Origin: Gammaproteobacteria bacterium
Lineage (GTDB): Bacteria > Pseudomonadota > Gammaproteobacteria > GRL18
Direction of reading: 5' to 3'
Assembly: GCA_016744375.1 (NCBI GenBank)
Contig: JADGEM010000028.1
Location: 1 to 53,080, forward strand
DNA length: 53,080 nucleotides
Positions 1 to 53,080 of the stretch are shown here, piece by piece (position 1 is the first letter of the stretch; every line of letters begins with the position of its first letter). The translations under genes were made by a program, and so were the position numbers. The notes below the pieces were generated by a model. The model worked only from the letters and a program-made list of their open reading frames with translations, did no database searches and was not told the DNA's origin.

Positions 1-376
1 TGTTGGCTTATTATAACATTTCTGGTCGATTTGGTCATTCAAAAATAGAACTAATTCTTTATAATTCAATGGGATGAATGATTTTTCAGGGCTGACTAAG
101 TATGCCCTACGTTCTGCTGGCTTGTAATTTTAGAAGGGCTCCTTATCACTGATGCAGACATTTGTCATAATAATGACTGTTGAACATAATAAGGTAGCTC
201 TGCAATCGATTATTGAAGAACTGACCAAATTACGAGGTGATGTTTAGATAATCTGTATCAAGTTCGAGACAAGCCAATAAAATCAAGTACCCTTTATGTA
301 TACCCTCCCAATAAAGAATTATAAAAATGAGATAATAGGGGTTTAGTTTTCTGGATCAGGCTAGATGAAACTCATA
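1..376. other. Non-coding left edge
   Basis: I see no convincing gene. A 31-codon open stretch at 152-247 (plus) has no ribosome binding site and no recognisable family, and could be a gene remnant. The rest is AT-rich sequence downstream of the minus-strand kinase. Confidence 0.5.
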
Positions 377-1909
377 TTACACGGGAATGGAAAATGAAAA
401 CTTAGCTCCGCCATCTGAATTATTTGATGCTTTAATTGTACCGCCATGCCCTTCAATAATTTCCTTACAAATAGCCAACCCAAGACCTGTACCACCCGAT
501 TGGGTCCGCGTTTTACTTGATTGCATAAATTTATCAAAAACAAGATTTAACTCTTCTTCAGGTATCCCTATACCATTATCAGATATTGAAAATATCAACA
601 TTGAATTGTTCTCTGATTGATCATAAGAGAGAATAATGCTTTTTCCCTCATGAGTATATCTTATCGCATTGGACAAAAGATTTCGGATAACCTGAAGGAT
701 TTTTTCTGCATCAAAGTTCCCCAATACCTTTTCTTTTGGAGAATTAATGATCAAATTTAGATTTTTTTCATCAATGAGTTCTTCAAGTTCTGTTACTGCG
801 ACATCGACAATAACACCGAGTTCAAGCTCACTAATATTATATACCATGCGACCTGATTCTAGTTTGGAAAGATCAAGCAAATCATTTAGAAGAATAAGAA
901 GTCGTTTACCACTAATATTAATGTTAGAGAAGTATTGCTTTAGTTTTTCAGGTTTAAGGCTATCAAACTTCCTTTCCCCCATGGAGGAAAAACTAAGCAT
1001 GGCATGCATGGGTGTTCGTAATTCATGTGACATATTTGCAAGAAACTCACTTTTCGCACGATTAGCTATTTCTGAAATTTCTTTTGCTGCTGCAAGTTCA
1101 TTATGTGAATGAGCAATTTTTTTTGACATCAAACCCATTGCAAAAGTCAATTTTCCAACTTCATCTTTCTTATTGTCAATAGGCATGACTGCTTCCACAT
1201 CTTCAGAAAACTTTTTTGACCACAGCAGTAATTTCATAAGCCGCTTAGAAAATCGCCGGGCAACATAAAAGGCAATTAAAAATAATAAAACTGCACCGGT
1301 TATTCCAAAAAAAATCATTTGTATCAAATTTTTTTTAGTTTCTGAAATAATTTGAATTTGCCTGGAAGTAAAGTGACTAAATTCTTCTTTTATAAAAAAC
1401 TGGATTGTATTTTCAATTATAGAAACATATTCTTTCTCAGCGTTTGTCCATATTTCAAAAGCAATTTCCTTCTCAAAATCTTCGCTTGCCAAGATCGATT
1501 TAAATGCATCTTCAAAATAGTTTTCGGTTAAACTCTTGAGTAAATAATTATTGTTCATTGAAACATAATTGTCATTATGAGCAAGAAATAGAGTATCTAA
1601 TGAGTCAATATTATCTTTTATCTTTTGTTTTTCATGGCGCATATTTTTATTAAATTGAGCCATCACTGATGCATTTTCAGAAGCAAGATGCTTCAACCCA
1701 AGCGTCCGAAACATTGAAAAACTTTTTTCAATTTCATGGATTTTATTGACATGACTATTAGTGATCTCATGAAATTTTTGAGTATTATCAATTGATTTTT
1801 CAAGATTAAAAGCAGAATAAATTGTCGAAAAAATGCCAATAAATGCAATAGCAAACATTGGAATTGCAATTTGCTGAAATAGAGAACAATTTGTTAATAA
1901 TCGGAACAT
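377..1909 (-). CDS. Membrane sensor histidine kinase (orphan)
   Basis: A transmembrane segment close to the N-terminus is followed by an extracytoplasmic region of about 160 residues, a second membrane segment, a HAMP-like linker, a HisKA domain (MSHELRTPMHAML, phospho-acceptor His) and a HATPase_c domain with N box (NLLSNAIRYT), G1 (DNGIGIPEEE) and G2 (GGTGLGLAICK). It should autophosphorylate in response to an extracytoplasmic signal, but no response regulator lies beside it. The reading frame is open up to 1978, which would overlap the preceding ModA-like gene by 53 bp. The ATG at 1909, just past that gene's stop and behind an AAGGA about 14 nt upstream, puts the hydrophobic segment near the N-terminus and is preferred. 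The tight linkage suggests that the ModA-like protein supplies its ligand signal. It resembles the kinase at 51917-52981. Confidence 0.85.
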   Translation of the reverse strand: MFRLLTNCSLFQQIAIPMFAIAFIGIFSTIYSAFNLEKSIDNTQKFHEITNSHVNKIHEIEKSFSMFRTLGLKHLASENASVMAQFNKNMRHEKQKIKDNIDSLDTLFLAHNDNYVSMNNNYLLKSLTENYFEDAFKSILASEDFEKEIAFEIWTNAEKEYVSIIENTIQFFIKEEFSHFTSRQIQIISETKKNLIQMIFFGITGAVLLFLIAFYVARRFSKRLMKLLLWSKKFSEDVEAVMPIDNKKDEVGKLTFAMGLMSKKIAHSHNELAAAKEISEIANRAKSEFLANMSHELRTPMHAMLSFSSMGERKFDSLKPEKLKQYFSNINISGKRLLILLNDLLDLSKLESGRMVYNISELELGVIVDVAVTELEELIDEKNLNLIINSPKEKVLGNFDAEKILQVIRNLLSNAIRYTHEGKSIILSYDQSENNSMLIFSISDNGIGIPEEELNLVFDKFMQSSKTRTQSGGTGLGLAICKEIIEGHGGTIKASNNSDGGAKFSFSIPV

Positions 1910-1925
1910 TTTGTGATTAACATCC

Positions 1926-2699
1926 TTAAGAACCAATGATCTTAAACCCAGCTTCAGAAAATAGTTGCTGCGCTTCATCAGTTTTCAGAAATTTTATAAA
2001 AGCATTTGTATTAACACTGTTTATTGAATCTTTAATCGGAGCAAAGTAATAGTTGATCGGTTTATGAGTCGACTTATCGACAGTATGAATTATCCTCAGG
2101 TGCTCATTTACATTTGTTTTAAACAAAAAACCAACCGTACCAAACTCTGATTTGGCTACCGTATTCGCCAACAGAGTTATATGTTTTCTGGTTTCTACCT
2201 TAGTTTTGACAGTCGTCCAGATTCCTGTCGATTGCAACGACTGTTTGGCATAGCGACCAAAAGGTGCTGTCCCAGGGTCACCAATCATAATTTTTTTAAC
2301 TTTAGATGATATCAAATCTTCCCATTTTTTAAATTTTATTGGATCATCTTTAGGTGCTGCAATAACCAGTGAATTCCCCCAAAGATTATTCACCGATTTC
2401 GCATCAACACGGTCACTTTTTATCATCTTATCCATCCATTTTTTATTAGCTGAAATATATAAATTGACCTGAATGGATTTCCCTATAATTCCTTTAGCCA
2501 GACGTCCTGATGATTTACAAATGTAATTGATCGTAACACCGTGATATTGTTCAAATGCAGTGCCAACTCTCTTGATTACTGTGCATGTGGAATTAGCAGC
2601 AGCGACCGTCATTTGGTTTGCATGCAAAATAGAAACAAAAAATATGAGCAGAGAAAAAGTAATAAGTTTTAAAAAATAATGTTGTCCAAATTTTTTCAT
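1926..2699 (-). CDS. ModA-like periplasmic molybdate/tungstate-binding protein
   Basis: A secreted protein of about 257 residues with an N-terminal hydrophobic signal segment. The mature part has ModA-family landmarks: TVAAANSTC at the start of the fold, SSGRLAKGI, YISANKKWMDKM (compare the family pattern DVFISAD..WMD), NSLVIAAPKDDP and GDPGTAPFGRYAKQSL. ModA proteins deliver molybdate or tungstate to a ModBC transporter, but no modB or modC is nearby. Instead the gene is followed directly by a sensor kinase, which suggests a sensing role. The frame begins at a TTG (2708), and the ATG at 2699 is the likelier start. Family assignment is good; the ligand is inferred. Confidence 0.75.
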   Translation of the reverse strand: MKKFGQHYFLKLITFSLLIFFVSILHANQMTVAAANSTCTVIKRVGTAFEQYHGVTINYICKSSGRLAKGIIGKSIQVNLYISANKKWMDKMIKSDRVDAKSVNNLWGNSLVIAAPKDDPIKFKKWEDLISSKVKKIMIGDPGTAPFGRYAKQSLQSTGIWTTVKTKVETRKHITLLANTVAKSEFGTVGFLFKTNVNEHLRIIHTVDKSTHKPINYYFAPIKDSINSVNTNAFIKFLKTDEAQQLFSEAGFKIIGS

Positions 2700-2708
2700 A
2701 ATATACAA

Positions 2709-3332
2709 ACTCGCATTACATTTAATATAAATAGCACCAAACGGGTCATATTAAATTTCCAAAGCTCTTCCCTATTAGCCTATTTCGATGGTAGCTAAAG
2801 TTAGAAGTCTGCAATAAATCCCAATAGAAGTTTATGCCATCACTATAACTAAATCATAATATATAAAAATAAGCATTTACTATACCATAACAATATTAAC
2901 CATAAATTTCATAATGTTATTATATAAGCATTTTTGCAAATTCTATGAACTGTTAAATTATCTGACAGTTTAGCCCATCATGAGAACAGTAACAAATTTA
3001 TAGAAAAAACGGCAAAATACCTGGATTAATATTCATTTGATATAAAAAACAAAGTGGTGACTGATATTGGTCATTTAAGGTGTAATGGATAGAAATATCA
3101 AAAACATGGTGATTATTGTAAGCGTAGTTGTGGACTGATCATTAAATAGATCTTTTTTTGATATTTTGAAAGTCGGCAAACTGGCGTGAAGAAAAAAGAT
3201 TTTACTATGATAGCGAAAGAGAAGTTCAGTAGTTATGAAATGATTATATCAATGTCCTCGATTATGCCTGTTTTTAAAACACACAATTATATATCACTAA
3301 AGTATCATCTTTGTATCTCAAATCATTAGAAA
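2709..3332. other. AT-rich intergenic region
   Basis: About 620 bp with stop codons in all frames. I see no gene, tRNA or convincing hairpin. It should hold the promoter of the ModA-like/kinase pair at its left end. Confidence 0.5.
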
Positions 3333-4067
3333 TCATTTACGATCATCATACCAGAACTTACATTGTTTTTTTTGTTTGAGCTTATGATCCATTTTCCAGA
3401 GCAAATGAATGTTTTTAAAGGCCATTTCCAGACCGCCAAAGCGACCAAAGCGGCGACTTGAGGTAATAATACAATGATCAGGATGATATTTAATAATCTT
3501 CCAGGATTTGTTCACTTTTTTTCCTTCTTTTTTTAAGCGCTTTGCCAGTGTGAATTCCTCTCCCGCATAATAACTTTCGTCAAAACCACCCACCTGAATA
3601 AAGGCATCTCGAAGGCAATATAAAAAAGGGCCAACTGTAATGTTTCTCAGAGCCATTAAATAATTTATACCATATTTGAAGATATAAAAACCTATCCCTT
3701 TGGAATCTGGTTCAGTCCAGGCCCCCCCGCCAATCACCTTACCGCTTGATAAATTATCTGAAACTTTCTTGAGAATATCACCACAGAGTAAAGTATCCGC
3801 ATCAACAAACACCAAATAGTCTCCAGTTGCTTTTTTTGCTCCGGCATTTCTTGCCCGTGCTATTTGATTTTTTGCTTCAAAAACCACAATAGCCCCGAGA
3901 GATTTTGCAATTTCTCCGGTTTTATCAGTCGAGTTATTGTCAACAACAATGATCTCAACATGCCCTTCATAGTGAGCTGTTGCCGCAATAAAAACTGATT
4001 TATACGTAAGTGCAATAAAATCAGCTTCATTAAAGGCAGGAATCACAACTGATATTGATGGTTTCAT
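3333..4067 (-). CDS. Family 2 glycosyltransferase
   Basis: A GT-A fold glycosyltransferase of 244 residues. It begins with the classical SVVIPAFNEADFI nucleotide-sugar strand, followed by EIIVVDNNSTDKTGEIA, ARNAGAKKATGDYLVFVDADTL (with the metal-binding DAD) and a GGFDESYYAGEEFTLAKRLK acceptor-side motif. It should transfer a sugar from a nucleotide-sugar or dolichyl/undecaprenyl-type donor; the acceptor is unknown. No glycan cluster is visible nearby, so its pathway cannot be stated. It ends with a basic, lysine-rich C-terminus and has no transmembrane segment that I can identify confidently. Confidence 0.85.
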   Translation of the reverse strand: MKPSISVVIPAFNEADFIALTYKSVFIAATAHYEGHVEIIVVDNNSTDKTGEIAKSLGAIVVFEAKNQIARARNAGAKKATGDYLVFVDADTLLCGDILKKVSDNLSSGKVIGGGAWTEPDSKGIGFYIFKYGINYLMALRNITVGPFLYCLRDAFIQVGGFDESYYAGEEFTLAKRLKKEGKKVNKSWKIIKYHPDHCIITSSRRFGRFGGLEMAFKNIHLLWKMDHKLKQKKQCKFWYDDRK

Positions 4068-4106
4068 TAATGGATATCCTGAAACAATAGCTGTGATAAT
4101 TGCTTA

Positions 4107-4586
4107 TCAGTGATCATATATACTTCCGGCCCTATTTTCGAAGGCAGTAACAATCGATCGCGCTGTGTCCATTAATACCACATCAAAGACTGGCCGGAGA
4201 AGAATGGAAGATGCCTCACAGTTCAATGTAAAATCAACCTGACAACATGGCTTTGTTTCAGGAGATGCATTAGTCTGATGTTTATCACAGGCTGAAAATG
4301 ACCAGTTGATTGAAAATTTTTGAAACATTGGATCAGAGGAAACAATGTGAATATGACGTGAATCTTCCAGTGTAGTTGTGGTGCGAAAACGTTTGTAAAT
4401 CAGACCAAGTTGGATAACCTGATCGGTCACATAAACTCGATGCTCAGTATCAATCTGTTCATTTTTTGAAACATTGACATAATGCCATAATGGCAGGAAC
4501 TCAGGATAACGCTCGACCTGAGCGACCAGTTCAAAAAGCTGTTGTGGTGTATAGCAAAGCTTACGCTTTTCATTATGGATAGCCAT
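4107..4586 (-). CDS. RatA/COQ10-like START-domain protein
   Basis: A small (159-residue) polyketide cyclase/START-fold protein. The N-terminal KRKLCYTPQQLFELVAQVE followed by RYPEFLPLW is the hallmark of the RatA/COQ10 family, which binds hydrophobic ligands such as ubiquinone; in E. coli RatA has also been reported to affect ribosome association. In this window the ubiquinone-binding role fits, because the next operon carries quinone enzymes (SQR-like, RquA-like). The protein has an extra Cys-containing stretch (about residues 98-115, with KPCC) not typical of the family. The start is ATG at 4586. Confidence 0.8.
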   Translation of the reverse strand: MAIHNEKRKLCYTPQQLFELVAQVERYPEFLPLWHYVNVSKNEQIDTEHRVYVTDQVIQLGLIYKRFRTTTTLEDSRHIHIVSSDPMFQKFSINWSFSACDKHQTNASPETKPCCQVDFTLNCEASSILLRPVFDVVLMDTARSIVTAFENRAGSIYDH

Positions 4587-4605
4587 CAGAATTTATCCTG
4601 AATAA

Positions 4606-4633
4606 CAGGCTGGTGATTTCAGCCTGCTTTTTT
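4606..4633 (+). terminator. Rho-independent terminator-like hairpin
   Basis: CAGGCTG (4606-4612), a 7-nt loop, CAGCCTG (4620-4626), then C and six T. The stem is perfect. The T run lies on the plus strand although the flanking genes are on the minus strand, so it would stop antisense or read-in transcription rather than end a known operon. Confidence 0.5.
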
Positions 4634-4835
4634 CTGTGTTATACCACATGGTTAACTGACAAAACAGGTTTAATGATGTGATTTTCTCATTAATTTTAAC
4701 ATTTTATAATTAATCACTATAAACCGATAAAATTGCCAGAAAACTGAACAACGACAGTATTTTGTAAAACCTGTTGGTACTGGCGGATAGTAGGACTGCT
4801 GGTATGGTTCTTTATTTTTTCCCATTTTCTTCCCC

Positions 4836-6290
4836 TTAATCTGGAATCATTGTCCAGCCAGGTTTAACCTGGGCCTGGTACATAAACATATGATGTAGAG
4901 CGTATTTCATCCAATGCCCTGCAAGGCCAATTTCTCCGAAGGTCAGGCTCATATCACGCCCATAAATTGGATACTTCTCAAAATCAGGTACAACCGGATA
5001 AACGGTCATTGAAGCCGCAGTACCATTAAAGATATTCATACCGGTTGAAGCTACACAGGCTGCACCCATTTCTGTCATGGAAGCAGTATGTGTCGGACTT
5101 TGTGAACCATTGAGCATGTCACGTATGCTTAAAGCAACAGCCTTGCCTATATTAGCAGACGGCATCCCCGTTCTGGGTGGCGTTGGATTAATCGGTGTAC
5201 CATTTGGGCTTTGCATTGGTTTACTGATCAAATGTGGCGGGGCAAAGGCAATGCCTGCAGCAAATACATTTTTATACAAAGGTGACTGATAGGTTCTGGG
5301 CCAGTCTTTTGCACTCCACTCATCATAAGGTCTTGCAGTATAATCACCATCAACTTTCATTAAATTATTTGGTGCAAACATGGTATCAGTAATATCTTCC
5401 CCTAACTTGTCAAAGGATTTAAGACCTACACCAGCAAATGGTGGTATCAACATAGTGAAATCAAAATCAAGTTCATGAAATTCACCATCAAGTGTTTCAT
5501 AATGGATTTTATTCTTTTCTACTTTATTGACATGAGCTCTGGTGATCCACTCAATTCCCCTTTCAACCATCAGTGATTCACCAAAAACCTTACCATTCGT
5601 GATATAGCCTCCACGCGTTAAATGAATCCCCCCCATACCAAAATCACCTAATTCATATTCATTACTGATCCAGATAAGTCGAGCTTTATCACGAACATTT
5701 GCAGTACGCAAAGTGTGTTCAATATTATAGATATACTCAAATGCTGCTCCTTGACAAGTACACATACCATGCCCAGTACCAATAACAAAAGTTCGGTTTT
5801 CACCCGCTTTCATCTCGTCAATCATTCTTTGCAGCCATTTGTTTGCTTCAACTGCATGTCCGGCAGTACAAACAGAAGCACTGAAACCATCAGGCCCAAG
5901 ACCTTCTGTTGCTGCAAAATTAAGTTTTGGCCCTGTAGCATTAATAAGGTAATCATATTCCAGCGTGCCGGCCTCTCCCATATTATCGGGACCTGTATAT
6001 TCAATGGTAACATAGGGCTTTTCAATCTTTTCACCACCTTCAGGATGAATCGAGACTGCTTTTGCCTGGCAGTATTGAACGCCCAATTTTTTATAGACCG
6101 GTGCCAGTTCAAAGGTAACTTGTTCTGGTTTCATTTCACCAACACCCACCCAGATATTTGAAGGAATCCAGTTCCATTTACTATTTGGGGTAACGACAAT
6201 AACGTCATGTTCCTTTGAAACTAAACGACCAAGATGCCGGGCTGCAGTATGGCCTGCGACCCCAGCACCAAGAATGACTATTCGAGCCAT
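4836..6290 (-). CDS. Sulfide:quinone oxidoreductase-like flavoprotein
   Basis: A 484-residue FAD-dependent oxidoreductase. The N-terminal dinucleotide-binding motif is ARIVILGAGVAGHTAARHL, followed by the SQR-like NSKWNWIPSNIWVGVG strand. A second nucleotide fold is present around TFVIGTGHGMCTCQGAA. Three regions carry the cysteines expected of SQR: SVCTAGH (about residue 140), MCTCQ (about residues 176-178) and AACVASTGM (about residue 409). The C-terminus ends in an amphipathic, Met- and aromatic-rich segment suited to membrane association. SQRs oxidise sulfide to polysulfide or sulfur and reduce the quinone pool. Here it is the last gene of the NrfD/RquA operon, behind a strong GGAGG 6 nt before the ATG. 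Related flavoproteins could act on other sulfur species. Confidence 0.8.
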   Translation of the reverse strand: MARIVILGAGVAGHTAARHLGRLVSKEHDVIVVTPNSKWNWIPSNIWVGVGEMKPEQVTFELAPVYKKLGVQYCQAKAVSIHPEGGEKIEKPYVTIEYTGPDNMGEAGTLEYDYLINATGPKLNFAATEGLGPDGFSASVCTAGHAVEANKWLQRMIDEMKAGENRTFVIGTGHGMCTCQGAAFEYIYNIEHTLRTANVRDKARLIWISNEYELGDFGMGGIHLTRGGYITNGKVFGESLMVERGIEWITRAHVNKVEKNKIHYETLDGEFHELDFDFTMLIPPFAGVGLKSFDKLGEDITDTMFAPNNLMKVDGDYTARPYDEWSAKDWPRTYQSPLYKNVFAAGIAFAPPHLISKPMQSPNGTPINPTPPRTGMPSANIGKAVALSIRDMLNGSQSPTHTASMTEMGAACVASTGMNIFNGTAASMTVYPVVPDFEKYPIYGRDMSLTFGEIGLAGHWMKYALHHMFMYQAQVKPGWTMIPD

Positions 6291-6329
6291 AATATCCTCC
6301 TACTTGTGATTATTTATAATGGAATGTGT

Positions 6330-7073
6330 CTAACGAGTCATAACGACTTTTTGATATAAACCACCAAACATCGTTTCTTTTTTTATTTTTTTTGGTCTCA
6401 AACCTGCTGGTACCCATTCAATAATCTCTTTATTCCAAACCGCTAAAGCGAATGGTTCCAGAATAGTCAGAATCGGCACCATAATATAACGAAAAGGATT
6501 TGCCCAATGAGGTTTATGATAGTCAACAAAAATGACCTTACCGCCTGGTTTGACCACTCGCATTGCCTCTTCTACTGTTTTTGCACGAACAGACTCTGGT
6601 TGCTCATGCAGAAGAAAAAATACCACCACATTATCAAAGCTTCCATCATCAAACTTCAAACTCGTTGAATCCTGGTGATGTAAAATGACATTTTGATGAT
6701 TTTTCAGTTTTTTGTGAGCATTTTCTATTTGCACTGGAGCGATATCAACAAGGTGTAATTCACTATCCGCATCTAAACGGCTGGCCATCTGTTGTGTAAA
6801 ATCACCATATACACAGGCCACCTGAAGATTATTTCCAGTAATAATATTGCCAGCCTCATTTAGTGCAGCATCCCGCAGGCGGGAAAAATTACCCCACAGG
6901 ATCAAGTTAACCAACCATTGCCTTTCAAAAATCTGTACAGAAGTTGGATGTACATAAGCCCACCAATAAGTTTCTTGCAGGTATTCAGGTACTTCCAATT
7001 CCTTAGATATCACCTTGTGATCCTCAAAGACTTTATAGTCTGATGCCACATTTATTACACTCTGTTCATGCAT
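6330..7073 (-). CDS. rquA: RquA-like rhodoquinone biosynthesis protein (methyltransferase fold)
   Basis: A 247-residue class I methyltransferase-fold protein. It carries the stretches I associate with RquA: a YLQETYWWAYVHP segment, FERQWLVNLILWGNFSRLRD, the degenerate SAM motif LQVACVYGDFT (no GxGxG), VFFLLHEQPESV, IFVDYHKPHWANPFRY and a C-terminal FGGLYQKVV. RquA converts ubiquinone to rhodoquinone, a low-potential quinone. It sits between the NrfD-like membrane subunit and the SQR-like flavoprotein, both quinone enzymes, which supports a quinone-modifying role. Recognition is from memory of the family; a related, non-rhodoquinone methyltransferase is the main alternative. Confidence 0.65.
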   Translation of the reverse strand: MHEQSVINVASDYKVFEDHKVISKELEVPEYLQETYWWAYVHPTSVQIFERQWLVNLILWGNFSRLRDAALNEAGNIITGNNLQVACVYGDFTQQMASRLDADSELHLVDIAPVQIENAHKKLKNHQNVILHHQDSTSLKFDDGSFDNVVVFFLLHEQPESVRAKTVEEAMRVVKPGGKVIFVDYHKPHWANPFRYIMVPILTILEPFALAVWNKEIIEWVPAGLRPKKIKKETMFGGLYQKVVMTR

Positions 7074-7116
7074 AATATTTCACTCGTTATTTTATTGAGA
7101 CCATTACAAAAACAGG

Positions 7117-8409
7117 TTATGAGACAGTCACTGACACAGGTGTGGCGTCAGCAACTGGTTTAACATTCTGTTCACCTGCGTTGCCAACACCCTGGTTGAT
7201 ATTTTTGAATTTACCCATGCGCCCCAGCTCAATTTCAATCGCAACTTTAGCCAAAATAGTAAAGACAAAAGCACCCAGAGCATAGATACCAACTGAGACA
7301 CCCAGTTCTCTCAGGGTGGGTGTATATTCAAAAATTTCACCCAGAGGTGTAGGAATAAAACCAGTAACAATCAATCCCATCCCCTTCTCAATCCAGATAC
7401 CTACAAAGCCTAAAACACAGGCAATATTCAGGGTGACCATATTATTTCTGGTCTTATGCACCATTAATAAAACTAAGGCAGTCAAATTAAGTCCGACAGC
7501 TGTCCAGATCCAGGATTTAAGACCATCAAAGCCATCCAGACCTAAAAATAAATAATGCATTGATGCCGCATGGGCACCTTCAAAATAAAAATCGGTAAAT
7601 AATTCTGCCGCAACAAAGTAAAGACTGATCTGCATGGCAATAGCCATAATAATTGCCAGCATTTTTATCACACCCTGACTTACCGGATAATCAGTATAAC
7701 GGCGTACCAACTGCAGAATAATAATCATCAGTGCAGGACCTGCTGTAAAGGCAGATGAAATAAATCGCGGAGCCATAAGTGAAGTGTGCCAGAATGGACG
7801 TGCTACATTTGATGATAATAACCAGGCTGTGACGGTATGAATTGATATTGCCCAGAAACAGGTTAGTACAACCCAGAAAAAATATTTTCTGACAGGTACT
7901 TCTTTACCCTTGTAATGATTAAACAGAATGTACATGGGAATGAACAGGTTAAGGAAAAGATAACCATTCAGTACCACAATATCCCAGGCAAGCATTGAAC
8001 TGGGCCAGTTGAATTTACCCAGATAGGGTATGACGTGCCATGCCCGGTCAATTCTTCCGATATCAACACCAACAAAACCCATGGCAACCAGAACTGAGGA
8101 GAGGGCCATGGCCTCACCAATCAAGACGACAGACTTAACGTCTTTACGGTGAAAAATATACGCAGGTACAGTTAACAACACTCCGGCAGCTGCTATACCT
8201 ACAAAAAAAGCAAAATTGGCAATATAAAAACCCCATGAAACTTGATCACTCAATCCGGTAATAACCATCCCGTCCCGCAACTGATAAGAGTAACTCCATC
8301 CGGTGATGCCAATTAATACCAATAGAAAGAGCATCCACATATAGTAGAGTGGTCCACCTTTTAAGGCTGTTTTCATACCATCCATTACAAATGAAAAAAA
8401 TGTCCTCAT
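7117..8409 (-). CDS. NrfD/PsrC-family quinone-interacting membrane subunit
   Basis: A 430-residue polytopic protein with about ten hydrophobic segments, beginning GPLYYMWMLFLLVLIGITGW and including SWGFYIANFAFFVGIAAAG, as in NrfD, PsrC and DmsC relatives. Such subunits exchange electrons with membrane quinones and pass them to an FeS partner. Its start overlaps the stop of the FeS gene by 4 bp (ATGA), so the two are translationally coupled, as expected for an FeS/NrfD pair. The cytoplasmic C-terminal tail is hydrophilic. With the tetrahaem cytochrome upstream it should form a quinone:cytochrome oxidoreductase module. The direction of electron flow is not visible from sequence. Confidence 0.88.
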   Translation of the reverse strand: MRTFFSFVMDGMKTALKGGPLYYMWMLFLLVLIGITGWSYSYQLRDGMVITGLSDQVSWGFYIANFAFFVGIAAAGVLLTVPAYIFHRKDVKSVVLIGEAMALSSVLVAMGFVGVDIGRIDRAWHVIPYLGKFNWPSSMLAWDIVVLNGYLFLNLFIPMYILFNHYKGKEVPVRKYFFWVVLTCFWAISIHTVTAWLLSSNVARPFWHTSLMAPRFISSAFTAGPALMIIILQLVRRYTDYPVSQGVIKMLAIIMAIAMQISLYFVAAELFTDFYFEGAHAASMHYLFLGLDGFDGLKSWIWTAVGLNLTALVLLMVHKTRNNMVTLNIACVLGFVGIWIEKGMGLIVTGFIPTPLGEIFEYTPTLRELGVSVGIYALGAFVFTILAKVAIEIELGRMGKFKNINQGVGNAGEQNVKPVADATPVSVTVS

Positions 8410-9512
8410 GTCCTTGCCCTCGCTTCATCAGTGAAGTACCAAAATTTTGGCTCTGTTCCCAGTTCTTCTTTTAAACGAAAAACAGTTTTATTCTCAAGAA
8501 TCCAGCGAATTTCGCTTTCTGGATCCAGCAAATTACCAAATACCCTTGCCCCGGTTGGGCAGGCTTCCATACACGCTGGTTGACGTCCCTTACGCGTACG
8601 CTGGGTACAAAAATGACACTTTTCTACAACTCCTTTCATGCGTGGACGATTACCCAGATAGTTGGTGTTAGGATTAAGATCTTCAGCAGCAATCTGTGGT
8701 TCAGTCCAGTTAAAATGTCTTGCCCAATAAGGACAGGCCGACATACACATTCGACAACCAATACACCAGTTATAATCAATGACTACAATGCCATCCTTAT
8801 CCGTCCAGGTTGCTTCCACGGGACAGGCTTTGACACAGGGTGCGTTATCACATTGCTGACATTGTACCGGCAAATAATATTTTCCTTTCATAGGTACCGT
8901 GGCTGGATCATAATAATGATCCGAATGCTCTAAATTTGAATCACCTTCATCCATTTCCAAAACACGAATATATTGTACCTGTGAATCTCGACCCTGATTA
9001 TTTTCTCGAATACAACCTTCAACACACTCACGATAACCACGACATTTAGATAGGTTCAGAGCATAACCAAAATAGGTGTCCTGCATTGGTTTAGTATCTT
9101 CACAATTGATATCAACACCAAATTTTCTTTTTGCTTTACGCTTAATCCGATCCAGAGCCTCAGTCATCTCTTTATCTGTCATTCGGGTATAATGATCCTG
9201 AAAGAGATCGCCCATTGCATCCATAAAACTTGAACCACCCCATGAAGGTTTGGTTTTAGTAGCTTCAACTGCAACTGCAACACCGGTCGTTGCTGCAATA
9301 CCTGTCACACCGACCATTCCTACCTTTTTGAAAAAATGTCGCTTTGCCAGGTCAGGCATATTTTCAACATCTTGATGCCCTTCTATTGGCCGAACGCCTT
9401 CTATCGGCTGAACGTTAGTAGCGTGCTGCTGGTTCTTAACTTGCTGAGAACTTTTAGTGTTCTGGTTGCTGATTATATCTTGAAGGCTCTTTGGGAGTTT
9501 TTTATCAGTCAT
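8406..9512 (-). CDS. Multi-[4Fe-4S] electron-transfer subunit (NrfC/DsrO/HybA type)
   Basis: A 368-residue protein. It starts with a polar stretch of about 55 residues, then KRHFFKKVGMVGVTGIAATTG, a hydrophobic segment that looks Tat-like but has KR rather than RR. Three canonical four-Cys motifs follow: CQQCDNAPCVKACP, CIGCRMCMSACP, and CHFC with ACMEACP. The first cluster motif reads KCRGYRECVEGC, where the usual second cysteine is Tyr, so this cluster may be a 3Fe form or use another ligand. It would shuttle electrons between the tetrahaem cytochrome and the NrfD-like subunit. It overlaps the cytochrome gene by 8 bp and the NrfD-like gene by 4 bp. Confidence 0.88.
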   Translation of the reverse strand: MTDKKLPKSLQDIISNQNTKSSQQVKNQQHATNVQPIEGVRPIEGHQDVENMPDLAKRHFFKKVGMVGVTGIAATTGVAVAVEATKTKPSWGGSSFMDAMGDLFQDHYTRMTDKEMTEALDRIKRKAKRKFGVDINCEDTKPMQDTYFGYALNLSKCRGYRECVEGCIRENNQGRDSQVQYIRVLEMDEGDSNLEHSDHYYDPATVPMKGKYYLPVQCQQCDNAPCVKACPVEATWTDKDGIVVIDYNWCIGCRMCMSACPYWARHFNWTEPQIAAEDLNPNTNYLGNRPRMKGVVEKCHFCTQRTRKGRQPACMEACPTGARVFGNLLDPESEIRWILENKTVFRLKEELGTEPKFWYFTDEARART

Positions 9513-10209
9513 GTTTTTTCTCCAATTCTTCTTGAGACATATGACGTTCCCAAACTTTGAGGTTTAAATGTTTGTCCTTAGCCTTCATTCGTTCAAGACC
9601 TGCTCTGACTGGTGGTATTGGCTGTGGTTTTCTAGCCATAAAAGGAGGTCGATGTGGATTATGGCAATGAGTACAGTTATATCTTACTTTCTCACCTTTC
9701 CAGAAATAAGCTCGTTTTCCATGAGCACCGTAATACCAGTCTTTTTGCCGGTTTGAATGACACTGACCACAGACCTTCCAGGAATCATTAAAATCAACTT
9801 TAGCATCACGTACTGTACGTAAATGATCACGATCCTTTGCATCATGACAGGTAAGACACCAGATCCGTCCTTCTCCGTGTTTTAATGAGACCTCATGTAC
9901 TGGGGCGAGCATGCGAGGAGATTCATTGGTTTCCCAGTTTTCATGACATTGAGAACAAGGATAAAAGGTTAGATGATCCTTGCGTGGAGGTACTATTGGT
10001 GGCGGCTTATCAGCGTACTGATTAAATGCTTTCTCAGGTTCAATCGCCGGATTAAATGTGATGCTTTTCGGAGCAGCCTGAGGTATAAGTTGTATATCCT
10101 CATCAGCATTTAACCAGAACGCTTTTTTCACTTCCTGCTCAAGGGCATAAGAATTCAGCGACATAAAAAAGAATAATATAAGCCCATATTTTTTCACATT
10201 GATAAACAT
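9505..10209 (-). CDS. Periplasmic tetrahaem cytochrome c
   Basis: About 234 residues with a signal peptide (hydrophobic ILFFFMSLNSYA) and four CXXCH haem-binding motifs: CSQCH (residue 85), CLTCH (118), CGQCH (147) and CTHCH (179). Extra histidines (VHE, HGE, HGK) could be distal ligands. The start at 10209 is set by an AGGAGG 8 nt upstream; the frame is open 12 codons further, but that extension would precede the ribosome binding site. It is likely the periplasmic electron acceptor or donor of the FeS/NrfD module encoded immediately downstream. Confidence 0.88.
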   Translation of the reverse strand: MFINVKKYGLILFFFMSLNSYALEQEVKKAFWLNADEDIQLIPQAAPKSITFNPAIEPEKAFNQYADKPPPIVPPRKDHLTFYPCSQCHENWETNESPRMLAPVHEVSLKHGEGRIWCLTCHDAKDRDHLRTVRDAKVDFNDSWKVCGQCHSNRQKDWYYGAHGKRAYFWKGEKVRYNCTHCHNPHRPPFMARKPQPIPPVRAGLERMKAKDKHLNLKVWERHMSQEELEKKHD

Positions 10210-10281
10210 CCTATCTTCCTCCTGGAGATGTCGACATCCGATCATTAATAACGATCAAAACTGATTTATAGAATTGAAGGC

Positions 10282-10626
10282 TCATTTCAGGTTTGCATAG
10301 AAAGCAGCTAAATTTTCCATATCTACATCACTCAAACCTTTTGCTATGGCTCCCATCATCGGATCTTTACGGGAATCATTTTTATAATCATGCATTGATT
10401 TTTTTAAATAACTTTGCAGTTGGCCCGACAACCGAGGAAAAGCAGGCTGTCCATTAGCTGCCTCTTTACCTTCCCCATTAAGACCGTGACAGCCTAAACA
10501 TACAGCCGATCTATTCTTGCCGGCCTCTGGATCACCACTTGCCTTTGCATCAGCTGCTGACACAAGAGAAGTTGTCATAATCAGAGTACAGGTCACGACC
10601 CATCTCAATAACGTTGGTATTGTCAT
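10282..10626 (-). CDS. Monohaem cytochrome c (c553-like)
   Basis: A 114-residue class I cytochrome c with a signal peptide ending about VSA-ADA. The haem site is CLGCH and the distal Met is in DPMMGAIAKGL. The fold is typical of the small soluble c553/cytochrome c4-half family that carries electrons to oxidases or between periplasmic complexes. It is the promoter-proximal gene of the six-gene operon, 72 bp before the tetrahaem cytochrome start. A palindrome shared with the sigma-54 regulon lies about 120 bp upstream of its start. Confidence 0.88.
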   Translation of the reverse strand: MTIPTLLRWVVTCTLIMTTSLVSAADAKASGDPEAGKNRSAVCLGCHGLNGEGKEAANGQPAFPRLSGQLQSYLKKSMHDYKNDSRKDPMMGAIAKGLSDVDMENLAAFYANLK

Positions 10627-10702
10627 TGCTTTTTCCTCAATTGGTTATATTGAAATCGAATATAAACATAAAAAAATTAAACACACAAGCCTTTGTTTTT
10701 TA

Positions 10703-10715
10703 TGACATATTGACA
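10703..10715. promoter_or_regulatory. Imperfect copy of the TGACA-N3-TGTCA operator
   Basis: TGACATATTGACA: the left half-site and TAT spacer match the perfect copy 43 bp away, and the right half has one change (TGACA for TGTCA). The spacing of 43 bp, about four helical turns, to the perfect copy would suit cooperative binding. Confidence 0.4.
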
Positions 10716-10745
10716 TGTGAAATTCGAGGTTACACATTTTTTTCC

Positions 10746-10758
10746 TGACATATTGTCA
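10746..10758. promoter_or_regulatory. Perfect TGACA-N3-TGTCA operator upstream of the cytochrome/SQR operon
   Basis: TGACATATTGTCA, a perfect 13-bp palindrome. The same element occurs at 18663 and 19718, where each is upstream of a sigma-54 promoter. The proposed binder is the NtrC-class regulator encoded at 15258-16679. Confidence 0.55.
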
Positions 10759-11272
10759 AAAGGCTATGATTCAAAAAAAGCAATAATTTAGCTGTATCAA
10801 TTCTATTTTGTATTTTTTTTATAAATTAATGGAGGGTATTTATTATGGTTCTAATTTATTACAGACAAGGATGTCTTATGAATAAAGGGATTGGTTGGTA
10901 AAAAATATATAATTAATTATTTAAATTTGAGAAATATTATAATTTCATAAACAATTAAATGTTATTAATATTTAACTTATTTTAAACATGCCATTTTGGC
11001 AGATATTAAATTTATTTATTAATAATTTGTTTAAAAAAATTATAATTTTTTTTAAACAGCTTAATTTTTAAAGACTAAAGAGCCATAATTATATTGATTC
11101 TCCTTATAGTAATAGAATGATTCAATATCATTTGTTTTCAATTTTAACTTTCATAAAACAAACATAGTTTGAATAAGAGTTCTTAACTTGTCGGCACTAT
11201 TATTGCTTTGATATAGAAACTAATGATCAATACACTATATTATCAACCGATAGAAAAGAAACTAATTCAACC

Positions 11273-11644
11273 ATGAGCACAAATACAATAACCACTGATG
11301 AAGCACTGGAACTATTAGTTGTTTTAATTAAAAGATTATTCGCTGATAAAATTCCATTAATGAAAAAAGAGCCCATAAAGCGTCGTTTTGAAAAAGACTT
11401 ATTCAGTCTGCTTAAAACTTTATCAGAGAAACCATCCACTGATATCAATAACTACCCTTTATGGATTCAACGCCTGGTTTACGAAATACTCACTCAATAT
11501 GTCATGTTTTATAGTTTACAACCAGGTCAGAAACTCAGTATTGATATGCTCCCCGATATGACTGAAGATGAGAAAATTACTGCTATTCTTTGCCATGATG
11601 TCATGCCTAATTCATGGCCTTACCCACAATCTGTTCCATTGTAA
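11273..11644 (+). CDS. Hypothetical protein
   Basis: A 123-residue soluble, acidic protein, not recognised. It is predicted mostly helical, with LELLVVLIKRLF near the N-terminus and a short proline-containing tail. It has no signal peptide, cysteine cluster or membrane segment. It is transcribed alone, divergent from the cytochrome operon, and no clear ribosome binding site precedes the ATG. It looks coding because the frame is uninterrupted and the composition is protein-like in an otherwise AT-rich, stop-dense stretch. Confidence 0.6.
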   Translation: MSTNTITTDEALELLVVLIKRLFADKIPLMKKEPIKRRFEKDLFSLLKTLSEKPSTDINNYPLWIQRLVYEILTQYVMFYSLQPGQKLSIDMLPDMTEDEKITAILCHDVMPNSWPYPQSVPL

Positions 11645-11738
11645 TTTTTATAATAAAAGTAAAGTATAGATGTGGTCGATTGGGGGATTCATTGACACTC
11701 AGAGGGCTTAAAAAACACATTTCTGGAAACACTATGAA

Positions 11739-12731
11739 CTACAAGTAATAACACAGTATCAATCCCGATATCAGGCCGGTTAAAAAAGGATGGGTTGTCA
11801 GCCAGAGTATCGGCAAAGAAATAACACGAACAAGTGTCAGTAAAAAAGTCAATAGCTGCGGTTTTTCAACTGGTTGATTCCAGTCTAAATGGGTTAATCT
11901 TTCTACAAATCCCTGCTGAACACATCCTTCAAGACTAAACACATGAATATCATCACAGGAAAGACGGGCCAATCTTAAATCCCGAGAAAATTCACTCCAG
12001 CTTAATGGTATCTGATTCATACCATTTAGCTCGACTCCTCCCCCGGTTGAGCCCACAGCGACAGAATCCGCCCCACAGGCATAATTGCATAACACCGCAG
12101 CACCATAAGGCCGGAAAAAGCTTGAATAAAGCATAATCACACGTCGATTAGCCGGAACATCCGTTACACCTAATACACGTGAAAAAATACAGGATCCTGC
12201 CTTACGATCATCTTCCATAAACAAAAACTCATAACTATCCACTGAAAAACCATCATTTTTCATTCGAGTCACAAGCGCATGATAAGTTTTACAGGCATCC
12301 TCAAAACATTTTTTTCTAAATAATCGTTTAAATATTACAGGAATTATGCGTGATTTATGAGTCAGTAAATGTTGAAATTCACTGATATCCGGCTCAATAT
12401 CTACACCCAGTCCAGCCCATCGTAAATTATGCTCGCTGGTCCATTTAAGAAATTCTTCATAACCTGAAACCGCCTGCTCAGCATTAGTCATGTTATACCA
12501 ATAACCTTGTTCCATTGACAATAATTGCCAGGCAATGACCGGAATTCCATTTTTATTTAACAGGCGAACAACACGGACCCTCTCATCACTAAAATCCAAA
12601 ATACCGAGACTGATTGAAGCACTGAGTGTTTGCAAACATTTAATAAGTCCGGGATCTGAAAAAAGTGCTTCTAGATCTTTACCATAGAGCTCACAGAAAA
12701 AAGTCAGTTTATCAGGAGTGCCCATTAGCAT
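11739..12731 (-). CDS. Hypothetical protein, possible TIM-barrel with C-terminal membrane anchor
   Basis: A 330-residue protein of unknown function. The central part has strand-like segments seen in TIM-barrel glycosidases or deacetylases (NGIPVIAWQLL, WAGLGVDIEPDISEF, SYEFLFMEDDR, RRVIMLYSSFF, GADSVAVGSTGG), with DIEPD resembling an acidic catalytic loop. The C-terminal 40 residues form two hydrophobic segments, suggesting a membrane-anchored protein with a cytoplasmic barrel. Its ATG overlaps the stop of the small upstream gene (the stop lies inside ATGCTAATG), implying translational coupling. The catalytic assignment is only suggestive. Confidence 0.65.
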   Translation of the reverse strand: MLMGTPDKLTFFCELYGKDLEALFSDPGLIKCLQTLSASISLGILDFSDERVRVVRLLNKNGIPVIAWQLLSMEQGYWYNMTNAEQAVSGYEEFLKWTSEHNLRWAGLGVDIEPDISEFQHLLTHKSRIIPVIFKRLFRKKCFEDACKTYHALVTRMKNDGFSVDSYEFLFMEDDRKAGSCIFSRVLGVTDVPANRRVIMLYSSFFRPYGAAVLCNYACGADSVAVGSTGGGVELNGMNQIPLSWSEFSRDLRLARLSCDDIHVFSLEGCVQQGFVERLTHLDWNQPVEKPQLLTFLLTLVRVISLPILWLTTHPFLTGLISGLILCYYL

Positions 12732-12886
12732 GGTGCTAATGGCAATAATAAGGTCTCTGTCATTGATAAACCCGGCCGATATTCTGGAATACGAATCTGA
12801 TAAGTACCATTAGCACTATGCTTATCATAAGCTTCTTTGACGAAATTCAGCCACACTTTATGTTCAGATATTGCTTCTTTTGGCAT
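12725..12886 (-). CDS. Small hypothetical protein coupled to the downstream barrel protein
   Basis: A 53-residue ORF that starts MPKEAISEHKVWLNF. The chosen ATG has an AAGG 8 nt upstream; the frame opens at an upstream TTG (12913) with no such site. Its TAA overlaps the ATG of the next gene. I recognise no family. I considered a frameshifted N-terminus of the downstream gene, but the overlap looks like normal coupling. Confidence 0.5.
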   Translation of the reverse strand: MPKEAISEHKVWLNFVKEAYDKHSANGTYQIRIPEYRPGLSMTETLLLPLAPC

Positions 12887-13031
12887 TAAGAGCACCTTAA
12901 ATATTATATTCAACTTAAACTTCTATACGTATTATATTAAAGCAAGCAAAGTACATACCAAAAAAAATATCAGATTAAAATGCTGTAAAGATGGGCAGTA
13001 TAAATTAAGATTACAGGATCACAAGGCCTAT

Positions 13032-15050
13032 TTATTCGTCTGATTTTTTATAAAAATGATAAGTACTTCGACCATTATCTTTAGCCTTATATAAGGCGAG
13101 ATCAGACATGCGAATTAATTGCTCAGTATTTGATGAATCATCAGGATAGAAGCTAATGCCAATACTGACACTGACCTGTAGAATAAAACCTTCAACTTCA
13201 TAAGGTTGTTTGATAAGGTCAAGAATTTTTTCTACAGGTCTGTGTGCAGAATCAGGGGTTTCAATGTGGTTCAGGATAATCGCAAATTCATCACCACCTA
13301 AACGCGCGATGACATCAGTTTCACGACAGGACTGTTTCATGAGTTGTGCTATCGTCACCAGTAAGGCATCCCCTACCTGATGCCCATAAGTATCATTAAT
13401 GTTCTTAAAATAATCCAGATCAAGCATCAGCAGGGCAAACCGTCTATTTGTTCTTTTTGCCCATTTAACTGCATCAATCAGGCTTTTATCAAATTGGTGG
13501 CGGTTAGCCAGACCCGTTAATTGATCAGTCATCGCCAGGAGGCGAATTCTATCTTCATCCAATTTTCTTTGTGTAATATCACGAAATAATAAAACAGCAC
13601 CAATCACTTCGCCGTTTTCTTCTATCGGAGATGCCGTATATTCAACAGGGAAACTAGAACCATCTTTACGCCAGAAAATCTCATTATCCAGTGTTATGCT
13701 TTTTCCGCTGATCATAACTTTCCCGACAGGGCATTCATCCATAGGATATTTGCTGCCATCAACTCTGGTATGATGAATCAAATCATGCTGATTACGACCA
13801 ATCATCTCTGTTTCTGTCCAACCAATAAGTCGAGTAGCTGTCTGATTTATAAATGTAGTATTACCTTCTGTATCAATACCATAAATACCATCACCTGAAG
13901 AATCAAGTATCAATTGATTTTGTTTTAATAAGTTTTTAATTTTTTGATCATCACGGCGCAGTTTATCAATCGCCTCATTGAAAAAATCTCCAACTTCAGT
14001 GAGTTCATTTTGACCAGGCATATGAATATAGGTATCCATATTGCCATTTTGAATATCATTAATACCTTTTAAAAGACAGCTGGTCCCTTCATTTACAATT
14101 TTCCCCAATGAGCGATTCGTCAGAAAATACACAAGAATGACAATAATAGTAATACCTGCCAGTATGATAAATGCATGATTTAATGCTTCTTCTACATTAT
14201 TGGCAGCTTGCCTGGTATTATGTCGGAGTTGTGTTTGTATCTCATTAACAATAGTTTGTTTGAAACGCTGCAACTCTGAGGATAAACGATCGAGTAAAAG
14301 ATTAAGTTCATCACTGATGTTTATTATGTTCAGACTTTGTAGATAGGCTGATTGGAATGAATCATCAATTTGTTTAAGGGCTTTTATCTCAGTATTTGAC
14401 ATATCAGCCTGATACAATTTTTCCATCAATAGATGATATTCAGCATAGCAATCTTTAAAATTTTTTTGACAGGTTTGATCAACAGCCTGTACGTAATTAT
14501 AGATAAAGAAAAACGAATCTGACATTTTACTTTTAAGCTCATAGACCGTTTTCAAATGATCCGCTGGATGATTATTTTTTAACAACAAAGGGACTATCTG
14601 TTTATCCAGCATGAGGCGTATTTTAGCGGCTTTTTCACGTAAATCTCGTAATAAAGAGACTTGTTCTTTTGATATTAAACTTATCTTATCCACCAGAGCT
14701 TTCATTTCCATATAGATCAGTAAAGAGGTTTGAATCAATTTAATTTCTTTATCAGTTTTGGAATGCTCCAGTGCAATGCTGGCATAATGTTCAAAGTTTA
14801 GATGTGAGTTTTGTATAGCAGTCAAACTAGCTGGATCTTGTTTTATGACGTATTCAAGAATACTACGAGTCATCTCCCCACTACGAATCTCCATTTCCAA
14901 TACAGCCTGTTCAAGAGGCAATTCAACATCAGAAAGGTGATGGCTGTCTCTTTGAATACGCAGAAAACTTATCGTAGCAACAATAAATGCCACAATAACC
15001 AAGATGGTGACCACAATGAAATTAAGCTTAAGTTGTTGGTCGATCTTCAT
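13032..15050 (-). CDS. Membrane PAS-GGDEF diguanylate cyclase
   Basis: 672 residues. An N-terminal transmembrane segment (about 10-30), a long helical extracytoplasmic sensor (about 30-280, with a cysteine pair TCQKNFKDC), a second membrane segment (ILAGITIIVILVYFL), a HAMP region, a PAS/PAC domain (LILDSSGDGIYGIDTEG to AVLLFRDITQRK) and a C-terminal GGDEF domain. The active-site motif is intact (RLGGDEFAIIL), and an RETD five residues before GGDEF is the allosteric I-site, so it should make c-di-GMP with product inhibition. There is no EAL domain. It is monocistronic as far as I can see and lies beside the haem-sensor two-component operon. Confidence 0.92.
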   Translation of the reverse strand: MKIDQQLKLNFIVVTILVIVAFIVATISFLRIQRDSHHLSDVELPLEQAVLEMEIRSGEMTRSILEYVIKQDPASLTAIQNSHLNFEHYASIALEHSKTDKEIKLIQTSLLIYMEMKALVDKISLISKEQVSLLRDLREKAAKIRLMLDKQIVPLLLKNNHPADHLKTVYELKSKMSDSFFFIYNYVQAVDQTCQKNFKDCYAEYHLLMEKLYQADMSNTEIKALKQIDDSFQSAYLQSLNIINISDELNLLLDRLSSELQRFKQTIVNEIQTQLRHNTRQAANNVEEALNHAFIILAGITIIVILVYFLTNRSLGKIVNEGTSCLLKGINDIQNGNMDTYIHMPGQNELTEVGDFFNEAIDKLRRDDQKIKNLLKQNQLILDSSGDGIYGIDTEGNTTFINQTATRLIGWTETEMIGRNQHDLIHHTRVDGSKYPMDECPVGKVMISGKSITLDNEIFWRKDGSSFPVEYTASPIEENGEVIGAVLLFRDITQRKLDEDRIRLLAMTDQLTGLANRHQFDKSLIDAVKWAKRTNRRFALLMLDLDYFKNINDTYGHQVGDALLVTIAQLMKQSCRETDVIARLGGDEFAIILNHIETPDSAHRPVEKILDLIKQPYEVEGFILQVSVSIGISFYPDDSSNTEQLIRMSDLALYKAKDNGRSTYHFYKKSDE

Positions 15051-15257
15051 AGGTTAATTTTATTCATATTTGTGCCGCAGTCAGTATCTCTGACATTCAA
15101 ATGATCAAAAATTATTCATTATTTGGGAATGGAACTAAAATTTAGATTCTAAATCGCAACAATCAAGAATTTTATCTTTTGTATAGTATAACAAATAGAA
15201 ATGGAATGTGCGCAAAAAAATGGCTATGCGCATTACTATTACTTACTTTATGACTTT

Positions 15258-16679
15258 TTAGGCATCAAGAAGACCATGAACCGCATCAGTTGAACGACGC
15301 TGCTGATTTGTATTGCAAGACATAACTTCTTCGGTCAGCTTATACTTACTGATCAGACGATACACCTGACGTTCACTGATCCCCATCACTTGAGCAATAG
15401 TGGTTCGATGGCCTGCATGTTTTTCTAATAAGAATTTTAAATAGCAGGCTTCTATTTCCTCAAGGGTCGGGTCGTCACCGGCTTCGATATCGAGGTGAAA
15501 GCCACTTTTTGTTTGCTCACAACCTTTCAGGTTAAAGTGCTTTCCACGAATAATTTTATTCTTTCGTGACAGAATAATTGCCCGCTCCACCATATTTTTA
15601 AGTTCACGCACATTACCAGGCCAGTCATAGGCGATAAGTTTACGCATTGCTTCTTTAGCCACTGTTTTTTGAACACACATAGAAAAAGAATGATTGCGAA
15701 TAAAGTGTTCAACCAGAAAAGGAATATCATCCCGACGTTCTCTTAATGGGGGGGTATAGATATTAAAGGCATCCAGACGATAATAGAGATCAGCCCGAAA
15801 GTCTTCCGTTTCAGACATCTTCTTCAAATCACGATTAGTGGCAGCGACAATTCTCACATCAGATGTCAGATCGCGGTTTCCACCCACACGCCGAAACTTT
15901 CCAGTTTCCAGAACACGCAGTAGTTTTGCCTGAATAACTGGTGGAATTTCACCAATCTCATCAAGAAATAATGTACCGCCAGAGGCTCCTTCAATCAGGC
16001 CTTTTTTCTTGCCATCTGCCCCGGTAAAAGCACCTTTTTCATGGCCAAATAATTCCGATTCAAATAAACTTTCCTGCAGGGTACAGCAATCAACTGCCAC
16101 AAAATTTTTCTCAGCTCGTAGACTCTGTTCATGTATGGCTCTGGCAACCAGTTCTTTACCCGCGCCACTTTCACCTAAAACAAGGACATTCATATCACTT
16201 GGAGCCACTGCATCAATTAATTCTTTAGCTTGTTCCAGAGCAGGACTTTGACCAATCATAAAGGGATGTTTGTCATTCTGTGCTTTCATGCGTGATTTGC
16301 AGAATTTATGATCCGCTTTCAAAGCAGCGGCTTCCAGTACCCGCTGAACAATCAATGTCAGTTCTTCCGGACTCACGGGTTTAGTGAGATAATGCGCCGC
16401 ACCCGCATGTATGGCTTCCACTGCATTTTTCACTGTACCATAGGCTGTCAGCACAATCACAGGCTGAGATTCAATGATTTTTGGTAACTCATGAATGCAG
16501 TCACCATCAGGAAGGCGCATGTCCGATATGATCAAATCCGGCTCATGCTTATCAAGATATTTCCTTGCAAGCCCGAGACTATTGACCCCTAAAGCCGTAT
16601 GCCCCATGTTTTCCAATTGGTTAACAATCATCTGGTTCACCAGATCATCATCTTCAATAACTAAGATATTGCCATTCAT
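15258..16679 (-). CDS. Sigma-54-dependent response regulator (NtrC class)
   Basis: 473 residues. Receiver domain with phospho-acceptor Asp in LIISDMRLPDGD and conserved TAYG and LTKPVSPEE. AAA+ domain with Walker A (GESGAGKE), the sigma-54-contacting GAFTGA loop, Walker B (GGTLFLDEIGEI) and R-finger region. C-terminal Fis-type HTH (TIAQVMGISERQVYRLISKYKL). It should bind palindromic upstream sites and activate RpoN-RNA polymerase. It overlaps the kinase gene by 4 bp (ATGA). Strong sigma-54 promoters preceded by TGACA-N3-TGTCA occur at 18762 and 19954, so it is the obvious candidate activator of the neighbouring plus-strand genes. The linkage is inferred. Confidence 0.93.
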   Translation of the reverse strand: MNGNILVIEDDDLVNQMIVNQLENMGHTALGVNSLGLARKYLDKHEPDLIISDMRLPDGDCIHELPKIIESQPVIVLTAYGTVKNAVEAIHAGAAHYLTKPVSPEELTLIVQRVLEAAALKADHKFCKSRMKAQNDKHPFMIGQSPALEQAKELIDAVAPSDMNVLVLGESGAGKELVARAIHEQSLRAEKNFVAVDCCTLQESLFESELFGHEKGAFTGADGKKKGLIEGASGGTLFLDEIGEIPPVIQAKLLRVLETGKFRRVGGNRDLTSDVRIVAATNRDLKKMSETEDFRADLYYRLDAFNIYTPPLRERRDDIPFLVEHFIRNHSFSMCVQKTVAKEAMRKLIAYDWPGNVRELKNMVERAIILSRKNKIIRGKHFNLKGCEQTKSGFHLDIEAGDDPTLEEIEACYLKFLLEKHAGHRTTIAQVMGISERQVYRLISKYKLTEEVMSCNTNQQRRSTDAVHGLLDA

Positions 16680-18553
16680 TTTTTCAACCTCTCGATGGAA
16701 GCTTCGGGAATCTTCACAATAAAGCAGCTTCCCCGACCTAATTGACTCTCTACTTCAAGTACTCCGTCACAGCTTTTCACAATAGCTTGAGAGATAGGTA
16801 AACCTAATCCTGTACCATGAATATTATCGGCACGTCGACTGAAGAAAGGCATAAATATACTACCTAGATTCTCTTTAGAGATACCAATGCCATTATCTTC
16901 TAAGCGAACAATGATTATTCCATCTTCCTTTGTACCAGTAATTTTAAGAACACCACCATTAGGCATGGCATGAAAAGCATTTTGTATCAAGTTAAGAAAT
17001 ACCATGCGTATTTCACTCTCACTGGCAAAAACGCGTAAGAGCTGCTCCGGGAATGATTCAACAATTTCAATGGATGACTCATCTGCATCCCATTTTACAA
17101 GACTATATATATCCTGTACTGCTTTATGAATATCGACTAATTCCTGCTGACCTAATGGTGCTGCACTAAGACGAAGAAGACGATCAGTCATCTGGATACA
17201 TTGATCCATTGATTGTTCCGCAATGTCCAGATAATTATTAATTGCGGGAGAACGTCTTTCCTCATCACTATGGGCACGCCTTTTATCCTCAATAGTCAAT
17301 TTCAATGAATTTAATGCTAATTTCATTGAACTCAAAGGATTGTATATTTCATGAGCGACATTTGCAGCCAGGCGACCCAGCTCTGATAAGCGTTGCTCAT
17401 GGGTAAATCGGACTTCGTGGGTAAGATCACGGATTGACTCAACCATCAGAGTCTTCTCTTTACCATCTTTGATAATCACCATAGGTGCCGCAAAAATTTC
17501 AACATCCAGAATCGTGCCATCACATTGAGTATGCTGGCGAACCACTTTAAATGGCTCTCCGGATTTTTGAACTTCCTTCAGAGAACAGTTGACTAAATCA
17601 GATGGGCAAGGTGAATCGAGATTTTGTGTGGCTGTATAGCATTTTTCATTAACCCAGTACTTAGCTGCACAGCCAGTCTGTTCACGAAAAGTCCGATTGA
17701 CCAGCAGCATGTTAAAATCTTCATCAATAATGCGTAAGCCATCAGGAATAGCATCCACCATGGCTTGCAAAAAAATTTGTTCCTCTTCCAGATCGCGCAT
17801 GCTGGATTGAAGGTTTGCAGCCATAAAATTGAAGGTATCACCCAATACAGATAACTCATCATTGCCCGGGAGTTTAACTCGAGTATCCAGCTGACCTTTT
17901 GCCAGAGAATGGCTGGCATTACTTAATATTTCCACTGAACGCAAAATATATCGATGAATAAACCACCAGCCACCAATCAGGTTGATGACAACTATCAATG
18001 CACCAGCGCCCATGAGGACCAGGGTGGTATCACGTGCTTTATGTCGAATAGAAGAGGCTTCATAATCCACCAGCAAAATACCATTAACCGGATTCTCCCT
18101 CACTTTTCCATGGCATTCCTTACATTGAGGTTTGTTGTGTACAGGTCTGATGCTGCGCAGAACTTCAATACCCTGTTCATCCTGAATAAAATTGGTTTTT
18201 GGCTGGCGTTCATGAATCCATTCGCCTTTCAGCTTTCGATTAATATATTGCGGATGACTGGAGAAGCGCACTTGTCCCTCAGGGTTGACAATCATTACAC
18301 TCTTAATATTTTCTTGCTTCCCTAAGCGCTGCACAATATTAGTCAAGCCTTCCAGATCACGCTTGAGCATGGCATTTTCCAATGAAGATTGCAGCAGGTT
18401 ATTGACATCTCGAGCCGCCTGGGCACGCTCCCCCTCCAGTTCAGACTGATAAAAAGTCAAAAACAGGCCCAGAAAAACCAGTGAACTGATAAAAAACCCA
18501 GCAATAGTAGCCACTGTAAATTTGTAATTAAGGCTTTTTACTAATTTAGTCAT
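16676..18553 (-). CDS. Sensor histidine kinase with periplasmic c-type haem motif
   Basis: About 625 residues. A transmembrane segment (about 12-34), a periplasmic sensor domain containing CKECH (C144, C147, H148) preceded by RPVHNKPQ, a second membrane segment (about 172-195), HAMP, a PAS domain (AMVDAIPDGLRIIDEDF), HisKA (NVAHEIYNPLSSMKL) and HATPase with DNGIGISKEN and GTGLGLPIS. The CXXCH suggests covalent haem, so the signal could be redox state, O2, NO or a sulfur species. The cytoplasmic PAS also contains several cysteines. The frame opens at a TTG (18571); the ATG at 18553, behind GGGAG, is preferred. It is the cognate kinase of the NtrC-class regulator. Confidence 0.92.
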   Translation of the reverse strand: MTKLVKSLNYKFTVATIAGFFISSLVFLGLFLTFYQSELEGERAQAARDVNNLLQSSLENAMLKRDLEGLTNIVQRLGKQENIKSVMIVNPEGQVRFSSHPQYINRKLKGEWIHERQPKTNFIQDEQGIEVLRSIRPVHNKPQCKECHGKVRENPVNGILLVDYEASSIRHKARDTTLVLMGAGALIVVINLIGGWWFIHRYILRSVEILSNASHSLAKGQLDTRVKLPGNDELSVLGDTFNFMAANLQSSMRDLEEEQIFLQAMVDAIPDGLRIIDEDFNMLLVNRTFREQTGCAAKYWVNEKCYTATQNLDSPCPSDLVNCSLKEVQKSGEPFKVVRQHTQCDGTILDVEIFAAPMVIIKDGKEKTLMVESIRDLTHEVRFTHEQRLSELGRLAANVAHEIYNPLSSMKLALNSLKLTIEDKRRAHSDEERRSPAINNYLDIAEQSMDQCIQMTDRLLRLSAAPLGQQELVDIHKAVQDIYSLVKWDADESSIEIVESFPEQLLRVFASESEIRMVFLNLIQNAFHAMPNGGVLKITGTKEDGIIIVRLEDNGIGISKENLGSIFMPFFSRRADNIHGTGLGLPISQAIVKSCDGVLEVESQLGRGSCFIVKIPEASIERLKK

Positions 18554-18634
18554 AACTATACAATCTCCCAAAGCACACCTGTTAAACCACTCAAATGCGC
18601 TAATGCACTGGGTACTTTCCGGTACTTTATTGCC

Positions 18635-18640
18635 ATTATA
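18635..18640 (-). promoter_or_regulatory. Candidate -10 element for the two-component operon
   Basis: TATAAT on the minus strand, about 82 bp before the kinase start. I find no good -35 hexamer at normal spacing. The TGACA-N3-TGTCA palindrome lies just upstream (18663-18675), so activator binding could also affect this promoter. Confidence 0.35.
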
Positions 18641-18662
18641 CTAATGAAAAAAAATATATCCC

Positions 18663-18675
18663 TGACATTTTGTCA
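18663..18675. promoter_or_regulatory. Upstream activator site, TGACA-N3-TGTCA
   Basis: TGACATTTTGTCA, a perfect-arm 13-bp palindrome centred about 93 bp before the -24 element of the sigma-54 promoter at 18762. That is the normal distance for an enhancer-binding protein. It sits in the divergent region between the two-component operon and the secreted-repeat gene. Confidence 0.65.
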
Positions 18676-18761
18676 TATATGTAAAAAAAATCAGCCATAT
18701 CATCACATTAGTTGCAAAAAATACCCTTTAATAGTGCAAGTATTCAACACAATGATATTAA

Positions 18762-18777
18762 TGGCGTATCTCTTGCT
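18762..18777 (+). promoter_or_regulatory. Sigma-54 (RpoN) promoter
   Basis: TGGCGTATCTCTTGCT: GG and GC are exactly 10 nt apart, and 12 of the key positions fit TGGCAC-N5-TTGCW with GT for AC. It lies about 64 bp before the ATG of the gene at 18841 and has an activator palindrome upstream. Confidence 0.75.
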
Positions 18778-18840
18778 TTACCACTCAAAGTAGTAAACTT
18801 TTTCTCAACACCCCGTTAACTAACCTATGAAGGAAATGAT

Positions 18841-19686
18841 ATGTTTAAACAATGCAGATTTTTACCGGGATTATTATCAGCCTCTCTATTAATATACACC
18901 AGTAATGTTCATGCTCAGGAATCTGTTTCCAGCTTTGAACAATCTATAAACAATAACACCAACAAGCCTGCTGGACAGTCCCAACCAGATAATACACCCA
19001 AAATGATTCCTGCTAATTATGATATGAAGGAACTTGCAGAGAAACTAGAAAAACGGGGCTGGGATATTCAGCATAAAAAAGATGGTAGTTTGATTTTAGT
19101 TCCCAAAACAACTCCAGACAATCAAACACATGCATCAACAAAATCACAATGGCAACAATTGCAGGAGAAATTTCAAAATTCTGGGTGGACTGCGACCATT
19201 GATCAGGATGGTTCAATGCACCTAACACCACCAGACAAGGTAATAACATTCAAACAAGAAGATAATAATCAAACAGGTAATAATAAAACGCAGACATTAA
19301 AAAACTCATCTAATCTCTCATTTAAAAAAATGCAAAATAAATTACAGGCAAATGGGTGGGTTGTCAGAAAAAATTCAGATGGCAGTGTTCTGCTCTACCC
19401 TCCTGAACTCAGTGCACAGAAAAAAACAGCATTAGAAAAAGTTATTTCCTGTCCTGGTATAAAGATTTCAAACAAAGTGCCATTACCCATTAATAGCTGG
19501 CAGAAAGCTCACGACATAGCACAAAGCTGGCTTAATCATGAGTCCATTTCTGATATGTCAGTCGGAAAGATACGTAAAATTTTTAATGTTTATATCATCA
19601 GTATTGTTGCTGATAAAGCACCTTTCAATCTCAAATATCAAATCGCTATAAAAAACAGCAATGGAGCCGTGATTGTACTTAACTGA
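18841..19686 (+). CDS. Secreted protein with three GW...DGS repeats and a PepSY-like C-terminus
   Basis: 281 residues, not recognised as a named family. A signal peptide ends near VHA-QES. Three imperfect repeats of about 31 residues follow, at about 60-89, 102-131 and 158-188. Each has a helix (LxxxLxxxGW) and then a hairpin ending DGS-x-x-L-x-P (GWDIQHKKDGSLILVP, GWTATIDQDGSMHLTP, GWVVRKNSDGSVLLYP). Low-complexity Asn/Gln linkers separate them. The C-terminal 75 residues (from about PINSWQKAHDIAQSWL) resemble a PepSY-type domain. The gene has its own sigma-54 promoter and activator site, and a terminator follows at 19849. It is probably a periplasmic or extracellular component of the same regulon as the molybdoenzyme operon. 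Confidence 0.75.
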   Translation: MFKQCRFLPGLLSASLLIYTSNVHAQESVSSFEQSINNNTNKPAGQSQPDNTPKMIPANYDMKELAEKLEKRGWDIQHKKDGSLILVPKTTPDNQTHASTKSQWQQLQEKFQNSGWTATIDQDGSMHLTPPDKVITFKQEDNNQTGNNKTQTLKNSSNLSFKKMQNKLQANGWVVRKNSDGSVLLYPPELSAQKKTALEKVISCPGIKISNKVPLPINSWQKAHDIAQSWLNHESISDMSVGKIRKIFNVYIISIVADKAPFNLKYQIAIKNSNGAVIVLN

Positions 19687-19693
19687 CCCCCTC

Positions 19694-19723
19694 TTGTCAG
19701 GATGTACAGATACATCCTGACAA
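19694..19723. repeat. Perfect 13-bp inverted repeat overlapping the activator site
   Basis: Arms TTGTCAGGATGTA and TACATCCTGACAA with a 4-nt loop (CAGA), just after the stop of the upstream gene. The right arm shares its TGACA with the operator at 19718-19730, so three TGTCA/TGACA half-sites lie within 36 bp. It may be an mRNA 3' hairpin, an extended operator, or both. The nearest T run is about 15 nt away. Confidence 0.6.
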
Positions 19724-19730
19724 ATTGTCA
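19718..19730. promoter_or_regulatory. Upstream activator site, TGACA-N3-TGTCA
   Basis: TGACAAATTGTCA, perfect arms, about 225 bp before the -24 element of the sigma-54 promoter at 19954. This is at the long end for an enhancer but still within the range that works through DNA looping. Confidence 0.6.
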
Positions 19731-19848
19731 CTTCTGATATTTTTTTTAAAAAGCTACTGCAAATAATTGTTTTTGCAAATCATTTTTAAATTTATTATAT
19801 AAACAAAAAGAACATCTTTACCCACATCATTCAGCCTCCAATCATTGC

Positions 19849-19873
19849 CCTGACACAAAGTCAGGTTTTTATT
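19849..19873 (+). terminator. Rho-independent terminator after the secreted-repeat gene
   Basis: CCTGAC, a 5-nt loop (ACAAA), GTCAGG, then TTTTTATT. The stem is perfect and separates the 18841 transcript from the operon starting at the next sigma-54 promoter. Confidence 0.75.
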
Positions 19874-19953
19874 TCTACGGTATTTGCGTTACCTGAACAA
19901 AATCCAATTATATTATCATTTTTCAATAACTTAACTAAGCATTTACAGTACTG

Positions 19954-19969
19954 GCACAGGCGTTGCTAC
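19954..19969 (+). promoter_or_regulatory. Consensus sigma-54 promoter of the DmsAB-like operon
   Basis: TGGCACAGGCGTTGCT matches TGGCAC-N5-TTGCW at every consensus position. Transcription should start near 19981, which rules out the upstream ATG at 19970 as the start of the next gene. Confidence 0.85.
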
Positions 19970-20014
19970 ATGAGAACCAAACACACGAACTCAGGCACAT
20001 TCAGGATTCAATTT

Positions 20015-20320
20015 ATGAATATAAAAGTTAAAAACGTTTTAACACCTTTAGCGTGGTTATTTATGACTGCCACCGTTTCTTCAACGGTTGCGGCAACAGA
20101 TTATCCCATTGCAGGGACAGCTCCTTCACAGCGACCTGTAGGGGCACCCACTATTGAATGGATTCAACATGAACGTGCATGGTTTAAAAATGCCCTGACG
20201 GGTGTTACTCAGCCTTATCCTCGCAGCCTTTATTTTCTGGATAATCAGGGAAACTGGTACACACCATTTACTCACCCTGGAATGGTAGATCGCTATGATC
20301 TGCGGAGATGGCATCACTAA
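20015..20320 (+). CDS. Small secreted protein, first gene of the sigma-54 operon
   Basis: 101 residues. The frame is open from 19970, but that ATG lies at the predicted transcription start. The ATG at 20015 has AGGA 8 nt upstream and gives a proper signal peptide (about 27 residues, ending VAA-TDY). The mature part (about 74 residues) is rich in Pro, Trp, Tyr and His: PVGAPTIEWIQHERAWFKNALTG-like text, then LYFLDNQGNWYTPF and a C-terminal RRWHH. I recognise no family. The aromatic-x-QG-aromatic-Pro segment resembles the FKITPQGQIFFYP insert of the Met-rich protein encoded next. Confidence 0.72.
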   Translation: MNIKVKNVLTPLAWLFMTATVSSTVAATDYPIAGTAPSQRPVGAPTIEWIQHERAWFKNALTGVTQPYPRSLYFLDNQGNWYTPFTHPGMVDRYDLRRWHH

Positions 20321-20324
20321 TTTA

Positions 20325-20372
20325 AGGTTTTTGTGACAAGGGGGTAGCTCTTTATTCATCACAAAAAACCAT
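20325..20372 (+). repeat. Leader hairpin before the Met-rich gene
   Basis: GGTTTTTGTGA and TCACAAAAAACC pair around a loop of about 22 nt, between the small secreted gene and the Met-rich gene. It is followed by a shorter imperfect hairpin (CTGACCG ... CGGCCAG, about 20379-20402). The structure could protect or regulate the downstream message. Confidence 0.45.
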
Positions 20373-20425
20373 AAATATCTGACCGGAATGGTTTCGGCCA
20401 GACTCAAATTCCTTAGGAGGAAAAC

Positions 20426-21496
20426 ATGAAAATTCGAATGCTAACACTAACCAAGCAAATCAAAAAAATCCTTGGCGCTGCAGCCATTGTTAGTGCAGTT
20501 GCAGCCACCTCCGTTAGTGCCAGCATGTATGGCATGAGCGGTATGGGCGGTATGTCTGGCATGAATGGTATGTCTGGAATGAACGGCATGGGCGGTATGT
20601 CCGGAATGAACGGCATGAGTGGCATGTCTGGAATGAACGGCATGAGTGGCATGTCTGGAATGGGCGGCATGTCTGGCATGAGCGGCATGAACGGCTACTT
20701 CAAGATCACCCCACAAGGACAAATCTTCTTCTATCCCGCATCTGGTATGAGCGGTATGTCTGGAATGAGTGGAATGGGCGGTATGTCTGGAATGGGCGGT
20801 ATGTCTGGAATGAACGGTATGTCTGGAATGGGCGGTATGTCTGGAATGAACGGCATGTCTGGCATGAACGGTATGTCTGGAATGAACGGTATGTCTGGAA
20901 TGAACGGTATGTCTGGAATGAACGGTATGTCTGGAATGAACGGTATGTCTGGAATGAACGGCATGTCTGGAATGGGCGGTATGTCTGGAATGGGCGGTAT
21001 GTCTGGAATGAACGGTCGTTGGATCTGGAGACCTGCTGGCATGAGTGGTATGTCTGGAATGAACGGCATGGGCGGTATGTCTGGAATGAACGGCATGGGC
21101 GGTATGTCTGGAATGAATGGCATGGGCGGTATGTCTGGAATGAATGGCATGGGCGGTATGTCTGGAATGAATGGCATGAGTGGAATGTCTGGTATGGGCG
21201 GTATGTCTGGAATGAACGGTATGTCTGGCATGAGTGGTATGTCTGGCATGGGCGGTATGTCTGGAATGAGCGGCTATTTCAAGATCACTCCACAAGGACA
21301 AATCTTCTTCTATCCAGCTACTGGCATGAGTGGTATGTCTGGAATGGGCGGTATGTCTGGAATGAGCGGTATGTCTGGAATGAATGGCATGGGTGGTATG
21401 TCTGGAATGAACGGCATGGGCGGTATGTCTGGAATGAATGGCATGGGCGGTATGTCTGGAATGAATGGCATGGGTGGTATGTCTGCCTGGAGATAA
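20426..21496 (+). CDS. Secreted methionine-rich Met-Ser-Gly repeat protein
   Basis: 356 residues. A strong ribosome binding site (AGGAGG, 5 nt spacing) precedes the ATG. A signal peptide of about 32 residues ends TSVSA. The mature protein is almost wholly hexapeptide repeats MSGMNG, MSGMGG and MSGMSG, so about every third residue is Met. It is broken by three short aromatic inserts: FKITPQGQIFFYP near residue 93 and again near 284, and GRWIWRPAG near 197. It contains no Cys. Such a chain is likely extended or disordered. Possible roles are Cu(I) binding through MxxM, a sink for oxidants through Met sulfoxide, or a structural protein like sulfur-globule proteins. Its place in an operon with a DmsA-like enzyme is the main clue. 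I know no characterised homologue. Confidence 0.85.
   Translation: MKIRMLTLTKQIKKILGAAAIVSAVAATSVSASMYGMSGMGGMSGMNGMSGMNGMGGMSGMNGMSGMSGMNGMSGMSGMGGMSGMSGMNGYFKITPQGQIFFYPASGMSGMSGMSGMGGMSGMGGMSGMNGMSGMGGMSGMNGMSGMNGMSGMNGMSGMNGMSGMNGMSGMNGMSGMNGMSGMGGMSGMGGMSGMNGRWIWRPAGMSGMSGMNGMGGMSGMNGMGGMSGMNGMGGMSGMNGMGGMSGMNGMSGMSGMGGMSGMNGMSGMSGMSGMGGMSGMSGYFKITPQGQIFFYPATGMSGMSGMGGMSGMSGMSGMNGMGGMSGMNGMGGMSGMNGMGGMSGMNGMGGMSAWR
20525..21487 (+). repeat. 18-bp coding tandem repeats (about 50 units)
   Basis: Units close to ATGTCTGGAATGAACGGT, with variants that change AAC to GGC or AGC. Many neighbouring units are identical in sequence, which suggests recent expansion and makes length change by slippage or recombination likely. 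Confidence 0.85.
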
Positions 21497-21514
21497 GGTC
21501 ACTTCACTCCTCCA

Positions 21515-21578
21515 CTGCACATGGACGTGCATGATGACATGTGCAGGGACGCATCATATACAGGCGCTTAAATGCGCC
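21515..21578 (+). terminator. Two hairpins after the Met-rich gene (partial terminator or mRNA stabiliser)
   Basis: Hairpin 1 pairs CTGCACATG (21515-21523) with CATGTGCAG (21538-21546). Hairpin 2 pairs GGCGC with GCGCC (21563-21578) and is followed by ATCATTTT. The T run is weak, so read-through into the cytochrome and dmsA-like genes is expected, giving more Met-rich protein than enzyme. Confidence 0.5.
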
Positions 21579-21609
21579 ATCATTTTAAGTAGCCTGAGGT
21601 CAAAACAAT

Positions 21610-22404
21610 ATGAAAAGATATTATCTCTTCCTGACACTAATCCCGCTATCGATATTTGTAATGACACTCTCGGCAGCTGAAAACTTAACAAGCAAAGATT
21701 ACCATCGTGCACAATGGGATCCCATCCATTTCCAACCCGATATTGCAACAGCAACGAATAAACAATGCCTGAGTTGTCATCAGGAAGTGCTTGAGCAAAA
21801 AGTAGAAACAAAATCACCGGCTGGTGTTGAAGCTGCATCTACCCTGGCCTGGTATCAGACACTGACAACCTATGAAGGCCCACAGAAAACTTTTCACCAA
21901 CGTCATTTGTCCAGTGACTTAGCAAAGCAGGTCATGGACATGAAATGCACAACCTGCCATCAGGGTAGCAATCCTCGTGAAGAAGCAATTATTCCTCCCG
22001 ATCAGAACCTGGATCAGTTTACCCTGCGTAAATCAGTTAATCCGGAAACCTGTCTCATGTGTCATGGTGACTTCCCGGACTTCAAGCGTATGGGACTGAC
22101 TTCACACTGGAACACATCAAGAGATATTTTTCAGAACAACTGTCTACTTTGTCATGCTGGTGTTCGCACAACTCGGCATCAGGTTAACTTCCTCAAGGCA
22201 GAAGCCATAGAGAGTGCAGGTAAAAAAGATTCTGATATCTGCTTTGGGTGCCATGGCGGCCGTCAATGGTATCGCATTGCTTATCCTTATCCAAGACATG
22301 CATGGGATGGTATGGCCAAAGAGATTCCTGACTGGGCAAAAGATCGTCCCACAGAATCGCATCCAAGATTTAAACTCCAAACCGAAAAAGTAAGCAAAAA
22401 ATAA
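21610..22404 (+). CDS. Periplasmic pentahaem cytochrome c
   Basis: 264 residues with a signal peptide (ending LSAAE) and five CXXCH motifs: CLSCH, CTTCH, CLMCH, CLLCH and CFGCH. Many other His residues could serve as sixth ligands. It does not look like NapC/NirT or NrfB; I cannot name the family. It lies directly upstream of the DmsA-like gene and probably exchanges electrons with the DmsAB-like pair, replacing the missing DmsC-type membrane anchor. Confidence 0.88.
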   Translation: MKRYYLFLTLIPLSIFVMTLSAAENLTSKDYHRAQWDPIHFQPDIATATNKQCLSCHQEVLEQKVETKSPAGVEAASTLAWYQTLTTYEGPQKTFHQRHLSSDLAKQVMDMKCTTCHQGSNPREEAIIPPDQNLDQFTLRKSVNPETCLMCHGDFPDFKRMGLTSHWNTSRDIFQNNCLLCHAGVRTTRHQVNFLKAEAIESAGKKDSDICFGCHGGRQWYRIAYPYPRHAWDGMAKEIPDWAKDRPTESHPRFKLQTEKVSKK

Positions 22405-22431
22405 TGAAACTGGCGTAAAGGAAAATAAACT

Positions 22432-25008
22432 ATGAGTATTAAAGAAAGCTTTGATAAGCTTCAGCAACGCCTTAATCTGACAAGACGTTCATTTTTAAAA
22501 GGCACAGCAACCAGTGCAGGAGTTCTCGCAACCAGTGGACTGGTAGAAATGAAATGTGGTAAGGAGGCCAAGGCATTTGCCTATGAACCTTATCCAAAAG
22601 ATGATCAGTTAGAAACAGTCGTGACCAGTTGTGCACACAATTGTGGCTCACGCCACATGTTAGTCGCACATAAATGGAAAGATGTCATAGTTCGGCTTTC
22701 AAGCGATGATGGCCGTTATCAAAAAGGAGGGGAATTTAACAAAGATACAATGGAAGAGCCACAGTTACGAGCCTGTTTAAGGGGTCGTTCCTATCGCCAG
22801 CGTCTCTATTCTGCTGAACGGCTGCTTTATCCTATGATGCGTGTAGGTGAACGTGGTGAAGGTAAATTCAAACGGGTTTCATGGGATGAAGCCCTAAGCT
22901 TTGTCGTAAAAAAAATGAACCACCTCAAAAGTACCTATGGACCCACTGCTATTCTGGATCAAAGTTATGCAGGTGCCTCCTATGGTGTACTACACAAATC
23001 TGATCAAATTGAAGGCTTATTAGGGCGCTTTTTAGGTATGTTCGGTTGCCGTACAAACTCCTGGTCTGTCCCTTCTTATGAAGCAACCACCGCCAGTTCT
23101 AAATGGACTTACGGTACCATTCAGGATGGAAATGAGGATGATACCTATGCCGAATCCAAGCTGATGATTATGTGGGGCTGGAATCCAGCTTATACTTTTC
23201 ACGGCGGTAATACCTTTATGTATATGCGTATGGCCAAGCAACGAGGCTGTAAGTTTGTTTTGATTGATCCGCAATATACTGACTCAGCCGCAGCCTATGA
23301 TGCCTGGTGGATCCCTATCAAGCCAAATACAGATGCCGCCATGATGGCCGGTATGGCACATTATATCTTTACCAATAATCTACAGGATCAGGAATTTATT
23401 AATAATTTTGTCCAGGGTATGGATGCCGGGACAATGCCTGACTGGAGTAAAAATTCAGCCAATGGTAAAGAAAACTTTAAAGACTACATTATGGGCACCT
23501 ATGATGGCCAGCCAAAAACACCGGAATGGGCCGAAAAAATCTGTGGTGTCCCTGCTAAGGACATTATAAAACTGGCTGATATGTATGCAACAACAAAACC
23601 AGCAGCTCTCAAAGCCTCCTGGGCGCCAGGACGTAATGCTTATGGAGAGCAATACAGCCGCATGGCCGCTGCATTACAAGCAATGACTGGTAATATTGGT
23701 AAACTGGGTGGCTGCGCTGAAGGTGTCGGTAAAGGCTGGCATGCTGAAGCCGTAGCTTATCCCTATGATCAATACGCTAATATCTGGTTTCAAGCCATTA
23801 AATCCGATCGTTGGGCACATTGTGTACTAAATTATCCTAACGTCAAACGAGAAGAAGTTGGCCTCTGGCCTCGTCAGGATGCGACTGATGGTCAAATACC
23901 CAATATCAAAGCAATTTTCTGGCAAGGTTCAGACTGGCTTAATCAGCTGACCAACATTAACAAAGATCTTGAAGCAATAAAAATGCTTGAACTCGTTGTC
24001 TGTATGGATTCCACAATCACACCTTCTGGCCTCTGGGCAGACATACTATTACCGGTATCCACTCACTTTGAACGTCATGATACGGCCCTGCCCTGGTACA
24101 AGGGACACTACTATATCCATCGCCCAAAAGTCATTGAACCTATGGGTGAATCAAAAACTGATATTCAGATATTTACTGAATTAGCCTATCGAATTGGTGG
24201 TGATGTTTTTGGTAAAGCATATAACCCCAAAGCAAGCAGAAATTATTTTAATGATAATAATGCTGTTGATGAAGCTTACCTTCGTGATTGGTGGGAAGGT
24301 CAGGTTATGGCACATCAACATGTTGATATGCCCTGGAATGAATTTAAAAAGCATGGCGTCTACAAATTTAAACTGGATCGTCCTCATATCGCATTTCAGG
24401 ATCAGATTGAAAAAGGCAAACGCTTCGAAACTGCTTCAGGGAAAATCGAAATTCTCAGCACTCAGCTGGCCAATATTGCTGATTGGAAAAAAACAAAATA
24501 TGGTTATCATATTCCATCGATTCCAAAATGGATCGAACCCTGGGAATCATTAAACTCACCTAAAACCAAAAAATGGCCCTTCCATATGATTTCTCCACAT
24601 CCGAGATGGCGCACGCATTCCATCTTCAATAACTGTTCCTGGTTACGTGAAACCTATGACCAGGAAGTCACCATGAATGCATCTGATGCAAAACGCATGG
24701 GCATAAAAAATGGTGAGACAGTTCAAGTTTGGAATGATCGAGGGAAAATTATCCTGCCAGTCTATGTTACTGAACGCTGCATGCCCAGCGTGTTGGTTGT
24801 CTATGAAGGTGCCTGGATGGATTTAGATGAAAATGGTGTTGACCGAGCAGGTAATCCTGACTTTCTGACTCTTGATGAACCCAGTCCTGCCGGTTCTTTT
24901 GCTTACAACACTGTGTTGTGTAATATACAGAAAACTGATCTGGTCCATCGTCCTGGCTGGGACAAACTGGCTACTTCCCGCGCCCACGTTTTTCGTCGCG
25001 ATTACTAA
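22432..25008 (+). CDS. DmsA-like molybdopterin oxidoreductase, catalytic subunit (copy 1)
   Basis: 858 residues. A Tat signal (LTRRSFLKG, residues 16-24) directs folded export. The FS0 cluster motif is C67-x3-C71-x3-H75 ... C115 (ACLRGRS), with His in place of the third Cys of E. coli DmsA. The molybdenum region aligns without gaps to DmsA over VPSYEATTASSKWTYG and puts Ser215 at the Mo-ligand position, preceded by a 7-residue insertion. Other family blocks: GEGKFKRVSWDEAL, GWNPAYTFHGG, LIDPQYTDSAA, LKASWAPGRNAYGEQYSRM and PSPAGSFAYNTV. A Ser-ligated enzyme of this type normally reduces S- or N-oxides; the substrate here is unknown. It is followed by its FeS subunit and a TorD-type chaperone. 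Confidence 0.9.
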   Translation: MSIKESFDKLQQRLNLTRRSFLKGTATSAGVLATSGLVEMKCGKEAKAFAYEPYPKDDQLETVVTSCAHNCGSRHMLVAHKWKDVIVRLSSDDGRYQKGGEFNKDTMEEPQLRACLRGRSYRQRLYSAERLLYPMMRVGERGEGKFKRVSWDEALSFVVKKMNHLKSTYGPTAILDQSYAGASYGVLHKSDQIEGLLGRFLGMFGCRTNSWSVPSYEATTASSKWTYGTIQDGNEDDTYAESKLMIMWGWNPAYTFHGGNTFMYMRMAKQRGCKFVLIDPQYTDSAAAYDAWWIPIKPNTDAAMMAGMAHYIFTNNLQDQEFINNFVQGMDAGTMPDWSKNSANGKENFKDYIMGTYDGQPKTPEWAEKICGVPAKDIIKLADMYATTKPAALKASWAPGRNAYGEQYSRMAAALQAMTGNIGKLGGCAEGVGKGWHAEAVAYPYDQYANIWFQAIKSDRWAHCVLNYPNVKREEVGLWPRQDATDGQIPNIKAIFWQGSDWLNQLTNINKDLEAIKMLELVVCMDSTITPSGLWADILLPVSTHFERHDTALPWYKGHYYIHRPKVIEPMGESKTDIQIFTELAYRIGGDVFGKAYNPKASRNYFNDNNAVDEAYLRDWWEGQVMAHQHVDMPWNEFKKHGVYKFKLDRPHIAFQDQIEKGKRFETASGKIEILSTQLANIADWKKTKYGYHIPSIPKWIEPWESLNSPKTKKWPFHMISPHPRWRTHSIFNNCSWLRETYDQEVTMNASDAKRMGIKNGETVQVWNDRGKIILPVYVTERCMPSVLVVYEGAWMDLDENGVDRAGNPDFLTLDEPSPAGSFAYNTVLCNIQKTDLVHRPGWDKLATSRAHVFRRDY

Positions 25009-25029
25009 TCAGATTTGAAGGAATAGAAC

Positions 25030-25695
25030 ATGTCAACGAAAAAAGATGTTAAGAAAATACGGGAAGCAGTTAAACGTACAAAACGTGAAACTTATACGCC
25101 TGTTAAGCCTGATATGCAAATGGGGTTTGTTCATAACAATGTGGACTGTATTGGCTGTCGTGCTTGCGAAATAGCTTGTAAAGACAAAAACGGACTGGCT
25201 CCTGGACCTCGGTTTCGACGCGTGCAATACATTGAAGGGGGAACTTATCCTGATGTATTTGCTTATAAGGTCAATATGTCCTGTAATCACTGTGCTGAGC
25301 CTGCTTGTCTACCCACCTGCCCTACCGGGGCAATATTTAAGCGAAAAAAAGACGGCATTGTCGATATTGACTCAACACTTTGTATCGGTTGTCGTCGCTG
25401 TGAAGCAGCCTGCCCTTATGGTGCTCCTCAATATGATCCATCTGATAATATTGTTAAAAAATGCAATATGTGTGTCGATGAAATTGATGCCGGAAGAAAA
25501 CCCTATTGTGTCATGGCTTGCATGATGCGGGTTCTGGATATCGGGCCTATTGAAAAGATTTGGGATGGTAGCCTTGAAACCATAGCTTATGGTGGAAAAG
25601 ACATGATTTCCCGTCAAGTTAAGAATATGGCCAATATTGAATTAACGAAACCCTCTATTGGTTTTGTTGCCCATAGCAAAGGGAAAATAAAATGA
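25030..25695 (+). CDS. DmsB-like four-cluster [4Fe-4S] subunit
   Basis: 221 residues with four Cys motifs: CIGCRACEIACK, CNHCAEPACLPTCP, CIGCRRCEAACPYGAPQY and CNMC with CVMACM. The spacing, the YGAPQY block and the C-terminal ELTKPSIGF tail match DmsB. It carries electrons between the molybdenum subunit and a periplasmic or membrane partner. No DmsC/NrfD gene follows, so electrons probably pass to the penta- and monohaem cytochromes of the operon. It overlaps the chaperone gene by 4 bp. Confidence 0.92.
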   Translation: MSTKKDVKKIREAVKRTKRETYTPVKPDMQMGFVHNNVDCIGCRACEIACKDKNGLAPGPRFRRVQYIEGGTYPDVFAYKVNMSCNHCAEPACLPTCPTGAIFKRKKDGIVDIDSTLCIGCRRCEAACPYGAPQYDPSDNIVKKCNMCVDEIDAGRKPYCVMACMMRVLDIGPIEKIWDGSLETIAYGGKDMISRQVKNMANIELTKPSIGFVAHSKGKIK

Positions 25696-26459
25696 ACGCT
25701 GCATTACCTAAATCTGATCTACCCGATTTTTTAACTACTTTCAGAATGCGAGTTGCCGAAGATCTTAATCTCATGGCAACCTTGCATGCTCATGAACCCG
25801 ATGCTGCACTGCTTAAGGAACTCAAAAAAATAGACTTTCCTTTTTGCCTGACTTTAATACCTGAAAGTGGTCCTGGTGCCCAATCAATGTTTTTATTAGA
25901 GGAAGCATTAACACTGCTATCAACGGATGTCTCTCAAAGTACTCTTGATGATCTTGCTGCTGACTACGCCAGCATCTATCTTAATCATAATATTTCAGCC
26001 TCTCCTGAAGAGTCTGTCTGGCTCGATGAAGATAGCCTGGTGTGTCAGCAGAGCATGTTTGATGTGCGCACCTGGTATGAAACATATGGCCTTGAAATTC
26101 CAGACTGGCGGCAGAGACCTGATGATCATCTAGTTTATGAACTGCAATTTATTGCACGATTATTAGAGAGAGATGAAGATTTAAAAACATTGGAGCAAAT
26201 TACTGTTTTTATGGATGAACATTTACTGCGCTGGCTAGGAAACTTTGGTGAGCGTGTACTGGGTCGTTGCGATACTCAATACTTTGCCAGTGTTGCTGCA
26301 CTGACTGCCGCATTTTGTGAAGACCTACGGGATGTTCTTGCAGAAGTGCTGGAACAGCCTCGTCCCACAAGAGAAGAAATTGAAGAACGTATGAAACCTA
26401 AACAAGCGACACAGGATGAAGCTCTTCAATATATGCCTGGCATAGGCCCGGCAGTTTAA
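25692..26459 (+). CDS. TorD/DmsD-family molybdoenzyme maturation chaperone
   Basis: 255 residues, all-helical, with the TorD-family core ADYASIYLNHN...PEESVWLDED and a long helix around PDWRQRPDDHLVYELQFI. Such proteins bind the Tat signal and apo-enzyme so that the molybdenum cofactor is inserted before export. The ATGA overlap with the FeS gene couples their synthesis. It may also serve the second DmsA-like protein at 30425, whose Tat region (NRRSFLKG) is nearly identical. The C-terminal 30 residues are charged and probably disordered. Confidence 0.88.
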   Translation: MNAALPKSDLPDFLTTFRMRVAEDLNLMATLHAHEPDAALLKELKKIDFPFCLTLIPESGPGAQSMFLLEEALTLLSTDVSQSTLDDLAADYASIYLNHNISASPEESVWLDEDSLVCQQSMFDVRTWYETYGLEIPDWRQRPDDHLVYELQFIARLLERDEDLKTLEQITVFMDEHLLRWLGNFGERVLGRCDTQYFASVAALTAAFCEDLRDVLAEVLEQPRPTREEIEERMKPKQATQDEALQYMPGIGPAV

Positions 26460-26490
26460 CCTTAAACACTAAAACTCCAGAGGATTTTTT

Positions 26491-26868
26491 ATGAATCAAT
26501 TATTTAAATTTTTATCCATTACGGCCGCGGCCTTCATGTTAACCACACAGGTGTCAGCAGGTGATGCCGCCGCCGGAAAAGCAATTTATGATGGTGCAGG
26601 CGCCTGTGCATCCTGTCATGGTGCCACTGGTGAAGGTGATGGTGTTGCCGCTGTCGCATTTAATCCAAAACCTTCCAGTTTTGCTGAAAGTGCCTTCCGA
26701 ATAGACACCGATGGTGATGGTACCAAAGGAAGTGATACAGATTTAAGCAATACGATTAAAAATGGTGCAGCAAAATATGGGGGTAATGTCGGCATGCCTG
26801 GACGACCTGATTTTTCTGACACTCAGATCAACGATCTCGTTGCATATATTCGTTCATTAAAGAAATAA
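26491..26868 (+). CDS. Monohaem cytochrome c
   Basis: 125 residues, class I. A signal peptide ends QVSAGD, the haem site is CASCH, and a candidate distal Met is in VGMPGRPDF. It is the last gene of the sigma-54 operon, 31 bp after the chaperone gene, and is likely the soluble electron carrier for the DmsAB-like enzyme. A strong terminator follows. Confidence 0.9.
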   Translation: MNQLFKFLSITAAAFMLTTQVSAGDAAAGKAIYDGAGACASCHGATGEGDGVAAVAFNPKPSSFAESAFRIDTDGDGTKGSDTDLSNTIKNGAAKYGGNVGMPGRPDFSDTQINDLVAYIRSLKK

Positions 26869-26904
26869 AAATTGACACGTCGGGCACTCGAGCAGCCCAA
26901 AAGG

Positions 26905-26926
26905 ATGTGGCTGAAGCCACATTTTT
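26905..26926 (+). terminator. Rho-independent terminator of the DmsAB-like operon
   Basis: ATGTGGC, a TGAA tetraloop, GCCACAT, then TTTT. The 7-bp stem is perfect. It ends the operon and shows that the following FeS gene cannot start at the upstream ATG at 26907, which lies within the hairpin. Confidence 0.85.
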
Positions 26927-26990
26927 GATGGGCGAACCTCCCTTCTCCCATCATTTTTTTAGCAAAATAAGTACCTTCAAAAGGCATAGC

Positions 26991-28133
26991 ATGTTCAAAA
27001 AAAAACAGCATATTATTGATAAGATTACACAAGAATTTCATCTCCCTGAAATAAATGCTGACGCCTGTGTTCATGCTCTTTGTAAGGATACTAATTGCCA
27101 GGCTTGCGTTGATGCATGTCCAGCACATGCCTGGGTGCTGGATGATAAGACCCTGGGGCTTGATATTGAAGCTTGTGATGGTTGCGGTCTATGCGTACCA
27201 GCCTGTCCTTCCGGTGCAATACATGTTAATTTCCCATGGGTTACCCGGCAAGTAAGTGCACGGATGGTAGCCCTTTTTGCATGTGATAAAAGTGGCATTG
27301 ATGAAAGTTCTGGAATACTTCCCTGCATACATTCTTTAGGACTCAGACAGCTATTACAACTCTATAATTCGGGTATTGAACACCTGTTACTAGCCACAGC
27401 GAAATGTAAAGACTGCTCACGTCAGCCATCAGAGAGTCTCTATAAACGCCTGGAACAACTCAACCATCTTCTATTTGAGCATAAAAAATCACCTATAATC
27501 ATCATGCAGCGTTCAAATGAGGTGTGGACAAAAATTTTTAGAACTGATGAAACTGTAAGTCGAGGAACTCAAGTATCAAGACGCAGTTTTATGAGCGGTG
27601 GTGGACAACAGTTACGTAAGCAACTACTGATCATTGATCCGCTCAATCATTCTGAATTTCAGACCATTCCTCCAGGGCAATTGCTGCCCAATAGTCACAC
27701 AGAAAAAGCTCATTGGCCATGGACACCTCAACTTGATGAGCAGCAATGTAATGGCTGTGATGCCTGTATAAAACTCTGTCCTACTGATGCACTGAGTCTT
27801 TTAAAAAGTGATAGTGATTCATCGGGAATGTATGAGTTAAACCCTGTGCAATCAATGTATAAGGTAAACCCGCAAAACTGTACAGGCTGTGGAATTTGTA
27901 CCACTGCCTGTGAATCAGACGCTATAAGCATCCATTCCTGGTCACTGTCAACATCCCTTAGTATTGATCTGGTTCAAAACGATTGCACAGCATGTGGTAA
28001 TGCCTTTCATTCCCCGGAACAACACTTTTTACAGCAGCAGTTACAACAACCAAATAAACAGTCTGACAAAATCCTTTGCCGTATTTGTAAACTTCACAAT
28101 CATAGTACTGATCTTTATCAGGTACTGGACTAA
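26991..28133 (+). CDS. Poly-[4Fe-4S] ferredoxin-like protein
   Basis: About 380 residues from the ATG at 26991 (AAGG 6 nt upstream). Cys-rich blocks: NCQACVDACP and CDGCGLCVPACP at the N-terminus, a central segment with FACDKSG ... CIHSLGLRQLL ... TAKCKDC that resembles the MvhD/HdrF-type cluster domain, then CNGCDACIKLCP, CTGCGICTTACE and a C-terminal CRICKLH. It lacks a signal peptide; an internal SRRSFMSGGG is Tat-like but in mid-protein. It could feed low-potential electrons or assist cluster or cofactor assembly for the DmsA-like enzymes. I cannot assign a known family name. It is just upstream of phosphoribulokinase. Confidence 0.8.
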   Translation: MFKKKQHIIDKITQEFHLPEINADACVHALCKDTNCQACVDACPAHAWVLDDKTLGLDIEACDGCGLCVPACPSGAIHVNFPWVTRQVSARMVALFACDKSGIDESSGILPCIHSLGLRQLLQLYNSGIEHLLLATAKCKDCSRQPSESLYKRLEQLNHLLFEHKKSPIIIMQRSNEVWTKIFRTDETVSRGTQVSRRSFMSGGGQQLRKQLLIIDPLNHSEFQTIPPGQLLPNSHTEKAHWPWTPQLDEQQCNGCDACIKLCPTDALSLLKSDSDSSGMYELNPVQSMYKVNPQNCTGCGICTTACESDAISIHSWSLSTSLSIDLVQNDCTACGNAFHSPEQHFLQQQLQQPNKQSDKILCRICKLHNHSTDLYQVLD

Positions 28134-28150
28134 TCATCAGGCGTTAAATT

Positions 28151-29038
28151 ATGACACAAAGACATCCAATTATTGCAATAACAGGCTCTTCCGGTGCAGG
28201 TACAACCACTGTCAAAGATACCCTGGATACTATATTTGAACGAGTTGGTGCTAAAGCTGCTTTTGTAGCAGGTGATAGTTTTCATCGATTTAATCGTACT
28301 GAAATGAAAAAAGAGAAAAAGAAAGCAAAAAAAAATGGCAAACGACTGAGTCACTTTGGCCCAGAAGGTAATCTTTTTAAAAAACAATTAGAGCTCTTTC
28401 AGAAGTATGGTAAAGATGGTACTGGAGAAATACGCCAATACATTCATGATGAAGAGGAAGCCGCAATCTATGGCTGTAAGCCAGGCACTTTTTCACCATG
28501 GGAAGATATTCCTGTTGGCAGTGATTTACTTTTTTATGAAGGTCTGCATGGCGGTGTAATCACTGATAAATATAACCTGGCTGATGAGGTTGATCTATTA
28601 ATAGGTGTTGCCCCCTCTATAAATCTGGAGTGGATTCAGAAAATTAATCGTGATACCAAAGAGCGAGGCTATGATCACGAAGATGTCTGTGATGCAATTT
28701 ATCGTCGTATGTATGACTATATGAATTTTATTTTACCTCAGTTTTCCAATACTCATATCAATTTTCAACGTGTACCGATTGTTGATACATCTAATCCATT
28801 CATGGTGAGACAGATACCAACATCCGATCAAAGTCTGGTTATTATCCATTTTTTAAAATTTCAACCTTCTGTTGAATATAAATTACATTTGAAGGGTTTA
28901 ATTGAGGGACTTGAGATCACCACATACAGCACCATGGTGATTCCAGGTGGAAAAATGCAATACGCAATGGAATTAATTTTGACCAAGCTCATTTTAGAAC
29001 TTATGGAAAAACGTGGTCACTTAACAGATACTTTTTAA
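28151..29038 (+). CDS. prkB: Phosphoribulokinase
   Basis: 295 residues of the proteobacterial type. The Walker A-like motif is AITGSSGAGTTT, followed by GDSFHRF, the Asp-bearing SHFGPEGN block, LFYEGLHGGV and a YDHEDVCDAIYRRM segment. The enzyme phosphorylates ribulose-5-phosphate to ribulose-1,5-bisphosphate and commits carbon to the Calvin-Benson cycle, so the host is very probably autotrophic. No RuBisCO gene is in the window. The gene lies 17 bp after the ferredoxin-like gene and may be cotranscribed with it and the tRNA that follows. Confidence 0.93.
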   Translation: MTQRHPIIAITGSSGAGTTTVKDTLDTIFERVGAKAAFVAGDSFHRFNRTEMKKEKKKAKKNGKRLSHFGPEGNLFKKQLELFQKYGKDGTGEIRQYIHDEEEAAIYGCKPGTFSPWEDIPVGSDLLFYEGLHGGVITDKYNLADEVDLLIGVAPSINLEWIQKINRDTKERGYDHEDVCDAIYRRMYDYMNFILPQFSNTHINFQRVPIVDTSNPFMVRQIPTSDQSLVIIHFLKFQPSVEYKLHLKGLIEGLEITTYSTMVIPGGKMQYAMELILTKLILELMEKRGHLTDTF

Positions 29039-29051
29039 ACAAGACTTCAAC

Positions 29052-29128
29052 GGCTATATAGCTCAGATGGTTAGAGCACAGCATTCATAATGCTGGGGTC
29101 ACTGGTTCAATTCCAGTTATAGCTACCA
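29052..29128 (+). tRNA. tRNA-Met (CAT), copy 1
   Basis: 77 nt, with CCA encoded. The acceptor stem pairs GGCTATA with TATAGCT, the D arm is GCTCAG...GAGC, the anticodon stem-loop is CAGCA-TTCATAA-TGCTG, and the T arm is CTGG-TTCAATT-CCAG. Overall it matches gammaproteobacterial elongator tRNA-Met. A lysidine-modified tRNA-Ile is unlikely from the acceptor sequence. Confidence 0.93.
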
Positions 29129-29158
29129 TATTTATCAGTAATAATAGAAAGGTTACTT

Positions 29159-29674
29159 ATGCCACTTAACACAAACGGTGATTGTATCACAGCAGAAACA
29201 TACATTTTAAATCATCAATACATTGATTTTAAGGAAAAAAGATGCCGACAATTACAAAAACTTTCAAAAGAACATAATGACTGTATTGTATTTGCTGAAA
29301 AAATTGCTGCAATCGCTGAAACAGGTCATACAGAACAGTTATTGATAGGTATTAAATTAGTAAAAGAGTATAACCTCACAGAGCTTGAGGCGCATTTACG
29401 CCATGAAGAACAGACAATTTTTGCTTTATTAGTGCAACATCATAAAGAACATCTTGAGCTCTGTATCACCTTGGGTAAAGAACATGGTTTTATCAGAACA
29501 CTCGTCGAGCAAATATCACCTGAAACAGCGCAACAAGATCTTTCTGATTTTGCAAACCTGTTAACACATCACACACTTGAAGAAGAAACAAAATTATTTC
29601 CTATTGTTGAATCCCTATTTACAGAACAACAACTGGATGCAGTATTAAACTTTAAAGCAGCAAAGGTATTGTAA
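29159..29674 (+). CDS. Hemerythrin HHE-domain protein
   Basis: 171 residues with the hemerythrin-like pattern of histidines and glutamates in a four-helix bundle: LSKEHNDC, LEAHLRHEEQTIF, HHKEHLE, LGKEHGFI and LTHHTLEEETKLFP. This would bind a di-iron site for O2, NO or oxidative-stress sensing, or iron handling. It has no signal peptide, so it is cytoplasmic. It lies between the two tRNA-Met copies and overlaps the next gene by one base (TAATG), so the two are coupled. Confidence 0.8.
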   Translation: MPLNTNGDCITAETYILNHQYIDFKEKRCRQLQKLSKEHNDCIVFAEKIAAIAETGHTEQLLIGIKLVKEYNLTELEAHLRHEEQTIFALLVQHHKEHLELCITLGKEHGFIRTLVEQISPETAQQDLSDFANLLTHHTLEEETKLFPIVESLFTEQQLDAVLNFKAAKVL

Positions 29675-30183
29675 TGAATAATGAACAGGAATGGCTCTCA
29701 GCAATTGCACAATATCATGAAACAACAGGTAAAAGTAATGGCAGTATTATTCTGCTTCCAGGCTATCAGCCTGAGTTATGTATGATGTTATGTAACCACC
29801 TGGATATGGAATCTTTTGATTATAGAGCAGAAGAAATGCAGGCATTCGGTCATCAGGCAGACTCTGTTGGTCTTGATCATTTAGATATTTGTTTACAAAC
29901 ACACTCACAATCAAACAGTGTTTTTGTTCATAATGTTGAAGCCTTGTTATGTGTAAAAACAAAACAGGAAAGACGTCAATGGCTACAGTCATTTTTAGAG
30001 ACTGACTGGGAAAATCCTGTTTATATAAGCATTGCTGTTTTTCAGGATGATGTCCCCGAAGACCACCCGCATGTCTGTGATTTTGAATTGATGCGCATAC
30101 CCAGAGAGGCTCTAAAAACAGCAGCAAAAAATCCAGCTCGACTAAAATATGAAGTTGCTGGAATTAAATCAAGAGTTTATTGA
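29674..30183 (+). CDS. Hypothetical protein coupled to hemerythrin
   Basis: 169 residues, not recognised. It is mixed alpha/beta with strands SIILLPGY and VYISIAVFQDD, an acidic composition, Cys at several positions and a basic C-terminus (KYEVAGIKSRVY). It has no membrane segment. Start and stop overlap with the hemerythrin gene indicates a shared operon and probably a shared function. Confidence 0.7.
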   Translation: MNNEQEWLSAIAQYHETTGKSNGSIILLPGYQPELCMMLCNHLDMESFDYRAEEMQAFGHQADSVGLDHLDICLQTHSQSNSVFVHNVEALLCVKTKQERRQWLQSFLETDWENPVYISIAVFQDDVPEDHPHVCDFELMRIPREALKTAAKNPARLKYEVAGIKSRVY

Positions 30184-30295
30184 TATCAAATGTAAAACAG
30201 ACAGGATTCATCACATTATTATGTAATTTTCCTCATCAGGAGTATCTGTAGCTTGCCTATGCTCCCTGCTGCGAAAAGAATCCACACTATTTATT

Positions 30296-30372
30296 GGCTA
30301 TGTAGCTCAGATGGTTAGAGCACAGCATTCATAATGCTGGGGTCACTGGTTCAATTCCAGTCATAGCTACCA
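30296..30372 (+). tRNA. tRNA-Met (CAT), copy 2
   Basis: 77 nt, differing from copy 1 at only two positions, which pair with each other: base 7 (G for A) and base 66 (C for T). The CAT anticodon and encoded CCA are intact, so it should be functional. It lies 1,244 bp after copy 1 and 52 bp before the second dmsA-like gene. Confidence 0.93.
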
Positions 30373-30424
30373 TTTTTAGAACAGACAAGCAGACAATCAT
30401 CATCTGTTCATAAAGGATACAATC

Positions 30425-32992
30425 ATGAGTTTTAAAGAGAGCATTAATACGCTTCAGCAACGACTGAATCTGAACCGACGTTCTTTTTTAAAAGGCACTG
30501 CAGGTGTTCTTGCGACTTCTGGCCTAACAGAAATAAAGTTTGCCAGAGAAGCTAAAGCCTTTGCTTATGAACCTTATCCCCAAGACGATCAACTGGAAAT
30601 CGTTGTGACCAGTTGTGCCCACAACTGTGGCTCACGTCACATGTTAGTTGCACATAAATGGAAAGATGTTATTGTACGTCTATCCAGCGATGATGGTCGT
30701 TATCAAAAAGACGGCTATTATGGCAAAGATACAATGGAAGAACCACAGTTACGAGCCTGTTTACGTGGTCGCTCCTATCGCCAACGACTTTACTCTGCCG
30801 AGCGGCTTCTTTATCCCATGATACGGGTGGGTGAACGAGGTGAAGGCAAATTCAAACGCGTCTCCTGGGATGAAGCCCTAAATTTTGTTGTCAACAAAAT
30901 GAATCATCTCAAGGACACTTATGGACCCACTGCCATTCTGGATCAAAGCTATGCCGGTGCCTCATATGGTGTTTTGCATAAATCCGATCAAATCGAGGGC
31001 TTGCTGGGCCGATTTCTTGGCACCTTTGGCTGTCGAACGAATTCCTGGTCAGTGCCTTCCTATGAAGCCACAACTGCCAGTTCAAACTGGACCTTCGGCA
31101 CTATTGAAGATGGCAATGAAGATGATACTTATGCCGAATCTAAACTGATCATTATGTGGGGCTGGAACCCAGCCTATACTTTTCACGGCGGCAATACATT
31201 TATGTATATGCGTATGGCCAAGCAACGTGGCTGCAAGTTCGTATTAATCGATCCACAATATACTGACTCAGCTGCTGCCTATGATGCCTGGTGGCTCCCG
31301 ATCAAACCTAATACCGATGCCGCCATGATGGCAGGTATGGCCCATTATATTTTTTCAAATAATCTACAGGATCAAGAATTTATTAATAAATTTGTTCAAG
31401 GAATGGATACTGGTACTATGCCTGAATGGGCTGCAGAATCTCTTAATGGCAAAGAAAATTTTAAGGACTATATTCTGGGCAAATATGATAACCAACCTAA
31501 AACACCCGAGTGGGCCGCAAAAATTTGCGGCGTTCCAGCAAAGGACATTATTAAACTGGCAGATATGTACGCCACAACAAAACCAGCTGCCCTCAAGGCA
31601 TCCTGGGCACCTGGACGCAATGCCTATGGTGAGCAATACAGTCGTATGGCAGCAGCGTTACAATCAATGACCGGTAATATTGGTATCATTGGCGGCTGTG
31701 CAGAAGGTGTGGGTAAAGCCTGGCATGCTGAAGGAATGGCTTACCCCTATGATAAGTATTCTAATATTACATTCCAGTCCATCAAATCAGACCGATGGGC
31801 TCATTGTGTATTGAATTATCCCAGTGTCAAACGTGAAGAAATTGGCCTATGGGCGCGTCAGGATAAAACCGATGGACAGATCCCAAATATTAAAGGACTC
31901 TTCTGGCAGGGATCTGACTGGTTGAATCAGCTGACTAATATCAACAAGGATCTCAAAGCTATAAAAATGCTTGAGTTAGTGGTTTGCATGGATTCTACTA
32001 TTACACCATCAGGTATCTGGGCAGATGTGCTACTCCCTGTTTCCACTCACTTTGAACGACACGATACCGCCCTGCCCTGGTATAAGGGACATTATTATAT
32101 CCACCGCCCCAAAGTCATTGAACCCATGGGCGAGTCAAAAACTGATCTACAGATTTTTACTGAACTGGCTTGGCGACTGGGGGGTGAAAAATTTGGTAAA
32201 GCCTATAATCCCAAAGCAAACAGAGATTATTTTTACAACAATGATACCGTAGATGAAATTTATCTTCGTGAATGGTGGCAAAACCGAGTCATGGGGCATC
32301 AGCATGTTGAAATGTCCTGGAATGAATTCAAAAAAAACGGTGTTTATAAGTTTAAACTTGATCGTCCTCATATTGCATTCCAGGATCAAATTGAAAAAGG
32401 CATCCGTTTCCCCACCGTTTCCGGAAAAATTGAAATTCTGCAGTCAATTTTGTCAATTATCCCGGACTGGACTAAAACTCACTATGGTTATCACATTCCT
32501 TCCATTCCAAAATGGATAGAACCCTGGGAATCATTAAACTCACCAAAAACCAAGGACTGGCCCTTTCATCTTATTTCGCCACATCCACGCCACCGTACTC
32601 ATTCTATCTACAACAACTGCTCATGGCTGCGAGAAACTTATGAACAAGAGGTAACAGTTAATTCTTCAGATGCCAAGAAGATTGGAATTAAAGATGGTGA
32701 TACTGTTGAATTATGGAATGATCGCGGCAAAGTGGTTGTTCCCGCTTATGTCACAGAACGTTGCATGCCTGGAGTATTGGTACTTCATGAGGGTGCCTGG
32801 ATGGATTTGGATGAAAATGGTGTTGACCGCTCTGGCAATCCTGACTTCCTAACTCTGGATGAACCCAGTCCTGCCGGTGCTTTTGCTTACAATACTGTGT
32901 TATGTAATATACAGAAAAGTAAACTGTCTCATCGCCCTAGATGGGACAAACAGGCAACCTCCCGTGCTCATGTTTTTCGTCGAGATTATTAG
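30425..32992 (+). CDS. DmsA-like molybdopterin oxidoreductase, catalytic subunit (copy 2)
   Basis: 855 residues, visually about 85% identical to the protein at 22432-25008 from end to end. It shares the Tat motif (NRRSFLKG), the CAHNCGSRH cluster motif with His for the third Cys, ACLRGRS, the same 7-residue insertion, and the putative Mo-ligand Ser in VPSYEATTAS. The Tat h-region is three residues shorter (about residues 25-28). It has its own ribosome binding site (AAAGGA) but no FeS subunit, chaperone or cytochrome beside it, so it would need DmsB-like and TorD-like partners from the first operon. It probably arose by duplication; a different substrate preference or condition of expression is possible. 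Confidence 0.9.
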   Translation: MSFKESINTLQQRLNLNRRSFLKGTAGVLATSGLTEIKFAREAKAFAYEPYPQDDQLEIVVTSCAHNCGSRHMLVAHKWKDVIVRLSSDDGRYQKDGYYGKDTMEEPQLRACLRGRSYRQRLYSAERLLYPMIRVGERGEGKFKRVSWDEALNFVVNKMNHLKDTYGPTAILDQSYAGASYGVLHKSDQIEGLLGRFLGTFGCRTNSWSVPSYEATTASSNWTFGTIEDGNEDDTYAESKLIIMWGWNPAYTFHGGNTFMYMRMAKQRGCKFVLIDPQYTDSAAAYDAWWLPIKPNTDAAMMAGMAHYIFSNNLQDQEFINKFVQGMDTGTMPEWAAESLNGKENFKDYILGKYDNQPKTPEWAAKICGVPAKDIIKLADMYATTKPAALKASWAPGRNAYGEQYSRMAAALQSMTGNIGIIGGCAEGVGKAWHAEGMAYPYDKYSNITFQSIKSDRWAHCVLNYPSVKREEIGLWARQDKTDGQIPNIKGLFWQGSDWLNQLTNINKDLKAIKMLELVVCMDSTITPSGIWADVLLPVSTHFERHDTALPWYKGHYYIHRPKVIEPMGESKTDLQIFTELAWRLGGEKFGKAYNPKANRDYFYNNDTVDEIYLREWWQNRVMGHQHVEMSWNEFKKNGVYKFKLDRPHIAFQDQIEKGIRFPTVSGKIEILQSILSIIPDWTKTHYGYHIPSIPKWIEPWESLNSPKTKDWPFHLISPHPRHRTHSIYNNCSWLRETYEQEVTVNSSDAKKIGIKDGDTVELWNDRGKVVVPAYVTERCMPGVLVLHEGAWMDLDENGVDRSGNPDFLTLDEPSPAGAFAYNTVLCNIQKSKLSHRPRWDKQATSRAHVFRRDY

Positions 32993-33067
32993 TGAGCACT
33001 TTTTTTCTAACCTTAAGATATCGACCAGATATAAAAGAATGATAGAGATAAAGATTAAGGCCAATTT

Positions 33068-33436
33068 ATGCCCGAATACAAATTAAAGTTCACAGATGAT
33101 GAAGATGAGTCTCGTCAACGAACACTCAATGAACTTCATCTGTTTATCAACACAATGGATAATCGCCCGCTTGCCGTCACAACATTGGACAAAGAACAGA
33201 GTGATAACTGGGATAAAGAGGGTGATATCGATTATCAGGATACCTATGGAAGGCAGATCATTAAACAAATTAATGATGATGTTACTGAAACACTGATTAT
33301 ACGTAATGCCAATGGTCTTCCAGTTGCTTTGGCAGCACGAGATATTAATAATTCATGGCAAGGAATTGGCATCGACAAAAGACTGCGCCAGGAAATTGCA
33401 ACAATATTACAAATAGAAGATATTAATTTTGACTAG
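33068..33436 (+). CDS. Hypothetical protein
   Basis: 122 residues, acidic, soluble and unrecognised. It contains a hydrophilic N-terminus (KFTDDEDESRQ), a central DTYGRQIIKQINDDVTETL segment and strands TLIIRNANGLPVALAARD. An AAGG precedes the ATG. It follows the second DmsA-like gene by 75 bp and may be cotranscribed. It has no cofactor motif. Confidence 0.6.
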   Translation: MPEYKLKFTDDEDESRQRTLNELHLFINTMDNRPLAVTTLDKEQSDNWDKEGDIDYQDTYGRQIIKQINDDVTETLIIRNANGLPVALAARDINNSWQGIGIDKRLRQEIATILQIEDINFD

Positions 33437-33559
33437 GCGGCTCGATATCTTTGAATTCCAATTTCATACTTTTATTTCTAAAATTTTTTAATTAATTACT
33501 GTTTAACAGGAATGTATTATAGCTGATAACTCATCATCAAATCAAAAGCAGAGGTTGTA

Positions 33560-33772
33560 CTCCAGGAAAAACATTCTCATCAGCATGATTGTTTTTTTGC
33601 AGATATAGCAGCCTTCGGTGGTTTTAATAGCATTCTTGCTCATATGAATGAAATGGCATTTTGTACTTCCTGCCGTAGTATGAAGGTTAACCTGGAAGAA
33701 TATAAAGAAACCATACATTATAAAAATGCATCCGGTGTTCAGGCATCTGTTCAGACTGCCATGTACCTAAAT
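33560..33772 (+). pseudogene. Remnant of a NapC/NirT-family tetrahaem cytochrome
   Basis: Pieces in different frames reconstruct the N-terminal third of a NapC-like quinol dehydrogenase. They are a transmembrane start (RKNILISMIVFL), then AAFGGFN, then NEMAFCTSC followed by Arg where the haem His should be, then EEYKETIHYKNASGVQA, then after a one-base shift CSDCHVPK. Frameshifts separate the pieces, one haem ligand is lost, and the rest is gone. The sequence runs directly into the ankyrin remnant. Confidence 0.7.
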
Positions 33773-34145
33773 TTATGCTTATTTGTTTTTTTTTCAGAGA
33801 ATTCTTATGCAGAAAATCTTATAGAAAACAGTAATCTTATTGATCCCTCTTCACAAGAAAAAAATGAATACTAGCTTCTATGATTGGTGATGAGGCATTA
33901 AAAATACTCATTAACGCAGGCTCTAATGTTAATACACAAGATAAAAATGGCAATTCAGCTCTAATGGCAGCGGCTCAAAGAGGCTATCTTGAAATTATTA
34001 ATATTTTACTGGATGCCGGTGCTAACACAGAAATTCGAAATAAAAAAATGGCAATGCACTCATGGTTGCTGCGTCTCATGGACAAACTAAAATCATAAAA
34101 GAACTTCTTAAACAGGGCTATTACAAATCACTAAGAAAACAGTAA
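33770..34145 (+). pseudogene. Frameshifted ankyrin-repeat protein
   Basis: A signal-like N-terminus (CLFVFFSENSYAEN) ends at a stop at 33872. A second frame carries EALKILINAGSNVNTQDKNGNSALMAAAQRGYLEI in overlapping pieces, and a third frame after a frameshift in the A run near 34044 carries GNALMVAASHGQTKIIKELLKQG to a stop at 34143. Together they give two and a half ankyrin repeats of a secreted protein. It is not translatable as it stands. Confidence 0.65.
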
Positions 34146-34274
34146 ATAGATAGTAAAAACCCCAATATTTATAATGTTTATTTTATGGTAGGGTTTAATT
34201 ATGTATCTTACCTGAGGTTTCCGCAGCAGACTTGCCGGCTCTAATAAGTTTGTTGATATAACAGGTGTGACAGG

Positions 34275-34407
34275 TGGCGCTTGCCGGGTGCGCCAGAGAT
34301 TGGTTCGCCACTAATCTAAAGAGCATGTGTCCTGCAGTCAAAGGCTGTATGAGTGATAATAATTGATCTCATCGGCAACCGAATTGGTTGCAGGGTTAAT
34401 AATCCCT
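34275..34407. ncRNA. Possible structured RNA or recombination site (four hairpins)
   Basis: Successive hairpins: TGGCGC/GCGCCA (34275-34295), AGATT/AATCT (34297-34317), GCAACC/GGTTGC with a 5-nt loop (34375-34391) and AGGG/CCCT (34392-34407). This section is more GC-rich than its surroundings. It matches no RNA family I recognise, and it could also be a degraded mobile-element end. Confidence 0.3.
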
Positions 34408-34492
34408 CCGCACTTAAAATCTTATATACAAATAACCATACAATTTAAATGTTTTTCTCATAAAGAGCAATTAACCTGCTGTTTTACAAAAC

Positions 34493-34728
34493 TTATCCAC
34501 TTTGCCCAAAGAGCCAGACTTATACTGCATTCTAAGGTTTAACCCTATAATGACTTAGTCAATAGTTATTTTGATTTATTTCTTATGTTATTGATATTTA
34601 TGACAATTAAGATTACTGTTTTATTACTGTATAAAAAACATACAATTTATCAGTAACTCAGCAGGTGTCTTGTTCAGGTGTAGTTATTCAAACTTATCAA
34701 CAAAGTTATCCACAGGAACTGTGGATTA
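34493..34728. other. Cluster of DnaA-box-like 9-mers
   Basis: TTATCCACT at 34493-34501, TTATCAACA at 34694-34702, TTATCCACA (perfect) at 34706-34714, and TGTGGATTA at 34720-34728 (reverse complement TAATCCACA, one mismatch). The last three are packed within 35 bp. Between the outer boxes lies an AT-rich stretch (about 34550-34650). There is no dnaA, dnaN, gyrB or gidA nearby. Confidence 0.35.
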
Positions 34729-34869
34729 TTTTTGCCCATAATCAATCCACCCTGGTGCATTATCATGCAGCTTGATAAATTTTCAGGCTCAGCTTAAGTA
34801 ATGAAAATCACAGTAGAAATATCTTTTATTTTCTATAATAAGCAGACTCTTATCAATTGGATAAAAAAT

Positions 34870-35289
34870 ATGGATCGAGCTACAAAAATCTATTCCTCTA
34901 TTTTGGGAATTATCTGTCTTTCTCTGGCCATTATGTTTTTCTATGAGCCGGTCAAGGTCAAAGAGCTCAACAATAAACTGGAATCCATAGTAGAAATAAA
35001 CACATTTCCATATCAATTTAAGGTCGTTCGTATCAATGACAGCGAAGCCACTCTGAGCAGCCCTGTTTCAACAGATCTTCCCTGTGGCAAAGTAATCGGA
35101 GTGATCTTTCCAACAATAAAAAATAAATCACTACTTTCGCCAGAATTCCAAAAAGCAAAAGATTTATTAGCACGTGTTCAGACACTGGCAGAAAATACTG
35201 TAAAGTCTGATCCAAAAATAAAAACCGTCATTTGGGAACTGGATCGCAACTGGTTAATTCAAAACGGCATTTCATTAAACACGTATTAA
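34870..35289 (+). CDS. Hypothetical membrane-anchored protein
   Basis: 139 residues from the ATG at 34870, which has GGA 8 nt upstream and places the hydrophobic segment (IYSSILGIICLSLAIMFFY) at the N-terminus. An upstream ATG at 34801 would add 23 residues. The periplasmic part is unrecognised and has one Cys (LPCGKVIGVIF). Its 3' end overlaps the end of the convergent response regulator gene by 4 bp. Confidence 0.6.
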   Translation: MDRATKIYSSILGIICLSLAIMFFYEPVKVKELNNKLESIVEINTFPYQFKVVRINDSEATLSSPVSTDLPCGKVIGVIFPTIKNKSLLSPEFQKAKDLLARVQTLAENTVKSDPKIKTVIWELDRNWLIQNGISLNTY

Positions 35290-35972
35290 AATTCCAATTT
35301 ATACCCGACGCCATAAACTGAATAAATGATTTCATCAGTACATCCTGCCTGCTGAAATTTTTTTCTTAGATTTTTTATATGGCTGTCAATCGTACGATCC
35401 GTCACAATACGATTATCATGATAAACGACATTCATCAATTGATTTCTAGAAAAAACATGACCGGGTGCTTTAAACATTACTTCAAGGAGTCTAAATTCAA
35501 CCACGGTCAGATCAAGTCGATTATGATGATAACTGGCACTGTATTTCTTAATATCCAGTGTAATAGGTATCGGCTGTTCATGCTGTTGTGACTGCCTGTT
35601 TTCGTATAAAGCCATTCGACGGAAAATAACTTTAGCCCGAGCCACAACTTCTCTGGGGTTAAATGGTTTACAGATGTAGTCATCTGCACCAATCTCCAGA
35701 CCCAGAATACGATCAATTTCATCGATTCTAGCTGTGATCATAATAATCGGAACCATTGAAAATTGTCGAATTTCACGACAAATTTCAATACCGTCTTTAC
35801 CCGGAAGCATTAAATCCAACAAGATTAAATCCGGTGAATTCTCTTTCACCCATTCAGCCACAGATGTCCCTTCATATAAAGAAAAAGTATCAAACTGGCT
35901 GGCCTTAAAATAATCATCCAACAAGTGATTAATTTTTAGCTCATCATCAACAATTAGAATTTTTTTCTTCAT
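35286..35972 (-). CDS. OmpR-family response regulator (BaeR/CpxR-like)
   Basis: 228 residues. The receiver domain has acidic residues IVDDE, phospho-acceptor Asp in DLILLDLMLPGKDG, MITAR and CKPFNPRE. The C-terminal winged helix has the ending typical of the family (TDRTIDSHIKNLRKKF ... YSVYGVGYKLEF). It binds direct repeats and activates sigma-70 promoters. It lies 4 bp after the kinase gene and probably controls the divergent Spy/CpxP-like gene, which suggests an envelope-stress role. Confidence 0.92.
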   Translation of the reverse strand: MKKKILIVDDELKINHLLDDYFKASQFDTFSLYEGTSVAEWVKENSPDLILLDLMLPGKDGIEICREIRQFSMVPIIMITARIDEIDRILGLEIGADDYICKPFNPREVVARAKVIFRRMALYENRQSQQHEQPIPITLDIKKYSASYHHNRLDLTVVEFRLLEVMFKAPGHVFSRNQLMNVVYHDNRIVTDRTIDSHIKNLRKKFQQAGCTDEIIYSVYGVGYKLEF

Positions 35973-35976
35973 AACT

Positions 35977-37452
35977 TCAGCTAAATCTGTTAGGTAAAAG
36001 TATAGTAATAACTAGACCACCAGATACGGATGGCCCGGCAAAGATATTTCCTTCATGGGCCAGGACAATTTGTTTAGCAATGGCAAGACCTAGACCAGAA
36101 CCACCTTCAGAACGGGAGCGAGAGGTATCAACCCGATAAAGCCGTTCAAAAATTTGTTCCAGCATTTCATCTGGCACACCCGGCGCAGAGTCGGATATTG
36201 ATAGAGCAAGATGTCCGTCAACTATCTGACCTTTAATATTAACCTCTCCTCCGGCATCGGTATAACGTAATGAATTCTGTAACAAATTACTCATGAGCTG
36301 ATATAGCCTTTGTCTGTCACCATAACATTTAAAATGTTCTTGCAGGTCATATTCCACTGAAAATTTCAGTTTCTGATGGTCAAATAAAAGGGTAAAATTA
36401 TCTTCAATTTCAATAAAAAGTTCATGCAGAAAAAATTCTTTTTTTTCATACTTTAATGCCCCCATATCTGCAATAGACAATTGGTATAAATCATCAACCA
36501 ATTTATTCAAACGCTTAGTTTCCTGTGTCAGGGATGCCACTGCTTCTTTATTTAATGGCCGGATACCATCTTCCAGAGCCTGTAGCTCACCTTTTAAAAT
36601 AGCAATTGGTGTGCGCAATTCATGGGAGATATCAGCAATCCACTGTTGTTGAGATTGCTGGTTTTTCTGCAGCGTTTTTGCTAATGAATTAAAATCCATT
36701 CCCAGTTGACCTAATTCATCTTTTTGTTTTATCACTACACGTTGCTGGTAATCCCCGGATGTCAACTCTCTAGCAATTTTCGTCAGAGCACTCATCCTTT
36801 TTTTAAAATAGATTGAGATAAAAAGAGCCACTAATACAGAAATGAATACTGTACTCAGAGCATTATAGATAAAAGCCTGCTCCTGCTTTCTGGCAAATAT
36901 TTTATCCAGTTGATCAGTGATCCCGGAAAACTTTGTTCGTTGTATGTAAGCAACAATACGACCATCATTTTTAAGTGGGTAATACTCCGTATTTTCTCTG
37001 GATAACACGGCACCAACAATCAGTTGCTTATCACTATCGAGCAGAGCCACTTTATTCCTTCTATTATTGCCTTTAAAACTTCTATTGTTCGTGGGCATTG
37101 CTCTGATAAGATTCCGTTCCTGTCTTAAAGCCAGCCTTTGTTGCCTGGCTGCTCTTCTAATACGTTGTTCATCACCCTGAAACTCACTCAGCTTTGAAAA
37201 GTCAGGTTTCAAGCGTAAGTAATAGAACCAGACTCGACGTTTATTACGAATAAAATCCCAATTTGAATTTTTTTCATAACTCAATAACAAGTTTTTAGCT
37301 AAACTGTCCAGTTCCCTTTGTTCCTGTTGCTCAACATATTCTTCAAAACTATTTTTAAAACTGAGTTGTGATAGGCCGGTACTGATCAGTACCGACAAGG
37401 TAATTGTCACAACCAGAAGCAAAGCCAGTTTGTGCCATATTTTAAAGGTCAT
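35977..37452 (-). CDS. Envelope-stress sensor histidine kinase (BaeS-like)
   Basis: 491 residues. N-terminal transmembrane segment (LALLLVVTITLSVLIS), a periplasmic sensor of about 150 residues with an Arg-rich stretch (RRAARQQRLALRQERN), a second membrane segment, HAMP (MSALTKIARELTSGDY), HisKA (WIADISHELRTPIAILKGEL) and HATPase (NLLQNSLRYTD, DSAPGVPDE, GGSGLGLAIAKQ). The ISHELRTPI signature and the PGVP box match BaeS. It pairs with the regulator 4 bp downstream. Confidence 0.92.
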   Translation of the reverse strand: MTFKIWHKLALLLVVTITLSVLISTGLSQLSFKNSFEEYVEQQEQRELDSLAKNLLLSYEKNSNWDFIRNKRRVWFYYLRLKPDFSKLSEFQGDEQRIRRAARQQRLALRQERNLIRAMPTNNRSFKGNNRRNKVALLDSDKQLIVGAVLSRENTEYYPLKNDGRIVAYIQRTKFSGITDQLDKIFARKQEQAFIYNALSTVFISVLVALFISIYFKKRMSALTKIARELTSGDYQQRVVIKQKDELGQLGMDFNSLAKTLQKNQQSQQQWIADISHELRTPIAILKGELQALEDGIRPLNKEAVASLTQETKRLNKLVDDLYQLSIADMGALKYEKKEFFLHELFIEIEDNFTLLFDHQKLKFSVEYDLQEHFKCYGDRQRLYQLMSNLLQNSLRYTDAGGEVNIKGQIVDGHLALSISDSAPGVPDEMLEQIFERLYRVDTSRSRSEGGSGLGLAIAKQIVLAHEGNIFAGPSVSGGLVITILLPNRFS

Positions 37453-37639
37453 GGTATTAATTTTTCCAGATTATACATCTACTCTTATAGTAACCCTTTT
37501 TTTCTTATGTTTGATATTTTTTAATAAAATTCACATTTTCTCCATATTTAATCCATATTCACTGCTTAATTTACTCATAAGCTAATAGGCATGGTAAGCA
37601 AACAACTTATATTTTTTAAAAACTGATAGGAAATACACT

Positions 37640-37960
37640 ATGTCTACTAAAATCAACACACTAGTAATTGCAACCGTATTAATTTCTCTGACTTCACTTA
37701 GTTTCGCTTTTGATCAACCTCGTCAGGGACGTGGTGGTGAACGGATGACAAGGGAATTAAATTTAAGCCCTGAACAGCAAAAACAATTTAAAAACATAAT
37801 GAAAGAGCAACGTGCCAGTGCAAAAATCTGGCGTCAAAAGCACCAAGAAGAGACCAGGGCAAAACTAAGTCAGGTACTAAATGAGAAACAGATGGAAAAA
37901 TTGGATAAAATGAAAGAACAACGTTTTGAAAAAAGAAAAATGCGCAAAAGAGATAGATAA
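37640..37960 (+). CDS. Spy/CpxP-like periplasmic stress protein
   Basis: 106 residues. A signal peptide ends LSFAF. The mature part is highly charged and helical with the LTxxQ-type motif LNLSPEQQKQFKNIM and a second helical stretch LSQVLNEKQMEKLDKM. Spy and CpxP are small periplasmic chaperones induced by envelope stress. It is divergent from the BaeSR-like pair, the arrangement seen for CpxP and CpxRA. It also lacks Cys. Confidence 0.82.
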   Translation: MSTKINTLVIATVLISLTSLSFAFDQPRQGRGGERMTRELNLSPEQQKQFKNIMKEQRASAKIWRQKHQEETRAKLSQVLNEKQMEKLDKMKEQRFEKRKMRKRDR

Positions 37961-38005
37961 AACTTGTAGTTTATATCCTTCTCCATACAATAATAAACAC
38001 AAACT

Positions 38006-38090
38006 CCGGGAACATGAGCATCATACCCATGTAAAACATCTACACTAATGCATCCAAATGCAAAGATGGGCGCGAGACCCATCCTCCCGG
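38006..38090. repeat. Imperfect inverted repeat, REP-like
   Basis: An outer CCGGGA/TCCCGG pair encloses an inner GATGGG/CCCATC hairpin, just before pepD. Parts (CGGGAACATG, CCCATG, CCCGG) recur in the hairpin at 43340-43374, so the two look like members of one intergenic repeat family. Confidence 0.4.
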
Positions 38091-38133
38091 CACGGAAAAA
38101 CATGATAAGGTAATACTCCTCGGCTTACTAAAC

Positions 38134-39657
38134 ATGCCACTTTCTTATTGTATGGAGAAAATTTTGATTAAGCAGTTACCTCCTCTGGCCTTGTGGCCTC
38201 ATTTTATTCAGTTTTGTAATATCCCCCGCCCCAGTAAACATGAAACAGCTATTATTGCGTACATCTGTAAGCAGGGAGAACAACACCATGCAGAGGTTGA
38301 ACAGGATGATGTAGGAAATATTCTGTTGCGAGTTCCAGCATCAAGAGGATTGGAGAATACACCCGTCATAGCCCTGCAGAGCCATGTTGACATGGTGGCT
38401 CAGGCCAATAATGGTAGCAAACATAATTTTTTAAAAGATTCTCTGACATTGCAAATCACTGATGGCTGGCTGCAGGCAAACGGAACAACTCTTGGTGCAG
38501 ATAACGGCATTGGTTGTGCGGCAATGCTCGCTCTAATGACAGATAAAACAATCAATCATGGTCCATTAGAATTATTGTTTACAGTGGATGAAGAGGCTGG
38601 AATGGGTGGTGCATTTGGTCTGCAGCCGGGCTGGCTGCAAGCAAAACAATTACTGAACCTGGATACCGAAGAGGAAGGTGAACTTTATATTGGTTGTGCC
38701 GGAGGTGTTGATATCAACTCAACACTGAATCTGAAATGGCAGCCAGGCAGTGGAGAACTGGTAACAATAAGTTTAACCGGTTTACTTGGCGGCCATTCTG
38801 GTGTTGATATCCACTTAAATCGTGCTAATGCCAATATTTTAATGGCTCAGGAGCTACTTACTTTAAGCCATCACTTCGATATTAAAATACAGAGTTTTAT
38901 GGGGGGCAGTCTGCGCAATGCAATTCCACGAGAGGCCTTTGTCTCTCTGTTTACAGACAATATTGATGACCTGAGTCAATGGATTTCTAAGCGCAGCAAA
39001 CAGCTCAAAAAATTATATTCCAGCAGTGAAAAACAACTCAGTTTAAGCATTAAAAAAGTGAATATAGAAAACAAACTTGCCCTGTCAATAAAACTAAGCA
39101 CTGACTTACTCAGTTTGATTGCCTCTCATCCCAATGGAGTCATTAAAAATTCAGATATTATGCCTGGAATTGTTGAAACATCAAATAACCTTGGTGTCAT
39201 TGAGCTTAAAGCAGGACAAAATCTCAGCTTACTCAACTTATGCCGCAGTGCCAATAATGATGAACGTGATAGCCATGCTTTGAGAATTTCACACTATCAA
39301 CAGCAGTTCGGCTTAAACATTGATATCAATGGAGCCTATCCTGGCTGGGAGCCTAACTCCGAGAGCCCTTTACTTAACCAAGCACTGGATTTATATAAAA
39401 AGCAATTTAATACAGAGGCTAAAATACAGGTGATTCATGCCGGCCTTGAGTGCGGCTTACTCTCTGGTGCCTACCCAGATTGTGACATAATTTCATTTGG
39501 TCCCACAATAACAGGAGCACACTCTCCCCGAGAGCAGGTCAATATTGTAAGTGTTAATAAATTCTGGGCATTTCTGGTTGAACTCATTATTTTATTAGCT
39601 AAGAGTCCTCAGCATACTTTAAGAGCCTCTAAAAATCATGCGGCCAATCTATGCTAA
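38134..39657 (+). CDS. pepD: Aminoacyl-histidine dipeptidase (PepD)
   Basis: 507 residues, M20-family metallopeptidase. Motifs: FCNIPRPSKHE near the N-terminus, ALQSHVDMV (zinc ligand His-x-Asp), LGADNGIGCAAMLA (bridging Asp), TVDEEAGMGG (catalytic Glu and metal Glu), LNLDTEEEGELYIGCAGG, and HAGLECGLL and GPTITGAHSPRE at the C-terminus. It hydrolyses Xaa-His and other dipeptides, including carnosine and Cys-Gly, in the cytoplasm. A start six codons later (MEKILIK) is possible; neither has a good ribosome binding site. Confidence 0.93.
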   Translation: MPLSYCMEKILIKQLPPLALWPHFIQFCNIPRPSKHETAIIAYICKQGEQHHAEVEQDDVGNILLRVPASRGLENTPVIALQSHVDMVAQANNGSKHNFLKDSLTLQITDGWLQANGTTLGADNGIGCAAMLALMTDKTINHGPLELLFTVDEEAGMGGAFGLQPGWLQAKQLLNLDTEEEGELYIGCAGGVDINSTLNLKWQPGSGELVTISLTGLLGGHSGVDIHLNRANANILMAQELLTLSHHFDIKIQSFMGGSLRNAIPREAFVSLFTDNIDDLSQWISKRSKQLKKLYSSSEKQLSLSIKKVNIENKLALSIKLSTDLLSLIASHPNGVIKNSDIMPGIVETSNNLGVIELKAGQNLSLLNLCRSANNDERDSHALRISHYQQQFGLNIDINGAYPGWEPNSESPLLNQALDLYKKQFNTEAKIQVIHAGLECGLLSGAYPDCDIISFGPTITGAHSPREQVNIVSVNKFWAFLVELIILLAKSPQHTLRASKNHAANLC

Positions 39658-39697
39658 AATATAATAAAGCATAAAAATATAATAAAAAGGCAAAATA

Positions 39698-40189
39698 TTG
39701 ACACATTTAGAAGAAAACAGGCAAAATCTTATTAATGAGTTAATCAATCAATATGGTCTGGAAGAATACGAAATTTACCTGATCGATTTATTTCCATTAA
39801 TCGAAATGATCTGGATGGATGGCGAAGCTCAACAATGCGAAACCACACTGGCGACTAAATACTGCCTAAATCGGATAGCAGAGCTAGAAAGCCAGTCAAA
39901 TGGTGAATCTCCCCTGTCAATAGAGCAGGCTAATACCTTTCTGGATAAATATCTAAGCCAGAAACCTGATTCTGAATTATTAAAAACAATCCGCTCCTAT
40001 ATTAAACCTATACATCTTAATCATTCTGATCCCACTATTAATGACGAGCGAAAACAGGATATATTAGACTATTGTGTCGATATTGCCGCGGCCGCAGTTC
40101 ATAAATATCCCTATGATATGCATGAGCGCTTCATCAAAGAAGAAAAACAATTATTAAAAGAAATCATTGAATCGTTGTACTGTACCTGA
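39698..40189 (+). CDS. Hypothetical, TerB-like helical protein
   Basis: 163 residues, starting at a TTG behind AAAAAGG. It is all-helical, with acidic patches such as LFPLIEMIWMDGEAQ and an RKQDILDYCVDIAAAAVHKYPYDMHERF segment resembling the TerB/DjlA-type tellurite-resistance-like helical domain. It has no membrane segment. It lies 40 bp after pepD and 98 bp before mgtE. Function is not known. Confidence 0.6.
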   Translation: MTHLEENRQNLINELINQYGLEEYEIYLIDLFPLIEMIWMDGEAQQCETTLATKYCLNRIAELESQSNGESPLSIEQANTFLDKYLSQKPDSELLKTIRSYIKPIHLNHSDPTINDERKQDILDYCVDIAAAAVHKYPYDMHERFIKEEKQLLKEIIESLYCT

Positions 40190-40287
40190 ACCAGCATCAC
40201 TATTTTGAGAACCTGAAAACTTCTGAAATAGCAACGAACTTTGTAAACTCTTATAACGTTATAACCAGCCATACAAGGAACGCTTCA

Positions 40288-41682
40288 TTGTCTGAAAATA
40301 TTTTTCATAGAAATGAGAAAATAGAGCAATCCATTGTTACTACTCCCATCAGAAAAATTATTGATGGAATCTCTCAAGCCATTACAGAGAATAATACTTC
40401 TGAAATAGAACAACTGCTCAAACCGCTTAATCCTGCTGAGACAGCAGATATTATGGATGCGCTGCCGACAGAGGTACGTCGACAACTCATCGAACATATC
40501 CCAGAAGGTCTTGACGGTGAAGTGTTGCTGCACATGGGTGAAGGCGCAGCCATTGAGCTGGTCGAGAGCATGGATGCAGATGCACTACAAACAGCAACCG
40601 AATCAATGGATACTGCCGATGTGGTTGAGCTGCTGGATGAGGTTCTGCCCAAAGAAGCCGCTGATGAATTGTTGGACAGCATGGATCAACAGCGTCGAAA
40701 ACGCATCGAACTTAACCTCCGTTATGATGAAGATACCGCTGGTCGTTTGATGCATACTGATGCAATTACTGTACGTGCCGATATCACTGTTGAGGTTGTA
40801 CAACGTTATCTTCGCCGTCATGAAAAAATTCCAGAAGATACGACAGCATTAATAGTTGTTGATCGTGAAAATTACTACCAGGGTTCTATTACAGTTCTCA
40901 ATCTTTTTTTGCAACCTGCTGCAAGCCTGATTGCAGATATTATGGAAGATGACTGGCGCACGCTGGATCCCAATATGCCGGAACAGGAAGTGGCCAGAAG
41001 CTTTGAAAATCACGACTGGTTTTCAGCACCAGTCGTTGATAAAAACGGCTATTTTCTTGGGCGTATCGTCGTCGATGATGTTATCGATACCATTCGTGAT
41101 GAAGCTGACAGAGCTATGTTGGCACCTGTCGGCCTCGATGAAGACGAAGACTTATTCGCTCCGATGTTGCCAAGCGCTCAAAGGCGTTCTGTCTGGTTAG
41201 CACTTAACCTTGCTACAGCCTTTCTTGCATCCTGGGTTATTGGTCTGTTTGAAGCAACACTGGAACAGGTAGTTGCATTAGCAGTATTGATGCCCATCGT
41301 AGCCAGCATGGGTGGCATTGCCGGCAGTCAGACATTAACACTTACAATTCGCGGTCTTGCTATGGGTCAGATTGCTGACAGTAATACTGCCTGGCTACTA
41401 AGAAAAGAAATTGGCATCGGCATGCTAAATGGCATGCTCTGGTCAGTGGTGGTCGCTATTATCACCTATTTCTGGTTTGCCAGTGTAAAGATTGCACTGG
41501 TCATCGGTGCTGCCCTGACTCTGAATATGCTGGCTGCAGCCCTTGCTGGAATCCTTGTCCCCTTAACATTAGATCGCATGAAAATTGACCCGGCGTTATC
41601 AGGTGCTGTGGTGCTGACTACAGTGACAGACGTGGTTGGTTTTATGTCATTTCTCGGACTGGCAACATTGTTTTTGCTATAA
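40288..41682 (+). CDS. mgtE: Magnesium transporter MgtE
   Basis: 464 residues starting at a TTG with AAGGAA 7 nt upstream. The N-terminal superhelical domain (LNPAETADIMDALPTEVR, then LDEVLPKEAADELLD) is followed by two CBS domains (DEDTAGRLMHTDAITV and APVVDKNGYFLGRIVVDDV) and five transmembrane helices at the C-terminus, with the conserved VASMGGIAGSQTLTLTIRGL pore segment. MgtE is a gated Mg2+ channel that closes when cytoplasmic Mg2+ is high. No associated leader riboswitch is visible. Confidence 0.95.
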   Translation: MSENIFHRNEKIEQSIVTTPIRKIIDGISQAITENNTSEIEQLLKPLNPAETADIMDALPTEVRRQLIEHIPEGLDGEVLLHMGEGAAIELVESMDADALQTATESMDTADVVELLDEVLPKEAADELLDSMDQQRRKRIELNLRYDEDTAGRLMHTDAITVRADITVEVVQRYLRRHEKIPEDTTALIVVDRENYYQGSITVLNLFLQPAASLIADIMEDDWRTLDPNMPEQEVARSFENHDWFSAPVVDKNGYFLGRIVVDDVIDTIRDEADRAMLAPVGLDEDEDLFAPMLPSAQRRSVWLALNLATAFLASWVIGLFEATLEQVVALAVLMPIVASMGGIAGSQTLTLTIRGLAMGQIADSNTAWLLRKEIGIGMLNGMLWSVVVAIITYFWFASVKIALVIGAALTLNMLAAALAGILVPLTLDRMKIDPALSGAVVLTTVTDVVGFMSFLGLATLFLL

Positions 41683-41739
41683 ACTACAAGCCACTCACCT
41701 GCGGTACTCTCAGGTAAAAGCCAATATTCATATTTTCAT

Positions 41740-42216
41740 TTACTTAACAGTATAACCTTTACCTTCCAGGCAAGCAGAATAGGCACGATTGTAATTATTG
41801 CGGTTATTAGCATAACTATTGGCTTCTTGCTGCTTCCACTGTTCTGTTTTCTGGGCTGACGCATTGTTAGCAGAACTTTGTCTTACACCACCAATTACCC
41901 CACCTGCCGCTGCTCCTCGCTTTGCATATTTTGATTTATCCCCAAGAATAGCCCCTAAAGCTGCACCGCCCAAAGCACCCTTTACAACACCACCTGATTT
42001 TTTTTCTTGAGAAGGAGGAGGAGTTGATGTGGTGGGTGCTTTCATGGGGTCAAAACCTGTTTGTCCTTTCGCCCAGCCATAGCAGCTAAACTTATCCTGT
42101 TCCATAGTCGCATCACTTTGTCCTTTTGCCGGAAAAATTATAAGATCGGCTGAGGCCGTATTAAGAATACTGGCAGTAACAATACCAATAATTGATAATG
42201 AGGTTAATAATTTCAT
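41740..42216 (-). CDS. Glycine-zipper (YMGG-like) secreted protein
   Basis: 158 residues. A signal peptide ends TASA-D. A Pro-rich linker precedes the glycine-zipper core GALGGAALGAILGD...GAAAGGVIGG (about residues 80-110), a helix-packing motif common in outer-membrane or envelope lipoprotein-like proteins. The C-terminus is Asn/Gln-rich. It contains two Cys (FSCYGWAKG, SACLEGKGY) at equivalent positions in the family that might form a disulfide. Function unknown. Confidence 0.75.
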   Translation of the reverse strand: MKLLTSLSIIGIVTASILNTASADLIIFPAKGQSDATMEQDKFSCYGWAKGQTGFDPMKAPTTSTPPPSQEKKSGGVVKGALGGAALGAILGDKSKYAKRGAAAGGVIGGVRQSSANNASAQKTEQWKQQEANSYANNRNNYNRAYSACLEGKGYTVK

Positions 42217-42531
42217 TTTTTGTCCTTTTGCATCAAACTTAATCCTGAACCTTTCATTGAGTTTATAGTATTACACATGAATCAAGAATGAATGAAAGTT
42301 ATTCATTGATATCATTTTAAATGATAAATGACCACATAATCCAGCCTGACGTGTTTTCGATGATCATCTACAATAATACTACCAAAAAAATTATCATCAT
42401 ATTCAGTAAAATGATATTTCCTATGAGGCTTTCAAATAAATTTACTCCCCATTAATTTTGAACATGCATTTAAGCGATGGGCAGAAAGATCTAAAACTTT
42501 AAATAGAGTCACTTATTGAACAAAACAATAT
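42217..42531. other. Intergenic, with a 17-bp palindrome
   Basis: About 315 bp without a gene. TATCATTT-T-AAATGATA at 42310-42326 is a perfect palindrome and could be an operator for the glycine-zipper gene, whose start is about 95 bp away. Nothing else stands out. Confidence 0.45.
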
Positions 42532-43278
42532 TTAGTTCAAAGGAATAATTGAGTAGTCTGGTAAAACAAACAATTCAGCAGAGACATCCTGTTTTTTATA
42601 GTTCAATAGAGCTCTTGAACGCTGAACACTTTTGTCCTTCTTTGATTGATCAATTTCCTGCACAATCAGAGGAAAACCATTTTCTAAATGACTTTTCGGA
42701 TAAAATGTATGTCTGGCCAGATCGCAGGCTTCATGAAGATCAGCCGGAATATAACGCAATGTTTCTGCTTGTTGACCTGCAAGCACCTGTTGGAATTCAC
42801 CCATAGCCTGGACAGCATCAGGCATTAAGCCTGGCACTGTCACAGTTTCAGAACAGAGTTTATCATTAACAAAAATCTGATACTTTTTTGTCTCCTTACC
42901 ATCAATTAAAGGCGCTTCTTTATCAACCGCTTGTTTTACTGAATGCAGTTTTAGTTCCATTGGAGAAGGAATTGTCACTGGTAGCATTTTAATTGTCACT
43001 GTCTGTTGCTCATCAGAGCTAACACTATATATGACTGACTCCTGGCGGTCGTAGAGAACAAAACCATTATCCGTTTCTATATCCTTATTTATATTATCAT
43101 CTATACGTAGGTATCTATCAGTAATCGTCAAAGTGACAGGGTTTGTTCCAGGTCCTTTTACATAGTCTGAAAAGTTAAGAATAGTCGCAGAAACAGTCTC
43201 AACTTGTGCATAACTCATAAGAGGCAGGCAAAGAGAAAATAATAGACAGAAGATAAATTGTTTTTGTGTTTTTTTCAT
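42532..43278 (-). CDS. Hypothetical secreted protein
   Basis: 248 residues with a signal peptide (LCLPLMSYA-Q). The mature part is beta-rich (SATILNFSDYVKGPG, LTITDRYLRIDD, YDRQESVIYSVSS, TVTIKMLP) and has two Cys (DKLCSETV and HEACDLARH). The C-terminal strands EISAELFVLPDYSIIPLN-like resemble DUF-type periplasmic beta proteins. I do not recognise a family. It is monocistronic and precedes the hairpin at 43340. Confidence 0.65.
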   Translation of the reverse strand: MKKTQKQFIFCLLFSLCLPLMSYAQVETVSATILNFSDYVKGPGTNPVTLTITDRYLRIDDNINKDIETDNGFVLYDRQESVIYSVSSDEQQTVTIKMLPVTIPSPMELKLHSVKQAVDKEAPLIDGKETKKYQIFVNDKLCSETVTVPGLMPDAVQAMGEFQQVLAGQQAETLRYIPADLHEACDLARHTFYPKSHLENGFPLIVQEIDQSKKDKSVQRSRALLNYKKQDVSAELFVLPDYSIIPLN

Positions 43279-43339
43279 TTGAAATTACTTACTATGTGTT
43301 TGTTGGTTTTTTTAAAAAATTTGCTTACATTTTTAATGC

Positions 43340-43374
43340 CGGAAGCATGGGGCAAGACGCCCATGTTCCCGATA
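43340..43374. repeat. REP-like hairpin
   Basis: Imperfect inverted repeat built on CATGGGGC/GCCCATG flanked by GGAAG and TTCCC. It shares CGGGAACATG (reverse complement) with the repeat at 38006-38090. It lies between the DUF1853 gene end and the secreted protein gene. Confidence 0.4.
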
Positions 43375-43378
43375 TATT

Positions 43379-44449
43379 TTATTGAGTACTTTTTTGTAAC
43401 GCCTGCTCCTGGGTTCGGCTCTCAGCTTGCTTGAACATTGCCTCAAGAGAGCGCTTAAAGATTGGCCAGTATTTATCAACAACCATCACCCTCTGCTGTT
43501 CTAGCCAGAGACCCAGTGATTCATCATAAATTACTTGTGCAATTAATAAACTTCGACGACTTGAAAAAAAATGGGATTTTAATTTATATTTCATTTCTTT
43601 AATGGTATATAGTTTATCGTCCCGTTCAAAATCAGATTTACTATAAATCTGAGGCACTAACCAGTCAAGCTTATCTAACACGACCCATCGTCCCAACTCT
43701 CCGGGATCAGACAAATACCAATTACTGATGGTTCCCCATGTGCCGGTCTGCATCTCAGGATTCAGGCGTTGTTTCTCATTATTGTTCAAACTGCCTTCAC
43801 CGCTTACCGGTAAGAATATCATTCCCTTAATCAACCCCTGATGTTGACAATTGACTTCATTGGCATCAAGATTAAAGCGTCCAGCAATTATTTCTTTTGC
43901 TTCCGGGCTTTCTGACAAAGGGAGTTGTTTTTTAAACAAGTGTTCCAGTTTACGTTCATACCAATCACCACCATTTGGGCCAATTAAACGTTCAAAACCA
44001 GATGCATCAGGTTTCAACAGATAAAACTTTACAGCCACTTCAAGGTGGTTTAGTTGTCTGTTTTTATCTTCATAGATAAAATCCATTTCACCCAGTGTTT
44101 TTTTAAAAGCATTTTGACTCTGCTGGCCTTGCACTTGAATATGATCACAACAATCAAGCACTTCTCCCTGATTAATTAATTGTTGTAAGGCATAGGCCCA
44201 ATAAACTTCAAAACGAATCCCCAGACGCCATGATTTATGTTGCTCAAGCCACCGTCTTAATGCAGTCGGATTTGAATCTAAACGCTTAAGGAAAGGACGT
44301 AGATGCTCATAAAGTGAAAGACACCAGCTTGAATTAACACAAGTTGGATAAAGACCCGATTCATTCACCAGTCCCGGGCTGATTATCGACCAGACCAGTG
44401 CTCGGACCTCAGGTTCCTGATATTGACTGTATTCAAGAATTTTATCCAT
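43379..44449 (-). CDS. DUF1853-family protein
   Basis: 356 residues. The family landmarks are an N-terminal VRALVWSIISPGL, the nuclease-like core WAYALQQLINQGE...MDFIYEDKNRQLNHLEVAVKFYLL, LIGPNGGDWYERKLEHLFKKQLPL and a Trp-rich C-terminal section. The acidic-rich core looks like the restriction-endonuclease-like fold, but activity is unproven. It follows metZ by 6 bp on the same strand and is probably cotranscribed with it. Confidence 0.8.
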   Translation of the reverse strand: MDKILEYSQYQEPEVRALVWSIISPGLVNESGLYPTCVNSSWCLSLYEHLRPFLKRLDSNPTALRRWLEQHKSWRLGIRFEVYWAYALQQLINQGEVLDCCDHIQVQGQQSQNAFKKTLGEMDFIYEDKNRQLNHLEVAVKFYLLKPDASGFERLIGPNGGDWYERKLEHLFKKQLPLSESPEAKEIIAGRFNLDANEVNCQHQGLIKGMIFLPVSGEGSLNNNEKQRLNPEMQTGTWGTISNWYLSDPGELGRWVVLDKLDWLVPQIYSKSDFERDDKLYTIKEMKYKLKSHFFSSRRSLLIAQVIYDESLGLWLEQQRVMVVDKYWPIFKRSLEAMFKQAESRTQEQALQKSTQ

Positions 44450-44455
44450 AAAAAT

Positions 44456-45664
44456 TCAGATTAAACTGCCAAGACCTCTATGCAAATCATTCTGAATATC
44501 CTCTATGGATTCCAATCCAACAGCAATGCGCAGCAAGCCATCACTAATACCTGTTTTTTCTCGTTCCTCAACAGGCACACGACCATGAGTTGTGGTCGCC
44601 GGGTGAGTAATGGTGGTTTTCACATCACCAAGATTTGCAGTAATCGAAAGCAGACGAGTCTTATCAACAACCTGCCAGGCCAGTTCTCTGCTGTTATTTT
44701 TCAATTCAAATGATAATAAACCACCAAACGCACCTTGTTGTTTTACGGCTAATTTATGCCCGGGATGGTTTTCAAGCCCAGGATAATAAACGTTGCCAAC
44801 CGCGGGATGCTGCTCTAACCAGAGAGCCAAAGTCATTGCATTGTCACAATGTGCTTTCATCCTCAAGTTCAAAGTTTCCAGACCTTTTAAAAAAATCCAG
44901 GCATTAAAGGGACTCATCGTTGGTCCTGTGGTTCTCAGGACACTATACACTTCATCACCAACCAACTCTTTAGTTCCCAGAACGGCACCGCCGATGCCCC
45001 TGCCCTGACCATCAAGATATTTTGTTGCAGAATGGATCACAATATCAGCACCAAGAGAAAGTGGTTTTTGTAATGCCGGCGTACAAAGACAGTTATCAAC
45101 AACCAGCAGGCAGTTATTCTGATGAGCCAGCTCTGCAAGTTGTTTAATGTCTGCAATTTCAACAAGAGGGTTGGATGGTGTTTCAAGAAATAAAAACCGT
45201 GTATTATCCTGAATAGCGGCTTCCCAGGAACTCATATCCGTTAAATCAACATAGGTGGTTTCAACCCCAAATCGAGACATAAAATTATTAAATAAAACCA
45301 CAGTCGAACCGAAAATAGAACGAGAAGAAACAATATGGTCTCCGGTTTTAAGCAGTCCCAGACAGGTACTCATAATAGCCGCCATACCCGAAGCGGTGGC
45401 AACACAACTCTGTGCCCCTTCCAGAGCTGCCAGACGGTCCTCAAATGTTCTCACCGTAGGATTGGTAAAACGTGAGTAGATATTACCCGGCTCATCACCG
45501 GAAAAACGTGCTGCAGCCTGAGCTGCCGAAGCGTACACATAACTTGATGTGGGAAATATTGCCTCATCATGTTCCGCTTCGTGGGTTCTCTGGTAACCTG
45601 CTCTTATAGCAAGAGTATCAAATCCAAGTTCTGCCTGAAAAGCAGAAAGGTCATCGCCGTTCAT
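44456..45664 (-). CDS. metZ: O-succinylhomoserine sulfhydrylase
   Basis: 402 residues, Cys/Met-metabolism PLP enzyme. Motifs: YSRFTNPTVRTFEDRLAALEG near the N-terminus, FLETPSNPLVEIADI, VVDNCLCTPALQKPL, the PLP lysine in HSATKYLDGQGRGIGG and a C-terminal KTTITHPATTTHGR. The C-terminal LRIAVGLESIEDI is typical. The enzyme makes homocysteine from O-succinylhomoserine and sulfide. MetB/MetC-type paralogues are the alternative, but NAWIFLKGLETLNLRM favours MetZ. It suits a sulfide-rich organism. Confidence 0.88.
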   Translation of the reverse strand: MNGDDLSAFQAELGFDTLAIRAGYQRTHEAEHDEAIFPTSSYVYASAAQAAARFSGDEPGNIYSRFTNPTVRTFEDRLAALEGAQSCVATASGMAAIMSTCLGLLKTGDHIVSSRSIFGSTVVLFNNFMSRFGVETTYVDLTDMSSWEAAIQDNTRFLFLETPSNPLVEIADIKQLAELAHQNNCLLVVDNCLCTPALQKPLSLGADIVIHSATKYLDGQGRGIGGAVLGTKELVGDEVYSVLRTTGPTMSPFNAWIFLKGLETLNLRMKAHCDNAMTLALWLEQHPAVGNVYYPGLENHPGHKLAVKQQGAFGGLLSFELKNNSRELAWQVVDKTRLLSITANLGDVKTTITHPATTTHGRVPVEEREKTGISDGLLRIAVGLESIEDIQNDLHRGLGSLI

Positions 45665-45817
45665 ATCTGTCTCTATCTCTCTCTAACATTAACTCTCTAC
45701 AATACAGCCATTTAAACAATCCAATAGGATAATCCATTTGTCTGGAATTGACCAGAGTCAAATGATTTCTGGTACAATCAAAGTATCATAATTTATGAAT
45801 AATTTTTTTAAAATAAG

Positions 45818-45883
45818 TTAAACATTGGTTAAACATTGGTTAAACATTGGTTAAACATTGGTTAAACATTGGTTAAACATGAG
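45818..45883 (+). repeat. 11-bp tandem repeat in the tdh leader
   Basis: TTAAACATTGG repeated five times exactly (45818-45872) plus a sixth imperfect copy (TTAAACATGAG). It ends 7 bp before the tdh ATG. The 11-bp period is one helical turn and shifts frame at each unit, so it is not coding. Confidence 0.9.
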
Positions 45884-45890
45884 TTAAAAA

Positions 45891-46931
45891 ATGAACACAA
45901 TGAAAGCACTGGTAAAAAAACACACCAAAGAAGGTTTATGGCTGGAAGATGTAGCACTTCCTGAAGTGGGCAATAATGATGTTTTAGTTAAAATTCAAAA
46001 AACAGCCATTTGCGGAACTGATGTCCATATCTACAACTGGGATGCCTGGGCACAAAAAACCATCCCTGTTCCTATGACTATCGGACATGAATTTGCTGGT
46101 GAGATTGTTGAATTAGGTGCCAATGTCAGTGAGCTTGCCGTCGGAGATATTGTTTCAGGGGAAGGACACATTGTCTGTGAACGTTGTCGTAACTGTTTGG
46201 CTGGTCGACGTCATCTGTGCCCGAACACTATTGGTATCGGAGTCAACCGAACCGGTTGTTTTGCAGAATACTTGTCCATTCCAGCTAAAAATGTGTATCG
46301 CCCTAATTGTAAAATCCCAACTGAAATTCTTGCCTGCTTTGATCCATATGGCAATGCGGTGCATACCGCACTTTCATTTAATATGGTGGGTGAAGATGTG
46401 TTAATCACTGGTGCTGGTCCTATTGGCATTATGGCTGCTATGGTGGCCTCACACAGCGGCGCTCGAAATATTATTATTACCGATTTGAACCAATACCGTC
46501 TTGATCTGGCTAAGACAATTGTCCCGAAAGCCATCCCTCTCAATGTCAATGACGATCCAATTACCAAAGAATTTATGCGGGATCTGGGCATACTTGAAGG
46601 CTTTGATGTGGGTATGGAAATGTCCGGCTCACCTCATGCTTTTCGAGACATGTTGAGCAATATGATTAATGGCGGTAAGATTGCAATGCTTGCCATTATG
46701 CCGGAGGGAACCGGTATTGACTGGGATCAGGTCGTTTTCAAAGGACTATTTATTAAAGGCATCTATGGCCGGGAAATTTTTGAAACCTGGTATAAAGGCA
46801 CTATGATGTTCCAAAGTGGCATTCCTCTGGAAAAAATTATTACACATCGATACCATTATAGTGATTTTCAAAAAGGTTTTGATGTCATGCGTTCCGGACA
46901 GTCCGGCAAAGTCATACTGAGTTGGGATTAA
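45891..46931 (+). CDS. tdh: L-threonine 3-dehydrogenase
   Basis: 346 residues, zinc alcohol-dehydrogenase family. Catalytic Zn ligands are in [14 protein letters not shown] and GHEFAGEI; structural Zn cysteines are in [15 protein letters not shown]; the NAD-binding motif is [11 protein letters not shown]. The enzyme oxidises threonine to 2-amino-3-ketobutyrate, the substrate of the enzyme encoded next. A start three codons later (MKALVKK) is equally plausible. The leader carries an unusual 11-bp tandem repeat. Confidence 0.95.
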
Positions 46932-46952
46932 CTTGAAGTTACAGGTAAAGAT

Positions 46953-48143
46953 ATGAGTTTTAAAAAAGCAAAAGAAGGCTTGAGCAACGATCTGGCTGAA
47001 ATAAAAGCCGCAGGTTTATGGAAAAAAGAACGTATTATTGCTTCTGAGCAAAAAAATGATATTACCCTGTCTGACGGCAGTCAGGTCATTAACATGTGTG
47101 CCAATAACTATCTGGGGCTAGCTAATAATCCTCAGATTATTCAGGCAGCAAAAGAGAGTTATGATCAATGGGGATTCGGCCTCTCCTCTGTGCGTTTTAT
47201 CTGCGGCACTCAGTCTATTCATAAAACTCTAGAAGCCAAAGTAACTGAATTTCTGGGCATGGAAGACACCATATTATATGCAGCATGCTTTGATGCTAAT
47301 ACTGGCTTATTTGAAACTATTTTAAATAAAGACGATGCAATTATTTCTGATGAACTCAATCATGCATCCATTATAGATGGGGTTCGTTTGTGTAAAGCCA
47401 CCCGGTATCGCTATAAAAACAACAATATGTCAGATTTAGAGGACAAATTAAAAGAAGCTCAAAATACTGGTGCCCGTAGAATCTTAATCACCACTGATGG
47501 TGTTTTTTCTATGGATGGCAGTATCGCACAATTAGACAGAATCTGTGATCTGGCTGATCAATATGATGCCATGGTCCATCATGATGACTGTCATGCTGTT
47601 GGTTTTATGGGTAAAACGGGTCGTGGAACCCATGAATATCACCATGTCATGGATCGGGTTGATATTATTACTGGAACCTTTGGTAAAGCTCTGGGTGGTG
47701 CATCGGGCGGTTATACATCAGCTCGAAAAGAGATTGTAGAGCTATTACGTCAGCGCTCCCGCCCTTACCTGTTTTCTAACTCACTGGCTCCTTCAATTTG
47801 TGCAGCAACACTCAAAGTTCTGGAAATGCTCAGCGCTTCAACTGAACTCAGAGATCGTTTAGAGGAGAACACCCATTATTTTCGTTCCGGCATGAAAGAG
47901 GCAGGTTTTGATATATCGCCAGGTAATCACCCTATCGTCCCAGTGATGTTGGGCGATGCAAAACTGGCTCAGGAGATGTCACAAAAATTGCTAAGCCGCG
48001 GTATTTATGCCATTGGGTTTTTCTTCCCTGTGGTGCCTAAAGGCAAAGCGAGGATAAGAACCCAGATTTCAGCGGCACATACTAAAGATGATTTAGATAA
48101 AGCCATTAAAGCCTTTGCTGAAACCTATGCAGAGTTGAGATAG
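46953..48143 (+). CDS. kbl: Glycine C-acetyltransferase (2-amino-3-ketobutyrate CoA ligase)
   Basis: 396 residues, alpha-oxoamine synthase family (PLP fold type I). Motifs: [14 protein letters not shown] near residue 50, [38 protein letters not shown] and the PLP lysine in [17 protein letters not shown]. It cleaves 2-amino-3-ketobutyrate to glycine and acetyl-CoA. The tdh-kbl order with a 21-bp gap is the classic operon. Confidence 0.95.
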
Positions 48144-48206
48144 AGCATTAATTTAGGCCAACACATAACAAAAGGTGTAAACATCTGCAATTATTACTAC
48201 AGTTAA

Positions 48207-49796
48207 CTACACTTTGAATTGCCCGACCAAATCTCTCAGTTGAGTGCTGAGCTCATTGAGTTCTTTGGTTGATGCAAACGTTTGTTCGGCACCTGAAGCC
48301 GTCTGTTCGGAAACCGTCTGGATATTACAGATGTTGCCATTAATATTTTCAGCTGTGGCGGCTTGTTGCTCAACGGCAGTGGCTATTTGGGTATTCCACT
48401 GGAGAATACTATCAACAGATTTGTTAATGGCATCGAGTGATTGACCTGCTTGCTCTGCTAAAGTCACCGTATTTTCAGTTTTTTCTCGGCTTTGTTGCAT
48501 GACATTAACAGCCTGTCCTGCTCCGCTTTGTAAGGTATCAACCAACGCCTCAATTTCAATAGTGGATTCCTGTGTCCGTTGAGCAAGGGTGCGTACTTCG
48601 TCGGCCACTACAGCAAATCCTCGCCCCTGCTCACCAGCCCGAGCAGCTTCAATTGCTGCATTGAGTGCCAGTAGATTAGTCTGTTCTGCAATGTTTTTTA
48701 TAACATCAAGAACAGTGCCAATATTTTCACTGTCATGTTTGAATTTTTCAATGGCATTGGCTGCGCTCTGAACACCACCTGCCAGGTCATTAATTGCTGT
48801 AATTGTTTGGCTGACAACCTGACTTCCGCTCAATGCTTCTTTGTTACCAGTGTCTGCGGAATCTGATGCATACTGAGCATTAGACGCCACTTCATTAACT
48901 GTGGCAGACATTTGGTTCATGGCAGAGGCAACCTGCATAATATCATCAGATTGTTGTTTAACCCCATTACTGGTTTGTTCTGTGATGGCTGAAAGTTGTT
49001 GTGCTGATGAGGCCAGTTGATTCGATTTTTGGATCACTTCAGAAACAATATCAGACATATTATCAATTAGTCGGTTAAAAGCAGCGGCCAAAGTACCGAC
49101 TTCATCATTGGATTGTATCTCAGCTCTTTGAGTAAGATCACCGCTTTTTTCAATGGATTCAACAGTTTTTGTCAGACTGACAAGCGCACGACTAATCAAA
49201 TTAGCAAGGAATAAGGACATTCCCACGCCAACAATTAACATAGCAGCTAATAATAAGTAAATTGAGAAACTGACATTCTTATTTGATTGATGGACTGCCT
49301 CAATAATTTCATCTTGTTTTTGTTTATGGATACGATATTGTTTTTGTAAAGCAAGCATTATTATTGATGAAGTTTTAATTGACTGATTCAATAATAGACT
49401 GCCTTCCATTTTGTCATCGTTAATAAAGGAAACGACAGCTTGTTTTGTTTGATCGTAGTACTGATTAAGATCGGTTCCTTTCATTTTTATCTCTTCGGAA
49501 ACTGAAGTTTTAAAAAGGTGAGCCAATTCTTTATAGTATTTATCTTGTTGTTCTTTTTTATCATTTTGAAGTAGTATGATAAATTCAGTACTGACCAGAC
49601 GAAATTCGGCAAATAGTCCTTCAATTTTAGAGATTTTTTGCAATGTAATAAAAGATTCTTCTTCCTCAAGCAATAGTTGTTGATTTTTATTCAATTGTGT
49701 CAAAGCATAAATCAAAACGACCAGTAGGATGAGTAGCAAAACACCATTACTTGCAAGAATCTTCTTTCGGATTGTATTTATCATTATAAAGTTCAT
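48207..49796 (-). CDS. Methyl-accepting chemotaxis protein
   Basis: About 529 residues. N-terminal membrane segment ([17 protein letters not shown]), a helical-bundle ligand domain of about 145 residues, a second membrane segment ([20 protein letters not shown]), HAMP ([17 protein letters not shown]) and the signalling domain with hairpin tip [32 protein letters not shown]. The frame begins at a TTG (49808); ATG at 49796 with GGA 7 nt upstream is preferred. It lies 21 bp after the secreted repeat protein gene, so the two are one operon. Confidence 0.93.
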
Positions 49797-49816
49797 TGTT
49801 ATATCCAAATAATGGG

Positions 49817-50815
49817 TTAAAGAGTATTGATTAATCGTTCAAGCATATAATCAATATGCTTAAAAACTTGATAAACATCAGAAGGTGTTTTTCCAGTTGC
49901 AATTTTGACATTATTGGTTGTGCTGCTGATCTTTAAAGGTCTTTTAAGCAGGTTTAATTCAGCAATAATAAACTGTGTCTGTAAAAAGGCATCAATGGGT
50001 TTTATTTTTTCATAATCGCTTATTGATGGAATGGTTATTTCAGGAAGGTTATTACTTTTTCTCAGGATATTTAATTTTTTTCGCACTTCAAATGCTATTT
50101 GTATAACATCGCTTGGCTTTTTACCCGCTTCCAGAGCTGAGATAACAGTTCCATCAGGATGCATGCCATAAATTGCAGTGATCAAAAGACGTTTTTTTTG
50201 CTCTTGTTTATTATCAATTCGTTTTGACATTAATAGCAGTGTGTATTGCAAATCTTCTTTTGCCCGAATGATGTGAGAATAAACTTCATTGGGGCTGATC
50301 TTTTCTTTACCATTTAATCGGTTCAGCTTGTAATACAATTCAAAGAGTTCCTGATAAACTTCAGCAGGTGATTTTCCATCATGCTTATTCATTGAAAAAT
50401 CAATATAGCCCCCCTGGTCTTGATAAATGCCTTCCAGATCAGCGATAACTAATTGAGTCAGGAAATAGACATCTGTTGGCGTGTATTCAATTGGCGTCGA
50501 GATAGCAAGTGGTGGAGGATTACGATTATTTTTAATGGCATAATGATACAGTTCGCTTAGAACCGAAACTTGTAATTCATACACATGCATTGGTTTAGTA
50601 TCTTTTTCTTTTGATGCAGGGATCTTAATATTGGAAATATTTTTAGAGAGTAATAGCTGGTCAAGAATATGATTAGAATACTCAACACCTGAAAATACAT
50701 CATTTGGTGTATATTTTTGTATGGCATGAACATGGCTCACACACAAAAAACTGGCAAGTAATAATATTTTTATAATTCCAGCACATCTTAATAACTTTAG
50801 CTTTGAAGTTAGCAT
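49817..50815 (-). CDS. Secreted protein with eight P-x-[DE]-V-[YF] repeats, upstream of chemoreceptor
   Basis: 332 residues. A signal peptide ends VSHVHA. About eight degenerate units of 30-40 residues follow, each beginning P-x-[DE]-[VA]-[YFI] and continuing as a helix: [77 protein letters not shown] and [11 protein letters not shown]. Several units end in a Leu-rich helix (for example LIERLINTL-type). It looks like an all-helical periplasmic repeat protein. Its operon with the chemoreceptor suggests it presents a ligand to, or acts together with, that receptor. Confidence 0.75.
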
Positions 50816-51290
50816 TATTTATTACCATGAATGTTAAAAAAGAATAATTGATAATTCTTTTATTAATTAATAGTTACAGCTCAATAGAGACTATTATTAT
50901 ATCAATCGGCATAATTTATAATTACTTTAATTAATATCACTGATATGGCTGAAATATAGGTTAAGAAATAATAATTATCAAGAAATTAATTAGATTTAGT
51001 TTGTTCAAAAACACCTAATAATACTATGGTTAATAGGTATAAATGAATAAGGGTAAGTCACTGCGGACATTTTGTTTGAACTTATCAATCATTAACTACA
51101 GCTTGAAATAAATCCATATATTTTATTATTTTCTTCCTTTAAAAAGAGGTCTCTAAATTATTTACAACATTTACCATAATTATTTAAAATTTTATTTTTC
51201 ACATGCTTCAAACATATTTATCTGATGCAATTCGGTTATATGGAGAACCATTGCATGTTGTTATGTATTTTCATCTCCGTGTAAATTTTC
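50816..51290. other. AT-rich intergenic region
   Basis: About 475 bp, no gene or RNA seen. It should contain the promoter of the repeat protein/chemoreceptor operon. Confidence 0.5.
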
Positions 51291-51827
51291 TTACCAATAT
51301 TCAGGTTTGTTGAGAGCTTCTACACAATACGAATCACCTGTAATTGGTTCAATTTCATCACTAACCAATGATTGACCAAGCCATCCTTCCGGGTATGTTA
51401 ATGTTAAGGGGGCTTTTGCTAGTTTTTCAGTAACAAGGCTAAAACCAACTTTCGAGTAAAACTTAAGATCACCATAGGTAAAGACTAGCCCTACTCCATT
51501 TTCTTTTAAGTGATGGATGCCAAAGTTAATCAACTTCTGACCAATTCCTTGTCTTTGGTAACTTGTATGTATAGCTACTGGAGATAAAAGAAAAACATTA
51601 ACCTCACTTTCAAATATCAGCCTGGTAAAAAATATACTACCGATGATTTTCTTATTTTCTATGGCAACAAACCCATAAAGATCTTGAACACCAGTGCCTG
51701 TCATTAAGTCATAAACCAGGTTTCCTATCAACACGCCTTCTGACTGCCCTTCTGAGTCTGAAAAGACCTTAGTAAAGAGTTGTTTAATTTCTTCAATATT
51801 GCTTGAACTGTATGATAAAAAAATCAT
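51291..51827 (-). CDS. GNAT-family N-acetyltransferase
   Basis: 178 residues. The acetyl-CoA-binding motif A is present (LLSPVAIHTSYQRQGIGQKLINFG), preceded by the typical strand VAIENKKIIGSIFFTRL and followed by the GLVFTYGDLKFYSKVGFSL block. GNAT proteins acetylate amines, but the target cannot be told from sequence. The closest general type is the predicted YjgM/YhbS-like acetyltransferase. Stand-alone gene, minus strand. Confidence 0.85.
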   Translation of the reverse strand: MIFLSYSSSNIEEIKQLFTKVFSDSEGQSEGVLIGNLVYDLMTGTGVQDLYGFVAIENKKIIGSIFFTRLIFESEVNVFLLSPVAIHTSYQRQGIGQKLINFGIHHLKENGVGLVFTYGDLKFYSKVGFSLVTEKLAKAPLTLTYPEGWLGQSLVSDEIEPITGDSYCVEALNKPEYW

Positions 51828-51916
51828 TTATTCACCTTCGCACAGGGATTCATTAATATATTATTCCCAAAGTCATCTTATCTCCTGGGTGTTTTAATTG
51901 TAGACAACAGCCAATA

Positions 51917-52981
51917 TTAACCCCTTTGTTTGATTGGTATAATAAAACTAAAGACAGTACCGCCATCAGGATGATTTTCTGCCCATATTTTACCTGAATG
52001 TAAACTTATAATTTCCTCACTTATTGGCAAACCTAAACCTGTTGATTTGGTCGTTTCAACTTCAGAATTAGAACTTTGTTCAAATTTATTAAAAATTAAT
52101 TTTAATTCACCTTCTGGAATCCCCCCACCAGAATCTTTCACCGAAAAAAGGAATGCTGGTATTTTCGCATTATTATTTTTTAATTCTGCATGACTGATAG
52201 TAATATAAATTCTATTACCTTCAGGGGTAAATTTAATTGCATTGGAAAGCAAATTAGTAATTACTTGACCTATTCTTACATTATCAAAAGAACCATCTCC
52301 TGTAATATTCTCTTTAACAAAAATAATTTTTATATTGAGTTCATCTAAACGTGCTTGTTGCTCAGCAACACAATTCCTGGCGGTTTCATCTAATGAGCTT
52401 TGAGTATATTTTATGTCCATTTTCCCGGATTCGAGTTTTGCCAAATCAAGTAAATCATTGAGAAGTACTAATAAGCGATCAGCACTGATCTTTATATTTC
52501 CAAAATATCTAATATTTTTCTCTGGTGTTGATTTATCAATTCTTTTTAGCCCCATGTTTGCATAGCTTAAAATACCATGCATTGGTGTACGTAGTTCATG
52601 TGACATAGTGGCAAGAAATTCAAATTTTGATTTATTTGCTGATTCAGCCTGTTTTTTTGCAAGCATCAAAACTTCATTAAGATCGGAAAGTTCATAAAGA
52701 TCCTGTATGTATTTTCTTCCAAAAAACAGGAGTAAGAATAAAAATGCCAGCGCTCTGAGAATGTGCCATAACCACCAATTAGCATCCCACAACACTGATA
52801 ATTCAAATAATAAACCCGCTAAACCAAAGAAAATAAAATGATTTGAAAAGTAAAAAGAGGAGGTGTAAGTTTGACGATAATATTCTAATGTAAAATAGCA
52901 CCATGCAACAATAAACCCAAGACCTCCCAACATATTTAGAAGTTTTGCACTCAAGGTAAAATGATTATTGCTATCAAGCAT
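51917..52981 (-). CDS. Membrane sensor histidine kinase (orphan)
   Basis: 354 residues. Three to four N-terminal hydrophobic segments within about 95 residues replace a periplasmic sensor, so it probably senses a membrane or intramembrane signal. Then HisKA (LATMSHELRTPMHGILSYANMG) in pieces and HATPase (NLLSNAIKFTPEG, DSGGGIPEGEL, STGLGLPISEE). No response regulator is adjacent in the window. It resembles the kinase at 377-1909 closely in the HisKA and N-box region (DLLDLAKLESGKM versus DLLDLSKLESGRM), so the two are paralogues. Confidence 0.88.
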   Translation of the reverse strand: MLDSNNHFTLSAKLLNMLGGLGFIVAWCYFTLEYYRQTYTSSFYFSNHFIFFGLAGLLFELSVLWDANWWLWHILRALAFLFLLLFFGRKYIQDLYELSDLNEVLMLAKKQAESANKSKFEFLATMSHELRTPMHGILSYANMGLKRIDKSTPEKNIRYFGNIKISADRLLVLLNDLLDLAKLESGKMDIKYTQSSLDETARNCVAEQQARLDELNIKIIFVKENITGDGSFDNVRIGQVITNLLSNAIKFTPEGNRIYITISHAELKNNNAKIPAFLFSVKDSGGGIPEGELKLIFNKFEQSSNSEVETTKSTGLGLPISEEIISLHSGKIWAENHPDGGTVFSFIIPIKQRG

Positions 52982-53080
52982 CCCTAAATAGCTGATCCAA
53001 AATGGTGCGCACTTTATAATTTCTGTTGTTGTACTTGTGAGCCTGGAAACGGTGATACGTTATTCATAAAGAGTCTGACA

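Follow-up and report, generated by a model that had tools for sequence, protein, structure and literature searches.

What use would a bacterium have for an exported protein built largely of methionine, and why would it be encoded next to a molybdoenzyme resembling DmsAB? The question is raised by a 53,080 nt stretch from a Gammaproteobacteria bacterium (GRL18; contig JADGEM010000028.1), hereafter the window, in whose positions all coordinates are given, and we consider it probable, albeit with some reserve, that the gene set it carries is a periplasmic methionine-cycling system based on a DmsAB-like molybdoenzyme. The earlier note on this DNA had listed a small secreted protein, a Met-rich protein, a pentahaem cytochrome, DmsA/DmsB-like subunits, a TorD-type chaperone and a monohaem cytochrome, all of which were indeed found; the extent it had given, 18663–26926, does contain the core, although the module is larger and also takes in 15258–18571 (a kinase/regulator pair divergent from the operon), 26907–28133 and 29674–30183. 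The features are as follows:

15258–16679, minus strand: RR, sigma-54-dependent response regulator (Response_reg, Sigma54_activat, Fis HTH)
16676–18571, minus strand: HK, sensor histidine kinase whose N-terminal (periplasmic) part carries a CXXCH (HAMP, PAS, HisKA, HATPase)
18663–18675, no strand: first putative regulator site, TGACA-N3-TGTCA (motif count; proposed function)
18762–18777, plus strand: sigma-54 promoter match (TGGCRYN5TTGCW) upstream of P281
18841–19686, plus strand: P281, exported, with three ~30-aa GW..DGS..L.P modules (open reading frame; no Pfam family)
19718–19730, no strand: second putative regulator site, TGACA-N3-TGTCA (motif count)
19952–19967, plus strand: sigma-54 promoter match (TGGCRYN5TTGCW) of the main operon, upstream of P102
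20012–20320, plus strand: P102, small exported protein, conserved (40-sequence alignment)
20426–21496, plus strand: MET, exported methionine-repeat protein of 356 aa with 95 Met (open reading frame and repeat count)
20696–20737, plus strand: spacer 1 in MET, YFKITPQGQIFFYP, predicted beta hairpin (pLDDT ~78)
21275–21316, plus strand: spacer 2 in MET, YFKITPQGQIFFYP, predicted beta hairpin (pLDDT ~77)
21610–22404, plus strand: CYT5, exported pentahaem cytochrome c (five CXXCH)
22432–25008, plus strand: DmsA-like Mo subunit with a Tat signal (profile scores, alignment; Ser215 codon at 23074–23076)
25030–25695, plus strand: DmsB-like Fe-S subunit (Pfam/NCBIfam profile matches)
25692–26459, plus strand: TorD-type chaperone (Pfam/NCBIfam profile matches)
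26491–26868, plus strand: exported monohaem cytochrome c (Pfam profile match)
26907–28133, plus strand: polyferredoxin-like Fe-S protein without an export signal (likely ATG start at 26991)
29052–29128, plus strand: tRNA-Met (CAU), extra copy in the island
29674–30183, plus strand: P169, recurring beside MET loci (no Pfam match)
30296–30372, plus strand: second tRNA-Met (CAU)
30425–32992, plus strand: second dmsA-like copy, 87% identical, without its own dmsB, MET or cytochrome

The earlier note had held that its reading would fall if the Met-rich and dmsA-like genes did not co-occur; a class sample of 369 genomes, searched both ways for the DmsA clade and the Met-x-Gly run, left it standing, with the run present in 16/16 DmsA-clade genomes vs 4/353 others (Fisher p 1.2e-24), and on the dmsA contig itself in 13 of the 16. 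The three off-contig runs are those of G153 (together with P281, HK and RR), G199 (a Met-Glu-Gly protein) and G145, where the run is short and sits at the end of an EF-hand-like protein, i.e., a different kind of protein. All four MET-positive genomes lacking the clade DmsA were scored as misses. In G059 the run belongs to an exported Met-Gly-Gly protein of 116 aa, and core genes are absent; in G227 a Met-Leu-Gly run lies in a frame of 49 aa. In G259 (55% complete) and G294, MET, HK and RR (in G294 also P102) stand at a contig start, so that the dmsA of these two may lie off contig. Among 80 named loci spanning Alpha-, Beta- and Gammaproteobacteria, a repeat of at least five consecutive Met-x-Gly units lies no more than 4 kb upstream of dmsA in 69 and elsewhere in the locus in none; where 4 kb of upstream sequence is available (n = 36), 31 loci have it, and L102 and L131 carry degenerate versions. 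L097, L107 and L108, in which stretches of N interrupt the repeat and make MET look missing, are recovered by the looser count that gives the 69.

There are also clade dmsA genes without an adjoining MET (L041, L095, L117, L128 and L129), and the window's second dmsA copy stands alone, which would suit a different reading: that the DmsAB-like enzyme, fed by cytochromes, serves respiration of a small acceptor (DMSO, TMAO, another S- or N-oxide, or an oxyanion), with MET just protecting the periplasm against by-products or stray oxidant, like mrpX beside perchlorate reductase. The available parts of two reports on lucinid and Solemya symbionts likewise annotate their dmsAB, which may or may not belong to the present clade, as DMSO reductases (PMC11237559, PMC4287430). 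We nevertheless regard this as rather unlikely, since the run in every one of the 16 DmsA-clade genomes of the class sample is a closer link than a protectant would seem to require, no acceptor-specific partner was found among the recurring neighbours, and the operon lacks the quinol-linked DmsABC anchor.

As for MET itself, 89/94 Met spacings are exactly three, in keeping with the “about every third residue” of the earlier note, and there are 92 Met-x-Gly units; across loci, the length reaches up to 394 aa. Its Gly codons are mixed (GGC 46, GGT 37, GGA 34), so the repeat is one maintained in the protein, not the product of a recent DNA duplication, and Tandem Repeats Finder gave 63–76% matches on the MET DNA. 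AlphaFold2, run on the single sequence, returned the repeat arrays without structure (mean pLDDT 42), and MET, an exported protein, is probably unstructured. A Pfam “Collagen” match (87.6 bits, above cut-off) was set aside as composition, being due to Gly at every third residue, and NCBIfam collagen-like adhesins scored below their cut-offs. Extra tRNA-Met genes accompany the operon in the window's genus, which is what one would expect if a protein so rich in Met is made in large amounts.

Met-x-Gly-Met runs resemble the Met-rich stretches of copper proteins, and Cys and His are so scarce in mature METs (in 12/31 and 7/31, respectively, at most two where there are any) that Met would be the main soft ligand, from which it might be argued that MET handles periplasmic Cu(I)/Ag(I), as a sponge or as a chaperone, next to an enzyme in need of metal protection. 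This appears very unlikely, as no copper gene was found among the recurring neighbours, control lies with a c-haem kinase and sigma-54, and the strict pairing with a molybdoenzyme would be left without a reason. The Gly-rich, low-complexity sequence with aromatic hairpins might, in turn, befit a structural protein of sulfur oxidisers (a sulfur-globule coat, matrix or condensate former), whose assembly the enzyme would tune via the Met oxidation state, or beside which it would act on stored sulfur, and dsrA does exceed its cut-off in 20/23 carriers vs 38/114 class genomes. Lineage, however, explains part of that link, dsrA being present in 14/21 chosen non-carrier relatives as well (p 0.16 vs carriers); moreover, G031 (75% complete) and G133 lack both dsrA and SoxB, and the operon also occurs in Zoogloea, Paracoccus and a Rhodobacter plasmid, all of which makes this explanation highly improbable.

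The best NCBIfam matches of the DmsA-like and DmsB-like proteins are TIGR02166 (DmsA/YnfE; 599.3 bits, below the curated cut-off of 777.7) and TIGR02951 (190.7 bits, below 214.1), the Mo reductase Pfam families being PF00384/PF01568; the former protein also stays below the cut-offs of TIGR00509 (TorA/DorA/BisC; 393.7 vs 1017.55 bits) and TIGR03479 (type II DMSO reductases; 221.9 vs 984.75 bits). Its best PDB match is DorA (E 5e-70), whereas the NCBIfam scores are nearer DmsA/YnfE. Identity is at least 67% inside the clade, 35–38% to E. coli DmsA and 33–36% to YnfE. The Ser molybdenum ligand proposed in the earlier note holds up well: at the column of Ser215, which we take to be the Mo ligand established for the family, Ser is found in 87/87 clade members and 4/4 outgroup DmsA/YnfE sequences, and phmmer aligns it with the DorA Ser too. 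The FS0 motif (Cys67-Cys71-His75-Cys115), in contrast, has His at its third position in 87/87 clade members and Cys in the 4/4 outgroup sequences, so that the clade departs from the DmsA/YnfE pattern and the DmsA activity is not transferable by analogy.

Among the soluble enzymes of the DMSO-reductase family that have cytochrome partners, several act as dehydrogenases, and direction is not readable from sequence; might the enzyme then run in reverse, as a thioether dehydrogenase oxidising Met or a small thioether and passing the electrons to cytochromes? Those cytochrome-partnered dehydrogenases, however, belong to type II, whose ligand is Asp, whereas the clade has Ser and the low type II score given above, and we hold this to be extremely unlikely.

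CYT5 is found in 77/78 named loci having 900 bp upstream; it scores 28.2 bits against the DmsE decahaem model TIGR03508 (cut-off 192.2), five CXXCH standing against ten haems, and a PDB search returned a best match of E 0.59. For P102, the alignment has 11 invariant columns (pattern IAG..P..RP.GAP...WY..AL.G...PYP.SL.FL..QG.WYTPF..PGM...YD.R.WH), the best Pfam match is E 0.016, in 1/39 members, the best PDB match E 0.18, and folding with 39 sequences gave a mean pLDDT of 66.

The sequences directly document which genes are there, their export signals, their Fe-S and haem motifs, the Ser column, the conserved promoter and regulator sites and the close co-occurrence. In the methionine cycle that we infer from these sequences, including its substrate, oxidant, electron donor, direction of electron flow and the parts played by P102 and the kinase, MET would expose one Met per three residues in the periplasm, to be converted to Met sulfoxide by an oxidant such as peroxide, hypohalite, peroxynitrite or singlet oxygen. 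The DmsA/DmsB-like enzyme, matured by the TorD-type chaperone and exported by Tat, would reduce the protein-bound Met sulfoxide back to Met, with electrons running from the respiratory chain through the pentahaem (in many loci also the monohaem) cytochrome, a path suggested by the enzyme having no membrane anchor; P102 would probably dock MET or the cytochrome to the enzyme, and the c-haem kinase and sigma-54 regulator would switch the operon by redox state. The proposal of the earlier note that MET is the substrate is partly supported, the Ser column, Tat signal, exported partners and co-occurrence all fitting it. According to the available part of PMC7402097, DorA is able to reduce MetO within proteins, a QWGAGM(O)QAEED peptide being preferred over a TTPGYM(O)EEWNK one, while that of the review PMC8076862 gives BisC and TorZ/MtsZ as inactive on protein-bound MetO and E. 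coli DmsA as not shown to be active on it. Counted against methionine cycling were the clade dmsA genes without MET, the off-contig Met runs, the satellite MET genes away from dmsA (L165, L166), the deviating FS0 motif and the lack of a clear replacement of MsrP. In favour of it counts that MsrP (NF003767) has no match in the window genome itself; over a wider set, MsrP occurs in 7/23 carriers vs 12/21 chosen non-carriers (p 0.13; the latter include G294, with MET, P102, HK and RR and no dmsA found) and, in the window's family, in 0/10 vs 4/10 (p 0.09), these 44 chosen genomes giving a mixed, non-significant picture and a weak hint of replacement at most. Also counted against it, no oxidant-linked gene was identified by eye among the families (ORFs of at least 100 aa) common to at least 4/34 loci.

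It is also conceivable, if quite unlikely, that MET serves as a rechargeable electron-acceptor store, a periplasmic battery whose ~90 thioethers would be charged to sulfoxide under oxygen and, once oxygen or nitrate is gone, respired by the pentahaem-DmsAB chain at two electrons each; were this true, a bacterium at an oxic-anoxic boundary would bring along its own rechargeable acceptor, which is more than an antioxidant.

Methionine cycling has a precedent that the earlier note, which knew of no described operon of this make-up, missed: a description of this operon was, indeed, not found in the titles and abstract beginnings searched, yet the principle is known from mrpX/yedYZ of perchlorate reducers, where, going by the available parts of PMC4623255 and PMC5748585, a periplasmic Met-rich peptide is coupled to a molybdenum MetO reductase. 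What the MrpX-MsrP/MsrQ (YedY1/YedZ1) system shares with the window is an exported Met-rich protein whose gene accompanies that of a Mo reductase and, counting what is only proposed here, electrons from the quinone side and oxidant-linked regulation (PMC4623255, PMC5748585). It differs in using MsrP, not a DMSO-reductase-family DmsAB (which falls outside NF003767), in passing electrons via MsrQ where a pentahaem cytochrome is likely here, and in being under SigF/NrsF, not a c-haem kinase with a sigma-54 regulator; the Met-x-Gly repeat, P102, TorD and polyferredoxin are peculiar to the present system.

DorA of Rhodobacter sphaeroides shares the Ser-ligated DMSO-reductase family and, unlike the MET system, has no dedicated substrate protein nor, to our knowledge, an Fe-S partner subunit. 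DmsABC/YnfE of E. coli shares the Ser column and the best NCBIfam matches, whereas here neither score reaches its curated cut-off, the third FS0 position holds His where DmsA/YnfE has Cys, and the pentahaem cytochrome stands in for DmsC. In the Shewanella extracellular DMSO reductase DmsEFABGH, DmsAB is also served by a multihaem cytochrome, though CYT5 is far below the DmsE model, and no porin partner was found among the recurring neighbours.

The gene set occurs in many sulfur-oxidising and related bacteria, and its carriers include symbionts of tubeworms and clams as well as a predicted conjugative plasmid. If our reading is true, protein-methionine redox cycling would exist in a second, independently built form, a new version of the rechargeable protein antioxidant, with a molybdoenzyme clade, a polymeric substrate, a cytochrome path and a sensor of its own across three proteobacterial classes. 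Genome papers may easily take clade dmsA genes for a sign of DMSO respiration, an assignment that would need revision if the substrate is MET, and the His-for-Cys FS0 motif and MET make sharp search markers for the system.

On the regulatory side, the earlier note's single sigma-54 operon has to be amended, for the promoter motif is there, albeit twice (0.27 expected in 53 kb; 5/100 shuffles reach two), so P281 is probably, judging by the motifs, a separate transcription unit. Upstream of P102 in other loci, the site recurs in 16/37 strictly and in 25/37 if the last base is disregarded (0.2 would be expected either way). Of the 27 named loci that extend 8 kb to either side, 23 have RR and 11 have P281, the CXXCH lies within the first 260 aligned residues of 36/36 HK homologues (named loci and the plasmid), and the polyferredoxin is found in 48/57 named loci having 5 kb downstream. 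The palindrome TGACA-N3-TGTCA occurs three times in the window (0.06 expected) and 13 times in the 4.29 Mb genome; for the ten that lie beyond the window, the surrounding 3.5 kb holds no sigma-54 match, and a wider regulon is not claimed.

The third window site precedes a separate NrfD cluster (6330–10626), upstream of which no exact sigma-54 site was found. The operon itself has no DmsC/NrfD-type anchor, just as the earlier note stated, nor is there one among the recurring neighbours in 34 loci, and the NrfD cluster was rejected as the missing quinol module and a general partner, its relatives being present in just 8/44 genomes: in the window's genus, 6/8 carriers and 0/4 non-carriers searched, and, in addition, the non-carrier G218 (56% identity) as well as G370 (42%). 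P169, finally, is found in 7/34 representative loci and also adjoins the satellite MET locus L165.

The earlier note's expectation that genes for exported Met-repeat proteins (MET; 20426-21496 in the window) should neighbour dmsA-like genes was borne out in a reference sample from one class with a single genome for each species (369 genomes), supplemented by a scan of named genomes. DmsA searches were positive in 13 of 57 relatives (own genome included) at E up to 1e-80 and in 16 of the 369 class genomes at 1e-100, the matches in both being at least 71% identical and the gap down to the cut-off empty. A pattern of seven Met-x-Gly units plus a Met, sought in the same 369 genomes, was present in 20, including all 16 DmsA-positive ones (Fisher p 1.2e-24, with no correction for relatedness), which are spread over 13 genera; four pattern-positive genomes gave no DmsA match. 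The run and dmsA share a contig in 13 of the 16 (the window plus 12 more). In the other three, the run lies off the dmsA contig: in G153, the MET gene is accompanied by genes for P281 (an exported protein without a Pfam family), a histidine kinase (HK) and a sigma-54 response regulator (RR), and the dmsA contig begins within dmsA; in G199, the run belongs to a Met-Glu-Gly protein, and only about 1.5 kb is present upstream of dmsA; in G145, a short run forms the tail of an EF-hand-like protein, and no MET was found within 2.1 kb upstream of dmsA. The G145 protein (L168:2920-3333) carries a C-terminal short Met-Ser-Gly/Met-Asp-Gly run. Satellite MET genes apart from dmsA, with P281 nearby, were seen at loci L165 and L166, the latter having HK and RR as well.

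The corresponding features of the window are as follows:
15258-16679, RR, divergent from P281 and the main operon
16676-18571, HK, divergent from P281 and the main operon
18841-19686, P281, facing the RR/HK pair
20012-28133, main operon P102-MET-CYT5-dmsA-dmsB-torD-cytc-polyferredoxin (P102, a conserved small exported protein; CYT5, a pentahaem cytochrome c), facing the RR/HK pair
29052-29128 and 30296-30372, two tRNA-Met(CAU) genes beside the operon

Exact TGGCRYN5TTGCW sites occur only twice in the window, once before P281 and once before P102 (0.27 expected; two or more in 5 of 100 shuffles), and two of the window's three TGACAN3TGTCA palindromes (0.06 expected) lie upstream of these two sigma-54 sites. 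As the earliest ATG of the P102 frame, at 19970, falls on the promoter itself, a start at 20012, which gives a signal sequence, is preferred as the predicted one. Among 37 loci, a strict sigma-54 site lies within 300 bp upstream of P102 in 16, and in 25 if the last base is dropped, against a background of 0.20 and 0.23, respectively, in other stretches of those loci. All 36 HK homologues carry CXXCH.

The best 80 of 124 dmsA relatives from named genomes, all at least 74% identical, come from Gammaproteobacteria (Thiodiazotropha, Sedimenticola, Thiolapillus, Thiomargarita, tubeworm and lucinid symbionts), Betaproteobacteria (Thiobacillus, Zoogloea, Rhodocyclaceae, Sulfuritalea) and Alphaproteobacteria (Rhodovulum, Paracoccus, Thermopetrobacter, Filomicrobium); these are mostly MAGs, and a few labels (e.g., a Clostridia bacterium) appear to have been given to the wrong bins. 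Within these best 80, MET was found at 69 loci and CYT5 at 77 of 78; where 4 kb upstream was available, MET was present at 31 of 36 (33 when the degenerate Met-rich versions in L102 and L131 are counted; absent in L117, L128 and L129) and P102 at 30 of 36. Loci with 5 kb downstream had DmsB in 56, TorD in 54 and the polyferredoxin in 48 of 57, and those with both flanks to 8 kb had HK and RR in 23 of 27 each, HK not being found in L102, L120, L122 and L129. A survey of neighbour families (34 representative loci, ORFs of at least 100 aa, E 1e-15, families in at least four loci, named by eye from one sequence each) returned the core genes, P169 (of no known family; seven loci), P281 (six), one ABC-transporter family (four) and frames overlapping core genes; the monohaem cytochrome was not retrieved as a group at these settings. 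The operon is also borne by a predicted conjugative plasmid of Rhodobacter xanthinilyticus, whose record lists MET and P102 as hypothetical. In Thiomargarita nelsonii (L128), the dmsA of this clade has only a TorD gene nearby, on the opposite strand, and neither MET nor a cytochrome was found.

The MET of the window (356 aa) contains 95 Met and 92 Met-x-Gly units, x being Ser in 48, Asn in 24, Gly in 19 and Tyr in one, and 89 of its 94 Met-to-Met spacings equal three. Its mixed Gly codons show the repeat to be maintained at the protein level. Over 31 full-length METs free of N (window, named loci and plasmid), the medians are 273 aa, 68 Met, 26% Met and 92% of spacings equal to three; 15 have a YF.I.P.G hairpin spacer, and 23 a Trp among the final 10 residues. 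Single-sequence AlphaFold2 left the arrays unstructured at low confidence and folded the spacers into two short hairpins. The aromatic hairpin YF.I.P.G.I.FYP (20696-20737 and 21275-21316) resembles the three GW..DGS..L.P modules of P281, perhaps as a common docking element.

In the clade of DmsA-like molybdenum subunits (87 sequences, 85 from loci and two window copies), pairwise identity is never below 67% and has its median at 79%; the members share 35-38% with DmsA of E. coli and 32-37% with its YnfE and two further DmsA sequences. Ser215 at the ligand column is invariant, and the Fe-S cluster motif FS0 reads Cys67-x3-Cys71-x3-His75...Cys115 in 87/87; its third position, His75 throughout the clade, is Cys in four outgroup sequences, and His75 may be a cluster ligand. 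A twin-Arg motif occurs within the first 60 residues, as cut, in 80 of the 87, some of the other seven being shortened or having one position varied. The second copy in the window (30425-32992; 87% identical) stands alone after the second tRNA-Met, and L033 holds a dmsA fragment at the matching place.

A Met polymer and an enzyme clade within the sulfoxide-reductase family, each of them distinctive, are paired here, which is best explained if one serves as the substrate of the other; we infer the substrate, electron source and oxidant of the system. Published work covers the two halves of the principle in separate systems: a Mo reductase is coupled to a Met-rich peptide (PMC4623255, PMC5748585), and protein MetO is reduced by a DMSO reductase (PMC7402097). 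Within the open-licence literature, what appears to be new is that the two are joined in a single conserved module that has a cytochrome, P102 and a sensor of its own.

A link to sulfur oxidation was seen as well, dsrA scoring above the cut-off in 20 of 23 genomes carrying the system versus 38 of 114 class genomes, some carriers being among the latter (p 2.7e-6); for the 13 carriers that belong to families other than the window's, p is 5e-4. Lineage accounts for part of it, because 14 of 21 non-carriers picked as relatives also have dsrA (difference to carriers p 0.16). SoxB was above the cut-off in 18 of 23 carriers and 16 of 21 non-carriers; G031 and G133 had neither gene above it.

In most carriers searched within the window's genus, an extra tRNA-Met(CAU), which we take to be of elongator type from its likeness to known tRNAs, travels with the operon, whose MET product is 27% Met. 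Such genes lie beside the operon in L030, L031, L033, L034, L036 and L037 and at a contig end of G021; none accompanies it in L032, and none was found in 34 loci scanned outside the family. Within the genus, this island copy is present in five of six carriers searched versus none of four non-carriers (p 0.048). One 91%-identical copy lies elsewhere in 9 of 13 genomes searched, being the sole one in non-carriers G008, G009 and G010, and G013 has none so close. The island is accompanied by a phosphoribulokinase paralogue (28151-29038), of which nine other family genomes searched, carrier G007 included, have just a 51-53% relative. On the minus strand, 4836-10626 holds a row of monohaem, tetrahaem, Tat-type Fe-S, NrfD, UbiE-like methyltransferase and flavoprotein genes, the NrfD gene of which tracks the system in the genus (six of eight carriers and none of four non-carriers searched). 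Close to the NrfD cluster of G005, an exported-looking MsrA (PF01625; L188:6346-7014) is encoded, which is not among the listed ORFs of the window. Finally, a tandem repeat of GTTAAACATTG (6.5 copies, 45808-45888) separates divergent genes for a Cys/Met-metabolism PLP enzyme and an alcohol dehydrogenase.
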